Shown here: in pieces, positions 1-64,000 of the stretch
How positions within the stretch are numbered: position 1 is the first letter of the stretch
How the letters are laid out: each line of letters starts with the position of its first letter
Origin: Actinomycetota bacterium
GTDB lineage: Bacteria; Actinomycetota; Acidimicrobiia; IMCC26256; PALSA-610
Direction: 5' to 3'
DNA length: 64,000 bases
Assembly (NCBI GenBank): GCA_003134555.1
Contig: PLBO01000042.1
Location: forward strand, 38,040-102,039
Notes under the pieces: generated by a model
Database searches by the model: none
What the model was told of the DNA's origin: nothing
The model's input: the letters and a program-made list of their open reading frames with translations, nothing else
Made by a program: the position numbers and the translations under genes

Positions 1-638
1 ACGTGGTCGAGGTCGTCGCACTCCCATGAGTAGTGCTGCAGGATCGGTACGGGCGAGTGCACGAGGCCGATGTTGTGATGATCGGTGGAGCAGCGCAGGA
101 AGTGGATGATCCCGTCGACCTCGTCGCTCACCTTGCAGCCGATGCCGTCGACGAGCAGATCACGCGTCGCGCGCAGGTCGGGGGTGCCGATGACGAGGTG
201 GCCGAGCCGGCGCGGCGGTCGCGGTGAGCCGAAGACGGCGGGAGAGCGTTCGTTGACACGCACGATCGCACCCAGGGTGTTGGGCGTGAGGAGATCTACG
301 GGTGGGCTCGCCGCTTCGGGTTCGGCGACGCGCACGGTGATCAGCACGCGTGTTGCGTCGTCGACTACGGAGACGGACTCCGACTCGCGTGTGGGCGACG
401 CGCCTCGCGCTTCGAGTCGTTGCTGCACGGCGTCGAGGTCGCGGTCGTCGTGACATCCGATGTCGACCGCGATGAGCCGCCGGAACGGCGCTTCGTCGAT
501 GACGACGATGGCGCCGCCGTCCGAGCCGGCGTAACCGGAGGTGCCGTCGCCGGTGAGGCCGAGTTCGGCGTAGTACGCGTCGAGGGCAGTCGGGTCGGCG
601 ACCGCGGCGCGGAATCCGAGGAGTCGGTGCAGGCTCAT
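1..638 (-). CDS. VOC-family (extradiol dioxygenase-like) protein, partial at the window edge
   Basis: I translated this gene from the minus strand; its 3' end runs off the left edge, leaving about 212 codons. The product has two vicinal-oxygen-chelate halves. The second half contains DHHNIGLVHSP and LQHYSWE, the His/Glu metal-site style of type I extradiol ring-cleavage dioxygenases. Such enzymes open catechol-type rings using Fe(II). The FAH-type hydrolase gene immediately upstream fits an aromatic-degradation role, but the substrate cannot be read from sequence. The chosen start is ATG at 638. An alternative ATG at 655 overlaps the FAH stop but meets a stop six codons later. Confidence 0.75.
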   Translation of the reverse strand, partial: MSLHRLLGFRAAVADPTALDAYYAELGLTGDGTSGYAGSDGGAIVVIDEAPFRRLIAVDIGCHDDRDLDAVQQRLEARGASPTRESESVSVVDDATRVLITVRVAEPEAASPPVDLLTPNTLGAIVRVNERSPAVFGSPRPPRRLGHLVIGTPDLRATRDLLVDGIGCKVSDEVDGIIHFLRCSTDHHNIGLVHSPVPILQHYSWECDDLDH

Positions 639-657
639 GGGCGGTGCAGGCTCATGG
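626..657. repeat. 17-bp-period tandem duplication over the VOC start codon
   Basis: The 15-mer ggtgcaggctcatgg occurs at 626-640 and again at 643-657. On the minus strand each copy supplies an ATG followed by AGCCTGCACC. The upstream copy overlaps the FAH stop codon (ATGA) but is out of frame with the VOC gene and terminates quickly. The downstream copy is the real start. Confidence 0.9.
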
Positions 658-1509
658 TGCGAACGGCCCGGTGCCGGCGACGCATGTGTTGTGCAGTTCG
701 CCGATGATGTCGGCACCCGAGACGATGGACTCGCCGGGCGCGAGGTAGCGGTTCCGTGCCATGCCGACGCCGGACGGGGTTCCGGTGAAGATCAGATCAC
801 CCGGGTACAGCCGGCAGATCGACGACAGGTACGCGACGAGCGTCGGGATCGAGAAGATCAGTTGACTGCTGCGCGCCGCTTGCATGCGCTCACCGGCGAC
901 GTCGCACCAGAGCGACAGATCGTCCGGATCGGCGAACGCGTCGACCGACACGAGCGCCGGCCCGATCGGTCCGTAGTTCGCGAAGCTCTTGCCGAGACAG
1001 AACTGCGGTGGCACGCCCGTCAACTGCACCGCACGGTCGGAGATGTCCTGTCCGAGCGTGAGCCCGGCGACGACACCCCACGCGTCGTCGACTGCAACGT
1101 GTGACGCCTCGTCGCCGATCACCGCGACGATCTCGACTTCCCAGTCGACCATGTCGCCGGAGAGTGGAATCTCGGCGGTTGGGCCTGCAATGCACGACGG
1201 GAACTTCGTAAACGTGAGCGGCGCGGGCGGCAGCGCCACGCCGGACTCACCGGCATGGTCGCGGTAGTTGAGCCCGATGCCGAACACTTGGCGCGGCTGC
1301 GGGACCGGCGCGCCGAGAACAGCATCGGCAATGAGCCCCCCGCTTGCTGCCGACGCGCCGCGGCCGTAGAGCGCGTGCAACTCGCGATGGCGGACGACAG
1401 CTTGGAGTGGATCGGCGAGCATTCCGTCACCGGAGAGCTCCGCAAGGTCGTACCACGAACCGTCGTATTCGAATGCCGCCCGACCGTTGATGTTGACGAG
1501 TCGAAACAT
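652..1509 (-). CDS. Fumarylacetoacetate hydrolase (FAH) family protein
   Basis: A 285-aa protein of the FAH/2-hydroxyhepta-2,4-diene-1,7-dioate isomerase fold. It has the short N-terminal domain, then GIGLNYRDHA near residue 97, DWEVEIVAVIG with the acidic metal ligands, and GDLIFTGTPSGVG near residue 239, which is the family signature. Members hydrolyse or decarboxylate ring-cleavage products with Mg2+. It lies between the PPOX gene (11-nt gap) and the VOC dioxygenase gene on the same strand, consistent with one catabolic operon under the TetR gene at 2027-2662. The exact substrate is unknown. ATG at 1509 is the natural start. Confidence 0.88.
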   Translation of the reverse strand: MFRLVNINGRAAFEYDGSWYDLAELSGDGMLADPLQAVVRHRELHALYGRGASAASGGLIADAVLGAPVPQPRQVFGIGLNYRDHAGESGVALPPAPLTFTKFPSCIAGPTAEIPLSGDMVDWEVEIVAVIGDEASHVAVDDAWGVVAGLTLGQDISDRAVQLTGVPPQFCLGKSFANYGPIGPALVSVDAFADPDDLSLWCDVAGERMQAARSSQLIFSIPTLVAYLSSICRLYPGDLIFTGTPSGVGMARNRYLAPGESIVSGADIIGELHNTCVAGTGPFAP

Positions 1510-1520
1510 GTAGTGAGTCC

Positions 1521-2030
1521 CTACTCAGTGTCGGTGTCGGCGTTCCACGGCAGCGAGGTGCTGGTCCAGTGCGTGAGCGACGGGTTGATATCCGATTCGT
1601 CGTTCACATGACGCGGTGGGGTCTCGAACGTCGCGTACGGACGTAGCCGCAGCACGACCCGGCCCTCCTTCTTTGCGCCCTCCGCGACGAGCGGCCGCAC
1701 CGACGCGTCGAGCGGTTTGCCGGCCATCACGCCCCCGATCGCCATCATGAGATCGACCGTGTGTTCTTCGTCGGCGTCGATCTCCGCATGGCAATACACC
1801 TGTAAGTACGTAGGGGGCCACTGCTCGTCGAGCACGCACATCGAGACGTTCGGGTTCCGGGCGATCGCTCGAGCCTTCGCCCGTTCGCGCATCGTCGACA
1901 CCAGGATCGTGTCGTCGGCATCGATCACGTAGTAGACGATCGACATGGCGGGGCCGTCCGCCACGCGGTTGTAACCGTAGATCGCCGTGCGGTGGTCACG
2001 GACGAACGCACGACGTTCTTCGGGCGTCAT
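1521..2030 (-). CDS. PPOX-class (FMN/F420) pyridoxamine-5'-phosphate-oxidase-like protein
   Basis: The protein is 169 aa when started at ATG 2030 (MTPEERRAF), which overlaps the stop of the upstream tetR by the ATGA arrangement. A longer frame exists upstream but would lie inside tetR. The split-barrel flavin-binding fold is suggested by the segments MSIVYYVIDADDTILVST, KARAIARNPNVSMCV and YLQVYCHAEI, typical of actinobacterial PPOX/F420-dependent oxidoreductases. The cofactor (FMN or F420) and the substrate cannot be decided. Its place between a TetR regulator and FAH suggests reduction of a pathway intermediate. Confidence 0.8.
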   Translation of the reverse strand: MTPEERRAFVRDHRTAIYGYNRVADGPAMSIVYYVIDADDTILVSTMRERAKARAIARNPNVSMCVLDEQWPPTYLQVYCHAEIDADEEHTVDLMMAIGGVMAGKPLDASVRPLVAEGAKKEGRVVLRLRPYATFETPPRHVNDESDINPSLTHWTSTSLPWNADTDTE

Positions 2031-2662
2031 ACCGACTCCTTCGTCGTGGCTCGGATCAACAGGTCGACCACGAGATCCGCGTGCGCAGCCACGAACTCGG
2101 GTGCGAACGGATCGACGCCCGTCAGCCGCTGACATTCCGGGGCCATCACGAACACGGTCGCGCCCGCGCCGGTCAGCAGGTAATAGAGATGTGCAGGTGC
2201 AACCGGCGCGAGCTCACCCCGCGCGGCGAGACGTTCGAACATCGCGACCGCGTACTCGTACAGCGGCCGCACGTGCGTTTCGACCATCCAGTCGAGACGC
2301 GCGCCCGCACGTTTGCTCTCCTGCATGATGATCCGGTGGAGCTGCGGGTTCGCCGCCGAGAACTCGACGAAATGACGCACCATCAGCTTCGCGATCGTGA
2401 CCTCGTCGACCCCGCGCAGACCGGAGAGCCGATGCTGCATCGAGGTACGCAACCGCTCGAACAGATCGTCGACGGCGGCGCGCCACAACTCCTCCTTGCC
2501 GGCGAAGTGGTAGTTGAGCAACGGCTGGGTCACGCCTGCGAGCTCGGCAATGCCCCGAGTCGATGCGCCGTCGAAGCTGCGCTCCGAGAACAGATCCAAC
2601 GCCGCGTCGAGAATCGCACGCCGAGTCTCGAGGCCGGCAGGCCGGGATGCAACTGTGGTCAC
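2027..2662 (-). CDS. TetR/AcrR-family transcriptional regulator
   Basis: A 211-aa one-domain regulator. Residues about 12-58 form the TetR helix-turn-helix: RRAILDAALDLFSERSFDG, then STRGIAELAGVTQPLLNYHF, then KEELW. The rest is the helical ligand-binding/dimerisation domain. It begins 8 nt downstream of a long inverted repeat (2671-2720), so autorepression is very likely. It is translationally coupled to the PPOX gene and so probably controls the PPOX-FAH-VOC cluster. The inducer is probably an aromatic or fatty-acyl compound, but that is inference. Confidence 0.9.
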   Translation of the reverse strand: MTTVASRPAGLETRRAILDAALDLFSERSFDGASTRGIAELAGVTQPLLNYHFAGKEELWRAAVDDLFERLRTSMQHRLSGLRGVDEVTIAKLMVRHFVEFSAANPQLHRIIMQESKRAGARLDWMVETHVRPLYEYAVAMFERLAARGELAPVAPAHLYYLLTGAGATVFVMAPECQRLTGVDPFAPEFVAAHADLVVDLLIRATTKESV

Positions 2663-2670
2663 GGGTCGGA

Positions 2671-2720
2671 TCTTATCGTTCGATCAGGTAAATGGCAACA
2701 TTGCTGATCGAACGATAAGA
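2671..2720. promoter_or_regulatory. TetR operator: 17-bp perfect inverted repeat
   Basis: The arm TCTTATCGTTCGATCAG (2671-2687) is repeated exactly inverted at 2704-2720, separated by 16 bp. Each arm also contains its own small dyad, ATCG-TT-CGAT, so the site may bind two TetR dimers. It sits between tetR (start 2662) and the 3' end of the macro-domain gene (stop 2724), directly upstream of tetR. Confidence 0.8.
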
Positions 2721-2723
2721 GAG

Positions 2724-3215
2724 TCAGACGAGAAGTTCTCGGTAGGCCTCCCGAGTTGCCTCGTCGAATGCGACGAGGCGCACGATCTCGAACGCTCCGG
2801 CGTGCTCACGAGCGGTCGCGACCGCGATCTCGGCCGCGGCGCGGATCGGGTATCCGAATATGCCCGTCGAGATGGCCGGGAACGCGATCGAGGTCGCCCC
2901 CACGGACCGTGCCACCTCGATCGATCGCCGATAGCACGATGCGAGCGCCGCGGGTTCCCCGCGGTCACCGCCGTGCCACACCGGGCCGACGGTGTGCACG
3001 ATCCAGCGCGCCGGGAGCGCGAAGCCCGGCGTGACGACGGCGTCGCCGGTCGCGCAAGCACCGATCGCGGCGCAGGCGGCGTCGAGGTCCGGCCCCGCGG
3101 CCTCGAAGATTGCGCCGCACACTCCCGCACCCCGACGCAGCGCGCCGTTCGCCGCGTTGACGATCGCGTCGACCTGCTCGGCGGTGATGTCGCCGCGAGT
3201 CGCTTCGATATTCAC
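2724..3215 (-). CDS. Macro-domain protein (ADP-ribose / O-acetyl-ADP-ribose deacetylase type)
   Basis: A 163-aa single macro domain. IVNAANGALRRGAGVCGAIF near residues 19-38 is the ADP-ribose-binding signature, followed by GDAVVTPGFALPARWIVHTV and AFPAISTGIFGYP near residues 110-122. Such proteins bind or hydrolyse ADP-ribose esters, for example removing O-acetyl groups or mono-ADP-ribose. The start is GTG 3215, preceded by AGGA at a suitable distance. The in-frame ORF upstream is the shadow of the DinB gene, which ends at 3232. It probably forms a two-gene unit with that gene. Confidence 0.88.
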   Translation of the reverse strand: MNIEATRGDITAEQVDAIVNAANGALRRGAGVCGAIFEAAGPDLDAACAAIGACATGDAVVTPGFALPARWIVHTVGPVWHGGDRGEPAALASCYRRSIEVARSVGATSIAFPAISTGIFGYPIRAAAEIAVATAREHAGAFEIVRLVAFDEATREAYRELLV

Positions 3216-3231
3216 CGTCGCATCCTGCCCG

Positions 3232-3948
3232 CTACGCGCGCTCCAGCGCGTCGAGATCGCGCGTGGCGTAACCGTGGTGCGCCATCTCCTCTTCGAAGAC
3301 GACATGCAAGCACGCTTGCACCGGCGCGGTGCCGTTTTCGAGCACCTCACGGGTTCGAGTGAGGTCGGCCGGCTGGAGATCGGCGAGATACTTCGCGAAG
3401 CGCGCGGCGCGATCGCGACGCACAGCCAGCGCGTCGGCGAACGACGGATCGGAATTGCGATCGATGCCGGGCCACGGGAAGTCGAGACTCCCGGTGTTCG
3501 GCAAGCCGATCGGGTCGAACTCGCCGCCGAGGATCGGCGCCGTGAACCATTTATCCGTTGCGAACACCAAGTGGCAAAGCGTTTGCACGAACGAAAACTC
3601 GCCGCCGGCCGACGCGTGCAGCGTTTCCTCGGGGAGCTGTTGCGCGCGTTCGATGGTCGCGTCCCAACGAGAGGCGACCGCGCTCCACGCCGCGCGCATC
3701 CCTTCGGGATCCGTCGGCTCCATGAGCGCCCGCTCGGGATTGATGCGAGCGAGTTCGGCACTCACGTACGCCGTGACGTCGACGCCGTTGATCTTCACGC
3801 CGTTGAACATGCCGTCGATGTCGACGTTCACCAACCACACGTGAGACATCTTCACGTTCGTCAGGTTGGCGCCCTCAATCCGCGCGTCGGTGAGATCGAC
3901 CTCGCGGAACCGCGCGCCGCGCAGGTCGGCGCCTTCGAAGTCAGTCAT
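3232..3948 (-). CDS. Pentapeptide-repeat / DinB-like fusion protein
   Basis: A 238-aa protein. The first 45 residues read as pentapeptide repeats (FEGADLRGARFREVDL, then ARIEGANLTNVK). The remainder is a four-helix DinB_2-like domain with His residues typical of the metal site: TLCHLVFATDKW near residue 125 and EEEMAHHGYATRDL near the C-terminus. DinB-like proteins include metal-dependent mycothiol or bacillithiol transferases. Activity here is inferred only from the fold. Start ATG 3948 is divergent from the membrane-protein gene at 4032. Confidence 0.78.
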   Translation of the reverse strand: MTDFEGADLRGARFREVDLTDARIEGANLTNVKMSHVWLVNVDIDGMFNGVKINGVDVTAYVSAELARINPERALMEPTDPEGMRAAWSAVASRWDATIERAQQLPEETLHASAGGEFSFVQTLCHLVFATDKWFTAPILGGEFDPIGLPNTGSLDFPWPGIDRNSDPSFADALAVRRDRAARFAKYLADLQPADLTRTREVLENGTAPVQACLHVVFEEEMAHHGYATRDLDALERA

Positions 3949-4031
3949 CCGCTAAGTGTTCCAGACGAGTCACCCGTTGGCTTGGTGAGCGCCGTCTACC
4001 CTGACAACGACTTGCAGAGGGGACCAACCGA

Positions 4032-4613
4032 GTGGCGAAGTCGGTTCCGGCCACGTTGATACGCGAACGGCGTTCCAACTGGTGGTGGACACTCGCGACG
4101 CTCCCACCGATCGCCGCCGCGTTGACCGCCAACCTTGCGCCCGAACCGCACGGTCACTGGTCGGAGCACCTCACCAGTGTCGGGCTCGAGACGGCGCAGC
4201 TCGCGCTTCTCCTTGTTCTCGTGTCGATGCTCGGCTGGCGGACGCTCCGGGTGCTGCTACTGGTCGCGTTCGCGGTGGTCGTCATTGGGATCGTGCTACA
4301 GGAGCTCGGCAACGACCAGGTCGCGGAGTCGATCTCGCGCACGACCGGCAACCCCGGAATTGGTGACGGCTACGCCGCGGGCCACGACCGGGAGGAACTC
4401 GGCACCCTGCTTGTCATCGTCGGCGGGCTCTCCTTTGCGTTGTTTGCCGGTGTGGGGCGGCGGGTTCCGGCGTGGTTGGCTGTCGTTGCAGCCGTGATGG
4501 TGGTCATCCCGCCTCCCTTCTTGTGGCCCGTGGCAGGCGTCCTCGTGCTGGCGCTCTTCGATCTCACGTCCCGGCCAAGACCTGTTGCTTCTGATCTCGC
4601 GACCAAGAGGTGA
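4032..4613 (+). CDS. Predicted integral membrane protein, unknown function
   Basis: A 193-aa protein with about five hydrophobic segments: around residues 19-35, 53-68, 72-91, 124-142 and 148-168. They are linked by short loops, one of which is soluble and acidic (residues 95-118). GTG start 4032 has a GAGGGGA Shine-Dalgarno about 8 nt upstream. No catalytic motif was recognised. It is the last chromosomal gene before the integrative element and is transcribed toward it. Confidence 0.7.
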   Translation: MAKSVPATLIRERRSNWWWTLATLPPIAAALTANLAPEPHGHWSEHLTSVGLETAQLALLLVLVSMLGWRTLRVLLLVAFAVVVIGIVLQELGNDQVAESISRTTGNPGIGDGYAAGHDREELGTLLVIVGGLSFALFAGVGRRVPAWLAVVAAVMVVIPPPFLWPVAGVLVLALFDLTSRPRPVASDLATKR

Positions 4614-4722
4614 GCCCGCGGTTCGCCGAGCGCGCGAGTGTTTGAGAGGCGAACATCAGGTTGCCGAGTGATCGGACACGAAACCGTGCGCTGACCTCGG
4701 CAACGTCGTCGTTTCAACAACG
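4614..4722. other. Chromosomal flank left of the element
   Basis: No gene is visible here. The last 100 bp abut the displaced tRNA-Ala 3' fragment, so in the uninterrupted chromosome this stretch would have followed tRNA-Ala directly. Confidence 0.5.
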
Positions 4723-4767
4723 GTGGAGACGATGGGACTCGAACCCACGACCCCCTGCTTGCAAAGC
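4723..4767. repeat. attL: displaced 45-bp 3' fragment of tRNA-Ala
   Basis: The stretch starting gtggagacgatgggactcg and ending gcttgcaaagc is identical to 23819-23863. It spans the tRNA from the anticodon loop to just beyond the discriminator base. It is what remains of the original tRNA 3' end after integration. Homology stops abruptly at 4768, where element DNA begins. Confidence 0.93.
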
Positions 4768-4784
4768 GTACAGGCCTGTACGCT
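4765..4784. promoter_or_regulatory. 20-bp perfect palindrome at the attL-element junction
   Basis: agcgtacaggcctgtacgct reads the same on both strands. Its first three bases are the last bases of the att repeat, so it straddles the junction. It could be a recombination-directionality or integrase arm-binding site, a small hairpin, or chance. Confidence 0.6.
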
Positions 4785-5135
4785 GTGCTAGTCGCAGTTT
4801 AGCCAGTCACCAGCGCATAACGGTACGAGCACAACTGCCGTAGTTATGGGGTGCTCGATCGCCCCGTTTTACGCTCGGCACTGAGCGATCGACATCATGA
4901 TTCCCCGGAGCGAAGAAGAATCTACTCTTGAGAAGGTTGCCGCCGACGCCATTTTCGGCTGCGTTCTGCAGGTCGACCACGGAGTCGGTGTGTCGGTCTT
5001 GCGACATCGGACACGTCAGTCCTTCAATCCGTCTCGAACCGTCCCGTGCGGGATCTGGGAGGTGAACCGTGATCGTCCGTGCTCCTTCGTGCGGAGTCGT
5101 GGGCAGCGACAACGAGTCGGGCTTAGCCTGGCCGG
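4785..5135. other. Element left-end non-coding stretch
   Basis: No convincing gene is present. A 7-bp inverted repeat cgagcac / gtgctcg (4826-4832 and 4851-4857, 18-nt loop) could be a weak terminator or arm site. The final 100 bp presumably hold the promoter of the Shedu-like gene. No clear Shine-Dalgarno precedes its GTG. Confidence 0.4.
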
Positions 5136-6248
5136 GTGACGGACGAAGACCCAATATCTCATCTCGACATCCGAGTCCGTGAAGTGCTCACACAGCCCGG
5201 CATGCACAAGCTGCAGACCTGCTGGGTGAAGGGATCGGGTCGGACGGTATGGAAGTCGGTATCGCTCCTCTATTTCGGCACCTCCCCCGAGGACTTGTCC
5301 CACCGAGAGCTCCACGTCCAGAAGTGGGTCCTGACGGCGGGCGAATTCGAGCGCACCGAGCATTGGTATTGCCGAGACGACGAGGTGGACCGCCTCCACA
5401 CGTTCGTGAACACCGAACTTGGCGATCCCGGCGAGTTCACCGTTACGCAAACGACTGAGCAGATCCGGGTGTTGTTCTCACACCTTGAGAGCGGCGAACT
5501 GAGCAGTGGGCTGTTGTCGGAGATCGCCAGCAAACTCGTCGAACACGTGGAGTTCGTATCCGACCTAGACGAACTCGAAGGCGCAGAGCTGCTCGGCGTG
5601 GCAGTAGACGTCAAGCGGCGCCGGGTGGTCATCCAAGAGTTCCGAGAGCTTGTTGCCAACCCACGCACCACCGAGCGAGAGCTCCAACGAATCATCGACG
5701 CCAACTGGTGGCTCTTGGGTGCTAACTACATCGAGAAGGTTGAGCGCAGACGGCTCACGCTTCTCGATGAGTTCGACATCCCTCTCATCCGTGCCGACGG
5801 TGTCCTGCACATCGTGGAACTCAAGCGAGCCAACATTCGCCACATGGTGATCCCGCATCGCAGCCACTTCCGTGTCGGTGATCCTGTCAACGAAGCGGTC
5901 AACCAAGCGGCGAACTACCTGCGGGAGGTCGACGAACTCACTGACCACATCCGCAGTCGCTTCGGCGTCGAATGTCGTCGAGCACAGGCCACGGTGATCA
6001 TTGGCTACCCGCAACACAACGATCACGACGGGGTCGACGACGAGAAGTACCGAGAGGCGATCCGCACCTACAACAGTCACCTAAGCCGGATCGAAGTCCT
6101 GACGTTCGAGGACGTAATCACAACAGCGGACCATGCAACTGGCGCTCTAGCCGAACGAGTACAGAATCGAGCGGTCCATGTTGAGGTCGACACCGGTGAC
6201 GAGGCCGAGTTCGCTCAGGTGAAGGACTGGGGAGAGGAGCCCTACTGA
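5136..6248 (+). CDS. sduA: Shedu-like anti-phage nuclease (SduA / DUF4263-type)
   Basis: A 370-aa protein. Its C-terminal half carries a PD-(D/E)XK nuclease pattern in Shedu form: NWWLLG near residue 190, D221-G, then E228-L-K230 within the strand HIVELKRAN, and Q257 in NEAVNQAANYL. Shedu proteins are single-gene phage-defence nucleases with variable N-terminal sensing domains. The first ~150 residues here do not match anything I recognise. Start GTG 5136. It is one of only two rightward genes in the element and sits at the attL end, apart from the leftward cargo. Assignment to the DUF4263 superfamily is strong; anti-phage action is inferred. Confidence 0.8.
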   Translation: MTDEDPISHLDIRVREVLTQPGMHKLQTCWVKGSGRTVWKSVSLLYFGTSPEDLSHRELHVQKWVLTAGEFERTEHWYCRDDEVDRLHTFVNTELGDPGEFTVTQTTEQIRVLFSHLESGELSSGLLSEIASKLVEHVEFVSDLDELEGAELLGVAVDVKRRRVVIQEFRELVANPRTTERELQRIIDANWWLLGANYIEKVERRRLTLLDEFDIPLIRADGVLHIVELKRANIRHMVIPHRSHFRVGDPVNEAVNQAANYLREVDELTDHIRSRFGVECRRAQATVIIGYPQHNDHDGVDDEKYREAIRTYNSHLSRIEVLTFEDVITTADHATGALAERVQNRAVHVEVDTGDEAEFAQVKDWGEEPY

Positions 6249-6296
6249 CGTCGGTTAGCAGTCGGGGAGTTCGCCCAGGTTGTTGCCTGTGCGGCC

Positions 6297-6530
6297 GTGG
6301 CAGACCGTGCGGTGTACAAGACCGGCAAGAACAGCGATGGCGATATCACGTCGCTGTGCGGAGGCGACACCGCTACGTGGTCACCACGGGGCAAGACGCA
6401 GGCGATCGCCGATATCGAGGGAGGAATCCACACCTACTACGTGCCGTGGAAGAGCGGCCGCACCGAGATCGACGTTGTTGACGGGCCGACTGGTAAGTAC
6501 CTGCGCACGTTGCGGGACGGCAGAGGGTGA
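6297..6530 (+). CDS. DUF3892-type small protein
   Basis: A 77-aa protein with the DUF3892 arrangement: an N-terminal strand followed by G-GD, the segment IADIEGGIHTYYVPW, and a C-terminal GKYLRTLRDG. The usual NLL-LP ending is missing, so the domain is slightly short. GTG start 6297. It lies 48 nt downstream of the Shedu-like gene on the same strand and is probably cotranscribed. The function of DUF3892 is unknown. Its association with defence genes here is worth noting but proves nothing. Confidence 0.6.
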   Translation: MADRAVYKTGKNSDGDITSLCGGDTATWSPRGKTQAIADIEGGIHTYYVPWKSGRTEIDVVDGPTGKYLRTLRDGRG

Positions 6531-6558
6531 GACATCTACGGCGCCCCGGCGGCGCTAC

Positions 6559-6610
6559 GTGAAGTCGCCCGATTCGGTCGTGTGCGCCGAGCTCGTGTCG
6601 ACGACTTCAC
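6559..6610. terminator. Inverted repeat between convergent genes
   Basis: gtgaagtcg (6559-6567) is repeated inverted as cgacttcac (6602-6610) with a 34-nt loop, in the 108-bp gap between the convergent DUF3892 gene and the 395-aa gene. It has no U-tract, so terminator status is a guess. Confidence 0.3.
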
Positions 6611-6638
6611 CGTCGGCCAGGTGTGAGGACCGTTTGAG

Positions 6639-7826
6639 CTACTGGGATGTCAGCGCCTTCTGTCCGACAGTGACCTCCAGGCCCTCGACATCTTGTCGGT
6701 CGAGAGAGCTGGCGTTATCGAGCAACTGCTTCGTGAGGCTGTCTCGGCGAGCCTCGCCGGATTCATCGAGCTCGGGTTCCTTCAGCTTCACTTGTTGCGA
6801 CAGCTCTTCACGGGCGAGACCGAACAAGAACTCCCGGTGTACGACCTCTTGTCGCTTCGCTGCATTCTTGATCTCTTTCGCTTCCGCTTCTGCCTCGGCC
6901 AGCCTGGCTTCCGCCCCAATCTTCTTGGCCGTAGCGCCGTCCACCTTGCCTGACTGCACATCCTTGTAGGCCTTAGTGCCGGTCTTCACCGCCGACCTGA
7001 CGACGAACCAACTAGCCAGAAGAACGCTCGGCACAGCGACGGGAGTCGAGAACACGATTACCAGCGGGCTCTGGACCGACAAGCTCTGCAGTTCAAGCGG
7101 GTCGACAACGTTACGGCTGCTGGACTCGGTGCGGAGCACCTCGTTGGCGATGGCACGACACGACTCGATCGCTTCAAGCGTGTAGTAAATGCGACGACCG
7201 ACAAGGTCAGCCGCACGGTCGTCTGGGCTGGTGCCAACAACGCTGAGCGTCGTCAGTTCACCTGGGAGCGCAGTCGACTTCGTCAGATCCGACAGCGGCA
7301 ACAGCCTTGAGAACTCGACTTCGATGAGCGCCCACTCCTCATCGAGCTCGGACTCGATCACCCGGGCTGTGGCGAAATCGCTAACGGGCGAACCGAAGTC
7401 CAGACGAATGTAGGTGTTTACCGTGGGACGCTGCTTACGAAGCACGTCAAGTTGCTTCTTATTATCGAAAGTAAGGACTGCACCGACCTCACCAACACGC
7501 TCGGCTACGCCCTTGACTTCGTACTCGTGCGCACCACGGCGGAAGTGCATCGTGATCGGAACTTCGAGTCCGTAGTAGAAGTACCGAGGAGTGGCCGACG
7601 CACCCTCGTAGGGTCTCGATGCTCGTGCGACATCGAAACGATTGACCGAGACGTAACGATCAAATCCGTGATTCTGCAGGCTCCGGTAATGTCTGATACT
7701 TCGCTCGGCAATTTCACCGAAGCCCTGCTTCTTCAGCTGGGCATTGATCTGCCGAAGAGTTATCTCGGGATTCTCTCGATAGATGTCGAACCCTGCCCGG
7801 ACATCCGCTGATGACGCGTTCGGCAT
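6639..7826 (-). CDS. Unknown 395-aa protein: HTH-like N-terminus, hydrophobic segment, coiled coil
   Basis: Not recognised. Residues about 20-60 look like a winged or simple helix-turn-helix (EITLRQINAQLKKQGFGEIA, then SIRHYRSL). Residues 85-175 are predicted beta-rich, with GVAERVGEVGAVLTF and a later IEVEFSRL, loosely reminiscent of a PilZ barrel. Residues 252-278 are a hydrophobic, possibly membrane-spanning stretch. Residues 300-350 are charged Ala/Glu/Lys coiled coil. It starts 24 nt downstream of the methyltransferase gene on the same strand, so the two are almost certainly cotranscribed. No nuclease motif is visible. A role as sensor or effector in a methyltransferase-linked defence module is inference. 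Confidence 0.75.
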   Translation of the reverse strand: MPNASSADVRAGFDIYRENPEITLRQINAQLKKQGFGEIAERSIRHYRSLQNHGFDRYVSVNRFDVARASRPYEGASATPRYFYYGLEVPITMHFRRGAHEYEVKGVAERVGEVGAVLTFDNKKQLDVLRKQRPTVNTYIRLDFGSPVSDFATARVIESELDEEWALIEVEFSRLLPLSDLTKSTALPGELTTLSVVGTSPDDRAADLVGRRIYYTLEAIESCRAIANEVLRTESSSRNVVDPLELQSLSVQSPLVIVFSTPVAVPSVLLASWFVVRSAVKTGTKAYKDVQSGKVDGATAKKIGAEARLAEAEAEAKEIKNAAKRQEVVHREFLFGLAREELSQQVKLKEPELDESGEARRDSLTKQLLDNASSLDRQDVEGLEVTVGQKALTSQ

Positions 7827-7850
7827 CCCGCACCCTCTCGGCCGCTCGCT

Positions 7851-8753
7851 CTAGTCGACGGTGTCACCGCTAGCTACACCACGGGCGGAGGCGGCAATGG
7901 CGTCCGCAACCCGTGCACGTGTGACAGCACAGTACTCGGGGTTCGTGTCGTAGCCAATCCACGAGCGTCCGGACAGAATGGCCGCTACTGCGGTAGTTCC
8001 GCTGCCGATAAAGGGATCGAGGATGAGTTCGCCCGGGTAGGTGTACAACTCGATGAAGCGCTTCGGCAGTGCGACCGGGAACGGCGCCGGGTGGTTCACC
8101 CGGCTTGCTCGTTCGGGCGGGAAATCCCACACAGACAGCGTCGACGACATGAAGTCGTCCCCCGAGATGTCCGACTCGCCCTCCACAACACGATCGAATC
8201 GACCCTTCGAGAAGCAAAGGCAATACTCGTGAACGTCCCGGATCACGGGGTTCGCCGGAGATTTCCAACTACCCCATGCGCAGCTGCCCTTCGCTCCTTT
8301 GCCCTTGCGCCAAATGACCTCGGCCCGCATGAAGTAGCCGATGCGGAACATGCGAGCCGTGATGAGGTGTGACAGCGGGACGTACGGTCGCCGTCCGAGG
8401 TTGGCGACGTTCACGACAGCCCTGCCGCCCGGTTGCAGCTTGCGGTATGTTTCGGCGAAGACGACCTCAACCATGTCGAGGTACTCCTCGAACGTCGAGT
8501 CGCTGTCGTAGTCCTTGCCGACGTGGTACGGCGGTGACGTCACCATGAGTGCAACGCTGTTGTCAGCAACCTGTTGCATCGTCTCCGACGACTGTTCGAA
8601 CACGTCGTTGACGACGATCGGCGGCGATATTGCTTTGTCTTTAGTCTCCTTGACACGCACGAGCGACCGCTCATAGAACGGCTTGGAGTCGTGGCCCTCT
8701 CGCCGGTTGACGCCGAACTTGGTCGTTCGTGTCGGCTTAGATTGTGCGACCAC
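7851..8753 (-). CDS. DNA methyltransferase, beta-class (N4-cytosine / N6-adenine)
   Basis: A 300-aa modification enzyme. The catalytic motif IV TSPPY is at residues 72-76 and the SAM-binding motif DPFIGSGTT is at 246-254. That order (IV before I) defines the beta class; SPPY favours N4-cytosine methylation over DPPY-type adenine methylation. The internal variable region, about residues 150-225, should recognise the target. No restriction endonuclease lies beside it. The partner is the 395-aa unknown protein. It may protect element DNA or be part of a defence pair. Confidence 0.88.
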   Translation of the reverse strand: MVAQSKPTRTTKFGVNRREGHDSKPFYERSLVRVKETKDKAISPPIVVNDVFEQSSETMQQVADNSVALMVTSPPYHVGKDYDSDSTFEEYLDMVEVVFAETYRKLQPGGRAVVNVANLGRRPYVPLSHLITARMFRIGYFMRAEVIWRKGKGAKGSCAWGSWKSPANPVIRDVHEYCLCFSKGRFDRVVEGESDISGDDFMSSTLSVWDFPPERASRVNHPAPFPVALPKRFIELYTYPGELILDPFIGSGTTAVAAILSGRSWIGYDTNPEYCAVTRARVADAIAASARGVASGDTVD

Positions 8754-8851
8754 TGATTCGGATCCTAACTGTGGAACGGCATCGGGCGGAGGATCTCAGA
8801 ATACGGTCGAGGTGAGACAGCAACGTCGGCGACGAGAGCGAGACTGAACAC

Positions 8852-9394
8852 CTAACCGGCTGGCTGAGCGGCCGCCGTTTCGTACTCGCAGACGTGGGCG
8901 TACCACGCTTCGATTGTGCCCTCGTGGTTGTAGAAGGTTCCGCAGTCGCATGCTCCGGCTGAGGGTCCATGACTGCCGGTCCCGACTCGGAGTTTCGGGT
9001 ATTCGCTCAGCATCGTGCTCCTGACTGTCGATGCGTACCACCGCTCGCCGCTTTGACCACGAGGCACTGCGTCGACGTTGAGCGCCTCTGCGATAGCCCG
9101 GTAGCTCAGACCATCGGCTCGCATGGTGGCAATGCGTTGTCGCACGTCCGACGGCACGGTACGGGGTCTACCGAGCACGACGCCTTGCGAGCGCTTGACC
9201 GCTAGCGCCGCCTTGGTGCGCTGTGAGATGAGCCGACGTTCGTACTGAGCGAACGCAGCCACGACGTTCGCCATCATCTCGCCGCTTGGAGTACTTGTGT
9301 CTACGGCCACGTCCAAGACGACGATGGACCGACCCTCTCTGGTCGGCTCTCCGTTGGCCGTGTGCGACCCCACCAGTGGCACCGAGGTCATCAC
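8852..9394 (-). pseudogene. Truncated serine recombinase (resolvase) remnant
   Basis: The visible protein is the C-terminal part of a resolvase/invertase: VAVDTSTPSGEMMANVVAAF, then ERRLISQRTKAALA, then a GRPR-linked helix-turn-helix (YRAIAEALNVD). The first ~90 residues with the catalytic Ser and the YxRVS-type strand are absent. The frame upstream of 9394 does not resemble them, and the neighbouring gene begins almost immediately. It is therefore probably inactive. It may mark an earlier insertion or deletion that assembled this cargo region. Confidence 0.7.
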
Positions 9395-9408
9395 GCTGAG
9401 CTGGGCAA

Positions 9409-10026
9409 CTATCCGTCGAGGCCCGGCGGGAAGCGCACTGCGCCGTCGTCATCCCAGATAAGCCAGCCACTCAGCGGCACCCCACTGGACTGCGCCGATC
9501 GAATGTGCCCAACGAGACGATTCACGACTGCCGCCTCGTCGGCCAGCTGTTCAATCTCTTCGGGCGTCCGCTTCCAGTTGACACCCTTCAGTCCCTTCGG
9601 GGTGTATTTGATCTTGCTGGCTATCGCCGATCGGTCGGGGAGCTGCAGCTCAGTGAACCACAGCCCATGAACGACGCTATTGCGTTCCTGTATCAGTCGG
9701 TCGATGCGCTTGCAGACGTCGTCGATGATTGGTCGATCAACATGGTCGATCCCTGAGATATGAGCAAGAATCGACTGGAAGCGGATCAGCAATGCGCCGG
9801 GTTGAGCTTCGCCCAGAACGATGCGGACTAGCGTCGGATGTGAGCCAGGGTCGTCCCACACCAGCTCGCAGATCGCCTGTCGGAGTCCGTCACACAGCCA
9901 TTCGAACTGAACGATGAACCGCCCAATGGAGCGATACAGGCTCCCAGACCACTCGTAGCTGCGTTCAAACTCCTCGATCGGATCGAGGTCGGCCATGGGC
10001 GAGCACGGTACTCGCTCAGTGCTCAC
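9409..10026 (-). CDS. Hypothetical protein with a HEPN-like RX4H motif
   Basis: A 205-aa, mostly helical protein. Residues 115-120 read R-N-S-V-V-H followed by GLW, in the segment IDRLIQERNSVVHGLW. This matches the R-X4-6-H signature of HEPN-fold RNases found in abortive-infection and toxin proteins. The surrounding helices fit a HEPN bundle, but similarity elsewhere is not evident. Start GTG 10026; an internal ATG at 9996 is an equally plausible start. No cognate antitoxin (for example an MNT nucleotidyltransferase) lies next to it. HEPN assignment is tentative. Confidence 0.6.
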   Translation of the reverse strand: MSTERVPCSPMADLDPIEEFERSYEWSGSLYRSIGRFIVQFEWLCDGLRQAICELVWDDPGSHPTLVRIVLGEAQPGALLIRFQSILAHISGIDHVDRPIIDDVCKRIDRLIQERNSVVHGLWFTELQLPDRSAIASKIKYTPKGLKGVNWKRTPEEIEQLADEAAVVNRLVGHIRSAQSSGVPLSGWLIWDDDGAVRFPPGLDG

Positions 10027-10097
10027 TTAGCCCCAACCCCTCTTGCCCCTGCCCCTGGCTGTCAAAGACCATCTTGGCGCATCGGGCGGTAGTCGCC

Positions 10098-10289
10098 TTA
10101 GCTTGGAGGGAGTAGACGCCTCACGTCGTGCTCGTCGCTCTTGAGCGCCTCGAACCGCACGCCGACATGGACGTAGGCGTCGATGCGACCACGATGAATG
10201 TCGCCAGCGGCATCCTCGTCCCAGTCGTCGACCTGCTCGGCTTCCATTGCGGCGAGAAGCCATGTGCGTAGTTCGAGCGGGTCGATCAC
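10098..10289 (-). CDS. Small hypothetical protein, 63 aa
   Basis: A soluble, acidic 63-aa ORF starting MIDPLELRTWLLAAMEAEQV. It is on the same strand as its neighbours and fills the gap between the lipoprotein and the HEPN-like gene. No domain recognised. An overlapping frame (10027-10263) is Arg-rich and looks like a shadow. Reality of the gene is moderately likely. Confidence 0.4.
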   Translation of the reverse strand: MIDPLELRTWLLAAMEAEQVDDWDEDAAGDIHRGRIDAYVHVGVRFEALKSDEHDVRRLLPPS

Positions 10290-10344
10290 AGGTCGAGATC
10301 GTACAACGACCTACTGAGTCGCCGACCTTGTTCGGGTCACGACT

Positions 10345-10863
10345 TCACGCCGGGCACGTAAGCGTCCAGACCTTGGTTCCGAGTTGGTCGGCAACGGCCT
10401 GCGTAGCAGCCAGGTAGGCGGCGGCTCCGAAGACGGCGACGCCGTCGGACGTTACCCATGTCACGATGACCCTGAAGTCAGCGCCGCTGGCGGCCCTGTG
10501 CTGCTCGTGATACCCGATACTGGCGTCGTCAGCGCAAATCACTGCCTGGCCTGCCGGGCCATTGAAGAACGCCATGCTCTTTGGTGGGTATGTCTGGATG
10601 TTCAGTCTCACGCCATCATTAGCGGTGCAACCCACTTCGCCGGTCGGTGCTGGGTAACCACTCGGCCGGTTCGTGAATGGGCCAAGTGCCGGGTTGGCGC
10701 ACCCGAGTGCCTCGGCCAAAGCCACGGCGTTGCTGGGTGCCAATGCCTTGGCGTGCGCAGCGGCGGCCTGTGCTGTCGGTGCCGAGTGACTGTTGCCACC
10801 GCATGCCCCGAGGGCGAGGACGAGCAGCAGGGCAAGCGTTGCCCCGATCTGGTTGGTGCTCAT
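10345..10863 (-). CDS. Predicted lipoprotein, unknown function
   Basis: A 172-aa exported protein. The N-terminus has a short charged head, a hydrophobic stretch and the lipobox LALGAC, giving a lipidated Cys near residue 21. The mature part contains further cysteines (GCANPALG, GEVGCTAND, CADDAS, and a C-terminal TLTCPA), suggesting two extracytoplasmic disulfides. No family recognised. Its position between the restriction operon and the HEPN-like gene is odd for a surface lipoprotein. Immunity against superinfection or plain cargo are both possible. Confidence 0.72.
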   Translation of the reverse strand: MSTNQIGATLALLLVLALGACGGNSHSAPTAQAAAAHAKALAPSNAVALAEALGCANPALGPFTNRPSGYPAPTGEVGCTANDGVRLNIQTYPPKSMAFFNGPAGQAVICADDASIGYHEQHRAASGADFRVIVTWVTSDGVAVFGAAAYLAATQAVADQLGTKVWTLTCPA

Positions 10864-10936
10864 GCTCCGCCCACGGTAGTTCCCAATCCGAGGGCCTCGA
10901 ATCTGCGGACCTCAGACGCAACTAACGAGGAAGCCA

Positions 10937-10981
10937 TCAGGCGACGGCCACACCGCACCCTTAGAGCGATTCGTCGCCTGA
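10937..10981. terminator. 10-bp inverted repeat downstream of the restriction operon
   Basis: tcaggcgacg (10937-10946) pairs with cgtcgcctga (10972-10981) across a 25-nt loop. It lies just after the stop of the last hsd-operon gene (11014, leftward) and upstream of the lipoprotein start (10863). It could be a factor-dependent terminator or an operator; there is no U-tract. Confidence 0.4.
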
Positions 10982-11013
10982 CCGACGCCGGTGTGTGACG
11001 CTGCGCCGAGTCC

Positions 11014-11919
11014 TCAACTCGCCTCGTAGCTTGCCATCAGCAGAGGCTTCGCTCGCTCCAGATTGTCGGGAGAGGACAGCCTCAGCTCAAGATCGCCGGT
11101 ACCGAAGTGTCCAACGCCTCGCACGTCCCGGCTGAATCCCGACTCAAGCGTCACCTTGTCGGGATCGACTTTCAAGTACACAAGCAACTGCTTCGTCTGC
11201 GGATGCACTTCGACGCACACAAAGTTCTTGATTCGCCGGAAGGCGAAGTACAGCTTCAACGTCTTCTTAGTCACATCGTCGCCGAGTGCGAGCAGGTACA
11301 CCTCCAACGAGTCGCACAGGTCTCGTAGCTCCACCGGTGCCGAGGTGTAGTACTCGCTCACGGTCTTGTACTGCAACGGCTTCGCTCCGCCTCCACCAGA
11401 GGGCTCAACTGCTCCGGTCGTGGCGTTCACGAGTTCGAGCACGAGGTAGCCCGCCTGGTAGTGGCGGTAGCGGAGCAGCTCGATGTTGCGATTGATCTGT
11501 TGCACGGCGTGTTCGTCGTAGCGGTTGAAGTCACCAGCAACGCAGAGCAGTCTTGGGCTCGTCCAGTCGACCTTGTCTTCGAGGTCCGATCCGAGCACCT
11601 TCATTGCCAAGAGCGTGAACTCGGCCCGATGGTCGAGAAGCCAGTCCAGGTAGTACAGGCCCTGGTTGATCACGTTCTCGTTCGTCGACCGCTTGTACTC
11701 GATGATCACGGGGCTGTTGTTCTCGTCGATACCGAGCGTGTCGATGCGGCCGCCGTGTGTCTTACCGGTCGAGTACTCGCTCGCCAGGAACCGTACGCCG
11801 AGGAACGAGTCGAGGTTGTGCTCCATGAGCTGTTGCAACGTCTTCTCCACGGCGAGCGGCCCGCCCGTCAGTTCGGTGACGCCCCCAGGTTCGAGCTGGA
11901 ACAGCTTGATGTCGCTCAT
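11014..11919 (-). CDS. PD-(D/E)XK nuclease-like protein with C-terminal DUF5655
   Basis: A 301-aa protein. The N-terminal domain has a NucS/DUF91-like PD-(D/E)XK pattern: GGRIDTLGID (D60), then VIIEYKR (E74-x-K76), then NQGLYYLDWL (Q86). The C-terminal ~100 residues (ELRDLCDSLEVYLLAL to the end) match the DUF5655 layout. It starts inside the hsdM stop codon (ATGA overlap), so it is the fourth gene of the type I restriction operon. It could add a second nuclease activity, process cleaved phage DNA, or act independently. Catalytic residues look intact. Confidence 0.78.
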   Translation of the reverse strand: MSDIKLFQLEPGGVTELTGGPLAVEKTLQQLMEHNLDSFLGVRFLASEYSTGKTHGGRIDTLGIDENNSPVIIEYKRSTNENVINQGLYYLDWLLDHRAEFTLLAMKVLGSDLEDKVDWTSPRLLCVAGDFNRYDEHAVQQINRNIELLRYRHYQAGYLVLELVNATTGAVEPSGGGGAKPLQYKTVSEYYTSAPVELRDLCDSLEVYLLALGDDVTKKTLKLYFAFRRIKNFVCVEVHPQTKQLLVYLKVDPDKVTLESGFSRDVRGVGHFGTGDLELRLSSPDNLERAKPLLMASYEAS

Positions 11920-13403
11920 GGCCCGGTCGACTTCTCCCCGTCTGACGTGCTCAGCGATTCGACGATCAGAGCGAACTCTGCCAACGCAGCTTCGAGGTCC
12001 TCGATGATCTCCGCAGCGATCACGGCTGGCGCTGGGAGGTTGTCGGAGTCTTCCAGTGACTCGTCACGGAGCCAGAGGATGTCGAGGCTGACCTTGTCTC
12101 GCTTGAGCAGCTCGTCGTAGGAGAACTTGTGGAACCGCTCCGTCTCGGTTCGATCGTGTCGGTTGTCGGCGTGGTATGAATCGATGAAGTCGGCGAGGTC
12201 CTCGAAGCGCAGCGGCCGGTCCTTCAATGTGAAGTGCATGTTCGTGCGGAAGTCGAAGATCCACAGGTCTTGCGTCCACGGATGCTCTGACGCTGGTTTG
12301 CGGTCGAAGAACAGCACGTTCGCCTTGACGCCTTGTGCGTAGAAGATGCCGGTCGGCAGGCGCAGAAGGGTGTGCACGTCGTAGTCGTGTAGCAGCCGCT
12401 TTCGGACGGTCTCGCCAGCGCCACCCTCGAACAGCACGTTGTCGGGCACGACGATCGCCGCTCGGCCACTAATCTTCAAGAGCGTCTTGACGTGTTGCAA
12501 GAAGTTGAGCTGCTTGTTAGACGTTGATGCCCAGAAGTCGTCACGCACGATCGTGAGTGACTCCCGCTGTACCTCGCCCTCGGCCGTGACAACCTGCGCT
12601 GAACTCTTCTTGCCGAATGGCGGATTGGTGAGGACCATGTCGAACCGATCACCGGGGTCAGACGCCAGCGCATCGTCCACGGTGATCGGGCTCGGCTGAT
12701 CGGTCGCACTGACGCCGTGCAGCAACATGTTCATCGCACACAGGCGAGCCGTGTTGTCGACGATCTCCCAACCACGGAACGCTTCGTCTCGCAGGAACCG
12801 CTTCTGCTCGGGATCAAGGTTCGGCGCCTTTGCTACGTACTCGTAGGCGGCGAGGAAGAACCCGCCGGTTCCGCACGCCGGGTCACAGATCGTCATACCG
12901 GGTGCGGGCTGCATCACCTCGACCATCGCCTTGATCAACGCACGAGGCGTGAAGTACTGGCCAGCGCCCGACTTCGTGTCCTGGGCGTTCTTCTCCAGCA
13001 GTCCCTCGTAGGCGTCGCCTTTCACGTCGGCGTCCATCGTCATCCACGACTCACGGTCGATCAGATCAACGATCAGCCGCCGCAGCTTCGCTGGGTCCTG
13101 AATGCGGTTCTGCGCCTTGCGGAAGATCACACCGAGCGTGCCCGGCTGACGGCCCAACTCTTCGAGCAGGTGTCGGTAGTGCACCTCCAACTCGTCACCA
13201 TCACGCTTCATCAACGACTGCCAGTCGAAGCCTTCCGGGACGATGGACTCACGACCGAAAGGCGGCTTCGTCTGCTCATCCGCCATCTTCAAGAACAACA
13301 AGTATGTGAGCTGCTCGACGTAGTCACCATACGACAAGCCGTCATCACGCAGGACATTGCAGTAGTTCCATAGCCGATCGACCAACGCCTTCGGATCAGA
13401 CAT
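11916..13403 (-). CDS. hsdM: Type I restriction-modification methyltransferase subunit HsdM
   Basis: A 495-aa N6-adenine methyltransferase. The N-terminal HsdM_N helical domain spans roughly residues 1-130, followed by AGQYFTPRALI, the SAM motif DPACGTGGF and the catalytic NPPF near residue 260. It forms M2S with HsdS to methylate the bipartite target, and R2M2S2 with HsdR to restrict unmodified DNA. It lies 18 nt downstream of hsdS and overlaps the DUF5655 gene by 4 nt. Motifs are complete and the length is typical. Confidence 0.95.
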   Translation of the reverse strand: MSDPKALVDRLWNYCNVLRDDGLSYGDYVEQLTYLLFLKMADEQTKPPFGRESIVPEGFDWQSLMKRDGDELEVHYRHLLEELGRQPGTLGVIFRKAQNRIQDPAKLRRLIVDLIDRESWMTMDADVKGDAYEGLLEKNAQDTKSGAGQYFTPRALIKAMVEVMQPAPGMTICDPACGTGGFFLAAYEYVAKAPNLDPEQKRFLRDEAFRGWEIVDNTARLCAMNMLLHGVSATDQPSPITVDDALASDPGDRFDMVLTNPPFGKKSSAQVVTAEGEVQRESLTIVRDDFWASTSNKQLNFLQHVKTLLKISGRAAIVVPDNVLFEGGAGETVRKRLLHDYDVHTLLRLPTGIFYAQGVKANVLFFDRKPASEHPWTQDLWIFDFRTNMHFTLKDRPLRFEDLADFIDSYHADNRHDRTETERFHKFSYDELLKRDKVSLDILWLRDESLEDSDNLPAPAVIAAEIIEDLEAALAEFALIVESLSTSDGEKSTGP

Positions 13404-13421
13404 GGTGAGTAGGCACCTCAG

Positions 13422-14651
13422 TTAGTTGGCTTGGACTTTGCTCGTCGCAAGACGACCGTTGAACGCATCGGCGAGGATCGACTTGCGAAGCACGGAAGAC
13501 CGACTAGATGCAGCGTCGAGAGCGAGGGAGAGCGAAGCTAGAAGGGAGAACTGTGCGTCCAGGGCAGCGACTACTCTCCGCTGTTCATCGAGTGGGCGTA
13601 CTGGGATCGTGAGAACTCTTATCCCACCCATTCCGAGGCGAGGTCGCCCTACGCCATGAACCTGCGAGGCGACACTTCGTCCCAGTTCGTGACGCTGAAG
13701 AGCGTAGTTGACGTAATGCGGATCGAAGTCGGACGAGAGTCGAACTCGAATGCAGTCAGCCTTGACGATTGCAGGCGCCACGCCGGGCGGGATCACACAT
13801 GACTTCGGGAGTTCGGTGCCGAGGGAAGCTACGACCAGGTCGCCTTCGACGACGGCGTGCTTCTTCAGCTTTGTGTAGTGCTCGACCGAGATGTGAGCTC
13901 GTTCGTCGATAAACTCTCCCTTGCCGATGTTCTGGAGCCGGATGACACGAGGCCCAGTCGGCGTATAGTGACTCGACTTCAGATTGGAACCGAACGGACC
14001 GTCGGTCATACCGCCAGGTGCGACCAGTTCCTCGAGCGACCGACGATCGTCGACGCCGTGAAAGGCGGCTGAGACGAGAGACGAGCGTTGTTCTGTGATC
14101 CGCCGTCGTACCTGTCCGAGCGATCCCTGGGCGTCGTCGAGTCGGGAGAACTGTTCTTCGATGGCGTCGACGATCCGCCGCTGCTCGTCCAACGGCGCCA
14201 ATGGGACGGGGAGTATGCGGAGATCTTCCTGGGGGAGGTGCCTGATCGTGCTGCCGGTTACGTACGGGTCAAAGAAGAGCCTGTCGGAGTAGTGCCGCAG
14301 AAGGTGAAGCAAGTACTCGGGTAGGACCGACTCGGAGGTTCGGATTCGATGAATCGCCTTCTGGAAAGCACACTCTTCAATCTGTCCTCTCCAGATTGCG
14401 GCTCGACCTACCTCGCCGCCCTCACAAACAAGCAGGTCTCCGTCTTGGAGCCGGAACTTCCTGAACTCCTCGTCCGTGAAGTCCATCTCTGGGACGTCAC
14501 TCACGTCGATTCGGCCCCACTGGACATTCTTGTTGCGGACATAGGGACGTGATCCGACGCCGGTCTTCGACTTCTTCGAGAGCATCTTTCCGAGTTGCGT
14601 CTTGGCGATCTCACCGATCGTCGTCATGGTCCAGCCGAGAGGGGTGCTCAT
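13422..14651 (-). CDS. hsdS: Type I restriction-modification specificity subunit HsdS
   Basis: A 409-aa protein started at ATG 14651 (MSTPLGWTMTTIGEI), which overlaps the hsdR stop by 4 nt. The longer in-frame extension lies inside hsdR and is Arg-rich shadow. It has two target-recognition domains, each followed by a conserved helical spacer beginning PLDEQRRIVDAIEEQF and PLDEQRRVVAALDAQF. This is the classical duplicated HsdS design, with each half reading one part of a split DNA site. The recognition sequence cannot be predicted here. Both halves appear full length. Confidence 0.93.
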   Translation of the reverse strand: MSTPLGWTMTTIGEIAKTQLGKMLSKKSKTGVGSRPYVRNKNVQWGRIDVSDVPEMDFTDEEFRKFRLQDGDLLVCEGGEVGRAAIWRGQIEECAFQKAIHRIRTSESVLPEYLLHLLRHYSDRLFFDPYVTGSTIRHLPQEDLRILPVPLAPLDEQRRIVDAIEEQFSRLDDAQGSLGQVRRRITEQRSSLVSAAFHGVDDRRSLEELVAPGGMTDGPFGSNLKSSHYTPTGPRVIRLQNIGKGEFIDERAHISVEHYTKLKKHAVVEGDLVVASLGTELPKSCVIPPGVAPAIVKADCIRVRLSSDFDPHYVNYALQRHELGRSVASQVHGVGRPRLGMGGIRVLTIPVRPLDEQRRVVAALDAQFSLLASLSLALDAASSRSSVLRKSILADAFNGRLATSKVQAN

Positions 14652-17452
14652 GCGACGAGTTCCTCGTTGAGTTCGTCGAGGAGCTGGGTGAGCTGATCGC
14701 CGAAGGCTGAGTATGCGCCGCCGATGCCGCCGTGTTCGGCGAAGGGCGTGTAGTCGAAGTCGTCCGTCGTGATGCGCAGGCTGTCGCCGATGTGATCTCG
14801 AATCCAGCCGAGCCAATCCATCTGTTGCGGCGTGAACGTGCGACCGGCTTGCTCCTGCTGGTGCAGCCAGGCCGTGTATCGCTCGGCGACTTGGTCGGGG
14901 AAGGCAACGAGTTGATCTTCTTGGCCGAGCGCGTGTCGTACCAGCGACACGAGGTTCGTAAGCACCGTCTTAGTGCTGCCGTGCACCTTGGTGCGTTCGA
15001 GCGTCTCGTAGGCGTTCCACAACGCTTCGGGAGTCCAACGGCGTGGCGGCAGACTGATCGTGTCGGCGAGTTCCTTGATCTGATGGAACGTGAGTTGACG
15101 GGCTCCGTACGGCTGGCTGTACAGAATCTGCAAGGCGGTGATCTCGTCCTTGTTGTCCTCGACGAACTGGCGGAAGGACTCGATCGTGCTTCGGGCTCGA
15201 TCCGCAGCATCTTTCGAGTAGCCCGCTTCGATGATGCTGTCGGCCGAGGTCTCGTCGATGACCTGTTCGTGCGACCGGTGCATGTCGACGAGGGTCTGTC
15301 GGAACTCGGCTCGGTCGATAGGCGTCAACGCATCGTCGAGCAGTTTTGTGGCGGCGTGTTCTACTTCTGATGCGGTCGGATCGTCCTTGCCGGCCTCCTT
15401 GCGGGCTGCTTCGAGCTGGCGGTCGGCGTCGAGGGCCTCGAAGATGCCGTGCGAGAGATCGTTGACGCTGACCCCGGCGAGTTCTTGCAGTTTCTGTCGC
15501 TCGTCGGTTGAAAGCCGAGCGTTGAGACGTGCGAGCCTTCCAGCGACCGATGCGACGACATCGTGGTCTCGGTCTCCCAAGGCGACTTGGTTGAGCAGCT
15601 TGTCGAGGCCGACCCTGCGTCTACGGTCGACGGGAGTCACGTCGATGAGTTCCGTTTCAGTGATCCCGACTGCGTCGACCAGAACGAACCGGTCCTTGTG
15701 TGTGGCGTCGGGCGTTACGGCTTGTAGGTCGGTGTCGTTGATTATGCGGACGCCCCGGCCACGCATCTGCTCGAAGAAGCTGCGGGACTTCACGACACGC
15801 ATGAAGAACACGCACTCCAACGGCTTCACATCGGTGCCGGTGGCGATCATGTCGACGGTGACGGCGATCCTGGGGAAGTAGCTGTTGCGGAACGAGGCGA
15901 GCAGGTCCTCGGGCTTGTTGCCTTGCGCCTGCGATCGGTAGGTGATCTTGGCGGCGAACTGGTTGCCCTTACCGAACTCCTCCCGGATGATGTCGACGAT
16001 GTCGTCTGCATGGGCGTCGGACTTAGCGAAGATCAACGTCTTCGGCACCTCGGTACGGCCAGGGAAGATCTCACTGAACAGCCGCTCCTTGAACGTACGG
16101 ATGATCGTGCGTATCTGATCTCGGGCGACAACGTTGCGGTCGAGGTCTTTGGCTTCGTAGTCGAAGTCGATGTCGAGTCGTTCCAATCGCTCAGCACGGG
16201 TCTCACGATCACGGAACTTCGTGACGAGCCCGGCTTCCACTGTCGAGCCTTGTTCGGTTATCTCGGTGCGGATGCGGTATACGTCGAAGTCGACGTTCAC
16301 GTCGTCAGCGACCGCCTGCTCGTACGAGTACTCCATCACCAGGTTCTGGTTGAAGAACCCGAACGTCTGCTTGCCCGGCGTGGCAGTGAGCCCGATTACG
16401 AAGGCATCGAAGTAGTCGAGTACCTGACGCCAGACACCGTAGATCGAGCGGTGCGCTTCGTCGACGATGATCACATCGAACGCCTCGACTGGCACGACGG
16501 GGTTGTAGTCGACTTCGACAGGCGCTGATGGCTCGGCTTCGAATCCTGACAACTCGTCAAGTTCTTCGGGGAGTGCCTCTTCGCCTCGGAGAATCGAGTA
16601 GAGCCGTTGGATCGTCGTGATCGTTACTCGTGCAACTGGGTCGATGGTGTTGCCGCCGAGGAGCTGCACGTTGTATAGCTCGGTGAACTTGCGCCCATCG
16701 TCCGGTGTGGCGAACTGCTGGAATTCCTTGAGGGTTTGGCGACCGAGGTTCGCTCGATCCACGAGGAACAACACTCGGCGTGCATCGGCGTGACGTATCA
16801 GTCGGTATGAGATGTTCGCTGCCGTGAACGTCTTGCCGGAGCCGGTGGCCATTTGGATGAGCGCACGAGGGCGGAACTCCCGCAGTGACTTCTCCAGGCC
16901 ACGTATCGCTCGACCCTGCGCATCCCACAGGCCCGACTCGTCCAGCTTCGGCAGGTGGAAGAATCGCTGACGCAACGTCGCCGTGCTCGTGTCGCTCGAT
17001 TCGACACAACGATCGATGACATCGACCAGCGTGTCGGGACGGTGGAACCAGAACACTCGCCGCCGCCGATACTCCGGATCGAGTCGATTCCAGAAGCCAG
17101 TCTCGCTGCCGGTCGACACGTAGACGAACGGCAGCGGTCGCATAAAGCCGGGCACGTTGTCGGGAAGGCCGCTGGCGTACTTCTCCGCCTGCGGTTCAAC
17201 ATTGGCGAGAACGGAACCCACGGGCTTGGCTTCGATCGCACCGACGGCCTGGCGGTTCACGAAGAGTAGGTAGTCGGCACGCCCGTGACCCTCGGCCATA
17301 GTGAACTCACGAACGGCGACGCCCGTCCCTGCGCCGAGATTCACCGAGTCCTTGTGCTGGACCACCCAACCAGCGGCCCCGAGCATCCGGTCGATCTCGA
17401 TCCGGGCTCTGGCCTCGGCCGCCAGGTAGTCCTTCCTCGTGTCCTCTGGCAC
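14648..17452 (-). CDS. hsdR: Type I restriction endonuclease subunit HsdR
   Basis: A 934-aa motor and nuclease subunit. The N-terminal ~180 residues hold the nuclease-type fold (GRADYLLFVNRQAVGAIEAK contains D and E-x-K). Walker A is QMATGSGKT and the DEAH box is VIIVDEAHRSIYG. Further helicase motifs follow (AVTVDMIATGTD, then QMRGRGVR), then a helical EcoEI_R-type C-terminal region. It translocates and cleaves DNA lacking HsdM methylation. GTG start 17452 has no evident Shine-Dalgarno. It is the first gene of the hsdR-hsdS-hsdM-DUF5655 operon. Confidence 0.95.
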   Translation of the reverse strand: MPEDTRKDYLAAEARARIEIDRMLGAAGWVVQHKDSVNLGAGTGVAVREFTMAEGHGRADYLLFVNRQAVGAIEAKPVGSVLANVEPQAEKYASGLPDNVPGFMRPLPFVYVSTGSETGFWNRLDPEYRRRRVFWFHRPDTLVDVIDRCVESSDTSTATLRQRFFHLPKLDESGLWDAQGRAIRGLEKSLREFRPRALIQMATGSGKTFTAANISYRLIRHADARRVLFLVDRANLGRQTLKEFQQFATPDDGRKFTELYNVQLLGGNTIDPVARVTITTIQRLYSILRGEEALPEELDELSGFEAEPSAPVEVDYNPVVPVEAFDVIIVDEAHRSIYGVWRQVLDYFDAFVIGLTATPGKQTFGFFNQNLVMEYSYEQAVADDVNVDFDVYRIRTEITEQGSTVEAGLVTKFRDRETRAERLERLDIDFDYEAKDLDRNVVARDQIRTIIRTFKERLFSEIFPGRTEVPKTLIFAKSDAHADDIVDIIREEFGKGNQFAAKITYRSQAQGNKPEDLLASFRNSYFPRIAVTVDMIATGTDVKPLECVFFMRVVKSRSFFEQMRGRGVRIINDTDLQAVTPDATHKDRFVLVDAVGITETELIDVTPVDRRRRVGLDKLLNQVALGDRDHDVVASVAGRLARLNARLSTDERQKLQELAGVSVNDLSHGIFEALDADRQLEAARKEAGKDDPTASEVEHAATKLLDDALTPIDRAEFRQTLVDMHRSHEQVIDETSADSIIEAGYSKDAADRARSTIESFRQFVEDNKDEITALQILYSQPYGARQLTFHQIKELADTISLPPRRWTPEALWNAYETLERTKVHGSTKTVLTNLVSLVRHALGQEDQLVAFPDQVAERYTAWLHQQEQAGRTFTPQQMDWLGWIRDHIGDSLRITTDDFDYTPFAEHGGIGGAYSAFGDQLTQLLDELNEELVA

Positions 17453-17614
17453 ACCAGGAGGCTATTCGTCACGGCCCCGATCCAGCGACGTGCTCGTTGG
17501 CTCGTGTAGTCCGAGTCGTGGCGCCGCTGGCAAGATCGCACGCTGACGGAGCGCACGATGGACCTCCGGAGGTCTGCAGTGAATGAGCATCTTTCAGTGC
17601 GTTCGAGCGGGCCA
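17453..17614. other. Gap upstream of hsdR
   Basis: 162 bp with no gene. It presumably contains the hsd promoter. Nearby, within the end of the next gene, 17642-17657 forms a tight hairpin (cgcact-tttc-agtgcg). Confidence 0.4.
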
Positions 17615-17869
17615 TTAGCTGGCTCGCTTCGTACGTGCCTGCGCACTTTTCAGTGCGAGGTGTGCCATGTAGGCGGATTGGGCGTGCGCTGCACGTCGTC
17701 GTCGATCTGCGAGCGTTAGAACGCCATCGGGGTCGACTTGACGCTCGAATCGGCTGAGTGCTGCTGCACGAGCCGGTGCAGTACGTGCGCTGGGGTCGCT
17801 CGTGTGCGACCAGCTTGCGTGCGCTGCGCTGCGTGCTCTAAGGCTTCGCTGAGACTGTGACAAAGACAT
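17615..17869 (-). CDS. Small basic helical protein, 84 aa
   Basis: MSLSQSQRSLRARSAAHASW, then SARTAPARAA, then FERQVDPDGVLTLADRRRRA and a C-terminal ALKSAQARTK. This composition and order resemble a recurring family of small, Arg/Ala-rich proteins of unknown function in actinobacterial genomes and mobile elements. The recognition is by memory of the pattern and is not certain. It is the last gene of the element's replication block. Just upstream lie a 6-bp dyad and a motif also found before the primase gene, suggesting its own regulated promoter. Confidence 0.65.
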   Translation of the reverse strand: MSLSQSQRSLRARSAAHASWSHTSDPSARTAPARAAALSRFERQVDPDGVLTLADRRRRAAHAQSAYMAHLALKSAQARTKRAS

Positions 17870-17884
17870 AGCTGTGCTCCAGAG

Positions 17885-17926
17885 GTATCGGATTTCGATA
17901 CGCCGCTGGAGGCAATGCCTAAGGCC
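17885..17926 (-). promoter_or_regulatory. Dyad plus shared element motif upstream of the 84-aa gene
   Basis: GTATCG-gattt-CGATAC (17885-17901) is a perfect 6-bp dyad, followed at 17908-17926 by GGAGGCAATGCCTAAGGCC. A near-identical 20-mer lies at 20786-20805 upstream of the primase gene, again 40-50 nt ahead of a leftward start codon. Probable binding sites of an element-encoded regulator or a shared promoter core. Confidence 0.55.
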
Positions 17927-18158
17927 AGGTCGTGCGTTTGGGTTTGGTTGTGCTTGCTGTGCTCAGAAGTTGCCCGACGCCGTGGGCGGGAGTGTTTCGT
18001 TATCGGCCGGGTGCGATTGCACTGGCTCAACTCTGCGCCATAGTTCGGCGATTGCCTTCGCACGAGTGCGTGCACTGGATCATCCGTAATCCGGGTGCAC
18101 TGCTCGGGCTTAGCACCGGGGCGAAGTATCGAGCTTCGCCACGGTTGTTATTACCACT
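17927..18158. other. Intergenic stretch between the HNH gene and the shared motif
   Basis: No convincing gene. The tetramer-rich word gtgcactg recurs near 18069 and 18095, without regular spacing. It could hold a replication origin for the prim-pol, but no iteron array is evident. Confidence 0.3.
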
Positions 18159-18596
18159 TCACCACTGTCCGTCTTCGGCCCCGGCACAGTCGTACTGCCG
18201 CAGCCACTCGTCCGTCGACTCAAACACACTACGGTCGTAAGACATACGGGCGTCGGATCGTTCCCGAATGTTGGCGATGCCACTCGTGGCACCTTGTGCA
18301 CGGTTGCACGTTCTACACATTGCTACTTCGTTTGCTTCGATGCTCGGACCTCCATCGGCCACGCTGATTATGTGCGCCGCCTCTAGGTGTTGCGGATGGG
18401 TTGCCGGTACGTTCGCTAGCATCGTGACTCCGCAACCGGGGCACGGTGTCATATCGAAGTCCCGTTGTAGGTTCGCACGGATTGCCTTATGCGCTCCGAG
18501 TCCACGAACGTCACCGGTCGATGAAGTGCTTTTCGGAAACGGGGTTGCCTTCGCCACGGTTGGCTTGCGGCCGGAGTGTCTCGTACCTCTACGCAT
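18159..18596 (-). CDS. HNH endonuclease domain protein
   Basis: A 145-aa protein. A basic N-terminus (~45 residues) is followed by CPGCG (C52, C55), LEAAHIISVADGG (H75), EANEVAMCRTCNRA (N90, C94, C97): an HNH nuclease with a zinc-knuckle of two CxxC pairs. Such small HNH proteins nick or cut DNA and are common in phage, satellites and integrative elements. Start ATG 18596 overlaps the stop of the upstream zinc-ribbon gene by 8 nt, implying coupled translation. The target and role (replication, packaging or interference) are unknown. Confidence 0.85.
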   Translation of the reverse strand: MRRGTRHSGRKPTVAKATPFPKSTSSTGDVRGLGAHKAIRANLQRDFDMTPCPGCGVTMLANVPATHPQHLEAAHIISVADGGPSIEANEVAMCRTCNRAQGATSGIANIRERSDARMSYDRSVFESTDEWLRQYDCAGAEDGQW

Positions 18597-18774
18597 CGTG
18601 TTGCATCCGCTGGTGAATCTCGTTCACGTTGCCGGTTTGTAGGAACTCTTCACGGTCGGCACCGGCCTTGCACTCGGCGCAAAGGTGTGACGTTCCACGG
18701 ATGACGCCGCCGTAGTCAAACCGTTGGTCGACAAGCTCGGCTGTCGTTCCGCAGTGCGTGCATTCTCCGGTCAT
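18589..18774 (-). CDS. Small zinc-ribbon protein, 61 aa
   Basis: Two CxxC pairs, C5/C8 (ECTHCG) and C32/C35 (LCAECKAG), define a compact zinc ribbon with a helical tail. It sits between the prim-pol (149-nt gap) and the HNH gene and overlaps the latter by 8 nt. It may be a DNA- or protein-binding adaptor for HNH or replication; no specific family recognised. Confidence 0.68.
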   Translation of the reverse strand: MTGECTHCGTTAELVDQRFDYGGVIRGTSHLCAECKAGADREEFLQTGNVNEIHQRMQHDA

Positions 18775-18922
18775 TGGGTAGCCTTTCGGGGGTCGGTGGC
18801 AGGGCCGCCACTCGGTTGTTTTTCGAGAAGTCTCGGTGGTCTCGGTGGAGCCCGTTTAGGGGGAGCCGAGTAAAGCTCGGTGCGGGGTGGTGCCTATAGG
18901 CACCGCCGAGCAACTAGCCCCT

Positions 18923-20737
18923 TCACCGTGCTCGGCGTTTTCGGGGGGGAGCCGAGACTTTTTCGGAGACGAGGTAGTAGCACTTGGCATTGCCTTTGCA
19001 CAGGAACCCCACTTCGCCATCGGTCACCATTTGGTCACGAGTAGCACGGTGCCGTTTGTTGTCTCCGCCGCACTCTCGTTCGAGGTCGGCCCCAACGATC
19101 ATCGGCTCGTTAGCGAGCACCGTTCGGATTCGGTTTTTGCGTTGGTCTTCATTTTCTTGAATGCCTCGCAGTTTCCGCTCAACCTTCGTGCCGGTTTTGA
19201 TGATGCGTCGGTCGATATCGTTGAACTGCGTCTCGAAAGCTGCGACCGCACCCGATCGACCTTCGGCCGAGAATGTTCGGATGCCGTCGTCGTCCTTCGT
19301 GTACATCCATAACGAGTCCGGCCAGTCGTCTAGTCGAGTCGCCCCACGTGTTCGTGTGTCGCTTGCACGTCCGGTGTGAGCAACAACAACCGAGTCCGAT
19401 ACGTTCGCTCGGAGTTTGAACTCGTCAAGTGCTTCGAGATACGCCCCAACGTCGGTGTTCGAGTTTTCGTCTCCGATGAATGCACGGGCGAACGGGTCGA
19501 TAATGACAAGCTGCACGGCGTGCTCGACGCTTGTACGCACGAGCAGGTCCATTCCGTCCGGTGTCAAGATGTCGAGTCGTCGACCCCGCAGATTCCACGG
19601 AATCACTCGATCGGTGTTCGTGATCGTGAGCGTGCGTAACCAACGTCGGAACTTCGCCTCACTTAGTTCGTAGTTGAGATACAGCACCGAGCCCTCGAAG
19701 CTCGTCGGCATTTCTAGGAACGGTTCGCCATCAACCAGCGATTTCACAAGATTGATTCCGAGCGTCGTCTTTCCGGTTTTGAACTGCGCCGTAAGCAACG
19801 AGTTATCGCCTCGCTCGTGCAACCCTTCAACCATCCACACAATCGGCGGATTCGGGAGCTTCAACTCATCCGTAAGCGAGCCGGGGCTAGGAGGTTGGCT
19901 ACCCTTGAACCGTTCTTGATTGAGCAGTGCTCGGGCACGGTCTTTGATTTTGAGGTTGCGCAACTCTGCGAGCACTTCGTGTGACTCGTCACTAACCGTG
20001 GCCTCTTGCTTCGCTTGCTCTCGCTGCCAAACCGACGCCATCGTGCGGTCAACCTGGCCGGGGTCTTCATTCCATTCGCCCCACGACTCTGCAATGAGCC
20101 GAACCGTGGCAACGTAATCAGCGGAGTTGTCGAGAATGCGGGCGTAGTACCCTGCAACTCGTGCAAGGTTGTGATTCCACGTGCCGGGCTCGGGTGTGCG
20201 CAGCATGTCGGATAGCCCCGTGGAAGGGGCGAAGCTACCGACACCCGCCCCCTCCACGAGAAGTGTGTCGAGCCACTCGGGGACTTCGAGCGGTTCAAGA
20301 TCGTTCAGCCACTTACGACCGGGTGCCGGTGGAGCTACGACGTAGCCTCGTGAGCACCGCACGTCGATGCCAGGGGCCAGTTTGCTCACACTGTTGGCGT
20401 AGAGCGTCTCCGTGCGGTACAGCCGGTGTGTTCCACCGTGCGGAGTCGATGCCACGAGGGTTTCGTGCTCGGGCGCAATCTTCATCCAGTGTGCCGGGCC
20501 GTCGAGCTTGATGTCCAGGTCGATCACCACGAGATTGGAACCGGGGCCAGTTGCAATGCCAATCCACGCCGTGGGCCATTGCTTCCACCACGATTCGATC
20601 GTGGCGGAGTCGGTGCTCGCCTTATCTGGCCAACCTTTTAGGTGTGGCGTTCCGGCTCTCGCTCCGGTCGAGTGCAACGGGTGAACTCGGAAACCACGTG
20701 CGGCGTATTCGAGAGCTTGCTTGACGGTTGCGGACAT
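18923..20737 (-). CDS. Bifunctional primase-polymerase / RepA-like AAA ATPase (element replication protein)
   Basis: A 604-aa protein. The N-terminal archaeo-eukaryotic-type prim-pol domain (residues ~6-165) shows VIDLDIK with the DxD metal site at 73-75 and STPHGGTHRLY with the active-site His near 103. A central linker is followed by a RecA/RepA-like ATPase with Walker A AQFKTGKTT at 317-325 and VIIDPFARAF as Walker B. A winged-helix-like C-terminus follows. It probably primes and unwinds element DNA after excision, as RepPP-type proteins do in actinomycete elements. Start ATG 20737. Confidence 0.9.
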   Translation of the reverse strand: MSATVKQALEYAARGFRVHPLHSTGARAGTPHLKGWPDKASTDSATIESWWKQWPTAWIGIATGPGSNLVVIDLDIKLDGPAHWMKIAPEHETLVASTPHGGTHRLYRTETLYANSVSKLAPGIDVRCSRGYVVAPPAPGRKWLNDLEPLEVPEWLDTLLVEGAGVGSFAPSTGLSDMLRTPEPGTWNHNLARVAGYYARILDNSADYVATVRLIAESWGEWNEDPGQVDRTMASVWQREQAKQEATVSDESHEVLAELRNLKIKDRARALLNQERFKGSQPPSPGSLTDELKLPNPPIVWMVEGLHERGDNSLLTAQFKTGKTTLGINLVKSLVDGEPFLEMPTSFEGSVLYLNYELSEAKFRRWLRTLTITNTDRVIPWNLRGRRLDILTPDGMDLLVRTSVEHAVQLVIIDPFARAFIGDENSNTDVGAYLEALDEFKLRANVSDSVVVAHTGRASDTRTRGATRLDDWPDSLWMYTKDDDGIRTFSAEGRSGAVAAFETQFNDIDRRIIKTGTKVERKLRGIQENEDQRKNRIRTVLANEPMIVGADLERECGGDNKRHRATRDQMVTDGEVGFLCKGNAKCYYLVSEKVSAPPRKRRAR

Positions 20738-20785
20738 AGGTCACCTTCGGTAGCTACGAGGTCTTCCCTCGTGTGTGGCGCTACC

Positions 20786-20805
20786 GGAGGCTGACGCCTA
20801 AGGCC
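20786..20805 (-). promoter_or_regulatory. Shared element motif upstream of the primase gene
   Basis: GGAGGCTGACGCCTAAGGCC is a close copy of 17908-17926. Both contain AGGC-N3/4-GCCT followed by AAGGCC. It lies 49 nt upstream of the prim-pol ATG in a 209-bp gap with no other gene. Confidence 0.55.
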
Positions 20806-20946
20806 GGGTTTCACGTCGTGAATATGGCAAGTTGTATTGCTGTGCTGTCAACTTTCATTGCAGAGAGGTCGAGCAACACCGGACTGACGGACGAGACCAA
20901 TCGACGCCAATCCGGTGTGCTCTTTCGGCAAGCGAACTGCGCAGGC

Positions 20947-22500
20947 TCAGTTACCGAAGTCTTGGTTATCACGTTCAACCTTCCGCCGATGGCGTAGGGC
21001 CGAGGCTGTTACTTTGTCGTTAGGCTTGCGAGACCGTGGCCGGTTCGTAGGCAGGTCGAGCGCATTCGCCCGAGCCTTGAACTGGTTAGCGGTCTCGTTC
21101 TCACGTGACCACTGCCACACGGACTCCAACGCATTGAGGTCGCCCGCTTGCGCTTTGTGCACGAGCGCCACGGTTGCGTCATCCATCTTGGAGAATCCTC
21201 GGGTCGCCCGAGCGGCGGTAGCAAGGATGGCCTTAGCCTCTTTCTCACGTGGCCACGAGTAGCCGTGCCACAAAAGGGTTTGCTTGTCTTTCCACGGCGT
21301 CTCTTTGCGTTCGTCGACCTTGGGCTCGTGCTCCCGTGTTGCGATTCTCACGCCGGGCGTGTCGGCTGCACGGGTTTCGATGGCGTACGTGTGCTGTCCG
21401 CCATCGGTTGCGTGGCTGGCTGTTTGCCGTGCTGTGACTCGCCGGTCAGTCGTCGACCGGTGCGAATCATGCTCGGCTGCGCTGCCTCGTGATCCGTCTA
21501 GGTCGCTGTCTTCGCTTCCGGTGCCGTGAAGTACGGGGTTGGTAGCTACGCCTGTTCCGAAGATGTCGACGGCGTAATCTGCGACGAAGTTTTTCGGTTT
21601 CGCCGATTCCACTTCGTCGCCAGCTTCGCCCGGCTGGTGGTCGTATTCGACCGCTTCCGCTGCCATTATTCGGCGAAGCTCGGCACGCTCCGCCCTGTTT
21701 GCCGGGACGAGCTTGGCGTTGCCGACGCACTTTGCCGAATGGTTCCGGCTGTAACACGTGTGGTCGCTCACGATAGGTCCGTCGTCGACACAGTGTGCGT
21801 AGTCACCGCTCGGGTAACTCGTTCCGGGGCTCGGGCGCACGAGGTCGAGAAAGTCACCACGCCTCGGCTTTGCACGGGCTTCGGCCGCAGTGGGAAGGTT
21901 GAGCCAGTAGTCGAGGTTCTGTTTGCGGTCGGTCTCGGGCAAGCTCCATTCGGGCTCATTCCAGCCACGCCCGTTGCGATCGGTCTCGGGCACAAACGGC
22001 ACGTCGTGCCACGTAATGCCGACGTCGCCGACGTCGTGACCGGTGCACGTGATCTCGGGCACGCTGCGCAATGGCGTCGAGCGGACTTCCACTGCATATG
22101 TGTCTGAGGCCGGGGTGTCGAAGCCGGGCAGCTTGCGTAGAGCGGGGTCGTTGATGCCGTCGAAGCTCACGTGGTCGCACCACGAATCCGTGCATGAGCA
22201 CGTGTCGTCGAAGCGGGTTTGCTGCTCGGGTGTGCGGCGGCGCAACGGGCTAGCGCCACTGGTGGCGGCTGCGAAAGCCTTGGTTGCGGCTTCGGTGTCG
22301 GCTGCACGGGCAGCGGGGGTCCGCCACGCTCGGTAGGGGCGATGCGGCTCGGGGAATGGCCCCGTAGCGTCAGGGTCTCGGTTAAACGCCTCGGTCCAGT
22401 TACGTAGGTCGACTGTGGGAAGGTCGTCAGACCTAGACCGCCAGTGGCGGTAGGTTGAGTCCTCGCCGTACAAGTTGATGTAGGTCTCGGTCAGTCTCAT
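20947..22500 (-). CDS. Unknown 517-aa element protein with a Cys/His cluster
   Basis: Not recognised. The start is placed at ATG 22500 (MRLTETYINLYGED); an upstream in-frame GTG at 22566 is possible. The sequence is hydrophilic and low in predicted secondary structure. It has a Cys/His cluster CSCTDSWCDHV around residue 107, further Cys/His in HCVDDG and HTCYSRNHSAKCVGN, and a basic C-terminus ending in SRKPNDKV and RHRRKVERD. Zinc or nucleic-acid binding is plausible. It lies between the integrase and the prim-pol, where related elements carry excision, regulation or transfer genes, but it shows no FtsK/TraB or relaxase motif. Confidence 0.72.
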   Translation of the reverse strand: MRLTETYINLYGEDSTYRHWRSRSDDLPTVDLRNWTEAFNRDPDATGPFPEPHRPYRAWRTPAARAADTEAATKAFAAATSGASPLRRRTPEQQTRFDDTCSCTDSWCDHVSFDGINDPALRKLPGFDTPASDTYAVEVRSTPLRSVPEITCTGHDVGDVGITWHDVPFVPETDRNGRGWNEPEWSLPETDRKQNLDYWLNLPTAAEARAKPRRGDFLDLVRPSPGTSYPSGDYAHCVDDGPIVSDHTCYSRNHSAKCVGNAKLVPANRAERAELRRIMAAEAVEYDHQPGEAGDEVESAKPKNFVADYAVDIFGTGVATNPVLHGTGSEDSDLDGSRGSAAEHDSHRSTTDRRVTARQTASHATDGGQHTYAIETRAADTPGVRIATREHEPKVDERKETPWKDKQTLLWHGYSWPREKEAKAILATAARATRGFSKMDDATVALVHKAQAGDLNALESVWQWSRENETANQFKARANALDLPTNRPRSRKPNDKVTASALRHRRKVERDNQDFGN

Positions 22501-22594
22501 GGTCTCGGGTCTCGGGTGCTGGTCTCTCTTGGTTGGTCCGGGGTCCTCTCCCCCGACATACCACACAACCTAAGCCTCACGAGCAGATCACGCC

Positions 22595-22795
22595 CTATGG
22601 TGGAGTGGCCCGATTCCCAGGTTTCGAGCAGATTCGAGCCGGTTTCGGGCTGCCTGGGGAGTCAGACGACGACACAGGAGAGAGATTTATCCACAGGCTA
22701 GTGGGGTGGATTGGCCGCCCCCAAAAAAGCCTGAATGCCCTTCGCCATGCTCTGACTGCGAGCACGGCCAGTCCTGCTACAACGATGAGCGTCAC
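22595..22795 (-). CDS. Possible small membrane protein coupled to the integrase
   Basis: A 66-aa ORF whose GTG start shares bases with the integrase stop (GTGA). The N-terminus [17 protein letters not shown] is a short hydrophobic helix followed by basic residues; the rest is unstructured. Stop-start overlap supports translation after the integrase, but the sequence matches no family I know. Confidence 0.42.
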
Positions 22796-23685
22796 GGTTG
22801 CTGCTTGAGACGCCGGTACGCTGCGTGCGCTCGCTCGTCGGCGTTGCTAGCCCCGTAGCGTCGAACCATCTGGCTCGAACGCCATCCGGCTAGGCGCATG
22901 AGGTCGGCTTCCTGGCCGCCCGCAGCGAGCCACTCATGTGCGAACGTGTGGCGGAACCGGTGAGCGTGCACGTTCGCCACGCCTGCTTGGTCGCCTCGAC
23001 GTCGCAGCATCTGGCCGATGCCGTTGTCGAGCATCGGGCCGAGGTGTCCCAGCCACAGCGATGGGCTGTCCGCACTCGGGTGTGCTGATCGTGCACGCAG
23101 GTACCGGGTGAGAGCTTTTGCGGTGCGATCGTCGAACGGGCACGCACGGTGACGTCGGTTTTTGCCGAGCACGTGCGCAACTTCGAGCTCGAAGTCGAGA
23201 TCGTCGACCGTGAGGTGTGCAAGCTCGGCTCGGCGCATGCCGGTGTCTCGAAACAGTTGGATGATTGCGGTGTCTCGTCGCTGCTCGAACCCACTTCCGC
23301 TGCACGCTTTCAGCAGTGCGTTGACGTCTTCATCGGTGAGCACGGGCACGGGTTTTTCGGGCACGAGGGGTGCCTTCATGCGGGCCATTGGCGACTCGGT
23401 TACGAGGTCTTCGTCGAGCGCCCATTTCCAGAACTGCTGCAACGCCCGAAACCGCACGGACGCTGTAGCCGGTGACCGGTGTTCGAGCACGTCGGCGAGG
23501 TGCTTCTCGACGTGGCGACGGGTGATCGTTCTGACGTCGACCGGTAGCTCGTGCTCGACGAGGAACGTATGCAACTGTGCCACTGCGCCCAGGTAGACGT
23601 CGATCGTCTTCGGTGCCTTGTTGGCCGCACGGAGCGAGTACCGCCACTCCTGGCCAATGGTGTCCAGTGCGTAAGCCTTGCCCAT
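22792..23685 (-). CDS. int: Tyrosine recombinase / integrase (XerC/D-like)
   Basis: A 297-aa integrase starting at ATG 23685 ([11 protein letters not shown]) with GGGAGG 8 nt upstream. The longer ORF to 23844 reads through tRNA sequence and is rejected. A SAM-like N-terminal core-binding domain ([20 protein letters not shown]) is followed by the catalytic domain with [12 protein letters not shown] (Arg I), [14 protein letters not shown] (H-x-x-R) and the nucleophile in QMVRRYGAS. The active site is complete. It lies beside the 3' end of tRNA-Ala within attR, so it is the enzyme expected to have inserted the element. Confidence 0.93.
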
Positions 23686-23818
23686 CCGTTGGCCCTCCCG
23701 AGCGCCTGCAATGCGTGGTTTCCATCGCAAGAGATCGGGATAGTTATCGGCTCGTCGAGCGCTGTGCTTGACCACCGATCGAACCAAAGGCCGAAAAACC
23801 CTTGTAAACAAAGGCTTT

Positions 23819-23863
23819 GTGGAGACGATGGGACTCGAACCCACGACCCCCTGCTTGCAAAGC
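23819..23863. repeat. attR: 45-bp repeat forming the 3' part of tRNA-Ala
   Basis: Identical to 4723-4767. It restores a functional 3' half to the tRNA after insertion. Confidence 0.93.
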
Positions 23864-23893
23864 AGGTGCTCTAGCCAGCTGAGCTACGTCCCC
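23820..23893 (-). tRNA. tRNA-Ala (anticodon TGC)
   Basis: Read leftward from 23893: acceptor arm ggggacg pairs with cgtctcc, D-arm gctcagctggctagagc, anticodon arm cctgctttgcaagcagg with TGC, T-arm gtgggttcgagtcccat, discriminator A at 23820. CCA is not encoded. It is the insertion target of the element; the 3' 44 nt belong to the att repeat. Confidence 0.96.
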
Positions 23894-23977
23894 GAGTAGG
23901 GGTCACAGCGTAGGCGAAGGCATCCTTTCGCTCACGCCCCGGAGACAACCGAGGAGGTTGCTCGGTACCATCCAGCC

Positions 23978-24838
23978 ATGCGCCGTCGCCGTTGGTTGTT
24001 CGCCGTAGCCGCACTCGTCGTCGTCGGGGCCGGCTGCGATTTCCCGAACATCATTCCGCCCGGCGCCGCGCCGCTGCGTTACCGCGACCCGATCTTCACG
24101 ACGGTCGTCAAGACCGCCGACATCACTTACGGCAGCGCCGTGAACGCGTCGAGCCAGACGGTCACCCTCAAGCTCGACGTGTACAAGCCACCGGCGACCG
24201 ACACCGTCACGAAGCGTCCCGCCATCATCTGGGTGCACGGCGGCTCGTTCAGCAGCGGCAGCAAGACGTCGCCCGAGCTCGTCGACGAGGCGAACGTCTT
24301 CGCCAAGAAGGGCTACGTCAACGCGTCGATCGACTACCGCCTCGAGCCGGGCGGCTGTTCGGCCGCGAGCGCGACCCCGACGTGCATCCGCGCGATCGCG
24401 GAAGCAAGGGAGGACGCGCAGACTGCAGTGCGATTCATGCGCAAGAACGCGGCGGCCTACGGCATCGACCCGACTCGCATCGCGATCGGTGGAACGTCGG
24501 CCGGAGCGATCACCGCGCTCCAGGTCGGTTACTCCACGGCTGAGAACCCCGCGAGCGCCGTGCGCGCGGCCGTGTCGCTGTCGGGCGCGAACATCTTCCC
24601 CAAGATCGGCGCGGGTGACGCCCCCGCACTGCTGTTCCACGGCACGGCCGATCCACTCGTTCCCTACCAGTGGGCCGTCAACACGACGAACGCGGCGAAG
24701 GCCGCGGGCCTCGACGTGTTCCTCGAGACGTGGCAAGGCGCCGGGCACGTGCCGTACGTGCAGTTCCGCACCCAGATCCTCACGCAGACGAGAAACTTCC
24801 TCTACGGAGAGATGGACCTACAGCACGCGGCGCACTGA
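23978..24838 (+). CDS. Lipoprotein alpha/beta hydrolase (esterase), copy 1
   Basis: A 286-aa exported esterase. A type II signal peptide ends in lipobox VGAGC (Cys near residue 20). The hydrolase fold shows WVHGGSF (oxyanion HGG), GGTSAGA with nucleophile Ser near residue 170, a late Asp in HGTADPLVPY, and GAGHVPY with the catalytic His. This is the HSL/BD-FAE-like class acting on short-chain esters. A close paralogue lies at 25342-26202. The C-terminal part from GAGDAPALLFHGTADP on is nearly identical. It is the first chromosomal gene right of the tRNA. Confidence 0.88.
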   Translation: MRRRRWLFAVAALVVVGAGCDFPNIIPPGAAPLRYRDPIFTTVVKTADITYGSAVNASSQTVTLKLDVYKPPATDTVTKRPAIIWVHGGSFSSGSKTSPELVDEANVFAKKGYVNASIDYRLEPGGCSAASATPTCIRAIAEAREDAQTAVRFMRKNAAAYGIDPTRIAIGGTSAGAITALQVGYSTAENPASAVRAAVSLSGANIFPKIGAGDAPALLFHGTADPLVPYQWAVNTTNAAKAAGLDVFLETWQGAGHVPYVQFRTQILTQTRNFLYGEMDLQHAAH

Positions 24839-24850
24839 CGCCGCGCGATG

Positions 24851-25009
24851 TCAGCGGTCTGACGCGGGCACTCTCTCGACCTCGTCGGGAGCAGGCGCCT
24901 GATCGGTCAGGTGCTCGAGGACGCGTCGAACGGCCTCGTCTGCCGGGATGCCCATGCGCTCGGCCAGACCGAGCAACTTCTTGGGGTCAGATGAGGTTCG
25001 CGTGATCAT
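24851..25009 (-). CDS. Small helical protein, 52 aa
   Basis: A short gene read directly from the minus strand: MITRTSSDPKKLLGLAERMG, then IPADEAVRRVLEHLTDQ. ATG 25009 has GGGAG about 9 nt upstream, and the two amphipathic helices have normal codon use, which supports a real gene. It lies between the two esterase genes on the opposite strand. No function recognised. Confidence 0.45.
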   Translation of the reverse strand: MITRTSSDPKKLLGLAERMGIPADEAVRRVLEHLTDQAPAPDEVERVPASDR

Positions 25010-25341
25010 CGCGTCGAGCTCCCGGGGTCGAGCTTCCGGCTATTCGGCGCTCCGGACGAGCTCTCGGGCAAGGGGATGGTACGGGGGTGTCTCCCGAGAG
25101 CCGCGTCCGGCGCATGCGCCTCGTAAACGATGACACAGATCACTTTCGCAACGGTTTCAACAATGTTTGCGGTACTGCCGCACTTGCGCGCTCGGCTGTA
25201 GCAGCGGCACCGCGCCGAAAGGCCTTTGAACGTCGTCACGAGTAGAAACCCTGCCAAAACTTGGAAGTCTTCCTCCGGCCGGGGAACCACTCTGCTGAAG
25301 GCGCCCCAAAGCGATCGAGGCCTGCTCTATAGCATCCGGTT
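25010..25341. other. Non-coding stretch before the second esterase
   Basis: No gene recognised. tgcgg-tactg-ccgca (25168-25182) is a small hairpin that might terminate nearby transcription. The remainder should hold the promoter of esterase copy 2. Confidence 0.35.
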
Positions 25342-26202
25342 ATGCGCCGTCACCGGTTGTGTTTCGCCGTTGCGGCGCTGGCGGTGGTCGGGTCGGGATG
25401 CGATTTCCCGAACATCATTCCGCACGGCGCGGCGCCGCTGCGTTACCGCGACCTGATGTCCATGACCGTCGTCAAGACTGCCGACATCACGTACGGCCGC
25501 GCCGTGAATGCGTCGAATCAGACGATCACGCTGAAGCTCGACATGTATCGGCCGCCGTCGAGAGACCCGATCACGAAACGTGCCGCCATCGTGTGGGTGC
25601 ACGGCGGAGCCTTCAAGGGCGGCGACAAGACGTCCGGTGAGATCGTCGACGAGGCGAACCACTTCACCAGGGAGGGGTACGTCAACGCGTCGATCAACTA
25701 CCGCCTCGAGCCTGATGGCTGTTCCGCCGCGAACGTGACCCGAACGTGCATCCGCGCGATCTCGGAAGCACGAGCGGACGCGCAGACAGCAGTGCGATTC
25801 ATGCGCAGGAACGCGGCGGCCTACGGCATCGACCCGACGCGCATCGCGATCGCCGGCTCGTCGGCGGGCGCTATCACCGCGCTCGAGGTCGGGTACGCGA
25901 CGCGCGAGAACCCCGCGAGCGCTGTACGCGCAGCCGTGTCGTTGTCGGGCGCGGACCTCCTCAGCACGATCGGCGCGGGTGACGCGCCCGCACTGCTGTT
26001 CCACGGCACGGCCGATCCACTCGTTCCCTACCAGTGGGCCCTCAACACGACGAACGCCGCGACGGCCGCTCATCTCAACGTGTTCCTCGAGACGTGGCCG
26101 GGCGCCGGGCACGTGCCCTACGCGCAGTTCCGCGACCAGATCCTCACCCAGACGAGGAATTTCCTCTGGGCCGAGATGGACCTCAAGCACGCCGCGGACT
26201 GA
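25342..26202 (+). CDS. Lipoprotein alpha/beta hydrolase (esterase), copy 2
   Basis: A 286-aa paralogue of the gene at 23978, colinear along its whole length: the same lipobox region (VGSGC), HGGAF oxyanion site, GSSAGA nucleophile elbow, HGTADPLVPY and GAGHVPYAQF. Changes concentrate in surface positions and the middle strand segments. The pair looks like a tandem duplication that has diverged somewhat, with a small reverse-strand gene caught between the copies. Substrates are unknown; both are predicted to be anchored outside the cytoplasmic membrane. Confidence 0.88.
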   Translation: MRRHRLCFAVAALAVVGSGCDFPNIIPHGAAPLRYRDLMSMTVVKTADITYGRAVNASNQTITLKLDMYRPPSRDPITKRAAIVWVHGGAFKGGDKTSGEIVDEANHFTREGYVNASINYRLEPDGCSAANVTRTCIRAISEARADAQTAVRFMRRNAAAYGIDPTRIAIAGSSAGAITALEVGYATRENPASAVRAAVSLSGADLLSTIGAGDAPALLFHGTADPLVPYQWALNTTNAATAAHLNVFLETWPGAGHVPYAQFRDQILTQTRNFLWAEMDLKHAAD

Positions 26203-26212
26203 GGTCGAAGCG

Positions 26213-28210
26213 TCAGGATCCCGAGCCGGACCGGGCTCGGGCCGTGTCCACGTGCGAGTAGCCGAATCCGACGGGACGCGCGCGCACGCCCGGAAAAGCC
26301 TCGGCGGTGTCGGGTGCTGCACGAGGCGCCGGGGCCGCGCTCGTCGGCGTCACGGGCAGCGAGAGCAAGAACGTGCACCCACCTCCCGGTGTCGGCGCAA
26401 GAGTCAGCTTGCCGTCGAGCAGCTCCGCGAGCTGGCGGCACAGATGGAGCCCGAGGCCGGTGCCGCCTCGACGTCTCGTCGAAGATTGGTCGAGCTGCAC
26501 GAACCGCTCGAACGCGCGCGCCCGATCCTCCGCCGGAATCCCCGGGCCGTGGTCGACGACCCGGAAGAAGACGTCGCCTCCGGCGCTCGTCGCGAACAGC
26601 TCGATCGGTCCCGAGGGCGCGTACTTGGCCGCGTTCTCGACGAGGTTCAGCAGGACGCGCGCGAGCTTCGATCGGTCGGTGACGATCGCAGCCCGGTCAT
26701 CGTGACTCTGCACCAGTCGGCCCGCGGTCGCGGTGGCCGTATCGGCCTCGATCGAGGCCAACAGCTCCGCGATGTCGACCGAATCGCGTTCGAGCGGAAC
26801 ATTGGTGTGCTCCGCCGCGGCAACGAGGAGGAGCTCGTCGATCAAACGCTGAAGTCGGCCACCCTGTTCGACGGTCATGTCGAACAGCTGCGACCGCTGC
26901 GCGGCCGGCATGCGGCCGTCGAGCCGATCGAGGGTGTGCACGGAACCGAGCATGACGGCGAGGGGCGTGCGCAGCTCGTGCGAGACCGCAGCGATGAAGT
27001 CGTCCTTTTGGCGGTTGAGGTCTACCTGCAAGGCCAATGCCGTGACGAGATCCTCGTGCATCAGCGCGTTCGCCACGATGAGCGCGGCGTGATTCGCGAA
27101 CGCGCCGACCGTCTCGACGCGGCTGTACGCCCCCGCATTCGACGGGCCGTCCCGGAACACGAGCAGCACCACGGTGCCCGCCGTCTCGTGCACAGCCGAC
27201 ACCGCCAGCGCGCTTCCGGCGCCGGCGGCCATGCGCGCGATCTCCGGGGCCTCTTCCGCGTTGGTTTCGCGTCCGTGGTAGCGCTCGGCGAAGGCGAGCG
27301 CCGCCGCGACCGCGCCGGGCGCCGCGAGCCGCTGTCCCCGATCGTCGGCCCACGCGCCCACGGGCGTTCCCTCGACGTCGGTGGCGCAGCACAGCGCCTT
27401 CATTCCGGTCGCCAAGGCGCGCGCCTCGGCGGCAAGTGAACGCATCGCGTCGTCGAGAGCAAGGAGTCCGGCGGTGCGCGCCGACGATTCGTAGAGTCGC
27501 TCGAAGCGCAGGTGCTCGTCGCGTTGCCCGACTGCGTAACGAGCGTTGAACCCGACCGCGAGCACCAACGGCACGAGCAACAGCACCGCGAACGGCGCGC
27601 GTGTGAAGAGATCGAGCGCGACGAGGCCGATGGGAGCTGCCGCCAGCGTCGCGAGCAGCCCCGTCGACGCCGAACGAACGAACACGTGCTGGAACGGGGC
27701 GTCCTCGGCCCTCGAGATGACGACGGCCGTCGCCACCACGTCGATGAGCGAGAAGCACAGCGCGGCGGCGAGGGCGGCGCCCCATGCGGCCATGTCGTGC
27801 TCCGACGTGCGCCCGAGCGCTTGGAACCCGACACCCGCGATCGTGACGGCCGCCAAGCGATTTGCGACGTTGAAGAGAACTTTGAGCGGCCCGCGATGCT
27901 GCGCCACCATGTTCACTGTCTCCGCGACCGCGAACGCCGTCGCCAGTCCGATCGGACCGACCACGAAGAACCCCACCACTAGCACGGCATCCGCGGGTGT
28001 GAACGTGAACTTGTGCCGCTGGAGCTCGAGCGACATGTCGAACGCGTTGGTCACGACGAACGCACCGGTCAACGTGAGAATCGCCGCGGGCGATCCGATC
28101 GGTGCCGCGCTTTTCGCGGCAAGCACCGCGAAGCTCGCGGCGAGCAGCAATTGAACGACGATGACCTCGCCTACACGGCGTTCGAGCCGCGTCGGGTTAC
28201 CCGGCCGCAC
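26213..28210 (-). CDS. Membrane sensor histidine kinase with GAF-like domain
   Basis: A 665-aa kinase from GTG 28210, 5 nt after the subtilase stop. TTG 28219, overlapping that stop, is an alternative, and the longer frame to 28420 only reads the repeat DNA. About eight hydrophobic segments span residues 18-210. A GAF-like region follows, then HisKA with SHELRTP (phospho-His near residue 411) and HATPase_c with NLVENAAKYAP and GTGLGLHLCRQL. It is the last gene of a response regulator / subtilase / kinase operon, so its partner is probably the single-domain regulator at 29772. Confidence 0.88.
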   Translation of the reverse strand: MRPGNPTRLERRVGEVIVVQLLLAASFAVLAAKSAAPIGSPAAILTLTGAFVVTNAFDMSLELQRHKFTFTPADAVLVVGFFVVGPIGLATAFAVAETVNMVAQHRGPLKVLFNVANRLAAVTIAGVGFQALGRTSEHDMAAWGAALAAALCFSLIDVVATAVVISRAEDAPFQHVFVRSASTGLLATLAAAPIGLVALDLFTRAPFAVLLLVPLVLAVGFNARYAVGQRDEHLRFERLYESSARTAGLLALDDAMRSLAAEARALATGMKALCCATDVEGTPVGAWADDRGQRLAAPGAVAAALAFAERYHGRETNAEEAPEIARMAAGAGSALAVSAVHETAGTVVLLVFRDGPSNAGAYSRVETVGAFANHAALIVANALMHEDLVTALALQVDLNRQKDDFIAAVSHELRTPLAVMLGSVHTLDRLDGRMPAAQRSQLFDMTVEQGGRLQRLIDELLLVAAAEHTNVPLERDSVDIAELLASIEADTATATAGRLVQSHDDRAAIVTDRSKLARVLLNLVENAAKYAPSGPIELFATSAGGDVFFRVVDHGPGIPAEDRARAFERFVQLDQSSTRRRGGTGLGLHLCRQLAELLDGKLTLAPTPGGGCTFLLSLPVTPTSAAPAPRAAPDTAEAFPGVRARPVGFGYSHVDTARARSGSGS

Positions 28211-28215
28211 GGCAC

Positions 28216-29775
28216 TCAACCCCAGCTCTGCGACACCCACAGGTCGGAAGTCCACCGTGACGCTGTCCACCGGCTTGCGGTCCAGCGACTGGCAGTCCAC
28301 CGGCTGGCGGTCCATCGGCTTGCCGTCCAGCGTGACGCCGACCATTCGAGCGTCGTCCAGCGGCTGGCCGTCCACCTGCTCGCAGTCCAGCGCGACGCCG
28401 TCCAGCGCGACGCGGCCCACGTGTCATCGGTCCAGCGGCTCGCCGTCCACGGCATCCCCTTCTCCAAGCCGCGGTCCAGGCCGTCGAAGGCGACCTGGAA
28501 GTGCTGCCACCAGTCGCTGCGCGCGACGGCGTTGTCGGCAGCCGCGAGATCGATCGCCCCCGCCTGACGCCCGATCTGCACCGCGCTGTCGACGAGCGCG
28601 CCTTTCACGTCGTCCGGAGTCGCGTTGCCGTGGTGCGAGAGCAGCACGGCGGCTGCGCCGGAGACGACCGCGGTACTCATCGACGTGCCGGTGCCTCGGA
28701 AGTAGGCGGCGTCGACGCGTGCGGTCGGGTGTTGTACATCGATCGTGGAGCCCGGGGCCCGGAGCGAGACCAGTGACACGCCGGGTGCGACGACGTCGGG
28801 CTTGGCATGGCCCTGGCTGCGCTCGCGGCCCGACCAGGTCGGAATCGTGTCGTCGTTCGTCGTCGCGGTACCCCGCGTGTCAGTCGCGCCGACCGTGATG
28901 ACGTACGGGTCGTCACCGGGCGAGGTCACGCCCTTGTCGCCGTTGTTCCCGGCCGAGGCAACGACGGTAATCCCGGAGGCCCACGCGGCCTCGGCTGCCG
29001 CGTCGAGCGGGTTCTGACGGTAGGGCATCGGCGCATCGAGGCCGAACGAGAGGTTGAGCACGCCGATGTCGTATGTGTCGCGATTCGTGACGGCCCAACC
29101 GATGCCGGCGATCACGCGCGAGAGCGACGAAGAGCCGTCGGCTTCGGCGACCTTCACCGATACGAGCGTCGCGCCGGGCGCAACACCGAGATGGCGCGTC
29201 GGTCCGCCGCGGCTGGCCGTACCGTCGCCGGCAATGAGCCCGGCCATGAACGTGCCGTGCCCGTAGTGATCGATGCCGTCACCCTCGCCCGAGAAGTCGG
29301 GTGACCGAACGAGCCGGGAACCGTTCAAGTCGGGCGTGTCCGCGACACCGGTGTCGACGAGCGCGATGCCGACGCCGCGGCCGGCGTCCGATGACCAAGT
29401 TGCACCGGGGTTGATCGCGGCGACCTGCGGGTCGAGCACCGAGGCGTCGAACGAATCGCCCGTCGGGTGCATCGCGGCGTCCGGCGTGACGTGCAACGTC
29501 GGGTTCGCGCCGAGTGCCGCGATCCCGTCGTCAGAGACGTGCGCGGCCACGGCCGCGATGATCGGGAGGGACAAGTCGACGGTGCCGCCGACCGACTCGA
29601 CCGAACGGGCCGCGGCGTCGCTGCTCGCGGCTTCGACGATGACGGCCCGGGGCGCTGCGCCGTCCGACGCGTGCGCCGGGGCCGCGCTTGCGATTCCCGT
29701 GCCCACCAGTACCAGCGCGACGAGTATCCGTATCGATCGCGGCCCGATGGAGAGGGAACGACGCGTCCGCATCAT
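28216..29775 (-). CDS. Subtilisin-like (S8) serine protease with W-x4 repeat tail
   Basis: A 519-aa secreted protease. A signal peptide follows MMRTRRSLSIG (ends near APAHA). The catalytic triad is clear: LVDTGVADTPDL (Asp), HYGHGTFMAGLIAG (His), GTGTSMSTAVVSGAAA (Ser), plus SAGNNG for the oxyanion Asn. The last ~80 residues are a tail with Trp at strict five-residue spacing, mostly T-A-S-R-W units. Start ATG 29775 overlaps the response-regulator stop (ATGA), and the kinase follows immediately. Linking a protease to a two-component pair suggests regulated extracellular proteolysis or ligand processing for the kinase; that is inference. Confidence 0.9.
   Translation of the reverse strand: MMRTRRSLSIGPRSIRILVALVLVGTGIASAAPAHASDGAAPRAVIVEAASSDAAARSVESVGGTVDLSLPIIAAVAAHVSDDGIAALGANPTLHVTPDAAMHPTGDSFDASVLDPQVAAINPGATWSSDAGRGVGIALVDTGVADTPDLNGSRLVRSPDFSGEGDGIDHYGHGTFMAGLIAGDGTASRGGPTRHLGVAPGATLVSVKVAEADGSSSLSRVIAGIGWAVTNRDTYDIGVLNLSFGLDAPMPYRQNPLDAAAEAAWASGITVVASAGNNGDKGVTSPGDDPYVITVGATDTRGTATTNDDTIPTWSGRERSQGHAKPDVVAPGVSLVSLRAPGSTIDVQHPTARVDAAYFRGTGTSMSTAVVSGAAAVLLSHHGNATPDDVKGALVDSAVQIGRQAGAIDLAAADNAVARSDWWQHFQVAFDGLDRGLEKGMPWTASRWTDDTWAASRWTASRWTASRWTASRWTTLEWSASRWTASRWTASRWTASRWTASRWTASRWTSDLWVSQSWG
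28222..28449. repeat. 15-bp repeats encoding 16 Trp at five-residue spacing
   Basis: In the protease frame the tail reads W-x4-W sixteen times, ten of them exactly A-S-R-W, with interruptions TDDT, TTLE and TSDL. At DNA level this is a degenerate 15-bp tandem repeat. The unit is stop-free in several frames, which explains the long spurious frames here. Confidence 0.9.
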
Positions 29776-30188
29776 TTGGCCGTACCGAGAATGTTGTGCG
29801 CGAAGTTCGCGAGATCTTCGGGTTTGAAGGGCTTGGTCATGTAGTAGTCGGCCCCGGCCTTCCAGCCTTCCCACACGTCGGCGTCGGTGGCCTTGGCGGT
29901 GAGGAGCACGACGGGGATCTCGGCGACAGCGGGGCGCTTGCGCAGCTCTTGGAGAACGTCGAGGCCGTCGCGGCCGGGCATCATGACGTCGAGCACGATC
30001 AGGTCGGGATGCAACCGCTCGGCCTTCTCGAGGGCGGAGAAACCGTCCTCGGCGGTCGTGACCTCGAAGCCCTCGGCCTCGAGGTTGATCACGACGAGCG
30101 CGCGCATCCCGGGGTCGTCGTCGGCGAAGAGGATGTGCACGTCGGGACGGCGGCAAGCCGCGATCTCGGACAGCGGCGCTGGAGTCAT
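29772..30188 (-). CDS. Single-domain response regulator (CheY-like receiver)
   Basis: A 138-aa receiver without output domain. VHILFADDDPG holds the acidic pocket, LIVLDVMMPGRDGL the phospho-acceptor Asp near residue 67, VVLLTAKATD the Thr, and YYMTKPFKPEDL the Lys. It should take phosphate from the kinase at 26213 and act by protein contact. It is the first gene of the operon and translationally coupled to the subtilase. A short 78-bp gap to the MprF-fusion stop must hold the promoter. Confidence 0.9.
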   Translation of the reverse strand: MTPAPLSEIAACRRPDVHILFADDDPGMRALVVINLEAEGFEVTTAEDGFSALEKAERLHPDLIVLDVMMPGRDGLDVLQELRKRPAVAEIPVVLLTAKATDADVWEGWKAGADYYMTKPFKPEDLANFAHNILGTAK

Positions 30189-30266
30189 ACGAGAGCTACG
30201 ACCGATACGCGAATTTCTTTAGCGAATGGCCCTTCTCAGCGGCTTTCCCGCGACCTCTCGTCCGGT

Positions 30267-33200
30267 TTACACCTCTGATTGAGCCGGCGGGCGCGGCTTC
30301 GCCGTCGACTTCCCCGACGCAGCCGGCTCGACCGGAAGCTGGCGCGGACGCTCCCGCGCCTCGTCGCCCGGCGGTCTGAAGAACCGCCCGATGATCGGGA
30401 GTTCGAAGAACGACTCCGCCCGCGCGACCGCGATCGACGCGCTCAGCATGTGCTCGGGCGAGTCGTACGCCGCGTAGCGGGCGTGCCACTCCGGCTGGAA
30501 CTTCTCGTTGAACGTCCACAGCGATTCGATCTGCATCGAGTCGCCCACGCGCTCGAGGATCCATTTCTGGGCGCGCTGCACGAGCCGGTCGCCGGCTTCG
30601 CTCGCGAGCACCGCCCGGAACGTGGCGAAGTTGAGCGCGAGGCCGACCGAGCCCTCGATGCGGAGGTGTTCGATGGTCTTGGCGACGATCAGCTCGGTGA
30701 CGCCGTTCGGGACGTCGCATGCCTCGCTCCGGCGCATCAGGTCGAGCGACCAGCCCTCGATCGCGCGCGCGGGCACGTACTGGCAGAAGCCCGCGGGGCG
30801 ATCCTCGGAATCCAACGCGACCGCGAGCAGCAAACCGCGATCGTCGGGCTCGAACACGCGGCCCAGCGTCATCGAGAAGCCGCGTTCGACGTCGCCACGC
30901 CGGCTCTCGGTCATCAGGCCGCGGAGCTTGGCCTCCATGTCGGGCGCGAGCCGCGCCGGATCGAAGAACTCGACGCGATACCCCGCCTTCTCGACCCGGC
31001 CGACCGACTGGCGAAGGCTCTTGTTCTGCTTGCCGTCGAGGCGGAATCTCCGCACGTCGACCACGGCTTCGTCCCCGATGTACAGATCGTGCATCCCGCT
31101 CGCGCGGTAGACGGGCAGCCAGTCGGCGCCCGCTCCCATCACCGCGACCGGCCAACCGTGCTCGTCGGCGAACTCGCGGAACGCTCGCCACGCCTCGGCC
31201 CGCTGGCCGACCGGGCCGATCGGATCCGGCGAAACGAGGGCGATCCCGTTGTGCACGCGGTAGGCGACGAGCGTGTCGCGGAAGCCGAACCACTCCTTGT
31301 CGTCTCGCAACGCGAAGTACGACAGCGAGTCGACGCCGTATTGCTCGACGATGAACCGCGCCCGCTCGCGTGAGAGCGGACGGTACGACGAGATTCGGGG
31401 TGACACCGCCGGGCGGAACAACAACCAACAGAACGAGAGTGCGATGACGACGCCGACCGTGAGCAGCGCGGGCGAGACGAGCCGGTCGATGGTGTTCGGC
31501 AACGGCACGGTCTTCATCCCGACGAGCCGGGCCGCTACCGCTTCCACGATCTTCGGCAACGTGAGTTTCGGGTGCCGCCACGCGACACCGACCGTGCCGC
31601 CGACGATCGCTACGGCGATCGCGAGCAACGCCGCGCCCAGGCCGCGCCGCCACGACGACGGGTTCGCCGGCGCGGTGAAGTCGTCGCGGTGGACGAGCAG
31701 GAAGACCACCACGAGCAGCGCGATGATCGCCTCTTCGATGTCGAGGCCCTTGGTGACGTTGCCGACCACCGAGAGGAGGAGCAGAGCGTTGGCGAACAGC
31801 CACGCGTGCCGTTGTCCGCGGCGGACACCGCGGGCGAGCAGTAAGAGCCCGATCCCGCACATCGCGACGAGCGCGGCCGCCACCTCGGGGATCTCGATCG
31901 GGGTGAACCGACCGAGCGCGGTAAGGCGGGACGCGATCGGCACCGTGACCGCCGACGCGAGGTTCAGTATCCCCGCGAACGCGATCGCGGTCGCCGCGAC
32001 CCGCCGCGTGCGCCGCCGCATTGCGGTGGCGTCGCCCGCCGACGGCCACGTGACCGTGCCCGGATGCTCGGCGACCTCCGCCGGGGGCCAGCACACGCGC
32101 ATGCGTTCGCGCGACGCCATCCGCTCGAGCAACGTGCGCTCCGGCAGATCGCGCGCTCCGTGCCAGAGCCGGGCGCGCAACTCCGACCCCGCTTCGAGCT
32201 CGACCCACGAGCACCGCAGCCGGGCCGCGTACACCGCAGGCAGACCTCCGCGCGTCTCGACTCGATCGACGGTGCGCCCGGCCGTCCCGCAGTTCGCGTA
32301 GAAGGCCCCGCCGCCGAGATCGGTCAACTCGGCCCGGCCCGATTGACCCGTGATGAGTCCCGCACCACCCCCCGCCGCCAGCCCGACCGCGACGCCGCGC
32401 GGTAGGTCGTTGTCGCGCAGGGCACGCGACAACCACGAGATCGACCCGAGCGAGTCGCGCAGCTGCGCGACCACGAACGCCAGCGCGACCACGACGAGGA
32501 TCAGCTCGATCGCGAACCCCGCGGCGAGGAGGCGGAAGATGTGCACGAGGGCGTGGCGTCCTCGGGTCGAGAAGGCCACCACCGGGAAGAAGATCGCGAG
32601 CAGCGCGAGCACGGGCAGGGTGAGCCAAGAGGCGCGCCGGAACAGTCTCCTATAAGTGAACCGCGACGCCACGAGCGCACCCATGTCGGCCGGGTCGGCG
32701 TCTTCGATCCCCTCCAGCCATCGCTGCGAGGGGTCGTCGACGTTCGCGAAACTCGGGAGCACCTCGCGCTCGAGATGGACGACGAGCGGGTGATCGTTGG
32801 GGTCGCGAGGATCGTTGAATGCAGTCGCGGGGTCGAGTTGGTGTCCGGGCTCCACGCGTACGACGCGCACTCCGGCGCCGGTGGCGATCTCCAAGACACA
32901 TGCGAGCGCGACCGTCCACCCGTTCGATTGGAGGGCTTCGGCGGTACGCGCGTCGTACGCGAGCGCCGAGTCACGAATTCCCGGCAGCGCGACGATCGTG
33001 CGCTCCGGCGCCGCGAGGAACGCGGTGAGCGCGGCCGCCAGCCGGGGATGCGCGGCGAGCGCCGCGTCGGGATCGGGACGGCCTTCCCGGAGCATGTCGA
33101 ACGTGTCGCCGGCGAACACGATCACGGCCGGGCCGCGACACCCCTCGATCGCGTGCGCGATCGCCCGGGCAACTTCCCGGGACGAGTCGGTTCCGCCCGG

Positions 33201-33353
33201 CACGAGCCGCAACCCTGCGAATACCAGGACCTGACCGCCGACGGCGACCGAGAGCGGTACCTCGTCGACGACCGAGGGCCGGCGCGATGCGAGCTCGACG
33301 AGATCTGCGCCGGTTTCCTGCGCTGTCGCGTCGTCTTCGGACCCAACCGTCAT
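30267..33353 (-). CDS. Metallophosphatase-like / MprF-type (DUF2156) membrane fusion protein
   Basis: A 1028-aa protein from ATG 33353 (MTVGSEDDAT). Residues ~40-240 resemble a calcineurin-like phosphoesterase: GDTFD (82-86), LPGIRD (123-128) and GHQLD (170-174), in which several metal-binding His/Asn are replaced. A first membrane pair at about 265-330 follows, then a soluble region and about eight further hydrophobic segments. The C-terminal ~330 residues are the DUF2156/LPG-synthetase domain of MprF/LysX type (YRPLSRERARFIVEQYG, LALNFATFRAVLASE), which transfers an aminoacyl group from tRNA to phosphatidylglycerol. The fusion suggests membrane-lipid modification. Confidence 0.82.
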   Translation of the reverse strand: MTVGSEDDATAQETGADLVELASRRPSVVDEVPLSVAVGGQVLVFAGLRLVPGGTDSSREVARAIAHAIEGCRGPAVIVFAGDTFDMLREGRPDPDAALAAHPRLAAALTAFLAAPERTIVALPGIRDSALAYDARTAEALQSNGWTVALACVLEIATGAGVRVVRVEPGHQLDPATAFNDPRDPNDHPLVVHLEREVLPSFANVDDPSQRWLEGIEDADPADMGALVASRFTYRRLFRRASWLTLPVLALLAIFFPVVAFSTRGRHALVHIFRLLAAGFAIELILVVVALAFVVAQLRDSLGSISWLSRALRDNDLPRGVAVGLAAGGGAGLITGQSGRAELTDLGGGAFYANCGTAGRTVDRVETRGGLPAVYAARLRCSWVELEAGSELRARLWHGARDLPERTLLERMASRERMRVCWPPAEVAEHPGTVTWPSAGDATAMRRRTRRVAATAIAFAGILNLASAVTVPIASRLTALGRFTPIEIPEVAAALVAMCGIGLLLLARGVRRGQRHAWLFANALLLLSVVGNVTKGLDIEEAIIALLVVVFLLVHRDDFTAPANPSSWRRGLGAALLAIAVAIVGGTVGVAWRHPKLTLPKIVEAVAARLVGMKTVPLPNTIDRLVSPALLTVGVVIALSFCWLLFRPAVSPRISSYRPLSRERARFIVEQYGVDSLSYFALRDDKEWFGFRDTLVAYRVHNGIALVSPDPIGPVGQRAEAWRAFREFADEHGWPVAVMGAGADWLPVYRASGMHDLYIGDEAVVDVRRFRLDGKQNKSLRQSVGRVEKAGYRVEFFDPARLAPDMEAKLRGLMTESRRGDVERGFSMTLGRVFEPDDRGLLLAVALDSEDRPAGFCQYVPARAIEGWSLDLMRRSEACDVPNGVTELIVAKTIEHLRIEGSVGLALNFATFRAVLASEAGDRLVQRAQKWILERVGDSMQIESLWTFNEKFQPEWHARYAAYDSPEHMLSASIAVARAESFFELPIIGRFFRPPGDEARERPRQLPVEPAASGKSTAKPRPPAQSEV

Positions 33354-33535
33354 CGTCACCGATCGCAATCCTCGGCGAATCCCCGGCCGCACCCGGGCCG
33401 GCCATCGAAGACCGACCCGCCACGGTACCTGTAGATCGGCACCACTCCCCGGCGCCCGCAAGGCAATTCACGAACGAACGCTCGAGATCCGACACGCGAT
33501 CCGCCCGTAGCGCACTTAGTGGCGCTGAGTGGCGC

Positions 33536-34525
33536 TCAGGCGACGGCAACGCCCTCGAAGGCGGCCGCTCGCACACCACGCTGCGCGAGCTCGGCCAGGA
33601 ACGGCACCGGATCGAGCAGCGATCCGAGGCCGTGCACCCCCGGTTGGTCAAGCCGGGGCTCGAGCGCTCCGACAAGCCGCGCCGCGACAACGGCGAGTAC
33701 CGCCCCGGCCGCGACCGCGGTGCGCTCGACGACGCCGTACACGGTGCAGTCGAAGCTTCCGTCGCGCCGGCCCCAGACCTCAACTCGCGCCGCACCCCAC
33801 TCGCCTTCGTCCCCGAAGCGCCGGCGCAGGCGCGCGCGCTTGGGGGGCTCGCCGAGCTGCACGCCGATGCGCGCGACGTCGGGGAAGGCGTCGACGAGCA
33901 GCGCGGTGGCGCCGGTAACGGTCCGGCAGTCGCGGGCGCCGATCGGTTCGGGGAACCACACGAGACTGTCGCCGTGGGGGTGATCTTCGCGCCAGCTTCC
34001 GTCGTGCCAGGTGCGCACCGGCACGCGCCGCTCGTAGCGAACGGTCGCGACACTCGCCGGCCCGGCCCAGCCAGTTCGCGCGACGCGGATCTCGTCGACC
34101 TTCTCGAACATCGACGCGGCATGGCGCGCCAGCGCGTCGACGAGGCCCGGTGCGAGGCCGCAGCCGATCCCGACCGCGATGCCCGCGCCGCGTGCGTTGG
34201 GGTCGAGCACGCGCAGCTGCTCGAGCGCGTCGTGCTCCTCCTCGCTCGAGGCGACGGGAACCGCCGCGGCAATGGCGGCGGTCACCACCGGGTGATCGAC
34301 ACCAGCCGGAAGCGCGGTGACGACCACGTCGACGTCCGCGGGGATCGGATCGCCCGGGGCGAAGTCGACAGCCTGCGCGTCGGGTCCGAACGCCGTCGCG
34401 ATCTCGGCGAGTAGGTGCTCGTCGCGATCGGCGAGGAGCAGGCGGTCGATACCGGGGGTGTCGACGAGTTGGCGCGCGGCGCGGGTACCCACCGCTCCGA
34501 GCCCGACGACGAGCGCGGTCGTCAC
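33536..34525 (-). CDS. Saccharopine-dehydrogenase-like NAD(P)-binding protein
   Basis: A 329-aa protein. GTG 34525 (MTTALVVGLGAVGTRAARQL) starts directly at the Rossmann strand GLGAVG; the ORF upstream is shadow. Residues 1-125 form the NAD(P)-binding domain, with the second-strand acid in LLADRDE. The rest resembles the saccharopine-dehydrogenase C-terminal fold (GIAVGIGCGLAPGLVDALA). Members include lysine-pathway enzymes and many uncharacterised reductases. The substrate is unknown. It lies 25 nt downstream of a 45-aa gene with which it may be cotranscribed. Confidence 0.78.
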   Translation of the reverse strand: MTTALVVGLGAVGTRAARQLVDTPGIDRLLLADRDEHLLAEIATAFGPDAQAVDFAPGDPIPADVDVVVTALPAGVDHPVVTAAIAAAVPVASSEEEHDALEQLRVLDPNARGAGIAVGIGCGLAPGLVDALARHAASMFEKVDEIRVARTGWAGPASVATVRYERRVPVRTWHDGSWREDHPHGDSLVWFPEPIGARDCRTVTGATALLVDAFPDVARIGVQLGEPPKRARLRRRFGDEGEWGAARVEVWGRRDGSFDCTVYGVVERTAVAAGAVLAVVAARLVGALEPRLDQPGVHGLGSLLDPVPFLAELAQRGVRAAAFEGVAVA

Positions 34526-34550
34526 GGGACCATTCGTGTCGAGAGCGGCC

Positions 34551-34688
34551 TCACCGAAAGTCGGGGCCTTCGAGCTCACGCCAACCGCCGGTGGTCGGCG
34601 GGACTCCGCCCTTGCCGCGCACACGAGCGAGCATTCCCACCGCGCCCGCGGCACCGAGCACGAGCAGCAGACGCTTGAAGACCTTCAC
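34551..34688 (-). CDS. Small protein with N-terminal hydrophobic helix, 45 aa
   Basis: Read from GTG 34688: MKVFKRLLLVLGAAGAVGML, then ARVRGKGGVPPTTGGW, stop at 34551. Basic head plus a short hydrophobic helix suggests a membrane-anchored or signal-bearing micro-protein. Codon use is normal. Too short to assign; it lies directly upstream of the dehydrogenase-like gene. Confidence 0.48.
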   Translation of the reverse strand: MKVFKRLLLVLGAAGAVGMLARVRGKGGVPPTTGGWRELEGPDFR

Positions 34689-34779
34689 GACGCGGGAGTG
34701 TATCGAGCACGCCGTCGCCGCACTCCGGCTGCTCGCCCGGCCGGGTCGAGGACCACTGCTACTCTGCTTCGCCTGCCCG

Positions 34780-34853
34780 GGGGCTATAGCTCAGTCGGTT
34801 AGAGCGCATCCCTGATAAGGATGAGGTCGTAAGTTCGATTCTTACTAGCCCCA
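34780..34853 (+). tRNA. tRNA-Ile (anticodon GAT)
   Basis: ggggcta pairs with tagcccc, D-arm gctcagtcggttagagc, anticodon arm catccctgataaggatg with GAT, T-arm gtaagttcgattcttac, discriminator A at 34853; CCA is not encoded. It is convergent with the DUF3566 gene, in the place where actinobacteria keep tRNA-Ile next to gyrA. Confidence 0.96.
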
Positions 34854-34857
34854 CTCG

Positions 34858-35322
34858 CTACTCGCTCAGCTCCTCCTGCTCAACGACCGTCACCTCGACG
34901 CCGCCGAGCAGCTCGGAGAACAAGTTGTAGAACGCGGCCGCGAGCACGGTGACGACGGTCAGCAGGCAAACGACGACGAGCCCGATAAGAGTCGCCGCCC
35001 GCAGCACCTCCCATGAAAGGAGGCGGAAATCCTTGTTGTTGACGAGCTGGCCCACGAAGCTCTCGACGCTCGCAACGACACCCGCGGCCGACGCGATCCA
35101 CCAGAGCATGACGCCGGCGACGAGGATCACGATCAGCGCGCACAGGTAGAAGCAGATCGCGACCTTGAGCACCGACCAGAGATCGACCGAGCGGACGGTC
35201 TGCACGTAACGCCGCTCGAAAACCTGCCGCGGAGACGCGACCCGCTTCCGTCGTGGCTTCTTCGGCGCGCGGGCCTCGGGCTTCGCCGGAACGCTTTCGA
35301 GCACGGCCTTGGCGCGCGCCAC
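34858..35322 (-). CDS. DUF3566 transmembrane protein
   Basis: A 154-aa protein. A basic, disordered N-terminus (residues 1-40) precedes VRSVDLWSVLKVAICFYLCA, the conserved entry to the first of two membrane helices. A second helix spans about residues 108-130. This family sits immediately downstream of gyrA across actinobacteria (Rv0007 in M. tuberculosis), as it does here (3-nt gap). Its role is unknown. Confidence 0.88.
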   Translation of the reverse strand: MARAKAVLESVPAKPEARAPKKPRRKRVASPRQVFERRYVQTVRSVDLWSVLKVAICFYLCALIVILVAGVMLWWIASAAGVVASVESFVGQLVNNKDFRLLSWEVLRAATLIGLVVVCLLTVVTVLAAAFYNLFSELLGGVEVTVVEQEELSE

Positions 35323-35325
35323 GTC

Positions 35326-37812
<2,487 letters not shown>

Positions 37813-37828
37813 TGCGCGCTACTCCGAA

Positions 37829-39805
<1,977 letters not shown>

Positions 39806-39852
39806 TCACAGGGGGTGATTTACGTAAAATCAGTGTACCAGAAATCGGGGCT

Positions 39853-40170
39853 TCATCGGGTCTTCCGCGGACCCGCGACGACCACTTTCACGGAGGTCAC
39901 GGAGCCCTCGCCGCAACGCTCGTTGACGCGTTCGACGAGGTCGCTCGAGCCGTAGCGAAGTTGGGTCGCCCAGACCGGCCCGTCGACCTCGATGGTGCAC
40001 TCCCCGTTCCGCACCGATCGCACGTGCGCGTGCGCCGCAACGGCCGGCCCCACGATGTCGGCCCAGCGCGCGGTGACGGTTGCGACGACGTCCGGGGGAG
40101 GCAATCCGAGCTCGCGCCCGACGATCGCGATCGACTCGCTCAGGGGTATCGGCTCGTCACGACGCGTCAT
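39853..40170 (-). CDS. DciA / DUF721 family protein
   Basis: A 105-aa protein of the DUF721 type (ARWADIVGPAVAAHA, then LQ-like strand DGPVWATQLRYGSSDLV, then VNERCGEGSVTSVKV). Members named DciA recruit the replicative helicase in bacteria lacking DnaC/DnaI. Its position between recF and gyrB is the classic actinobacterial one. Start ATG 40170 overlaps the recF stop (ATGA). Confidence 0.85.
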   Translation of the reverse strand: MTRRDEPIPLSESIAIVGRELGLPPPDVVATVTARWADIVGPAVAAHAHVRSVRNGECTIEVDGPVWATQLRYGSSDLVERVNERCGEGSVTSVKVVVAGPRKTR

Positions 40171-41312
40171 GGCGATACCGCTTCGATGCGTCCGTCGCGC
40201 ACTACCAGGGTTCGTTCCGCGACGACGTCTCGCGGAAGCGCGCCGGCGGTCGTGAGCAAGGTCTGTCCCGTGGGAAGATTCCGTACGAGCGCGGCGGCGC
40301 GCTGCGCGTCGAGCTCGCTGAAGACGTCGTCGAGCAACAACACGGGCGCCGCGCCCGCGAGCTCGCGCACCACGACATGGCCGGCGAGGCGAAGTGCCAA
40401 CGCGAGCGTTCTCTGCTCGCCCTGCGACGCCTGATAGCGCGCGTCGAGACCGTCGATCATCAAGTGCAACTCGTCGCGGTGCGGGCCGACCAGCGTGAGC
40501 CCACGATCGATCTCCGCACGCCGGCGCCGTACGAGCGACTCGCGCAGCTGATCCTCGATCGTGTCCGCGTCGGCCGCCGCCAGCGGTACCGGCGACGATT
40601 CGCTGACGTACTCGGCGGTGATCGGTCGCAGATCGAGTGCGAGGGTCTCGTAGGCGTTCGCGACGGCAGGAACCAAGCGCTCCAGGAGACGAAGCCGGCC
40701 GCGGGTGAGCTCCGCGCCCGCGCGCACGAGCTGCTCGTCGAACACGTCGAGGGTGAAGCGTGCCTCCTCCTCGCGAACACCTGCGCGCAACAGCGCGTTC
40801 CGCTGCTTCAGCACCCGCTCGAAGTCGGATCGGGCCGCGTCGTACCGCGCCGCGAGCATTGCGAGCAGCTCGTCGAGAAAGTCACGGCGTTCCGCGGGCC
40901 CACCCTTGACGAGCGTGAGGTCGTCGGGTGCGAACACCGTGACACGCAACAAGCCGTGCAGATCCCGCGCACGCGTCACCGGTTGCCGGTTGCAAAGGAT
41001 GCGGTTGCGTCCGCTCACGCGGATCTCGGCTTCGAACAGCTGCTGTCGCCCACTGGTGGTGACCTCGGCGCGAACGATGGCTTCGGTCGCGCCCGATCGC
41101 ACGAGCAACGCGTCGGTCACATTTCGAAACGATCGTGCGCGCGCGACCCAACCGACGGCCTCGAGAAGACTCGTCTTGCCCTGCCCGTTCGCGCCCTGAA
41201 CGACCGTCAGACCCGACGAGAGCTCGACGTCGATCTCACCTAGGCCTCGGAAATTGGCCAACCAGAGATGCCCGACGCTGGTCGCGGGCCCGGCGTCGGC
41301 CGTCACGAGCAT
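40167..41312 (-). CDS. recF: DNA replication and repair protein RecF
   Basis: A 381-aa SMC-like ATPase from ATG 41312 (MLVTADAG), 4 nt after the dnaN stop. Walker A is GANGQGKTSLLEAV. The ABC signature region lies near SQGEQRTLALALRL, and Walker B is VLLLDDVFSELD. RecF loads RecA at gaps via RecOR. The order dnaA-dnaN-recF-dciA-gyrB-gyrA is uninterrupted. Confidence 0.95.
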   Translation of the reverse strand: MLVTADAGPATSVGHLWLANFRGLGEIDVELSSGLTVVQGANGQGKTSLLEAVGWVARARSFRNVTDALLVRSGATEAIVRAEVTTSGRQQLFEAEIRVSGRNRILCNRQPVTRARDLHGLLRVTVFAPDDLTLVKGGPAERRDFLDELLAMLAARYDAARSDFERVLKQRNALLRAGVREEEARFTLDVFDEQLVRAGAELTRGRLRLLERLVPAVANAYETLALDLRPITAEYVSESSPVPLAAADADTIEDQLRESLVRRRRAEIDRGLTLVGPHRDELHLMIDGLDARYQASQGEQRTLALALRLAGHVVVRELAGAAPVLLLDDVFSELDAQRAAALVRNLPTGQTLLTTAGALPRDVVAERTLVVRDGRIEAVSP

Positions 41313-41316
41313 GGGT

Positions 41317-42411
41317 TCAGGATGTACGCACGGGCATGAGCAGGTACAAGAAGTCGTCGCCGCCTGCCGCGCGCAACGTGGCGGGCTTGAGCGGATCGAT
41401 CGTGTCGAGCGCGACCTCGTCGGTCTCGATCGCCTCGACGCCGTCACGCAGGAACACCGGGTTGAACGCAACCGTCAGCTCGGTTCCCTCGAATTTCGCG
41501 TCGAGTGACTCTTGCGCGGTCCCGACGTCTTGGGCCGACATCGCGAGCTCGAGCCCGTCGGCGGTCATCGAGATCCGCACGGCCGCGTTGTCGCGGTTTT
41601 GTCCCACGATCTGGACGCGCTCGAGCGCGTCCATCAATGAGTCGCGCGAAACCGTGAGCCGGTTCGGATAACTGCTCGGTATGAGCTGCTCGTAGTTCGG
41701 GAAATCGCCTTCGATCAGACGGGCGGTCACCTCGGCGCGCGACGTGCGGAACACGACGTCGCGGTCGCGCAGCACGACCTCGATCTCGCCATCTCCCGCG
41801 AGCCGCTGCACTTCGGCCAGACCCTTCGCCGCGACGAGGACGCGCTGGCCCTCGGCGAGCATGCTCACGCCCTTCAGGTCGCGTACCGCCAGGCGGTACG
41901 AATCGGTTGCGACGAGTCGCAGCCCTCCCGCATGTGCTGTCATCAGCACACCCGTGAGGATCGGGCGCAGGTCGTCCTTGGAGGCGGCCCGCACGACCTG
42001 GCGCAGCGCGGCCGCGAACGCAGTGGAGTCGACGCGTACGCCTTGTCCGTCGCTCGAAGCGAGCCTTGGGTAATCCTCGGCCGGCTTCAATCTCAACGAG
42101 GTCGAGAACCGTCCGGCGGTGATGACCGCCTCGTCGCCCGTCACGGAAACGGTGACCGGCCCGGGCTCCAACTTTCGCACGATCTCGCCCAACAACTTGG
42201 GAACCACCGCGACACCGGGTTCCTCGACATCGGCCGGGACCTGCACACGGTTGGTGATCTCGAGGTCGGAGCCGATCAGCTCCAAGCCGTCGGCGTTCGC
42301 CGAGATCCGGAGATCCTGGAGAACGGGGAGTGCCCCGCTCCGACTCGCCACCGTCCGCTGCGCGGTCGCGACGGCATCCGCAAGGGTGTCACGCTCGCAC
42401 CGGAACTTCAC
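41317..42411 (-). CDS. dnaN: DNA polymerase III sliding clamp (beta subunit)
   Basis: A 364-aa clamp protein with three topologically similar domains: MKFRCERDTLADAVATAQRT at the start, AVITAGRFSTSLRLKPAEDYP in the middle of domain 1-2, and the C-terminal VHYLLMPVR-like end FLYLLMPVRTS that closes the ring. It tethers Pol III to DNA. It is separated from dnaA by a 210-bp gap containing DnaA-box-like sites. Confidence 0.97.
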   Translation of the reverse strand: MKFRCERDTLADAVATAQRTVASRSGALPVLQDLRISANADGLELIGSDLEITNRVQVPADVEEPGVAVVPKLLGEIVRKLEPGPVTVSVTGDEAVITAGRFSTSLRLKPAEDYPRLASSDGQGVRVDSTAFAAALRQVVRAASKDDLRPILTGVLMTAHAGGLRLVATDSYRLAVRDLKGVSMLAEGQRVLVAAKGLAEVQRLAGDGEIEVVLRDRDVVFRTSRAEVTARLIEGDFPNYEQLIPSSYPNRLTVSRDSLMDALERVQIVGQNRDNAAVRISMTADGLELAMSAQDVGTAQESLDAKFEGTELTVAFNPVFLRDGVEAIETDEVALDTIDPLKPATLRAAGGDDFLYLLMPVRTS

Positions 42412-42621
42412 ACTGTCCTCCTCGATGCTTTCGAATCTGAATTCTTGCTCTTAGTAGTAGTAGGGCCTGTGGATTGTGGACAACCACGCGTTGTCGCAGG
42501 TCGGCCCGGGAACGCGTCCCCACTGCGTCGTCCACCGATGTGCACAGGGTCGGTAGGCCTGTCGACGAATCGACGACGTTCTCCCCTGCCCTGAGCACGA
42601 TGCCGCCAACTGTCCACAGCG
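42412..42621. promoter_or_regulatory. dnaA-dnaN intergenic region, probable part of oriC
   Basis: It contains a perfect actinobacterial-type DnaA box TTGTCCACA on the minus strand (42475-42483) and CTGTCCACA at 42610-42618. TTATCCACT at 42622-42630 overlaps the dnaA stop codon. An AT-richer stretch (gaattcttgctcttagtag) lies near 42440-42460. This is where actinobacterial oriC usually lies, though the box number is small. Confidence 0.65.
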
Positions 42622-44022
42622 TTATCCACTTGTGCCGTGCTTGATCCGGTTGATGAGGTCGTTGACCTGCTCGAACACCACGCGCTTTTCTGCCATCTGG
42701 CCCCGAATCTTCTCGCACGCGTGCATGACCGTGGTGTGATCACGTCCTCCGAACTCCTCCGCGATCTTCGGATAGCTGTAGTCGGTGAGCTCGCGGAACA
42801 CGTACATACCGATCTGACGGGCCGTGACGAGGGGGCGCCGCCGGCTCTTTCCACAGAGGTCATCGATCGTCCACCCGAACATCTTGGCCGTGGTCTCGAG
42901 GATGAGCTGCGGCGTGATCACCCGGGGACTACGGGCCGGCAGCAGGTCGGCGAGGATCTCCTTGGCGACCTCTTCGCTGAGCGGAACCCGGTGCAGGCTG
43001 GAATAGGCCGCGACCCGAATGAGAGAACCTTCGAGCTCGCGAACGTTGTCGACGACGTTGTCGGCGATGAACGCGAGCACGGCATCGGGAATCCCCTCGA
43101 GGTGCTCGGCCTCGGCTTTCTTGCGCAAGATGGCGAGGCGGGTCTCGAACTCGGGCGGCTGGATGTCGGTGATGAGGCCCCACTCGAACCGGCTCCGGAG
43201 GCGGTCCTCGATGGTCGCGATCGACTTCGGCGGCCGGTCGGACGAGATCACGATCTGGCTGCCACGTCCGTGCAGGTCGTTGAACGTGTAGAAGAACTCC
43301 TCTTGGAGTTGTTCGGTGCGTTCGAGGAACTGGATGTCGTCGACGAGCAGCACGTCGACCTCTCGGTAGCGGCGTTTGAAGGCAGGCATGCCCTTGGAGC
43401 GCATCGCGTCGACGAATTCGTTCATCATCGTCTCGGTGGACACGTAGCGGATGCGCTTGCTCGAGAACAGCTCGCGCACGTGGTGACCGATCGCGTGCAG
43501 CAAGTGAGTTTTTCCGAGCCCGGCGGGTCCGTAGATGAACAGCGGGTTGTACGAGCGGGCAGGACTCTCGGCGACGCTGAGTGCTGCGGCGTGCGCGAAG
43601 CGGTTGGATGCCCCGATGACGAACTGGTCGAACGTGTAGCGGGGATTCAGCTGCGTACTGGGCCACGCGTTCGCCGGATCGGACTCGGGCGGGCGGGTCC
43701 TGTCGACGGCGACGTCGAGAGGAGCGTCTGCGGGCAGCTCGAGCGCGTCGTCGGCGTCGGCGCGGGGCGCGGTGTCGACCAGCAGCTCGATCGTGTGAGG
43801 GACGCCCGTGAGGGCCTGGACGGCGTCGGCGAGAAGACCCAGATAGCTCGTTCGGATGCGTTCGACGGCGACCGAGCTGGGAACGCCGAGGAGCAAGGTC
43901 TCGTCAGTGCAATCGAGGGCGTGGACGCCCTGGAACCACGTGTTCCACGTCGCTTCGGAGAGCTGAGCTCGAACTGCCGCCGCGACCTTCACCCACAGGT
44001 CATCTGCCGCTGGAGTGCCCAT
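42622..44022 (-). CDS. dnaA: Chromosomal replication initiator DnaA
   Basis: A 466-aa initiator. Domain I spans residues ~5-90, a short acidic linker follows, then AAA+ domain with Walker A GPAGLGKTHLLHAIG and Walker B LLVDDIQFLE. The C-terminal DNA-binding domain carries the signature GGRDHTTVMHACEKI. It melts oriC after binding DnaA boxes, which occur on both sides of the gene, so autoregulation is likely. Confidence 0.98.
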   Translation of the reverse strand: MGTPAADDLWVKVAAAVRAQLSEATWNTWFQGVHALDCTDETLLLGVPSSVAVERIRTSYLGLLADAVQALTGVPHTIELLVDTAPRADADDALELPADAPLDVAVDRTRPPESDPANAWPSTQLNPRYTFDQFVIGASNRFAHAAALSVAESPARSYNPLFIYGPAGLGKTHLLHAIGHHVRELFSSKRIRYVSTETMMNEFVDAMRSKGMPAFKRRYREVDVLLVDDIQFLERTEQLQEEFFYTFNDLHGRGSQIVISSDRPPKSIATIEDRLRSRFEWGLITDIQPPEFETRLAILRKKAEAEHLEGIPDAVLAFIADNVVDNVRELEGSLIRVAAYSSLHRVPLSEEVAKEILADLLPARSPRVITPQLILETTAKMFGWTIDDLCGKSRRRPLVTARQIGMYVFRELTDYSYPKIAEEFGGRDHTTVMHACEKIRGQMAEKRVVFEQVNDLINRIKHGTSG

Positions 44023-44403
44023 GCCGACTCCCCCGATTGTCCACAGCTATGTCCACACATGTGGAGAAGCCTCCGCCCACCGCCGCGGTCGGGACTGCTC
44101 CTGGCCTGGTTGGATGCGTTGCCCCTCGAATTGCGGCGGCGCGGACGGGGAAGTAGCCCGGAAGGCCGGGGCCATGTGGTCCTCCGGGGGAGCGGCACGC
44201 TATCTCGTGAAGCCGGTTTGTGCCAACAGTTCCGAGGGAAACTCGCGGGCCCTCGGAGCGCCGGCATTGGGTGGCCGATGGGTGGATTGCTGATGTTCGC
44301 GGCGTGGCCGTACACTCTGCCCTTCACTTGTGCGCGCGTGCACTGGAACATGCCGCGCGCCCGCCCCGGGGCCCCACCTCGGCCCGGGCGTTTCGAGGAG
44401 GCC
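44023..44403. promoter_or_regulatory. rpmH-dnaA divergent intergenic region with DnaA boxes
   Basis: 381 bp without a gene. Immediately upstream of the dnaA ATG are TTGTCCACA (44037-44045, perfect) and ATGTCCACA (44049-44057), consistent with dnaA autoregulation or an origin component. The rpmH promoter is at the far end. Confidence 0.7.
44287..44316 (+). promoter_or_regulatory. Predicted sigma-70-type promoter of rpmH-rnpA
   Basis: TTGCTG (44287-44292) and TACACT (44311-44316) are spaced by 18 bp, about 90 nt upstream of the rpmH start. Pattern match only. Confidence 0.5.
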
Positions 44404-44874
44404 ATGGGTGAAACGCACATACCAGCCGAACAACCGGAAACGGAAGAAGAAACACGGATTCCGCCTCCGGATGCGCAATCGAGCAGGCCGCGCGGTGATT
44501 CGACGTCGCCGCACCAAGGGCCGCTCCCGCCTTTCGGCCTGATCTGGCGCGTCCATGGTCAATCATCGTTTCGGGCGCTGGCGCGCGGTCGGCGCCGGCG
44601 CGCGGGGAAACTCGAGGTGAGAACCGCCGTGCTCGGCACGCACCACGAGCCGCCGCGCGTCGCATTCTCGGTCGGACGAGCGGTGGGCGACGCCGTTACT
44701 CGCAATCGTGTCCGCCGGCGCCTGCGGGCGGCTGTGCGTGAGCACGCCGGAAGCCTCCAACCCGGCGCCGCGTACCTCGTGCGCGCAGCTCCGGGCTCTG
44801 CGGAGAGCTCCTACGCCGAGCTGTCCAGCACTCTCCGCGCGATTTTGCGCGCGGAAGTCGGCGGAGTCCAATGA
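44404..44874 (+). CDS. rnpA: RNase P protein component, N-terminally extended and overlapping rpmH
   Basis: The conserved RnpA core starts at [13 protein letters not shown], followed by [20 protein letters not shown] (the RNR motif). Between the rpmH stop and this core there is no ATG, GTG or TTG in frame. The frame runs open back to ATG 44404, which is 4 nt before the rpmH GTG (44408), behind the same GGAGG (44397-44401). This gives a 156-aa protein whose first ~50 residues ([16 protein letters not shown] onward) are encoded out of frame inside rpmH. The alternative is a non-canonical CTG at 44539 (111 aa). The stop overlaps yidD (ATGA). RnpA is the protein subunit of the ribozyme that matures tRNA 5' ends. 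Confidence 0.8.
44408..44542 (+). CDS. rpmH: 50S ribosomal protein L34
   Basis: A 44-aa highly basic protein, [20 protein letters not shown] onward, ending [10 protein letters not shown], the standard L34 sequence. GTG start 44408 lies 6 nt after GGAGG. It is wholly contained, in a different frame, within the proposed extended rnpA. Confidence 0.97.
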
Positions 44875-45128
44875 ATCAGTCACGATCTGCGCGATTCCTG
44901 CTCCGCGGTATCAACGTCTACCAACAGGTAAGCGCACACCGTCCGTCACCGTGCCGCTTCATACCGTCGTGTTCCGAGTACGCGCGTGAAGCGTTGACCA
45001 CGCATGGCGCGCTCCGCGGCTCGTGGATGGCGATGCGCCGGCTCGGCCGATGCCATCCGCTGGGCAAGTACGGCTTCGACCCCGTTCCGCCGCGCGCCGG
45101 CGCCGACGCCGGAGGACACCCGTGCTAG
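44871..45128 (+). CDS. yidD: Membrane protein insertion efficiency factor YidD
   Basis: An 85-aa protein. The family core is CRFIPSCSEYAREALTTHGA followed by GRCHPLGKYGFDPVP, with the conserved cysteines. It assists YidC-dependent insertion at the membrane. Start overlaps the rnpA stop (ATGA) and its end overlaps yidC by 7 nt, so the block is translationally coupled. Confidence 0.95.
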   Translation: MNQSRSARFLLRGINVYQQVSAHRPSPCRFIPSCSEYAREALTTHGALRGSWMAMRRLGRCHPLGKYGFDPVPPRAGADAGGHPC

Positions 45129-46069
45129 CGGCCGGCAGCTTCCTCGACCCGCTCTACCGGATCGTCGGCTGGCTCCTGGCGTTCCTCTACTACCCCACGC
45201 ACAGCCTCGGCCTGGCGATCATCGTGCTCACGCTCATCGTCATGGTCATCCAACTCCCGCTGATCGCCAAGCAGACCCGTTCAATGATCCTCATGCAGCG
45301 GGTCCAGCCGGAGATCAAGAAGATCCAGCAGAAATACAAGGAAGACCGCGCGAAGCAGAACGAAGAGTTGATGAAGTTCTACCAGGAGAACAAGATCAAC
45401 CCGCTCGCGAGCTGTCTCCCGCTGCTGTTGACACTCCCGATCGGTATCGCCGTGCTGGGGACGTTCCGGCACCCCGGAATCCAGTACCACATTCCTCGCT
45501 CGGGTACGTTCGCCAAGCTCTACGTAGACATCTGCGGCAAGACCACGGTCAACCCCGGCGTCTGCGGCGCCGCGATCAAGAAGCACGCGCCGAGTGCGTT
45601 GCACTTCCTGGGCATGCGCCTCAATCTTTCGGCTGCGAACGCCATCGCCGACAGCATCGGTGCGGCTGCGCCGTATCTGGTGCTGCTCGCGCTCGTGATC
45701 CTCACGGGTTGGTACCAGGTCCGCCAGACCCAGACTCGCCAGCTGAAAACCGGCGGAGCCGCGCCGAATGCGCAGATGCAGGCCGTCACCAAGATCATGC
45801 CGATCTTCTTCGGGGTGATCTCCTACGGCTTCAGCGCCGCCACGACGCTCTACTTCGTCATCTCGAACGCGTGGCGGATCGGCCAGCAGCACTTTGTCCT
45901 CAACAAGATGTACGAGGAGGAGCACCCGGGATTTAGCGGTGGGGCGTCGAGTCCGGCGCCGAAGCCGGGAACCGACGATTCACAGCCTCCGATTGCAAAT
46001 GGTGGGGCCAAGGAGACGGCCCGACCCTCACCGAACGCCCGCCGCAAGAAGAAGAAGCGAAAGCGCTGA
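45122..46069 (+). CDS. yidC: Membrane protein insertase YidC/Oxa1
   Basis: A 315-aa insertase from GTG 45122 (MLAAGSFLDPLYRIVGWLL), overlapping the yidD stop; the longer ORF is Arg-rich shadow. Five membrane helices of the Oxa1 fold are visible, with the cytoplasmic hairpin RVQPEIKKIQQKYKEDRAKQ between helices 1 and 2 and SCLPLLLTLPIGIAVLG after it. The C-terminal tail is basic (RRKKKKRKR), as in ribosome-binding Gram-positive YidC. It inserts Sec-independent and Sec-dependent membrane proteins. Confidence 0.95.
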   Translation: MLAAGSFLDPLYRIVGWLLAFLYYPTHSLGLAIIVLTLIVMVIQLPLIAKQTRSMILMQRVQPEIKKIQQKYKEDRAKQNEELMKFYQENKINPLASCLPLLLTLPIGIAVLGTFRHPGIQYHIPRSGTFAKLYVDICGKTTVNPGVCGAAIKKHAPSALHFLGMRLNLSAANAIADSIGAAAPYLVLLALVILTGWYQVRQTQTRQLKTGGAAPNAQMQAVTKIMPIFFGVISYGFSAATTLYFVISNAWRIGQQHFVLNKMYEEEHPGFSGGASSPAPKPGTDDSQPPIANGGAKETARPSPNARRKKKKRKR

Positions 46070-46072
46070 CGC

Positions 46073-47056
46073 ATGGACTGGATCGAGGTCACCGCTCGCA
46101 CGGTCGACGAGGCGAAGGAACTCGCGCTCGATCGGTTGGGGGTCGTGGAGGACGAGCTCGAGTACGAGGTCGTCGACGAAGCCCGTCGGGGCCTGTTCGG
46201 CATCGCCCGCGGCGATGCGCGCATCCGGGCGCGGGTGAAGCCGCTCTCGCGGGAGAAGCCGTCCGACCGCAAACGCCGCCGGCGCCCGAACGAGCGCTCC
46301 CAGCGCGGTGGCCAAGGCGGGGGTGGTGGGCGAGGCGGCGGATCGTCGCGTGGCCCGCGTTCCGGGGATCGCCCGGGTGGAGTGGCGACGCGGGCCGACG
46401 CCGATGATGGATCGCAGGAAGCGGACCAGCCGAGAGAGGCGAAGCAATCGCCGGCAAGGGCTCCCGGGCAAGGCGGCGGCCGTCGCCGCCGTGGTGGCCG
46501 GGGCCGCGGAAGTGGAGGCGGCACTCGTGAAGCCTCCACCGGTGAAGGCGGCTCTGATTCGGACGACAAGGTGGAAGCGGAGGTCGATGTGGAAACCGTC
46601 CCGGTAAGCGACCAGGCGGAGCACGCTGCAAGGTTCACCGAGGAGCTCGTCCGGACGATGGGCTTCTCGGCCTCGATCCGCACCGAGATCGACGAAGACG
46701 ACGTGACGGTGCACGTCGAGGGCGACGGGCTGGGCGCGCTGGTCGGGCCCCGGGGCGTGACGATCCAGGCGCTCCAGGAGGTGGTGCGGGCAGTGGTCCA
46801 GCACCACGCCGGCGGGCACAGTGCCTGGATCCACGTCGACGTCGCCGGGTACCGCGAGCGCCGACGGCAAGCACTCGCCGAGTTCGCGCGCCAGGTTGCA
46901 AGCGAGGTCACCGCGACGGGCGAGGAACGTGCGCTCGAGCCGATGGGCGCCGCCGATCGCAAGGTTGTGCACGACGTCGTTTCGGAGATCGACGGGGTCA
47001 GCACCACCTCGGAGGGCGAAGAACCCCGGCGCCGGGTCGTCGTTCTACCCGAGTAA
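46073..47056 (+). CDS. jag: Jag/KhpB-like RNA-binding protein (Jag-N, KH, R3H)
   Basis: A 327-aa protein. The N-terminal Jag domain (MDWIEVTARTVDEAKELALD, residues 1-58) is followed by a ~130-residue low-complexity Gly/Arg/Pro/Glu linker much longer than usual. Next comes a KH-II domain (GDGLGALVGPRGVTIQALQE) and a C-terminal R3H domain (GYRERRRQALAEFARQV). Jag/KhpB binds RNA and affects cell division in Firmicutes. It starts 3 nt after yidC. Confidence 0.92.
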   Translation: MDWIEVTARTVDEAKELALDRLGVVEDELEYEVVDEARRGLFGIARGDARIRARVKPLSREKPSDRKRRRRPNERSQRGGQGGGGGRGGGSSRGPRSGDRPGGVATRADADDGSQEADQPREAKQSPARAPGQGGGRRRRGGRGRGSGGGTREASTGEGGSDSDDKVEAEVDVETVPVSDQAEHAARFTEELVRTMGFSASIRTEIDEDDVTVHVEGDGLGALVGPRGVTIQALQEVVRAVVQHHAGGHSAWIHVDVAGYRERRRQALAEFARQVASEVTATGEERALEPMGAADRKVVHDVVSEIDGVSTTSEGEEPRRRVVVLPE

Positions 47057-47107
47057 AGCGGGCCGGGGGCTCGTTCCCGTGGTGGCGGGGCAGTAGATGG
47101 GGCTGCC

Positions 47108-47740
47108 ATGAGCCCCGAAACCGAGGCACTACGAGAGGCGCTGGAGCGAGCCCGCGCCGCCGGATTCCTGGGCCCGGGCCCGATCGAGCCCCATCTCGAT
47201 CACTCGGCCGGGTTCGCGGAAGCGGCCGAGGCCGCGCTCGGCCGGGAACCGGCCAACTTCGCCGATCTCGGCACCGGTGGCGGTGTTCCCGGCCTCGTTC
47301 TGGCTTTGCGCTGGACCGGGTCTCGCGGGGTATTCATCGACAGCAATCAGCGGCGCGGCGCGGGGCTGCGCGAGGCCGTGCTGGGGCTGGGGCTCGAGGA
47401 CCGGATCGAGGTGCTCGAGCAGCGGGCCGAGTCCGTCGGGCGACTTGGGCCCTACCGGGAGCGCTTCGAGATCGTGACCGCCAGGAGCTTTGCCGGACCG
47501 GCGGTCACCGCTGAGATCGCCGCGGGGCTCGTCGCGGTGGGCGGGGCCCTGGTTGTGAGCGAGCCACCAGACTCCGCCGTCCGGCGCTGGCCGCCCGACG
47601 AGCTCGCCGATCTCGGATTCGGCCCCGCGGAGCTGGTCGAACGTGCCCAGGCCCATTTTGCTGTGGTGCGTAAGTCCGCGATTGCTCCGGAGCGCTTCCC
47701 TCGCCCGGTTGGTCGACCCGCCAAACGACCCCTGTGGTGA
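47108..47740 (+). CDS. rsmG: 16S rRNA (guanine527-N7) methyltransferase RsmG
   Basis: A 210-aa SAM methyltransferase. FADLGTGGGVPGLVLAL near residue 50 is the SAM-binding loop, FIDSNQRRGAGLREAV the second acidic strand, and TARSFAGPAVTAEIA the conserved C-half motif. Compared with E. coli GidB it has a short N-terminal region, as in other Actinobacteria. It methylates G527 near the decoding centre. A parS site overlaps the base after its stop. Confidence 0.92.
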   Translation: MSPETEALREALERARAAGFLGPGPIEPHLDHSAGFAEAAEAALGREPANFADLGTGGGVPGLVLALRWTGSRGVFIDSNQRRGAGLREAVLGLGLEDRIEVLEQRAESVGRLGPYRERFEIVTARSFAGPAVTAEIAAGLVAVGGALVVSEPPDSAVRRWPPDELADLGFGPAELVERAQAHFAVVRKSAIAPERFPRPVGRPAKRPLW

Positions 47741-47756
47741 TGTTCCACGTGGAACA
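47741..47756. promoter_or_regulatory. parS site 1
   Basis: TGTTCCACGTGGAACA is a perfect 16-bp palindrome (18 bp with flanking a/t), close to the parS consensus TGTTTCACGTGAAACA. ParB binds it to segregate the origin. Confidence 0.9.
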
Positions 47757-47826
47757 TGCCCGCGCGAGATTCCCAGGCGCGAGAAACCGCGCCGGCCCGC
47801 GCGTCGGCGCCGGCGTCTCTTTTCTA

Positions 47827-47842
47827 TGTTCCACGTGAAACA
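47827..47842. promoter_or_regulatory. parS site 2
   Basis: TGTTCCACGTGAAACA differs from the consensus at one position. It lies 86 bp from parS 1, in the rsmG-parA gap. Confidence 0.9.
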
Positions 47843-47986
47843 TTGACGTTGAACCCTGTTTTTCTGCTGCGCGGCAGTAGTACGATGCGCCGGCTTCGCA
47901 CGGTGCGGGGCGTGGACCGGCGGTACGGCCGCTAGTCCCGAGAGCACCGGTTGTGCGACCGATTACATCCCTTTGGGAGGCGAGGA

Positions 47987-49072
47987 ATGGCATCTGACGA
48001 CGCGCTCGCCCAGGGCCACGGCCAGGGTCGCAAGCGCTGGTTCGGCGGACGCGGGTCGACGAGCGCGGCCCCACAACAAGAGGGTGAGAGCAATATGGCA
48101 CCACCCGCAGACCCGGCGATCGAGGAAGTTTCCGTTCCGGCCGAACCGCAGCCGGGCGTTGAACACAACGACGAAGCCGCAGCCGACACCCGGGTGGAGC
48201 CCGAAGAGAAGGTCGCGGCGCCGATTCCGGTCCCGCCGGAGGCCCTTGCCTCTCTGCGAGCGCGGGGCGGCGAACAGTCCGACCAGGAGCTTCAACTCCC
48301 CGTCGTGATCTCGATCGCCAACCAAAAGGGCGGAGTTGGAAAGACCACGACCGCGGTCAATCTCGGTGCCGCCCTCGCCGAGCTCGACTACCGGGTCCTG
48401 GTCATCGACCTCGATCCCCAGGGCAATGCGACGACCGGCATGGGGATAAGTCACCGCAATGTCGAAGGCTCGATCTACGACGTGATCATGAACGACGCGC
48501 CGATCGACGACTGCACCGAGCCGACGTCGGTGCGGAACCTCTTCGTCGTGCCGGCCACGATCGACCTCGCGGGTGCCGAGATCGAACTCGTTCCCGCGTT
48601 CTCACGGGAGCTGAAGCTGCGCCGCGCGCTCGCTCAGATCAGCGGCTCCTACGACTTCACGTTGATCGACTGTCCGCCCTCACTCGGGCTGCTGACGGTC
48701 AACGGCCTCGCGGCCTCCGATGACGTCATCGTTCCGATCCAGTGCGAGTACTACGCGCTCGAGGGCCTTGGCCAGCTTCTCCGCAATGTTGCCCTGGTGA
48801 AATCGAATCTCAACCCGGCCCTCGATGTCCGGGGGATCGTGCTCACCATGTACGACGCGCGGACCAAGCTCGCCGAGCAGGTGGAGCGGGAGGTTCGGTC
48901 GCACTTCGGAGCGAAGGTCTACCGGACGGTTGTCCCCAGGACTGTGCGTATCTCCGAGGCCCCCTCGTTCGGCCAGCCGGTGACGGTTTTCGACTCGACC
49001 TCGCGGGGCGCTCTGGCATATCGCGAGCTGGCCAAGGAGGTGAGCCGTGGCGCGACCCGGAGGGCTGGGTAG
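47987..49072 (+). CDS. parA: Chromosome-partitioning ATPase ParA (Soj)
   Basis: A 361-aa Walker-type ATPase from ATG 47987 (MASDDALAQG), preceded by GGGAGGCGAGGA. A ~105-residue acidic, probably disordered N-terminal extension precedes ISIANQKGGVGKTTTAVNLG (deviant Walker A). DLDPQGNATTG (Walker A') and FTLIDCPPSLGLL (Walker B) follow. With ParB and parS it moves origins apart. The N-terminal extension is longer than in Soj proteins of Firmicutes. Confidence 0.95.
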   Translation: MASDDALAQGHGQGRKRWFGGRGSTSAAPQQEGESNMAPPADPAIEEVSVPAEPQPGVEHNDEAAADTRVEPEEKVAAPIPVPPEALASLRARGGEQSDQELQLPVVISIANQKGGVGKTTTAVNLGAALAELDYRVLVIDLDPQGNATTGMGISHRNVEGSIYDVIMNDAPIDDCTEPTSVRNLFVVPATIDLAGAEIELVPAFSRELKLRRALAQISGSYDFTLIDCPPSLGLLTVNGLAASDDVIVPIQCEYYALEGLGQLLRNVALVKSNLNPALDVRGIVLTMYDARTKLAEQVEREVRSHFGAKVYRTVVPRTVRISEAPSFGQPVTVFDSTSRGALAYRELAKEVSRGATRRAG

Positions 49073-49940
49073 AGGACTGGGCGCATTGATCCCGACCGGG
49101 ACGGTCGCAGAACAGGCCGGCGGCCTGGCCGACATCCCGGTTTCGGAGATCCGGCCGAACCCTCAACAGCCGCGCGAGCACTTCGACGAGGAGGCCCTGG
49201 CCGCGCTCGCCGACTCGATTCGCGAGGTCGGTATCTTGCAGCCCGTCCTCGTGCGCGCGGCCGAGGACAGTGGCTACGAGCTCATCGCCGGCGAGCGGCG
49301 CTGGCGCGCCGCCCGGCGGGTTGGTCTCCAAACGGTGCCGGCGATGGTCCGGGTCGCCGACGACGCGGCAATGCTCCAGCACGCCATCGTCGAGAACATC
49401 CAGCGTGAGGAGCTGAATCCGCTGGAGGAAGCCGCCGCGTACCAACAGCTCATCGAGGATTTCTCGCTGACCCACGACGACGTCGCGACGCGCGTGGGCA
49501 AGAGTCGGGTGACGATCACCAACACGCTGCGGCTCCTGCAGTTGCCGCCGTCGATCCAGCGCTGCCTCAAGGACCGCACCATTCGCATGGGTCACGCGCG
49601 GGCGCTGCTCGGTACTCCGGATCGCGCCTTCCAAGAGCAGCTCGCCCGGAGGGTCGTCGCGGAGGACCTCTCAGTTCGCGAAGTCGAAGAAGCGATCCGC
49701 AATCGCCAGGAGCCCGTGACCCCCAAGGCCGAGGTCGCCGCGGCGGCCGCAGACCCGGGTGGCCGCCTCCGGGCACCGGGGCTGATGGAGCTCGAGGAGC
49801 TTCTCGGCGACTACCTCGAGACCCGGGTGCGAATCACGATGGGCGCCCGCCACGGGCGGGTGCTGATCGAGTTCGCGAACCTCGAGGATCTCGAGCGCAT
49901 ATATCGCGCGATGAGCCAAGGACCCGCGGGAGTCGCTTGA
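49047..49940 (+). CDS. parB: Chromosome-partitioning protein ParB (Spo0J)
   Basis: A 297-aa CTPase/DNA clamp overlapping parA by 26 nt. GLGRGLGALIP at the N-terminus is the ParA-stimulating motif. IPVSEIRPNPQQPR and GYELIAGERRWRAA are the CTP-binding region (GERRxRA), IVENIQREELNPLEEA is box II, and RVGKSRVTITNTLRLLQLP the helix-turn-helix. Two parS sites lie just upstream of parA. Confidence 0.96.
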   Translation: MARPGGLGRGLGALIPTGTVAEQAGGLADIPVSEIRPNPQQPREHFDEEALAALADSIREVGILQPVLVRAAEDSGYELIAGERRWRAARRVGLQTVPAMVRVADDAAMLQHAIVENIQREELNPLEEAAAYQQLIEDFSLTHDDVATRVGKSRVTITNTLRLLQLPPSIQRCLKDRTIRMGHARALLGTPDRAFQEQLARRVVAEDLSVREVEEAIRNRQEPVTPKAEVAAAAADPGGRLRAPGLMELEELLGDYLETRVRITMGARHGRVLIEFANLEDLERIYRAMSQGPAGVA

Positions 49941-49980
49941 CCAACGCCTGGCCGACCCGGCCGGCGGTCTGAACGCGAAC

Positions 49981-50994
49981 CTAGAGGGAGCCGGCGGGCG
50001 GCTCTTCGACCCGCGGCTCCTCGAGGCCACGGCGTATACCCTCGACCAGCACTCGAGTCACGTCGGGGAGTCGGACGGTGAGCATCTCGCGGGCGTCGGC
50101 GGGATCGCGCCCGACGAGCTCGCAGACGACGGCGGGCATGCGCGTCTCTCGGAGGAACCGATACGTGCGACCGACCGGGTCATCGACGTCGTCGCGCACG
50201 GAGCGCAGCGACTCCGTCAGGCGCAACGCGAGGGAGAGCCCGCCTTCCGAACGGAACGAGCCGCTCGCGAAGTAGGCGCACCGGACGCCGGGTTCGCCGC
50301 TGTTCGTGAGCGCGACGAATGCGCCGGCCCGGAACCGGTTGGCCTGCGCGGTCAGCTCGCCCGGATCGTCGCCGGAGGTGTCGAGGCCGATGATCGCGCC
50401 GAGGTTGTCCATCGCGCGCTTGACCGCGTTCGCGAGTGCACCCATCGCGGGTTCCGCAACCAGGAACAGGCGGAGGCCGTCGAACCGCAAGGGGGCGCGA
50501 CGAAGGTCTTCTCGCTCGCGCACGCTCGCGACCGAGCCGGCCGCGAGACCACTCACGCGGTCGATCGCTGCCAACGTTTCGCGCCCGCACACGCCGTCGG
50601 CCGTCGTACCCGCATTGCGTTGGAACTGGCGTAGCGCGGTCTCGCTCTCGGGCCCGAGGATGCCGTCCTCGCGGCCCGCATCGAAGCCGAGCACGTTCAG
50701 TCGACGCTGGAGCTCGGCGACATCGTCTCCGCGCAACATGTCTCCAGAGAGATAGAGCAGGCGATCGCCGAGCTGAAAGCCGCTCTCGATGAGGGCGCCC
50801 CAGGTCTCGGGCCCGCAAATACCGTCGACGTGAAGCCCGCGCCGTACCTGAAAGGCGCGGACCCCGGCCTCGACTGTCTCGTCGAAGACGTCGTTGGCTG
50901 CGGCATTCGATGTGGGACGTAGTCCGAGTCGCGTACTGAGGTCGCGGACCGCGTTGCCGCGGTCACCCCGCTGTAGCACTACCGGACCCTTCAA
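49981..50994 (-). CDS. CwlM-like protein: two peptidoglycan-binding domains plus degenerate amidase_3
   Basis: A 337-aa protein. PG_binding_1 repeats lie at residues ~8-70 (FQVRRGLHVDGICGPETWGA) and ~85-145 (FQRNAGTTADGVCGRETLAA). The C-terminal ~170 residues follow the amidase_3 fold, but the zinc ligands appear lost: the usual DPGHGG is VAEPAMG, and the SLHANA-type strand is ALTNSG; only the late Glu (VVCELVGRD) remains. Neighbouring trxA and trxB match the mycobacterial cwlM locus, where CwlM regulates peptidoglycan synthesis via MurA. A regulatory, non-catalytic role is therefore likely. Confidence 0.82.
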   Translation of the reverse strand: MKGPVVLQRGDRGNAVRDLSTRLGLRPTSNAAANDVFDETVEAGVRAFQVRRGLHVDGICGPETWGALIESGFQLGDRLLYLSGDMLRGDDVAELQRRLNVLGFDAGREDGILGPESETALRQFQRNAGTTADGVCGRETLAAIDRVSGLAAGSVASVREREDLRRAPLRFDGLRLFLVAEPAMGALANAVKRAMDNLGAIIGLDTSGDDPGELTAQANRFRAGAFVALTNSGEPGVRCAYFASGSFRSEGGLSLALRLTESLRSVRDDVDDPVGRTYRFLRETRMPAVVCELVGRDPADAREMLTVRLPDVTRVLVEGIRRGLEEPRVEEPPAGSL

Positions 50995-51320
50995 TCGATG
51001 AACTCGGCGAGCTCCTCGAGCAGCTGGGGCTTGCCCTTCGCGCCCACCAGGCGCTTCTTCACCTCACCGTCGGCGATGACCAACAGTGTGGGGATGCTCA
51101 TGACCTCGTAGCGGCGAGCAACGTTCGGGTTGTCGTCGACGTTGAGCTTCGCGATCTGGATGCGGCCCGCGTGCTCTTTGGCAATATCTTCCAGCACGGG
51201 CGTGATCATCTTGCACGGCCCGCACCATTCGGCCCAGAAGTCGATGAGGATCGGGGTCTCGGCGGCGCCGACGGTCTCGTCGAAGGTTGCATCAGTTAGC
51301 GTCACAATACCGTCAGACAC
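50991..51320 (-). CDS. trxA: Thioredoxin
   Basis: A 109-aa thioredoxin with active site WCGPC in FWAEWCGPCKM, cis-Pro in SIPTLLV and the C-terminal GAKGKPQLLEEL. It reduces protein disulfides with electrons from the adjacent TrxB. It overlaps the cwlM-like start by 4 nt and follows trxB by 13 nt. Confidence 0.97.
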   Translation of the reverse strand: MSDGIVTLTDATFDETVGAAETPILIDFWAEWCGPCKMITPVLEDIAKEHAGRIQIAKLNVDDNPNVARRYEVMSIPTLLVIADGEVKKRLVGAKGKPQLLEELAEFID

Positions 51321-51333
51321 AGGGTTCCTTTCT

Positions 51334-52278
51334 CTACTCGACAGCCGTGGACACGTCGTCGAGGGTCTCGAGGTAGCGCTCGGTCTCGAGCGCCGCCATA
51401 CATCCGGAGCCGGCCGCGGTGACCGCTTGGCGGAAAATGTGGTCCTGCACGTCGCCGGCCGCGAACACGCCGGGCCGAGAGGTGGTGGTCGAGCCGGGCC
51501 GGGTCACGATGTAGCCGCCGTCGTCGAGGTCGACCTGACCGACGAAGAGCTTGGTGTTCGGGTCGTGCCCGATCGCCACGAACAAACCCGTCACGGGAAG
51601 TTCGGTGTCGGTGCCGGTCTCGACATCGCGTAGTTCCAACGCCTCGACGCGACCGCTGCCCTTCACGCCCGTGACCGTGCTGTTCCAGCGGAACTCGATC
51701 TTCGGGTTGCCGAACGCGCGGTCCTGCATGATCTTCGACGCGCGTAGCTCCTTGCGGCGGTGCACGAGCGTTACCTTGTCGGCGAACTTCGTCAGGAAGT
51801 TCGCTTCTTCGAGCGCGGAGTCGCCGCCACCTACGACTGCGATCTCGTGGCCTCGGAAGAAGAAGCCGTCGCAGGTGGCGCACGTGGAGACGCCTCGTCC
51901 CAGCAAGCTCTGCTCGGTCGAGAGACCGAGCATCCGAGCCTGCGCGCCCGTCGCAACGATCACGGATCGGGCGAGTTCGTCGCGCCCGCTGATCCGAACC
52001 CGAAGCGGCGTTTGCGAGAAGTCGACCTCTTCGACGTCGGCGGTGATGAACTCGGCGCCGAATCGTTCCGCCTGCTCGCGGAACTTCGCCATGAGGTCGG
52101 GGCCGATGATGCCGTCGGGGAAGCCCGGGTAGTTCTCGACGTCGGTGGTCAGCATGAGCTGGCCACCGGCCTGGAGTCCTTCGATGACGAGCGGCTTCAG
52201 ATTGGCGCGTGCGGTGTAGATCGCGGCCGTGAGACCGGCGGGCCCGGACCCGATGATGATGACTTCCCGCGCGCTCAT
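51334..52278 (-). CDS. trxB: Thioredoxin reductase (NADPH)
   Basis: A 314-aa flavoenzyme. FAD site [16 protein letters not shown], redox pair in [18 protein letters not shown] site [15 protein letters not shown] and the C-terminal FAD contact [20 protein letters not shown] are all present. It transfers electrons from NADPH to thioredoxin. The order trxB-trxA-cwlM is the mycobacterial one. Confidence 0.96.
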
Positions 52279-52312
52279 GGCAGTCGGTTCCGTTCTTGGC
52301 CGTTGGTTTCGA

Positions 52313-52588
52313 TCAGGGATTGCGCTTGGTCCATGAGAACCAACCGGCGATCACGAAGATTCCGCCGAGCGTGACCCAGGCCGCCCAGATGTACCCCTGT
52401 TCGAGCAGTACGAGCCCGCGAAAGGCGCCGATGGTCAGTAATACCACCGCCGGCAGCGCGATCAGCGCTGCCAGCAGGCCGTAGACGATGACCCGCGTGA
52501 TCGCCTGCGCCGGCTCGACCGTTCGGTCGCGCACCATCGCGACGGTGCGCTCGATCACATCGGTCGCTTCGGTGGTCCAGTCGCTCAC
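52313..52588 (-). CDS. Small two-helix membrane protein
   Basis: A 91-aa protein. An amphipathic N-terminus ([20 protein letters not shown]) precedes two membrane helices at about residues 29-52 and 63-85. This resembles small actinobacterial phage-holin-like/ATP-synthase-I-like membrane proteins without known function. It lies between trxB and the anti-sigma gene on the same strand. Confidence 0.7.
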
Positions 52589-52654
52589 TCGGATCCTTCG
52601 GCTCTTCCCGGTTCGGCAGCGTACATGCCTTGCCGGTCGGCGACCCGGGCCCGG

Positions 52655-53536
52655 TCAGCTCAGCATCTGCACGTTCAGAAGGGTGCAGTTCATGTCTTCG
52701 ACGACGACGGTGTGCTCGCGGTCGCCGGCGAACACGAGGATCACCACCGGCTTGCCCGACAGGGTCGCGGTCGCGCGCAGCACCGGTTCACCGACGAGCA
52801 GTAACTGGCGAGGAGCCTTGCACCCGGCGCCGCCGACGGCGGTCTCCGGGCTGAGCCCCTTTGCGGTCTGGACCGTCGGCGACTGAAGGGCGCTTTTTGG
52901 GTTTGCACGCAACGGGGCGGTCGACGTCGCGCCGAGCCGGTCGCTGCTGTAGTTCGTGCTGTTGCCGGCTCCGTCGACGGCACTGTTGTGAAGGGGAGCG
53001 GTGCGGGATACGGCGGCCTGCGCGAGTGCGTGCACGTCCGAGAACCGGCCCAGCGAGGCACCCGGCTTGAGCGCTCCGCGGTTGGCCGGCGCCGTTTTCA
53101 CCGGATTGGGCGCCGCGGCTGACGACTTGGAGTCGGCGCGGTTCGTTCCGGATCGGCTCGCGCTCAACCCCGCGGCGACGCCGAAGACCGCCACGATCGC
53201 GGCCGCTATCCCACCGGCACTCAGGAGCATTCGGCGTCGGCGATCCTTGCGATCGCCGTGTCGCGTCGCGTTCTCGTCGTCGGCGGCACGGACGGCCTTT
53301 GCTCGGAGTCGGGCGGCGAGCAGTTCCTCGATCTCGGGCGGTTCGCTCAGAAGATCGCGAGCCGCGGCAAGCGTGAAGCGTCGATCGGCGGCGCCGGGCG
53401 TGGCGCGAAGGCGAGCGGCCACCTGATCGGCGCTCAGACCGAGGTCGCGCGCGGCCGCGTCGAGCTCGCCGTCGAGGTCGGCCGAAAGGAGCTCGTCGAG
53501 CTCGTCGGGTTGGAAGGGAGTCGTGTCGTCGTTCAT
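52655..53536 (-). CDS. Membrane anti-sigma factor
   Basis: A 293-aa protein, 4 nt downstream of the sigma factor gene. A cytoplasmic N-terminal ~100 residues (TPFQPDELDELLSADLDGEL, then the helical region EELLAARLRAKA) precedes one membrane helix (MLLSAGGIAAAIVAVFGVAA). A ~165-residue extracytoplasmic domain with two Cys (GGAGCKAPRQ and DMNCTLL) follows. No zinc-type HxxxCxxC motif is present. It corresponds in position to mycobacterial RsmA (Rv3912). It should hold SigM inactive at the membrane. Confidence 0.85.
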   Translation of the reverse strand: MNDDTTPFQPDELDELLSADLDGELDAAARDLGLSADQVAARLRATPGAADRRFTLAAARDLLSEPPEIEELLAARLRAKAVRAADDENATRHGDRKDRRRRMLLSAGGIAAAIVAVFGVAAGLSASRSGTNRADSKSSAAAPNPVKTAPANRGALKPGASLGRFSDVHALAQAAVSRTAPLHNSAVDGAGNSTNYSSDRLGATSTAPLRANPKSALQSPTVQTAKGLSPETAVGGAGCKAPRQLLLVGEPVLRATATLSGKPVVILVFAGDREHTVVVEDMNCTLLNVQMLS

Positions 53537-53540
53537 GGTG

Positions 53541-54107
53541 TCAGGCAGTTGGATGTTCCGACGGGGTCTCCCGGTTCCCGAGGAGATCCGCGAGAGCGGC
53601 GCGACCCCGGGAGATGCGAGAGCGGACGGTGCCCGGGGGGATACCCAGCACGTCGCTGATCTCGGCGTAGTCCATGCCCACGAGATCGCGCAGTGCGACC
53701 GCAGCGCGATATTCGGGGGTCAGCTGGGCGAGCGCGGCGTCGACGTCGAGCCGGTCGGCGATCCCGGCATCGGTCGGCGAAGCGTGTGAGCTCCGGCCCG
53801 GCTCGGGCAGGCTCTCCATGGGGACGGGACGCCGGGAACGGCGGCGCGCCTCGTCGAGCGCGGCGTTTGTTGCCACCCGGTAGGCCCAGGTCGAGAATTT
53901 CGAGCGTCCGTCGAACGACCCGATCTTGCGCGCGATCGCGACGAGCGCTTCCTGGGTGGCGTCGAGCGCGTCGTCGGGATTGCCGAGGATTCTTCGACAC
54001 ACGCCGTGCACCAACGCCGTGTGGTTGCGCAACAGGGCGTCGAGCGCCCCACTGTCACCGTCGGCCGCCCGCCGCGCCAGGACTTCGTCGTGATCGTCGT
54101 CGCGCAC
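53541..54107 (-). CDS. sigM: ECF RNA polymerase sigma factor (SigM-like)
   Basis: A 188-aa sigma-70-family ECF factor. Region 2 is ILGNPDDALDATQEALVAIA with KFSTWAYRVATNAALDEARR. Region 4 is LTPEYRAAVALRDLVGMDYA with the helix-turn-helix EISDVLGIPPGTVRSRISRG. Its cognate anti-sigma gene follows after 4 nt. It starts 9 nt after the DegV gene stop. Name by synteny with Rv3911. Confidence 0.93.
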   Translation of the reverse strand: MRDDDHDEVLARRAADGDSGALDALLRNHTALVHGVCRRILGNPDDALDATQEALVAIARKIGSFDGRSKFSTWAYRVATNAALDEARRRSRRPVPMESLPEPGRSSHASPTDAGIADRLDVDAALAQLTPEYRAAVALRDLVGMDYAEISDVLGIPPGTVRSRISRGRAALADLLGNRETPSEHPTA

Positions 54108-54116
54108 CGACGATGC

Positions 54117-54956
54117 TCACTCCTGCCGATCGAGCCAAGCGATTCCCACGACCCGCGGGCCGGTGTGAACACCGATGACCGGGCCGATCGAGCCCACCGT
54201 CACCTCGGCGTCGGGCACGGCCGGCTCGAGTATCGCGAGGAACTCGTCGAGGTCGGGCGCGTTCGCGTGCAACACGCTGATCATCTCGACCTTCGCGGCG
54301 GGGATCTGGTCGACGAGGAAGCGCAACGCCTTGGAACGGGTGCGAACCCGCCCGGCGGGTTCGACCGCGCCGTCGATCACGCTGATGAGCGGCTTGATCG
54401 AGAGCATCGAGCCGAGCATGGCCTGCGCGCCACCGATGCGACCGCCCTTGCGCAGGTATTCGAGCGTGTCGAGCGCGGCGAACACGTGGCCGCGCTGCCG
54501 TCGCGCCTCCACTTCGTGCACGATCTCCTCGAGGGGGGCGCCGGCGCGAGCGCGCCGCGCGGCGTGGAGTACGAGATTGCCGATGCCCATCGAAGCGCTC
54601 ATCGAGTCGATGATCTGGATGGGCGTCTTGCCGTCGAGCGCTTTGGCGGCGACCTGGGCGGACTGCATCGTCGCCGACAGCTTGGCCGACAGGTTGATGC
54701 AGACGATCGCGCTCGCACCCTCGTCGCTCAGGCGTCGGAACGTCTCCTCGAATGCGCCGACCGAGGGTGCGGATGTTTCGGGGAGCACAGGCGACGCGGC
54801 GAGCTCGCGCCAGAACGCGTCGACGCTCAGCTCCTTGCGATCGACGTACTCACGATCGCCGAAGCGAATGGTGAGCGGCACCACTTCGATGCCGAGCTCC
54901 TCGCAGATCGGTTCCGGGAGATCGCACGCGCTGTCGGTCACGATGCGAACGGGCAT
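54117..54956 (-). CDS. DegV family fatty-acid-binding protein
   Basis: A 279-aa protein with the DegV pattern: RIVTDSACDLP at the N-terminus, LPETSAPSVGAFEETF, and VFAALDTLEYLRKGGRIGGA in the middle, then SIKPLISV. DegV proteins bind a fatty acid and, in FakB form, present it for phosphorylation by FakA; no FakA gene is visible here. Probably cotranscribed with sigM. Confidence 0.93.
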   Translation of the reverse strand: MPVRIVTDSACDLPEPICEELGIEVVPLTIRFGDREYVDRKELSVDAFWRELAASPVLPETSAPSVGAFEETFRRLSDEGASAIVCINLSAKLSATMQSAQVAAKALDGKTPIQIIDSMSASMGIGNLVLHAARRARAGAPLEEIVHEVEARRQRGHVFAALDTLEYLRKGGRIGGAQAMLGSMLSIKPLISVIDGAVEPAGRVRTRSKALRFLVDQIPAAKVEMISVLHANAPDLDEFLAILEPAVPDAEVTVGSIGPVIGVHTGPRVVGIAWLDRQE

Positions 54957-55037
54957 GCGCCCTCCTCGGTTGGTGGTCGGCAGGGACGAGCCTCAGGCTT
55001 GGATCGGGGGGCCACGCCGATGGTTACACGCCCATCG

Positions 55038-56678
55038 TTACACGCCGGACGGGGTCGCGCCGCGCCGCCGCACTAGGCGCATGAGCGAGGCGAGCTCCTC
55101 AGAGCGCAGTACGAGAAGACTGACGACGTACACCAGGGCGCCCGCGGTACCCGCGACCGCGGTCGCGAGCAGCGCAACCGCCGGCGACGAGTGCCCGATC
55201 GCGCCCGCGACCGGAGCCGCGACGGCAGCCATTGCCAGCGCGGCGACGCCGGCGCGCGCGGCTGATCGCATCGCGGCCGCGTCGGGGACCCCGCCGATGC
55301 GACGCCGCAAGACCAACATCGCGGCGACGGCGGCAAGGAAATACGCGCCGCTCCACGCGAGGGCGAGACCCTGGACGCCCAAATGCGGGAACAACACGAT
55401 CGCGAGCAAAACGTTGAGGCCGTTCTCGAACGCGTTGAGCACGAACGGAGTGCGTGTGTCCTGCAGTGCGTAGAACGCGCGCATCGCGTAGAGGTATACG
55501 GAAAACGGGACGAGGCTGATCGCGAACGCTTGCAGGGTGTCGGCGGTCACCACCGCGTCGTGCACCGTGAACTGATTGCGTACGATCACGCCGAGCATCG
55601 GTTGGGCGAGGACGGCGAACAGTACCGACGCCGGAAGAACGAGCACCACGATGTAGCGAAGTCCGAGTCCGAACTCGCGGCGCATCCCTTCGCGGTCGCC
55701 GGCGCGCGCGCGCCGCGCGAGATTCGGGGTCATCGTGGTCATGATCGAGACCGCGAGGAGCCCGTGCGGGACGACGTAGAACGTGAACGCGTAGACGTAC
55801 GCGGAGACGTTTCCCGCCGAGTTGTTGGCCAGCACCAACACGAACAGCTGCGCGAGCTGGTTCGTGACGACGTAGCCCGCGGTCCAACCCGACAAGCGGA
55901 GAATGGTTCGGATCGCGGGGTCGCGCCAGGCGAGCACGAACCGGAGCCGGACCCCGGCGCGCATGACGGCCGGCACCAGGACGACCGCCATGGCGACGAT
56001 CCCCGCGGTGGTTCCGATGCCGAGGAGCAGGAGCAACCCGAGATCGTTGCGCACGCGTGCGACGTCGGTGATCGCGCCGTGACGGTCGGATGTCCGCAGC
56101 GCGAAGACGAGTAGCGCCACGATCACGACGACGTTGTTCAGGGCAGGAGCGAACGCGGCCGCGACAAAGCGTTGACGGGCGTTGAGCAGCGCGCTCGCGA
56201 GCGTCGTGAAGCCGTAGAAGATCATCTGCGGAACGAAGCACAGGATCAGCACGGTCAACACGTGCAGCTGAGCCGCCCGGTCGGGGCCGTGTTCGCGAAG
56301 GACGAACAGCCGCGCGAGTACCGGCGACAAGACCATCGTCGCCGCGGTGAAGAGCGTGAGCGCCGTCATCGTGACGGTGAATACGGCCGACGTCGAGCGT
56401 TCGTCGCCGCGTTCGAGCAGGTCGACGAACACCGGCACCAATGTCGCGGCGAGGACGCCGCCGACCAGGAGCTCGTAGACGATGTTGGGCGTGACGTTCG
56501 CGAGGTTGTACGTGTCGGCGAGCGATGCCTTGCCGATCGCGGCCGCCAGCACGACGACCCGCAGCAGCCCGGTCAACCGTGACAGCAGCGTGCCGGTGGC
56601 CACCGCGGCACTGGAGCGGGCGAGACCGACGCGGCTGCGACCCGGATCGTCGATCGCCGCGCTCGCGTCGCCGCTCAC
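55038..56678 (-). CDS. murJ: Lipid II flippase MurJ (MviN)
   Basis: A 546-aa polytopic protein with about 14 membrane helices of the MOP superfamily. Typical sequences include TLLSRLTGLLRVVVLAAAIG and NLANVTPNIVYELLVGGVLA near the N-terminus and ALQDTRTPFVLNAFENGLN in the C-terminal half. It moves lipid II across the membrane for cell-wall synthesis. Unlike mycobacterial MurJ (Rv3910) it lacks a large C-terminal pseudokinase extension. Confidence 0.93.
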   Translation of the reverse strand: MSGDASAAIDDPGRSRVGLARSSAAVATGTLLSRLTGLLRVVVLAAAIGKASLADTYNLANVTPNIVYELLVGGVLAATLVPVFVDLLERGDERSTSAVFTVTMTALTLFTAATMVLSPVLARLFVLREHGPDRAAQLHVLTVLILCFVPQMIFYGFTTLASALLNARQRFVAAAFAPALNNVVVIVALLVFALRTSDRHGAITDVARVRNDLGLLLLLGIGTTAGIVAMAVVLVPAVMRAGVRLRFVLAWRDPAIRTILRLSGWTAGYVVTNQLAQLFVLVLANNSAGNVSAYVYAFTFYVVPHGLLAVSIMTTMTPNLARRARAGDREGMRREFGLGLRYIVVLVLPASVLFAVLAQPMLGVIVRNQFTVHDAVVTADTLQAFAISLVPFSVYLYAMRAFYALQDTRTPFVLNAFENGLNVLLAIVLFPHLGVQGLALAWSGAYFLAAVAAMLVLRRRIGGVPDAAAMRSAARAGVAALAMAAVAAPVAGAIGHSSPAVALLATAVAGTAGALVYVVSLLVLRSEELASLMRLVRRRGATPSGV

Positions 56679-56685
56679 ATCGCGC

Positions 56686-58785
56686 TCACGTCGCGGGTGC
56701 GGGTGCGGGTGCGGGCGAGGTCGCCGGCGTTGCTGCGAGGCGCCGGCGCCGGCGCGTTCGCCGGAAGTGGTTCGCCCACCAACCGGCGAGGAACAGGAGC
56801 GCCGCGACCGTTACGCCTACGGCCCAGCCGCCGAAGACCGCCGATCGAACCGTCACGCGTACCGGCGCGCCGAACGCGAGCTTTCCGTTCTGCGAGGTGA
56901 CGCTGATCGTCATCGGGAAGGTGCCCGACGCGCGAGCCTCGACGGTGAAACTGATCGTGTTGCTTCCGGGTTTCAGCGGTACCGACTGGTCGGCGCCGTT
57001 GGGGAAGAGCAACTTCGCGCTGTCGAGATGCACCCGGACGGTCACGTCGCGCGCCGGCTCGAGATTGTTCTCGAAGGTCAACGGCACCTCGGCGCGTCGC
57101 GAGGTGAGCGTGATGCGCTTCTCGTCGGCGGTGACGCCCGATGTGAAGGCGTGCACGGCCTGGTCGATCTTGGCGATCTCGGCGTGGGCGCGCTCGGGCG
57201 AGATGCTCGTCGACAGGGAGGTGAGCAGAGCCTCTGTGCCGTCGACGACGACCGGGTCGCGGTCGCCGACCACGTCGCGATACGCCGACAACTCGTTCGC
57301 GGCGATCTGGTATTCGCCCGCGCTCACCGGGGTGGGCGCGGGTACGGCCGGCGCCAGCCGGCGTTGGACGGGGGTCCCGAGCACCTGTTCGTTAGAGATC
57401 GTCGCGAAGAGGTCGTCGAGCGTCGCCGACTGCAGCAGCGGGAGCGAGCGCAAGGCCGCGACGACCGTGCCCATCGTGGTCAGGTCGGGCGACCAGCGGG
57501 CGGGCGGCGCGATCACGATCCCGCGCGGGATCGAAGGGTTCTCGTACGCGACTTCGGCGAGGGCGGCAACGACACGTTGGGCGCGCAACGCGCTGGGGTC
57601 GGGCCCCTCGAACAGGTTCTCGACGAACGGCGCCGTCGCGACCGCGCGCGAGGCGCCGCCGGTCGTCTCGAGAACGAACGCCTGGGCGGGTGAGAACGGA
57701 TGGACCACCGGGATGAGCGCCTGGTCGCGTACCACGACCCGGTCGATCAGCATCCGCCGGAGTCCGTCGACGGCCGCATCGCTCGTCGGCGCGGGATCGA
57801 CGAACGCGGATTGCGGCGAGGTCGAGGGATTCGTACCGAGGGCCGAGCGCAGCGCGCCGATGCCGGTCCCGTACTCGCCGGGCAGATATTGCCCGAGCCC
57901 GGCGGCCTCGAGCGCGGCCGCATCGATGGGCACGTAGGGGGTGGGCAGGATCTCGGATGTCGAGCGCTGCGCGGCCGCGCGCACGCGCGCGAACGAGGCG
58001 GCGACCGCCGGACTACGCCGTCCGAGCCGCTTCCAAGCCTCGCCGGTCTCGGGCCCGATCGCGAGCGACACGCGGAGCCCGGAGCTCCGGGCGAGGAGGG
58101 TCGCGATCCGATCGAGGCGGCCGCCGGGCTTCATCTCCGCGACGACCTTCGGATCGTCCGACCCGTCCGGGAGTGCGATCGGATTGGCGACGACTTGCCA
58201 CACGAGCGACACGGCGAGCTTCTTCTCGATCGGTTTGGAAGCCGCGGCGTCGACGGCGACCAGCCACGTCACGAACGATCCCGCGGCCACGCCGGTGTTC
58301 ACCAGCTGCACCTCGACGGGGTACACACCGGGGCGGTTGATGACGATCGTCGGTCTCGTCCCCGAACCGGGAAGCCCGAAGACGATCGAGACGTCGCCGT
58401 GCCGGTCGGGGTGGAGCGACGCGACGGCGATCTGGTTCGGCACGTACAAGGTGCCGCCGAGATTCCGGTTCGCGATGACGTCGTCGAATCCGCTGCGCGA
58501 AGTCGTCGACTGGTGGATGCGGATCGCGATCGCCGCGTTCGGTTGCGCCGCGAGCTTCGGACTGTCGATGTGCAGCTTCATCGTGAAGGTCTGCCGGAGC
58601 GGCACCCACGTGCTCTGGCTCACCAGGCTGAGGCCGACCGGTAGCGGCGGAGGGCTGGGTATCGACGTCGTGCTTTCCTGCTCCTGGGCGCCGGATGCGC
58701 TCGCGCCGACCAGCCCGCCGAAGACCGTCACGGTCGCGGCGAGCACGAGTCCGGCGCGGTGTGCGAAGGACAAGCGATGCCTCAC
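56686..58785 (-). CDS. Large exported protein with C-terminal membrane anchor (Rv3909-like)
   Basis: A 699-aa protein. It has an N-terminal signal (LVLAATVTVFGGLVGASASG), a long extracytoplasmic region of mixed beta and helical character, an immunoglobulin-like segment near residues 580-655 (EVPLTFENNLEPARDVTVRV), and a C-terminal membrane helix followed by RRTRRRRRL. It is just upstream of murJ (7-nt gap), as in the mycobacterial Rv3909-Rv3910 pair. Function unknown; a partner of MurJ or the envelope machinery is a reasonable guess. Confidence 0.8.
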   Translation of the reverse strand: MRHRLSFAHRAGLVLAATVTVFGGLVGASASGAQEQESTTSIPSPPPLPVGLSLVSQSTWVPLRQTFTMKLHIDSPKLAAQPNAAIAIRIHQSTTSRSGFDDVIANRNLGGTLYVPNQIAVASLHPDRHGDVSIVFGLPGSGTRPTIVINRPGVYPVEVQLVNTGVAAGSFVTWLVAVDAAASKPIEKKLAVSLVWQVVANPIALPDGSDDPKVVAEMKPGGRLDRIATLLARSSGLRVSLAIGPETGEAWKRLGRRSPAVAASFARVRAAAQRSTSEILPTPYVPIDAAALEAAGLGQYLPGEYGTGIGALRSALGTNPSTSPQSAFVDPAPTSDAAVDGLRRMLIDRVVVRDQALIPVVHPFSPAQAFVLETTGGASRAVATAPFVENLFEGPDPSALRAQRVVAALAEVAYENPSIPRGIVIAPPARWSPDLTTMGTVVAALRSLPLLQSATLDDLFATISNEQVLGTPVQRRLAPAVPAPTPVSAGEYQIAANELSAYRDVVGDRDPVVVDGTEALLTSLSTSISPERAHAEIAKIDQAVHAFTSGVTADEKRITLTSRRAEVPLTFENNLEPARDVTVRVHLDSAKLLFPNGADQSVPLKPGSNTISFTVEARASGTFPMTISVTSQNGKLAFGAPVRVTVRSAVFGGWAVGVTVAALLFLAGWWANHFRRTRRRRRLAATPATSPAPAPAPAT

Positions 58786-59513
58786 AGCTCTCGTCCCAAC
58801 ACGTGCAGTCCGACGGGAAGTTGCCGGAAGCCGGCGCGCAGATAGAGCGCGAGCGCCCGATCGTTGTCCTCCTGAGTGTTGACGTACACGCGCTTGGCGC
58901 CGTGCGAGCCGAGCCAGCGCAGGCCGTCCGACAACAACGCGTGGCCGAGACCGCGGCGTTGGACCTCGGGTGCGACCGCCAGGCGTTGCACGTAGCCGGC
59001 GGCCCCGGCCTGTCCGAACAGCCCGTAGCCGCTCGGGCCGGGCGGCGCGGTCGCCACCCGGAGGTGCGAGCGCGGAGTCGCCCGGGCCGCCTCCCGCAGC
59101 GCCAGCGCGTCGAAACGCCAGAACTCTTCGAATGCGGCGGCGTCGGTCGCGAGGAGTGCGGCGCGGTCGGCCCGGGTCGCCCGCCGGGTCTGCCCACTCG
59201 GCGCGGGGAGGTTCTCGAGGTCATGAGCCAGGAGGTGCAAGCGGCCCTTCACCGCGAAGCCGACGTCGACGAGGGGCAGGCTCGCGACCGGCCCGAGCGC
59301 GTTGGTCACGACCTCGCGGTAGCCAGCGTTCTGCAATTGCTCGAGCAGACGGCGCAGCGCGCGGGGCGAGGGCGCGTCCGGACCGTGCAACGCCAGCGAT
59401 GCGACATCGGTCCGGCCCTGCCACGCCGCGACCCGGGCGACGCCGCCACGAAATCGGTACGACTGCGCCCTGTGCGCCTTCACCGGCGGCGAGCGTAGCG
59501 ACGGAGCGGTCAC
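58782..59513 (-). CDS. GNAT-family N-acetyltransferase
   Basis: A 243-aa protein. The C-terminal half holds the acetyl-CoA site VQRLAVAPEVQRRGLGHALL (Q/R-x-x-G-x-G/A) and the following VYVNTQEDNDRALALYLRAG. The N-terminal ~110 residues form a second, degenerate GNAT-like half. It overlaps the downstream exported-protein gene by 4 nt. The start may be internal at GTG 59483. Substrate unknown. Confidence 0.85.
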   Translation of the reverse strand: MTAPSLRSPPVKAHRAQSYRFRGGVARVAAWQGRTDVASLALHGPDAPSPRALRRLLEQLQNAGYREVVTNALGPVASLPLVDVGFAVKGRLHLLAHDLENLPAPSGQTRRATRADRAALLATDAAAFEEFWRFDALALREAARATPRSHLRVATAPPGPSGYGLFGQAGAAGYVQRLAVAPEVQRRGLGHALLSDGLRWLGSHGAKRVYVNTQEDNDRALALYLRAGFRQLPVGLHVLGREL

Positions 59514-59550
59514 CAGGCTGTCCAGGCGGGTTCGTTGTTAGCCTCGCAAC

Positions 59551-60558
59551 GTGCTGCTGGTCGCCACCGACGTCCGCTTCGAGGAGCACGACGCCGGTCG
59601 GGGTCATCCAGAGCGGCCGGATCGCGTGCGGGCCGTCCTCGACGGGCTCGACGCCGGCGCGCCGCGCGACGCCCGGCGCCGCCTCGCTCCCCGGCGGGCG
59701 ACTCGGGACGACCTGGAGCGCGTGCACACGGTCGATTATCTCGATCACCTCGAGCGCTTCTGCATGGAGGGCGGCGGACGTCTGGACGCCGACACGGGCG
59801 CGTCGGCGGCGTCGTGGGAGGCCGCGCTCCACGCCGCCGGCAGCGGCCTCGAGGCGGTGGAAGCGCTCGAGCGCGGCGACGGCGACTCCGCGTTCTGTGC
59901 GGTGCGTCCGCCCGGTCATCACGCCGTCTCGGCGCGCGCAATGGGCTTTTGTCTGCTGAACAACGCGGCGGTGACGGCTGCGGCGTTGCGCGATCGCGGC
60001 GAGCGCGTGCTGGTCGTCGACTGGGACGCGCACCACGGGAACGGCACCCAGGACATCTTCTACGGCGACGGCTCGGTCATGTACGTGTCGATGCACGAGT
60101 GGCCGCTGTATCCCGGAACCGGTCGCCTCACCGACACGGGCGCGGGCGCCGGCGCGGGCGCCACGGTGAACTTTCCCCTTCCGGCGGGCGCGACCGGCGA
60201 CGTGTACCTCGACGCGATCGACACCGTTGTCGAGCCGCTCGCCGAGCGCTTCGGGCCCACATGGGTGCTCGTGTCGGCCGGATACGACGCCCATCGGGCC
60301 GATCCGCTGACGGGCCTCGGCCTTTCGGCCGGTGACTACGTCGATCTGACCGCCCGGATCATGGCGCTCGCACCGCCCCGGCGGCTCGTGATGTTCCTGG
60401 AGGGCGGTTACGACCTCGCCGCGCTGCGCGATTCGACGGCGGCCACCGTCTCCACCCTGCTCGGCCGGCCGGATCGGGTCGAACCCGCGACGGCCGGCGG
60501 TCCGGGGCACACGGTGGTCCACGCGGTCCGGGATCTCCACGCCGCCGAGCTCGGCTGA
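59551..60558 (+). CDS. Histone-deacetylase family protein (acetoin utilisation / acetylpolyamine amidohydrolase type)
   Basis: A 335-aa arginase-fold zinc hydrolase. HPERPDRVRAVLDGL starts the fold, RPPGHHAVSARAMGFCLLNN carries the HH pair, DWDAHHGNGTQDIFY the zinc ligands, SAGYDAHRADPLTGL the second zinc Asp, and FLEGGYDLAALRDST closes the site. Bacterial members deacetylate small amines, acetylpolyamines or proteins. The active site is complete. Divergent from the GNAT gene 37 nt away, an intriguing acetyl-transfer/removal pair. Confidence 0.93.
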   Translation: MLLVATDVRFEEHDAGRGHPERPDRVRAVLDGLDAGAPRDARRRLAPRRATRDDLERVHTVDYLDHLERFCMEGGGRLDADTGASAASWEAALHAAGSGLEAVEALERGDGDSAFCAVRPPGHHAVSARAMGFCLLNNAAVTAAALRDRGERVLVVDWDAHHGNGTQDIFYGDGSVMYVSMHEWPLYPGTGRLTDTGAGAGAGATVNFPLPAGATGDVYLDAIDTVVEPLAERFGPTWVLVSAGYDAHRADPLTGLGLSAGDYVDLTARIMALAPPRRLVMFLEGGYDLAALRDSTAATVSTLLGRPDRVEPATAGGPGHTVVHAVRDLHAAELG

Positions 60559-60723
60559 ACGCCGGCCCGACCGTCTGAATTCAGGCCCTCTCCGCACAAT
60601 TCCCCGTCGGCAATGCTCCAGCGAAGGCTGCCTGGTGCCGATCGAAGACGGGTAGGGCCGAGATCACGGTGCCGCCCGTCGCAGGGAAGGCGGACCCGCT
60701 CGAAAGGCCCATCGCTCGAAAGG

Positions 60724-61836
60724 ATGGTCGCGCCAGTGCTGGACCTGGATCAACTGCTTCGCAACGCCGTAGAGCGGGGCGCTTCGGACGTTCACATCAA
60801 GGTCGGCTCGCCGCCGTTCATTCGCGTCGACGGACGGCTCGAACGGACGGACCTCGCCTCGGTCTCTCCGGTCGAGACCGAGCGCATCGCGTTCGCGATC
60901 ATGCCGAAACAACGTGCCGAGGAGTTCATCGGCTCGTCCGAGGCCGACTTCGCCTATGCGGTTTCCGGCCTCGGCCGCTTCCGCGTGAACGTGATGCGCC
61001 AGCGCGGCTCGGTCGGCCTCGTGCTCCGGCGCGTCCAGAGCGACATCCCGTCGTTCGAGGCGCTCGGGTTGCCGCCCGTCATCCGCAAGCTCACCGATCA
61101 CCAGCGCGGCCTCGTACTGGTCACCGGTCCCACCGGCTCGGGCAAGACGACGACGCTCGGCTCGATGATCGACTACATCAACGACAACTACAACCGGCAC
61201 ATCGTGACGATCGAGGACCCGATCGAGATCCTTCACGCCGACAAGTGCTCGATCGTCAACCAGCGCGAGGTCGGGACCGACACCGTCGACTTCCACTCCG
61301 CACTGAAGCGCGTGCTCCGCCAGGACCCGGACGTCATCCTCGTCGGTGAGGTCCGCGACGTCGAGACCGTGAAGACCGCGCTCACCGCCGCCGAGACCGG
61401 CCACCTCGTGTTCTCGACGTTGCACACGATCAGCGCGACCGATTCGATCAACCGGATCATCGACTTCTTCCCGCCGCACGAGCAGCGGCAGGTGCGCATG
61501 TCCCTGGCCGGATCGCTGCGCGGCATCGTGAGCCAGCGGCTCGTCGAGAAGCGCACCGGCGGACGGGCGCCCGCGGTCGAAGTGCTCGTGTCGACGGGTC
61601 GCGTGTTCGACAAGATCGTCAACCCCGACGAGACGCACGAGATCGAGAGCATCATCTCCGAGGGCGAGTACTACGGCATGCAGACGTTCGACCAGAGCCT
61701 GCTCGGCTTGTACAAGCACGGGACGATCGACCTGCGTGAGGCGCTCGCCGCCTCGACAACCCCCCACGACCTGCGCCTGATGATCGAGCAGTACACGATG
61801 GAGGTCGCGGCCGAGCAGGTCGCTGCAGGCCAGTAA
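60724..61836 (+). CDS. PilT-like twitching-motility ATPase
   Basis: A 370-aa ATPase from ATG 60724 (MVAPVLDLDQLLRNAVERGA). The N-terminal ASDVHIKVGSPPFIRVDG domain precedes Walker A TGPTGSGKTTTLGSMIDYIN, the Asp box TIEDPIEI, and the PilT-type Walker B/His region AETGHLVFSTLHTISATD. It powers type IV pilus retraction. No other pilus gene lies in the window, so the partner genes must be elsewhere. Confidence 0.92.
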   Translation: MVAPVLDLDQLLRNAVERGASDVHIKVGSPPFIRVDGRLERTDLASVSPVETERIAFAIMPKQRAEEFIGSSEADFAYAVSGLGRFRVNVMRQRGSVGLVLRRVQSDIPSFEALGLPPVIRKLTDHQRGLVLVTGPTGSGKTTTLGSMIDYINDNYNRHIVTIEDPIEILHADKCSIVNQREVGTDTVDFHSALKRVLRQDPDVILVGEVRDVETVKTALTAAETGHLVFSTLHTISATDSINRIIDFFPPHEQRQVRMSLAGSLRGIVSQRLVEKRTGGRAPAVEVLVSTGRVFDKIVNPDETHEIESIISEGEYYGMQTFDQSLLGLYKHGTIDLREALAASTTPHDLRLMIEQYTMEVAAEQVAAGQ

Positions 61837-61866
61837 TTCAGGCGCGCTGCGCCACAATGGGCGGCT

Positions 61867-63303
61867 GTGACCGCAGTTCCCGCCCGTCTCGAGCGTTTCT
61901 TCGTGTCGGAATCGCCGACGCAGCAGCTCGCGGCGCGGCTGCGAGCTGCCGGGCACAGGGCCTATCTCGTCGGCGGCAGCGTGCGCGACGCGTTGCTCGA
62001 CCGCGACATCGTCGACGTCGACATCGCGACCGACGCGCGGCCCGAGACCATCGAATCCCTCGTGCGCCCCTGGGCCGACGCGGTATGGCTGCAAGGTCAG
62101 CGCTTCGGCACGGTCGGATGCGAGAAGGACGGCGAGCGCTTCGAGATCACCACGTTCCGGGCCGATGTGTACCGCGCGGAGAGCCGCAAGCCGGAAGTCA
62201 CCTTCTCCGACGACATCGAGACCGACCTCTCACGCCGCGATTTCACGGTCAATGCGATGGCGATCGCGCTCGACGAGCCCACCGATGTCGGACCCCGGAT
62301 CGTCGATCCCTACGGCGGCCTTTCCGACCTTGCCGCGCGTCGGCTGCGGACGCCGCTCGCGCCCGAGATCTCGTTCGAGGACGACCCGTTGCGGATGTTG
62401 CGCGCGGCGCGTTTCGTCGCGACGCTCGGCTTCGAGCCGGAAGCCGTGCTCGTCGACGCGATCGAAAAGATGCACGAGCGTCTGAAGATCGTGAGCGCCG
62501 AACGGGTGCGCGACGAGCTCTCGAAGCTCCTCGTGGCCGACGACCCGTCGTCCGGGCTGTGGTTGAGTGCGCGGACGGGCCTGGCCGACGAGTTCGTGCC
62601 CGAGCTGAACGCGATGCGGCTCGAGCAGGATCCGATACACCGGCACAAAGACGTGCTCGCGCACACGATCGCGGTCGTCGCCAAGACGTCTCCGCGTCTG
62701 CGGATCCGGCTGTCCGCTCTGCTGCACGACGTCGGCAAGCCCCGCACCCGCGGCTATGGCCCCCAGGGCGTGACGTTCCATCATCACGAGGTCGTCGGCG
62801 CGCGGATGGCCCGCGAACGGATGCTCGCGCTGCGTTATCCGAACGATCTCGTCGACGACGTGACCCGTCTCGTCGAGCTGCACCTGCGTTTCCACACGTA
62901 TCGCATGGGTTGGACCGACAGCGCCGTCCGTCGCTACGTACGCGACGCGGGCCCGTTGCTCGACGACCTGAACGAGCTCACCCGTTGTGACTGCACGACA
63001 CGCGACGCCCGCAAGGCCGCCGCGCTCGGGCATCGCATGGACGAGCTCGTCGCGCGGATAGCCGAGCTTCGTGAACGCGAGGAGCTCGCGAGGATCCGGC
63101 CGGCGCTCGACGGAAACGAGGTGATGCGTTTCCTCGGCGTGGCGCCGGGCCCGATCGTCGGCGACGCGCTCGAGTTCCTCCTGGAGCTCCGTCTCGACGA
63201 GGGCCCGTTGCGCGAGGACGAAGCCCGCGCCCGGTTGGCCGCGTGGGCGCGCGAACGAGGAATCGAACTTCGCGGCGCGGGCCCGGCCGAGCGTCCGGCC
63301 TAG
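61867..63303 (+). CDS. pcnA: CCA-adding tRNA nucleotidyltransferase
   Basis: A 478-aa enzyme that adds CCA to tRNA 3' ends. The head domain has AYLVGGSVRDALLDRDIVDV and DIATDARPE, with the DxD catalytic pair, then RRDFTVNAMAIALDEP and EDPLRMLRAARFVATLGF. The C-terminal HD-phosphohydrolase part (LLHDVGKPRTRG, then FHHHEVVGA) resembles the mycobacterial gene Rv3907c. Neither tRNA in this window encodes CCA, consistent with need for this enzyme. Confidence 0.93.
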   Translation: MTAVPARLERFFVSESPTQQLAARLRAAGHRAYLVGGSVRDALLDRDIVDVDIATDARPETIESLVRPWADAVWLQGQRFGTVGCEKDGERFEITTFRADVYRAESRKPEVTFSDDIETDLSRRDFTVNAMAIALDEPTDVGPRIVDPYGGLSDLAARRLRTPLAPEISFEDDPLRMLRAARFVATLGFEPEAVLVDAIEKMHERLKIVSAERVRDELSKLLVADDPSSGLWLSARTGLADEFVPELNAMRLEQDPIHRHKDVLAHTIAVVAKTSPRLRIRLSALLHDVGKPRTRGYGPQGVTFHHHEVVGARMARERMLALRYPNDLVDDVTRLVELHLRFHTYRMGWTDSAVRRYVRDAGPLLDDLNELTRCDCTTRDARKAAALGHRMDELVARIAELREREELARIRPALDGNEVMRFLGVAPGPIVGDALEFLLELRLDEGPLREDEARARLAAWARERGIELRGAGPAERPA

Positions 63304-63974
63304 ACACCTTCCTTGCGCGCGCGCCATACGACGACGAGCGGGATGTCGGGCCCGGGATCGGCGGAACCCGCCGGCTCGGGCTCGAGCAGCAGCTCGACTC
63401 GGTAGCCCGCGCGGTGCAGCGAGGCGAACACGTCGGCAATCGTGCGGGGCCAGACGCGGATGCGTTCGTTGTCACGCGTGACCTCGACCGGGACGTTGTC
63501 GAAGTAGGAGCGCTGGACTTCGAGCGTGCCGAGCGGGAGCGCGCCGGGGGCGTCACCCTCCCTCCCGACCGCGAGCGCCATCGGGTGGTCGTAGGAGAAC
63601 ACGAACGGCGCGCCGGGCCGGAGCACGCGGTGCACCTGGCGCAGGAGCCGGTCGACGTCTTCGACCTCTCCGAGCACGCCGGTCGCCAAGGCGAGGTCGA
63701 TGGAGTCGGCACGTAGGAAGGCGAGGTCGGCGGCGTCGCACTCGTGCCACTCGACGCGTATATCGGTTGCGGCGGCGAGCTTCCGGGCGCGCCCCAGCTG
63801 CGCGACCGAGCGGTCGAGCGCGATCACGTGCGCACCCTGGCGGGCGAGCGCGATCGCGTTCGTACCGCTGCCGGTTCCGAGATCGAGCACGCGTTTGTCG
63901 GCGACGTCACCGAACAGGCGCAGGTCGGCCTCGGTCGGTCCGCCGGGCGCGTACACGACCGAGTCGGGGATCAC
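63300..63974 (-). CDS. Class I SAM-dependent methyltransferase
   Basis: A 224-aa enzyme. RVLDLGTGSGTNAIALARQG near residue 29 is the SAM loop, VIALDRSVAQL the second acidic strand, and EWHECDAADLAFL the third. The C-terminal half carries RSYFDNVPVEVTRD, which resembles small-molecule methyltransferases. The start is taken at GTG 63974, but the frame is open to the window end (TVEVD precedes it), so the gene may be longer. Its stop overlaps pcnA by 4 nt, convergent. Confidence 0.8.
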   Translation of the reverse strand: MIPDSVVYAPGGPTEADLRLFGDVADKRVLDLGTGSGTNAIALARQGAHVIALDRSVAQLGRARKLAAATDIRVEWHECDAADLAFLRADSIDLALATGVLGEVEDVDRLLRQVHRVLRPGAPFVFSYDHPMALAVGREGDAPGALPLGTLEVQRSYFDNVPVEVTRDNERIRVWPRTIADVFASLHRAGYRVELLLEPEPAGSADPGPDIPLVVVWRARKEGV

Positions 63975-64000
63975 GTCGACCTCGACCGTCCGGTCTCGCG

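Follow-up and report, generated by a model that had tools for sequence, protein, structure and literature searches.

Three genes lie in tandem on the minus strand of the window (the whole 64,000-nt stretch of DNA analysed here, part of a 4.63 Mb genome): a response-regulator receiver (RR), an S8 protease (S8) and a histidine kinase (HK), in that order (Table 1). The RR and S8 genes overlap as ATGA, and the S8/HK junction reads ...GGTTGAGTGCCGTG..., in which a TTG start of the kinase overlaps the S8 stop by 4 nt (TTGA); a GTG a few bases past the TTG is an alternative start. A 735-aa kinase ORF opening at 28420 was rejected as an over-extension, because its initial ~65 residues are a translation of the S8 tail repeat in a different frame. 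By their Pfam domains, the kinase (HisKA plus HATPase) and the receiver have the make-up of a two-component system. An earlier note on this DNA had described the three genes as coupled by ATGA and near-abutting junctions, with a W-x4-tailed S8 protease next to receiver and kinase; both overlaps, the Pfam matches and 16 in-register tryptophans confirm this description. No sigma-70-like promoter was found in window positions 26000-30500, which says little because the genome is high in GC.

Table 1. Features of the receiver-protease-kinase locus, in window coordinates.
Feature	Position	Strand	Basis
Stand-alone response-regulator receiver (RR), 138 aa	29772..30188	-	Response_reg E 9.9e-30, sole domain
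Secreted S8 protease with W-x4 tail, 519 aa	28216..29775	-	Peptidase_S8 (PF00082) E 2.6e-43
Signal peptide and putative inhibitor-like prodomain, S8 residues 1-100	29476..29775	-	Hydrophobic segment, then AxA (by eye)
Subtilase catalytic domain, S8 residues 132-399	28579..29382	-	Pfam coordinates
W-x4 tail, 16 W in 5-residue register, ending W-G-stop	28216..28455	-	Register read in 95 tails
Membrane histidine kinase (HK), start TTG (28219) or next GTG	26213..28219	-	HisKA + HATPase_c; junction
MASE9-like multi-pass membrane domain (MEM) and start of linker	27371..28168	-	Profile A2; PF20972 E 1.2e-4
HisKA, phospho-acceptor, SHELRT	26810..27010	-	E 1.2e-13
HATPase_c in HK	26348..26677	-	E 2.1e-27

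The trio is presumed to lie near the replication origin, because gyrA, gyrB, recF, dnaN and dnaA were recognised by eye at 34858-44022. Window positions 4001-24000 have a GC content of 0.60-0.62 (vs. 0.66-0.71 elsewhere) and contain type I restriction-modification-like genes (11916-17452) and a tyrosine recombinase (22792-23685), both assigned by eye; the segment probably represents an integrated island, with the trio beside it. At 23978-24838 and 25342-26202 lie two BD-FAE esterase-type genes that resemble each other, in tandem and convergent with the kinase, and a phosphatidylglycerol lysyltransferase-type gene lies ahead of the trio in the window (30267-33353) and at locus L026.

The protease is a subtilase (S8) by its PF00082 domain and D/H/S triad. 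The triad residues (D141, H173 and S365) are invariant in 22 aligned homologues, and in the larger set of homologues ungapped at these positions they are likewise constant (D 99/99, H 99/99, S 101/101), from which we infer that the protease is catalytically active. Among solved structures, subtilisins and subtilisin-like proteases come nearest, e.g. 3afg (E 1.2e-39); a structure prediction from a four-row alignment gave pLDDT 35.5. Residues 1-100, where Pfam gives no match, would include a putative inhibitor-like prodomain.

Between the repeats of the window tail, synonymous differences affect 68% of sites and non-synonymous differences 30%; across 95 tails, the medians were pS 0.53 and pN 0.31, with pS exceeding pN in 87 of the 95. 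Recent slippage or expansion of the repeat is ruled out, because the repeats diverge at synonymous sites, and on these sequence comparisons the pentads are under purifying selection. Their consensus, taken over 1473 pentads with the tryptophan at i, is S/A/T at i-2, S/T/R at i-1, S/T/A/N at i+1 and G/A at i+2, and the last tryptophan stands one residue before the tail end in 50 of the 95 tails. Pentads are uniform within many proteins and lineage-specific (SRWTA, SSWNG, ARWYG, STWKA, VNWGS), and heterogeneous tails are also common (e.g. L033, L041, L203). In 84 cases at 48 loci the W-W spacing is 10 and the middle tryptophan is missing, its place being taken by F (21), L (12) or Y (7); residues L, F, M, I, Y and V together have a share of 0.50 at this site vs. 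0.04-0.30 at the other eight positions. The in-register replacement of W by F, L and Y, and the match of one tail to PF01469 (L077, E 2.3e-20; cf. L232, 0.006, and L037, 0.047), suggest that the tail is a pentapeptide repeat with W in its centre. For the window tail itself Pfam gives no match, even with the threshold at E 10, and two further tails have none either. Such a repeat would fold as a right-handed quadrilateral beta-helix; for the tail alone, AlphaFold2 without an alignment returned pLDDT 47.8 and pTM 0.12.

A first search with the protease covered 41 genomes (its own and relatives), 26 of which had matches, and 20 regions were taken. The receiver, tailed protease and kinase occur together at the paralogous locus L025 of the same genome and at L027-L031, with the kinase frame of L031 broken in the assembly; L026 has RR-S8 and then a contig end. 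Downstream of more distant tailed proteases of the same relatives lies another type of partner, a membrane protein that carries GAF, GGDEF and EAL domains. One such locus (L040) has the same neighbours as the trio, and past the esterase comes a tailed protease whose partner is of the GAF-GGDEF-EAL type, perhaps through local exchange of module types. The kinase is abutted by a gene with a weak AAA_31 match at L025:12351-13265 (E 3.4e-4), L029:1-162 and L030:5870-6784. Among the 29 HK-type loci in which the kinase stands directly downstream of the protease, a stand-alone receiver lies directly upstream of the protease in 11 (window included), drawn from 10 genomes and 3 families, two of these families outside the window's class. 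The neighbourhood survey thus finds the trio conserved. The earlier note had gone further and made the protease a fixed member of a two-component operon; the protease is indeed kept in a signalling operon, but the receiver, and even the kinase, can be replaced, 39 of 78 partners being of GGDEF type. The trio reading is therefore partly supported but too narrow, and the constant unit is the W-x4-tailed subtilase with a MASE9-like membrane domain.

This unit was surveyed with a profile (A1) built from 22 tailed proteases, which gave 40 matches in 21 of 148 genomes of the class at E<=1e-60, and matches in 66 of 396 genomes of the phylum, the lowest-scoring of which stop before the tail. We took 83 regions whose neighbours had not been seen beforehand, covering all but a few of the phylum matches and including one non-profile control (L186). 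With at least three in-register tryptophans as the definition of a tailed protease, the first 20 regions, these 83 and four pattern-scan loci yielded 101 tailed proteases after removal of one duplicate, L187, which shares a contig with L047. The four loci (L047, L077, L117, L122) were the tailed subtilases among 80 listed from a W-x4 DNA pattern scan, an approach abandoned as a survey tool because it was too noisy and returned mostly simple repeats.

For 78 of these 101 proteases, collected by sequence alone, a MEM gene is adjacent on the same strand, downstream in 75 and upstream in 3; 15 have none, and 8 are cut by a contig end within 700 nt downstream. The partner frame opens no more than 120 nt from the protease stop in 69 of 70. 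Tail-less relatives found with the same profile had no adjacent MEM (0/12 with full flanks). Among the 15 rows with fewer than three in-register tryptophans, 12 lack a nearby MEM, 2 are at a contig end and 1 is an exception (L215), in which the protease frame is lost before the tail and a MEM gene is present, divergent. As a control, PF00082 was run against the 21 genomes, giving 116 matches at E<=1e-10, 76 of them not profile hits. MEM lies within 3 kb of 27/40 profile hits vs. 0/76 other S8 proteases (Fisher p 6e-17, with genomes not independent and relatedness uncorrected), and none of the 76 is within even 10 kb of a MEM hit. MEM is present in all 21 genomes with a tailed protease vs. 44 of 148 overall. 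The pairing spans Actinomycetota and two Chloroflexi loci, and no natural fusion of protease and membrane domain was found among the surveyed loci. At five loci (L041, L190, L208, L223, L231) one receptor is accompanied by a tandem of two tailed proteases, perhaps a heterodimer. Our full-text literature searches returned no description of a tailed subtilase paired with a membrane receptor, and the pairing suggests a kind of two-protein sensor that has not been described.

The 15 unpaired tailed proteases are those of L042, L043, L077, L164 (one of two), L165 (two), L169, L171 (two), L178, L179, L193, L225, L226 and L228. Eight of them, from two families and five genomes, are mostly tandem proteases with a MEM gene elsewhere in the genome: MEM-GAF-GGDEF-EAL in G064, G076 and G123, MEM-GAF-HK in G129 and, in G080, a MEM known as a profile hit only. 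At L077 and L225 a kinase without MEM is directly upstream of the protease, and at L042 a convergent GGDEF-EAL gene is cut by the contig start. Receptors, too, occur by themselves: for 22 of 48 strong MEM hits the nearest 3 kb contain no tailed S8 (the regions around 20 of these 22 were read and encode none), and the receptor should therefore be able to work alone. L254 has, directly in front of a MEM-GAF-HK gene, a 101-aa frame (L254:7137-7442) whose match to the protease is confined to the initial signal and prodomain part.

A single common N-terminal membrane domain could be aligned from 66 partner N-termini. In a 29-partner set that includes the HD-GYP and SpoIIE types, it carries a K-x-x-F-N motif with N in 29/29 and F in at least 90%. 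The outputs behind it differ: among 78 partners, 39 are GGDEF (including GGDEF-EAL proteins), 31 HK, 3 HD-GYP, 1 SpoIIE and 4 unclassified (broken or cut). These calls were made with small profiles built from Pfam-annotated stretches of the same loci, which distant or broken domains can escape; exceptions in the domain table were read by eye and then confirmed with Pfam for L117, L232 and L172, and L122 was called HD-GYP solely from its close likeness to L117. By a crude hydropathy measure, the longest gap between hydrophobic segments of the membrane domain has a median of 30 residues, so that the receptor would be without a large outer domain and would show short loops as its outer face. Cleavage of the sensor by the protease, which had been proposed earlier, is possible but disfavoured, because this membrane domain offers no sizeable outer part to cut.

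On a maximum-likelihood tree made quickly from 74 proteases (short search, tail removed, the four partners of type 'other', L191, L202, L207 and L217, left out, and 20 of 71 inner branches open), the output changes 15 times vs. a mean of 27 after shuffling. Considering only its starred branches, 7 changes remain necessary for GGDEF and 6 for HK; the cytoplasmic output of the partner is swappable, with at least seven changes forced by well-supported branches. Distances between proteases and between membrane domains were compared for 72 of the 78 pairs (four 'other' and two too-short partners dropped) and correlate with rho 0.33, or 0.27 for pairs with different outputs, a value as high being reached in 0/500 permutations; part of this correlation would be expected from species relatedness alone. 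In some pairs the whole partner seems to have been exchanged, e.g. between L209 and L219 (protease distance 0.36, membrane domain 0.76).

Since the outer face of the receptor would consist of short loops, detection needs a membrane-borne signal or a partner, and since the constant partner is a secreted protease that is apparently active, an input subunit is the most economical reading. Our preferred interpretation, to which we give a little less than an even chance, casts the protease as input partner to a MASE9-like receptor: extracytoplasmic, catalytically active and held at the envelope by its tail. The protease would be secreted and retained through its W-pentad tail, would touch the membrane domain of the receptor, and its condition (maturation, activity, or a bound substrate or inhibitor) would be relayed through that domain to the output; contact, tail role and direction of the signal are what we infer around the observed pairing. 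In the window the kinase would then phosphorylate the stand-alone receiver, and in relatives the output would be c-di-GMP turnover or a SpoIIE-type phosphatase. Against this reading stand the 15 unpaired tailed proteases, the lone receptors, the lack of a fusion and the moderate distance correlation; operon neighbours can, moreover, share a pathway without contact.

The same observations bear on other explanations. The protease might make a ligand by cutting an external protein or peptide whose product the membrane domain senses, the tail merely anchoring the enzyme near the receptor. We regard this as unlikely although worth keeping in view: the triad is fully conserved, and the receptor itself lacks an outer domain and also exists without a protease, but a diffusing product would not require such strict adjacency, and a non-systematic look at the operons noticed no conserved substrate gene. 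A role for the protease as output, in which the receptor would control its production, anchoring or activity for surface remodelling, seems improbable. GGDEF-EAL-type proteins do control surface proteolysis elsewhere (LapD/LapG), to which this role would be loosely similar, and such proteins are among the partners here; the pair persists, however, across chemically unrelated outputs (kinase, GGDEF-EAL, HD-GYP and SpoIIE), and the large outer module through which LapD acts is absent.

The tail could also be a multi-copy peptide signal, with the subtilase cutting its own or sister tails and the membrane domain detecting W pentapeptides; uniform, lineage-differing pentads under purifying selection would fit, yet many tails are heterogeneous, and in-register F, L and Y in place of W are more in keeping with a folded repeat than with a released peptide, which makes this very improbable. 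Hardly credible is the absence of any functional link, the genes being neighbours by descent or operon hitch-hiking: MEM genes often stand alone, but the pairing persists across Actinomycetota and the two Chloroflexi loci despite repeated output changes, and is absent from the 76 other S8 proteases of the same genomes.

If the protease is an input subunit, the pair would form a new class of two-protein receptor, which we put forward only tentatively from the sequences: an active subtilase docked by a W-pentapeptide rod would sense for a MASE9-like domain with HK, c-di-GMP, HD-GYP or SpoIIE outputs. For receptors with purely intramembrane input (MASE and similar domains), the stimuli are mostly unknown. 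An enzymatic outer partner kept through output changes would supply a testable stimulus for such a membrane domain. The cell would read external proteolysis directly, a general bacterial way to sense external proteolysis or protease inhibitors, and the repeat-tailed subtilases of Actinomycetota and Chloroflexi, a widespread class without a name, would gain a function.

Several known systems resemble parts of this pair. MASE9 (PF20972) is the same kind of multi-pass N-terminal domain as the MEM of the partners; of the 29 partner segments compared, 9 match it at E<=1 (the best at 1.5e-9) and most do not. The HD-GYP partner at L117 scores above the Pfam gathering cut-off (34.4 vs. 24.3 bits), and the window kinase below it (22.5 bits), for which reason we call its domain MASE9-like rather than MASE9. 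We know of no protease partner described for MASE9. The best NCBIfam match of the catalytic domain is the T7SS mycosin (TIGR03921, E 5.8e-39), also an envelope subtilase, although the window protease stays under the cut-off of that family (134.2 vs. 278.75 bits). Mycosins end in a C-terminal membrane helix, where the tailed proteases have W pentads, and inspection by eye of the genes called in the window revealed no ESX-like gene. With pentapeptide-repeat proteins (PF00805, PF01469, PF13599) the tail shares the five-residue period, the hydrophobic centre and the small residues at i-2 and i+2; it differs in having W as that centre and, in the window, in having no Pfam match. One paper describes a cyanobacterial subtilase with a W_rich_C domain (PF07483), a tryptophan-rich C-terminal part (PMC2605481). 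The present protein has no Pfam match to PF07483, and its tail keeps a strict W-x4 period. Comparable in arrangement are LapD/LapG and LuxP/LuxQ, each a soluble outer protein with a membrane signalling protein, LapG also being a protease. LapG is, however, a cysteine protease controlled by LapD, and LuxP is not an enzyme; neither system is known to combine a repeat-tailed partner with a shared membrane domain that carries interchangeable outputs, as the pair described here does.
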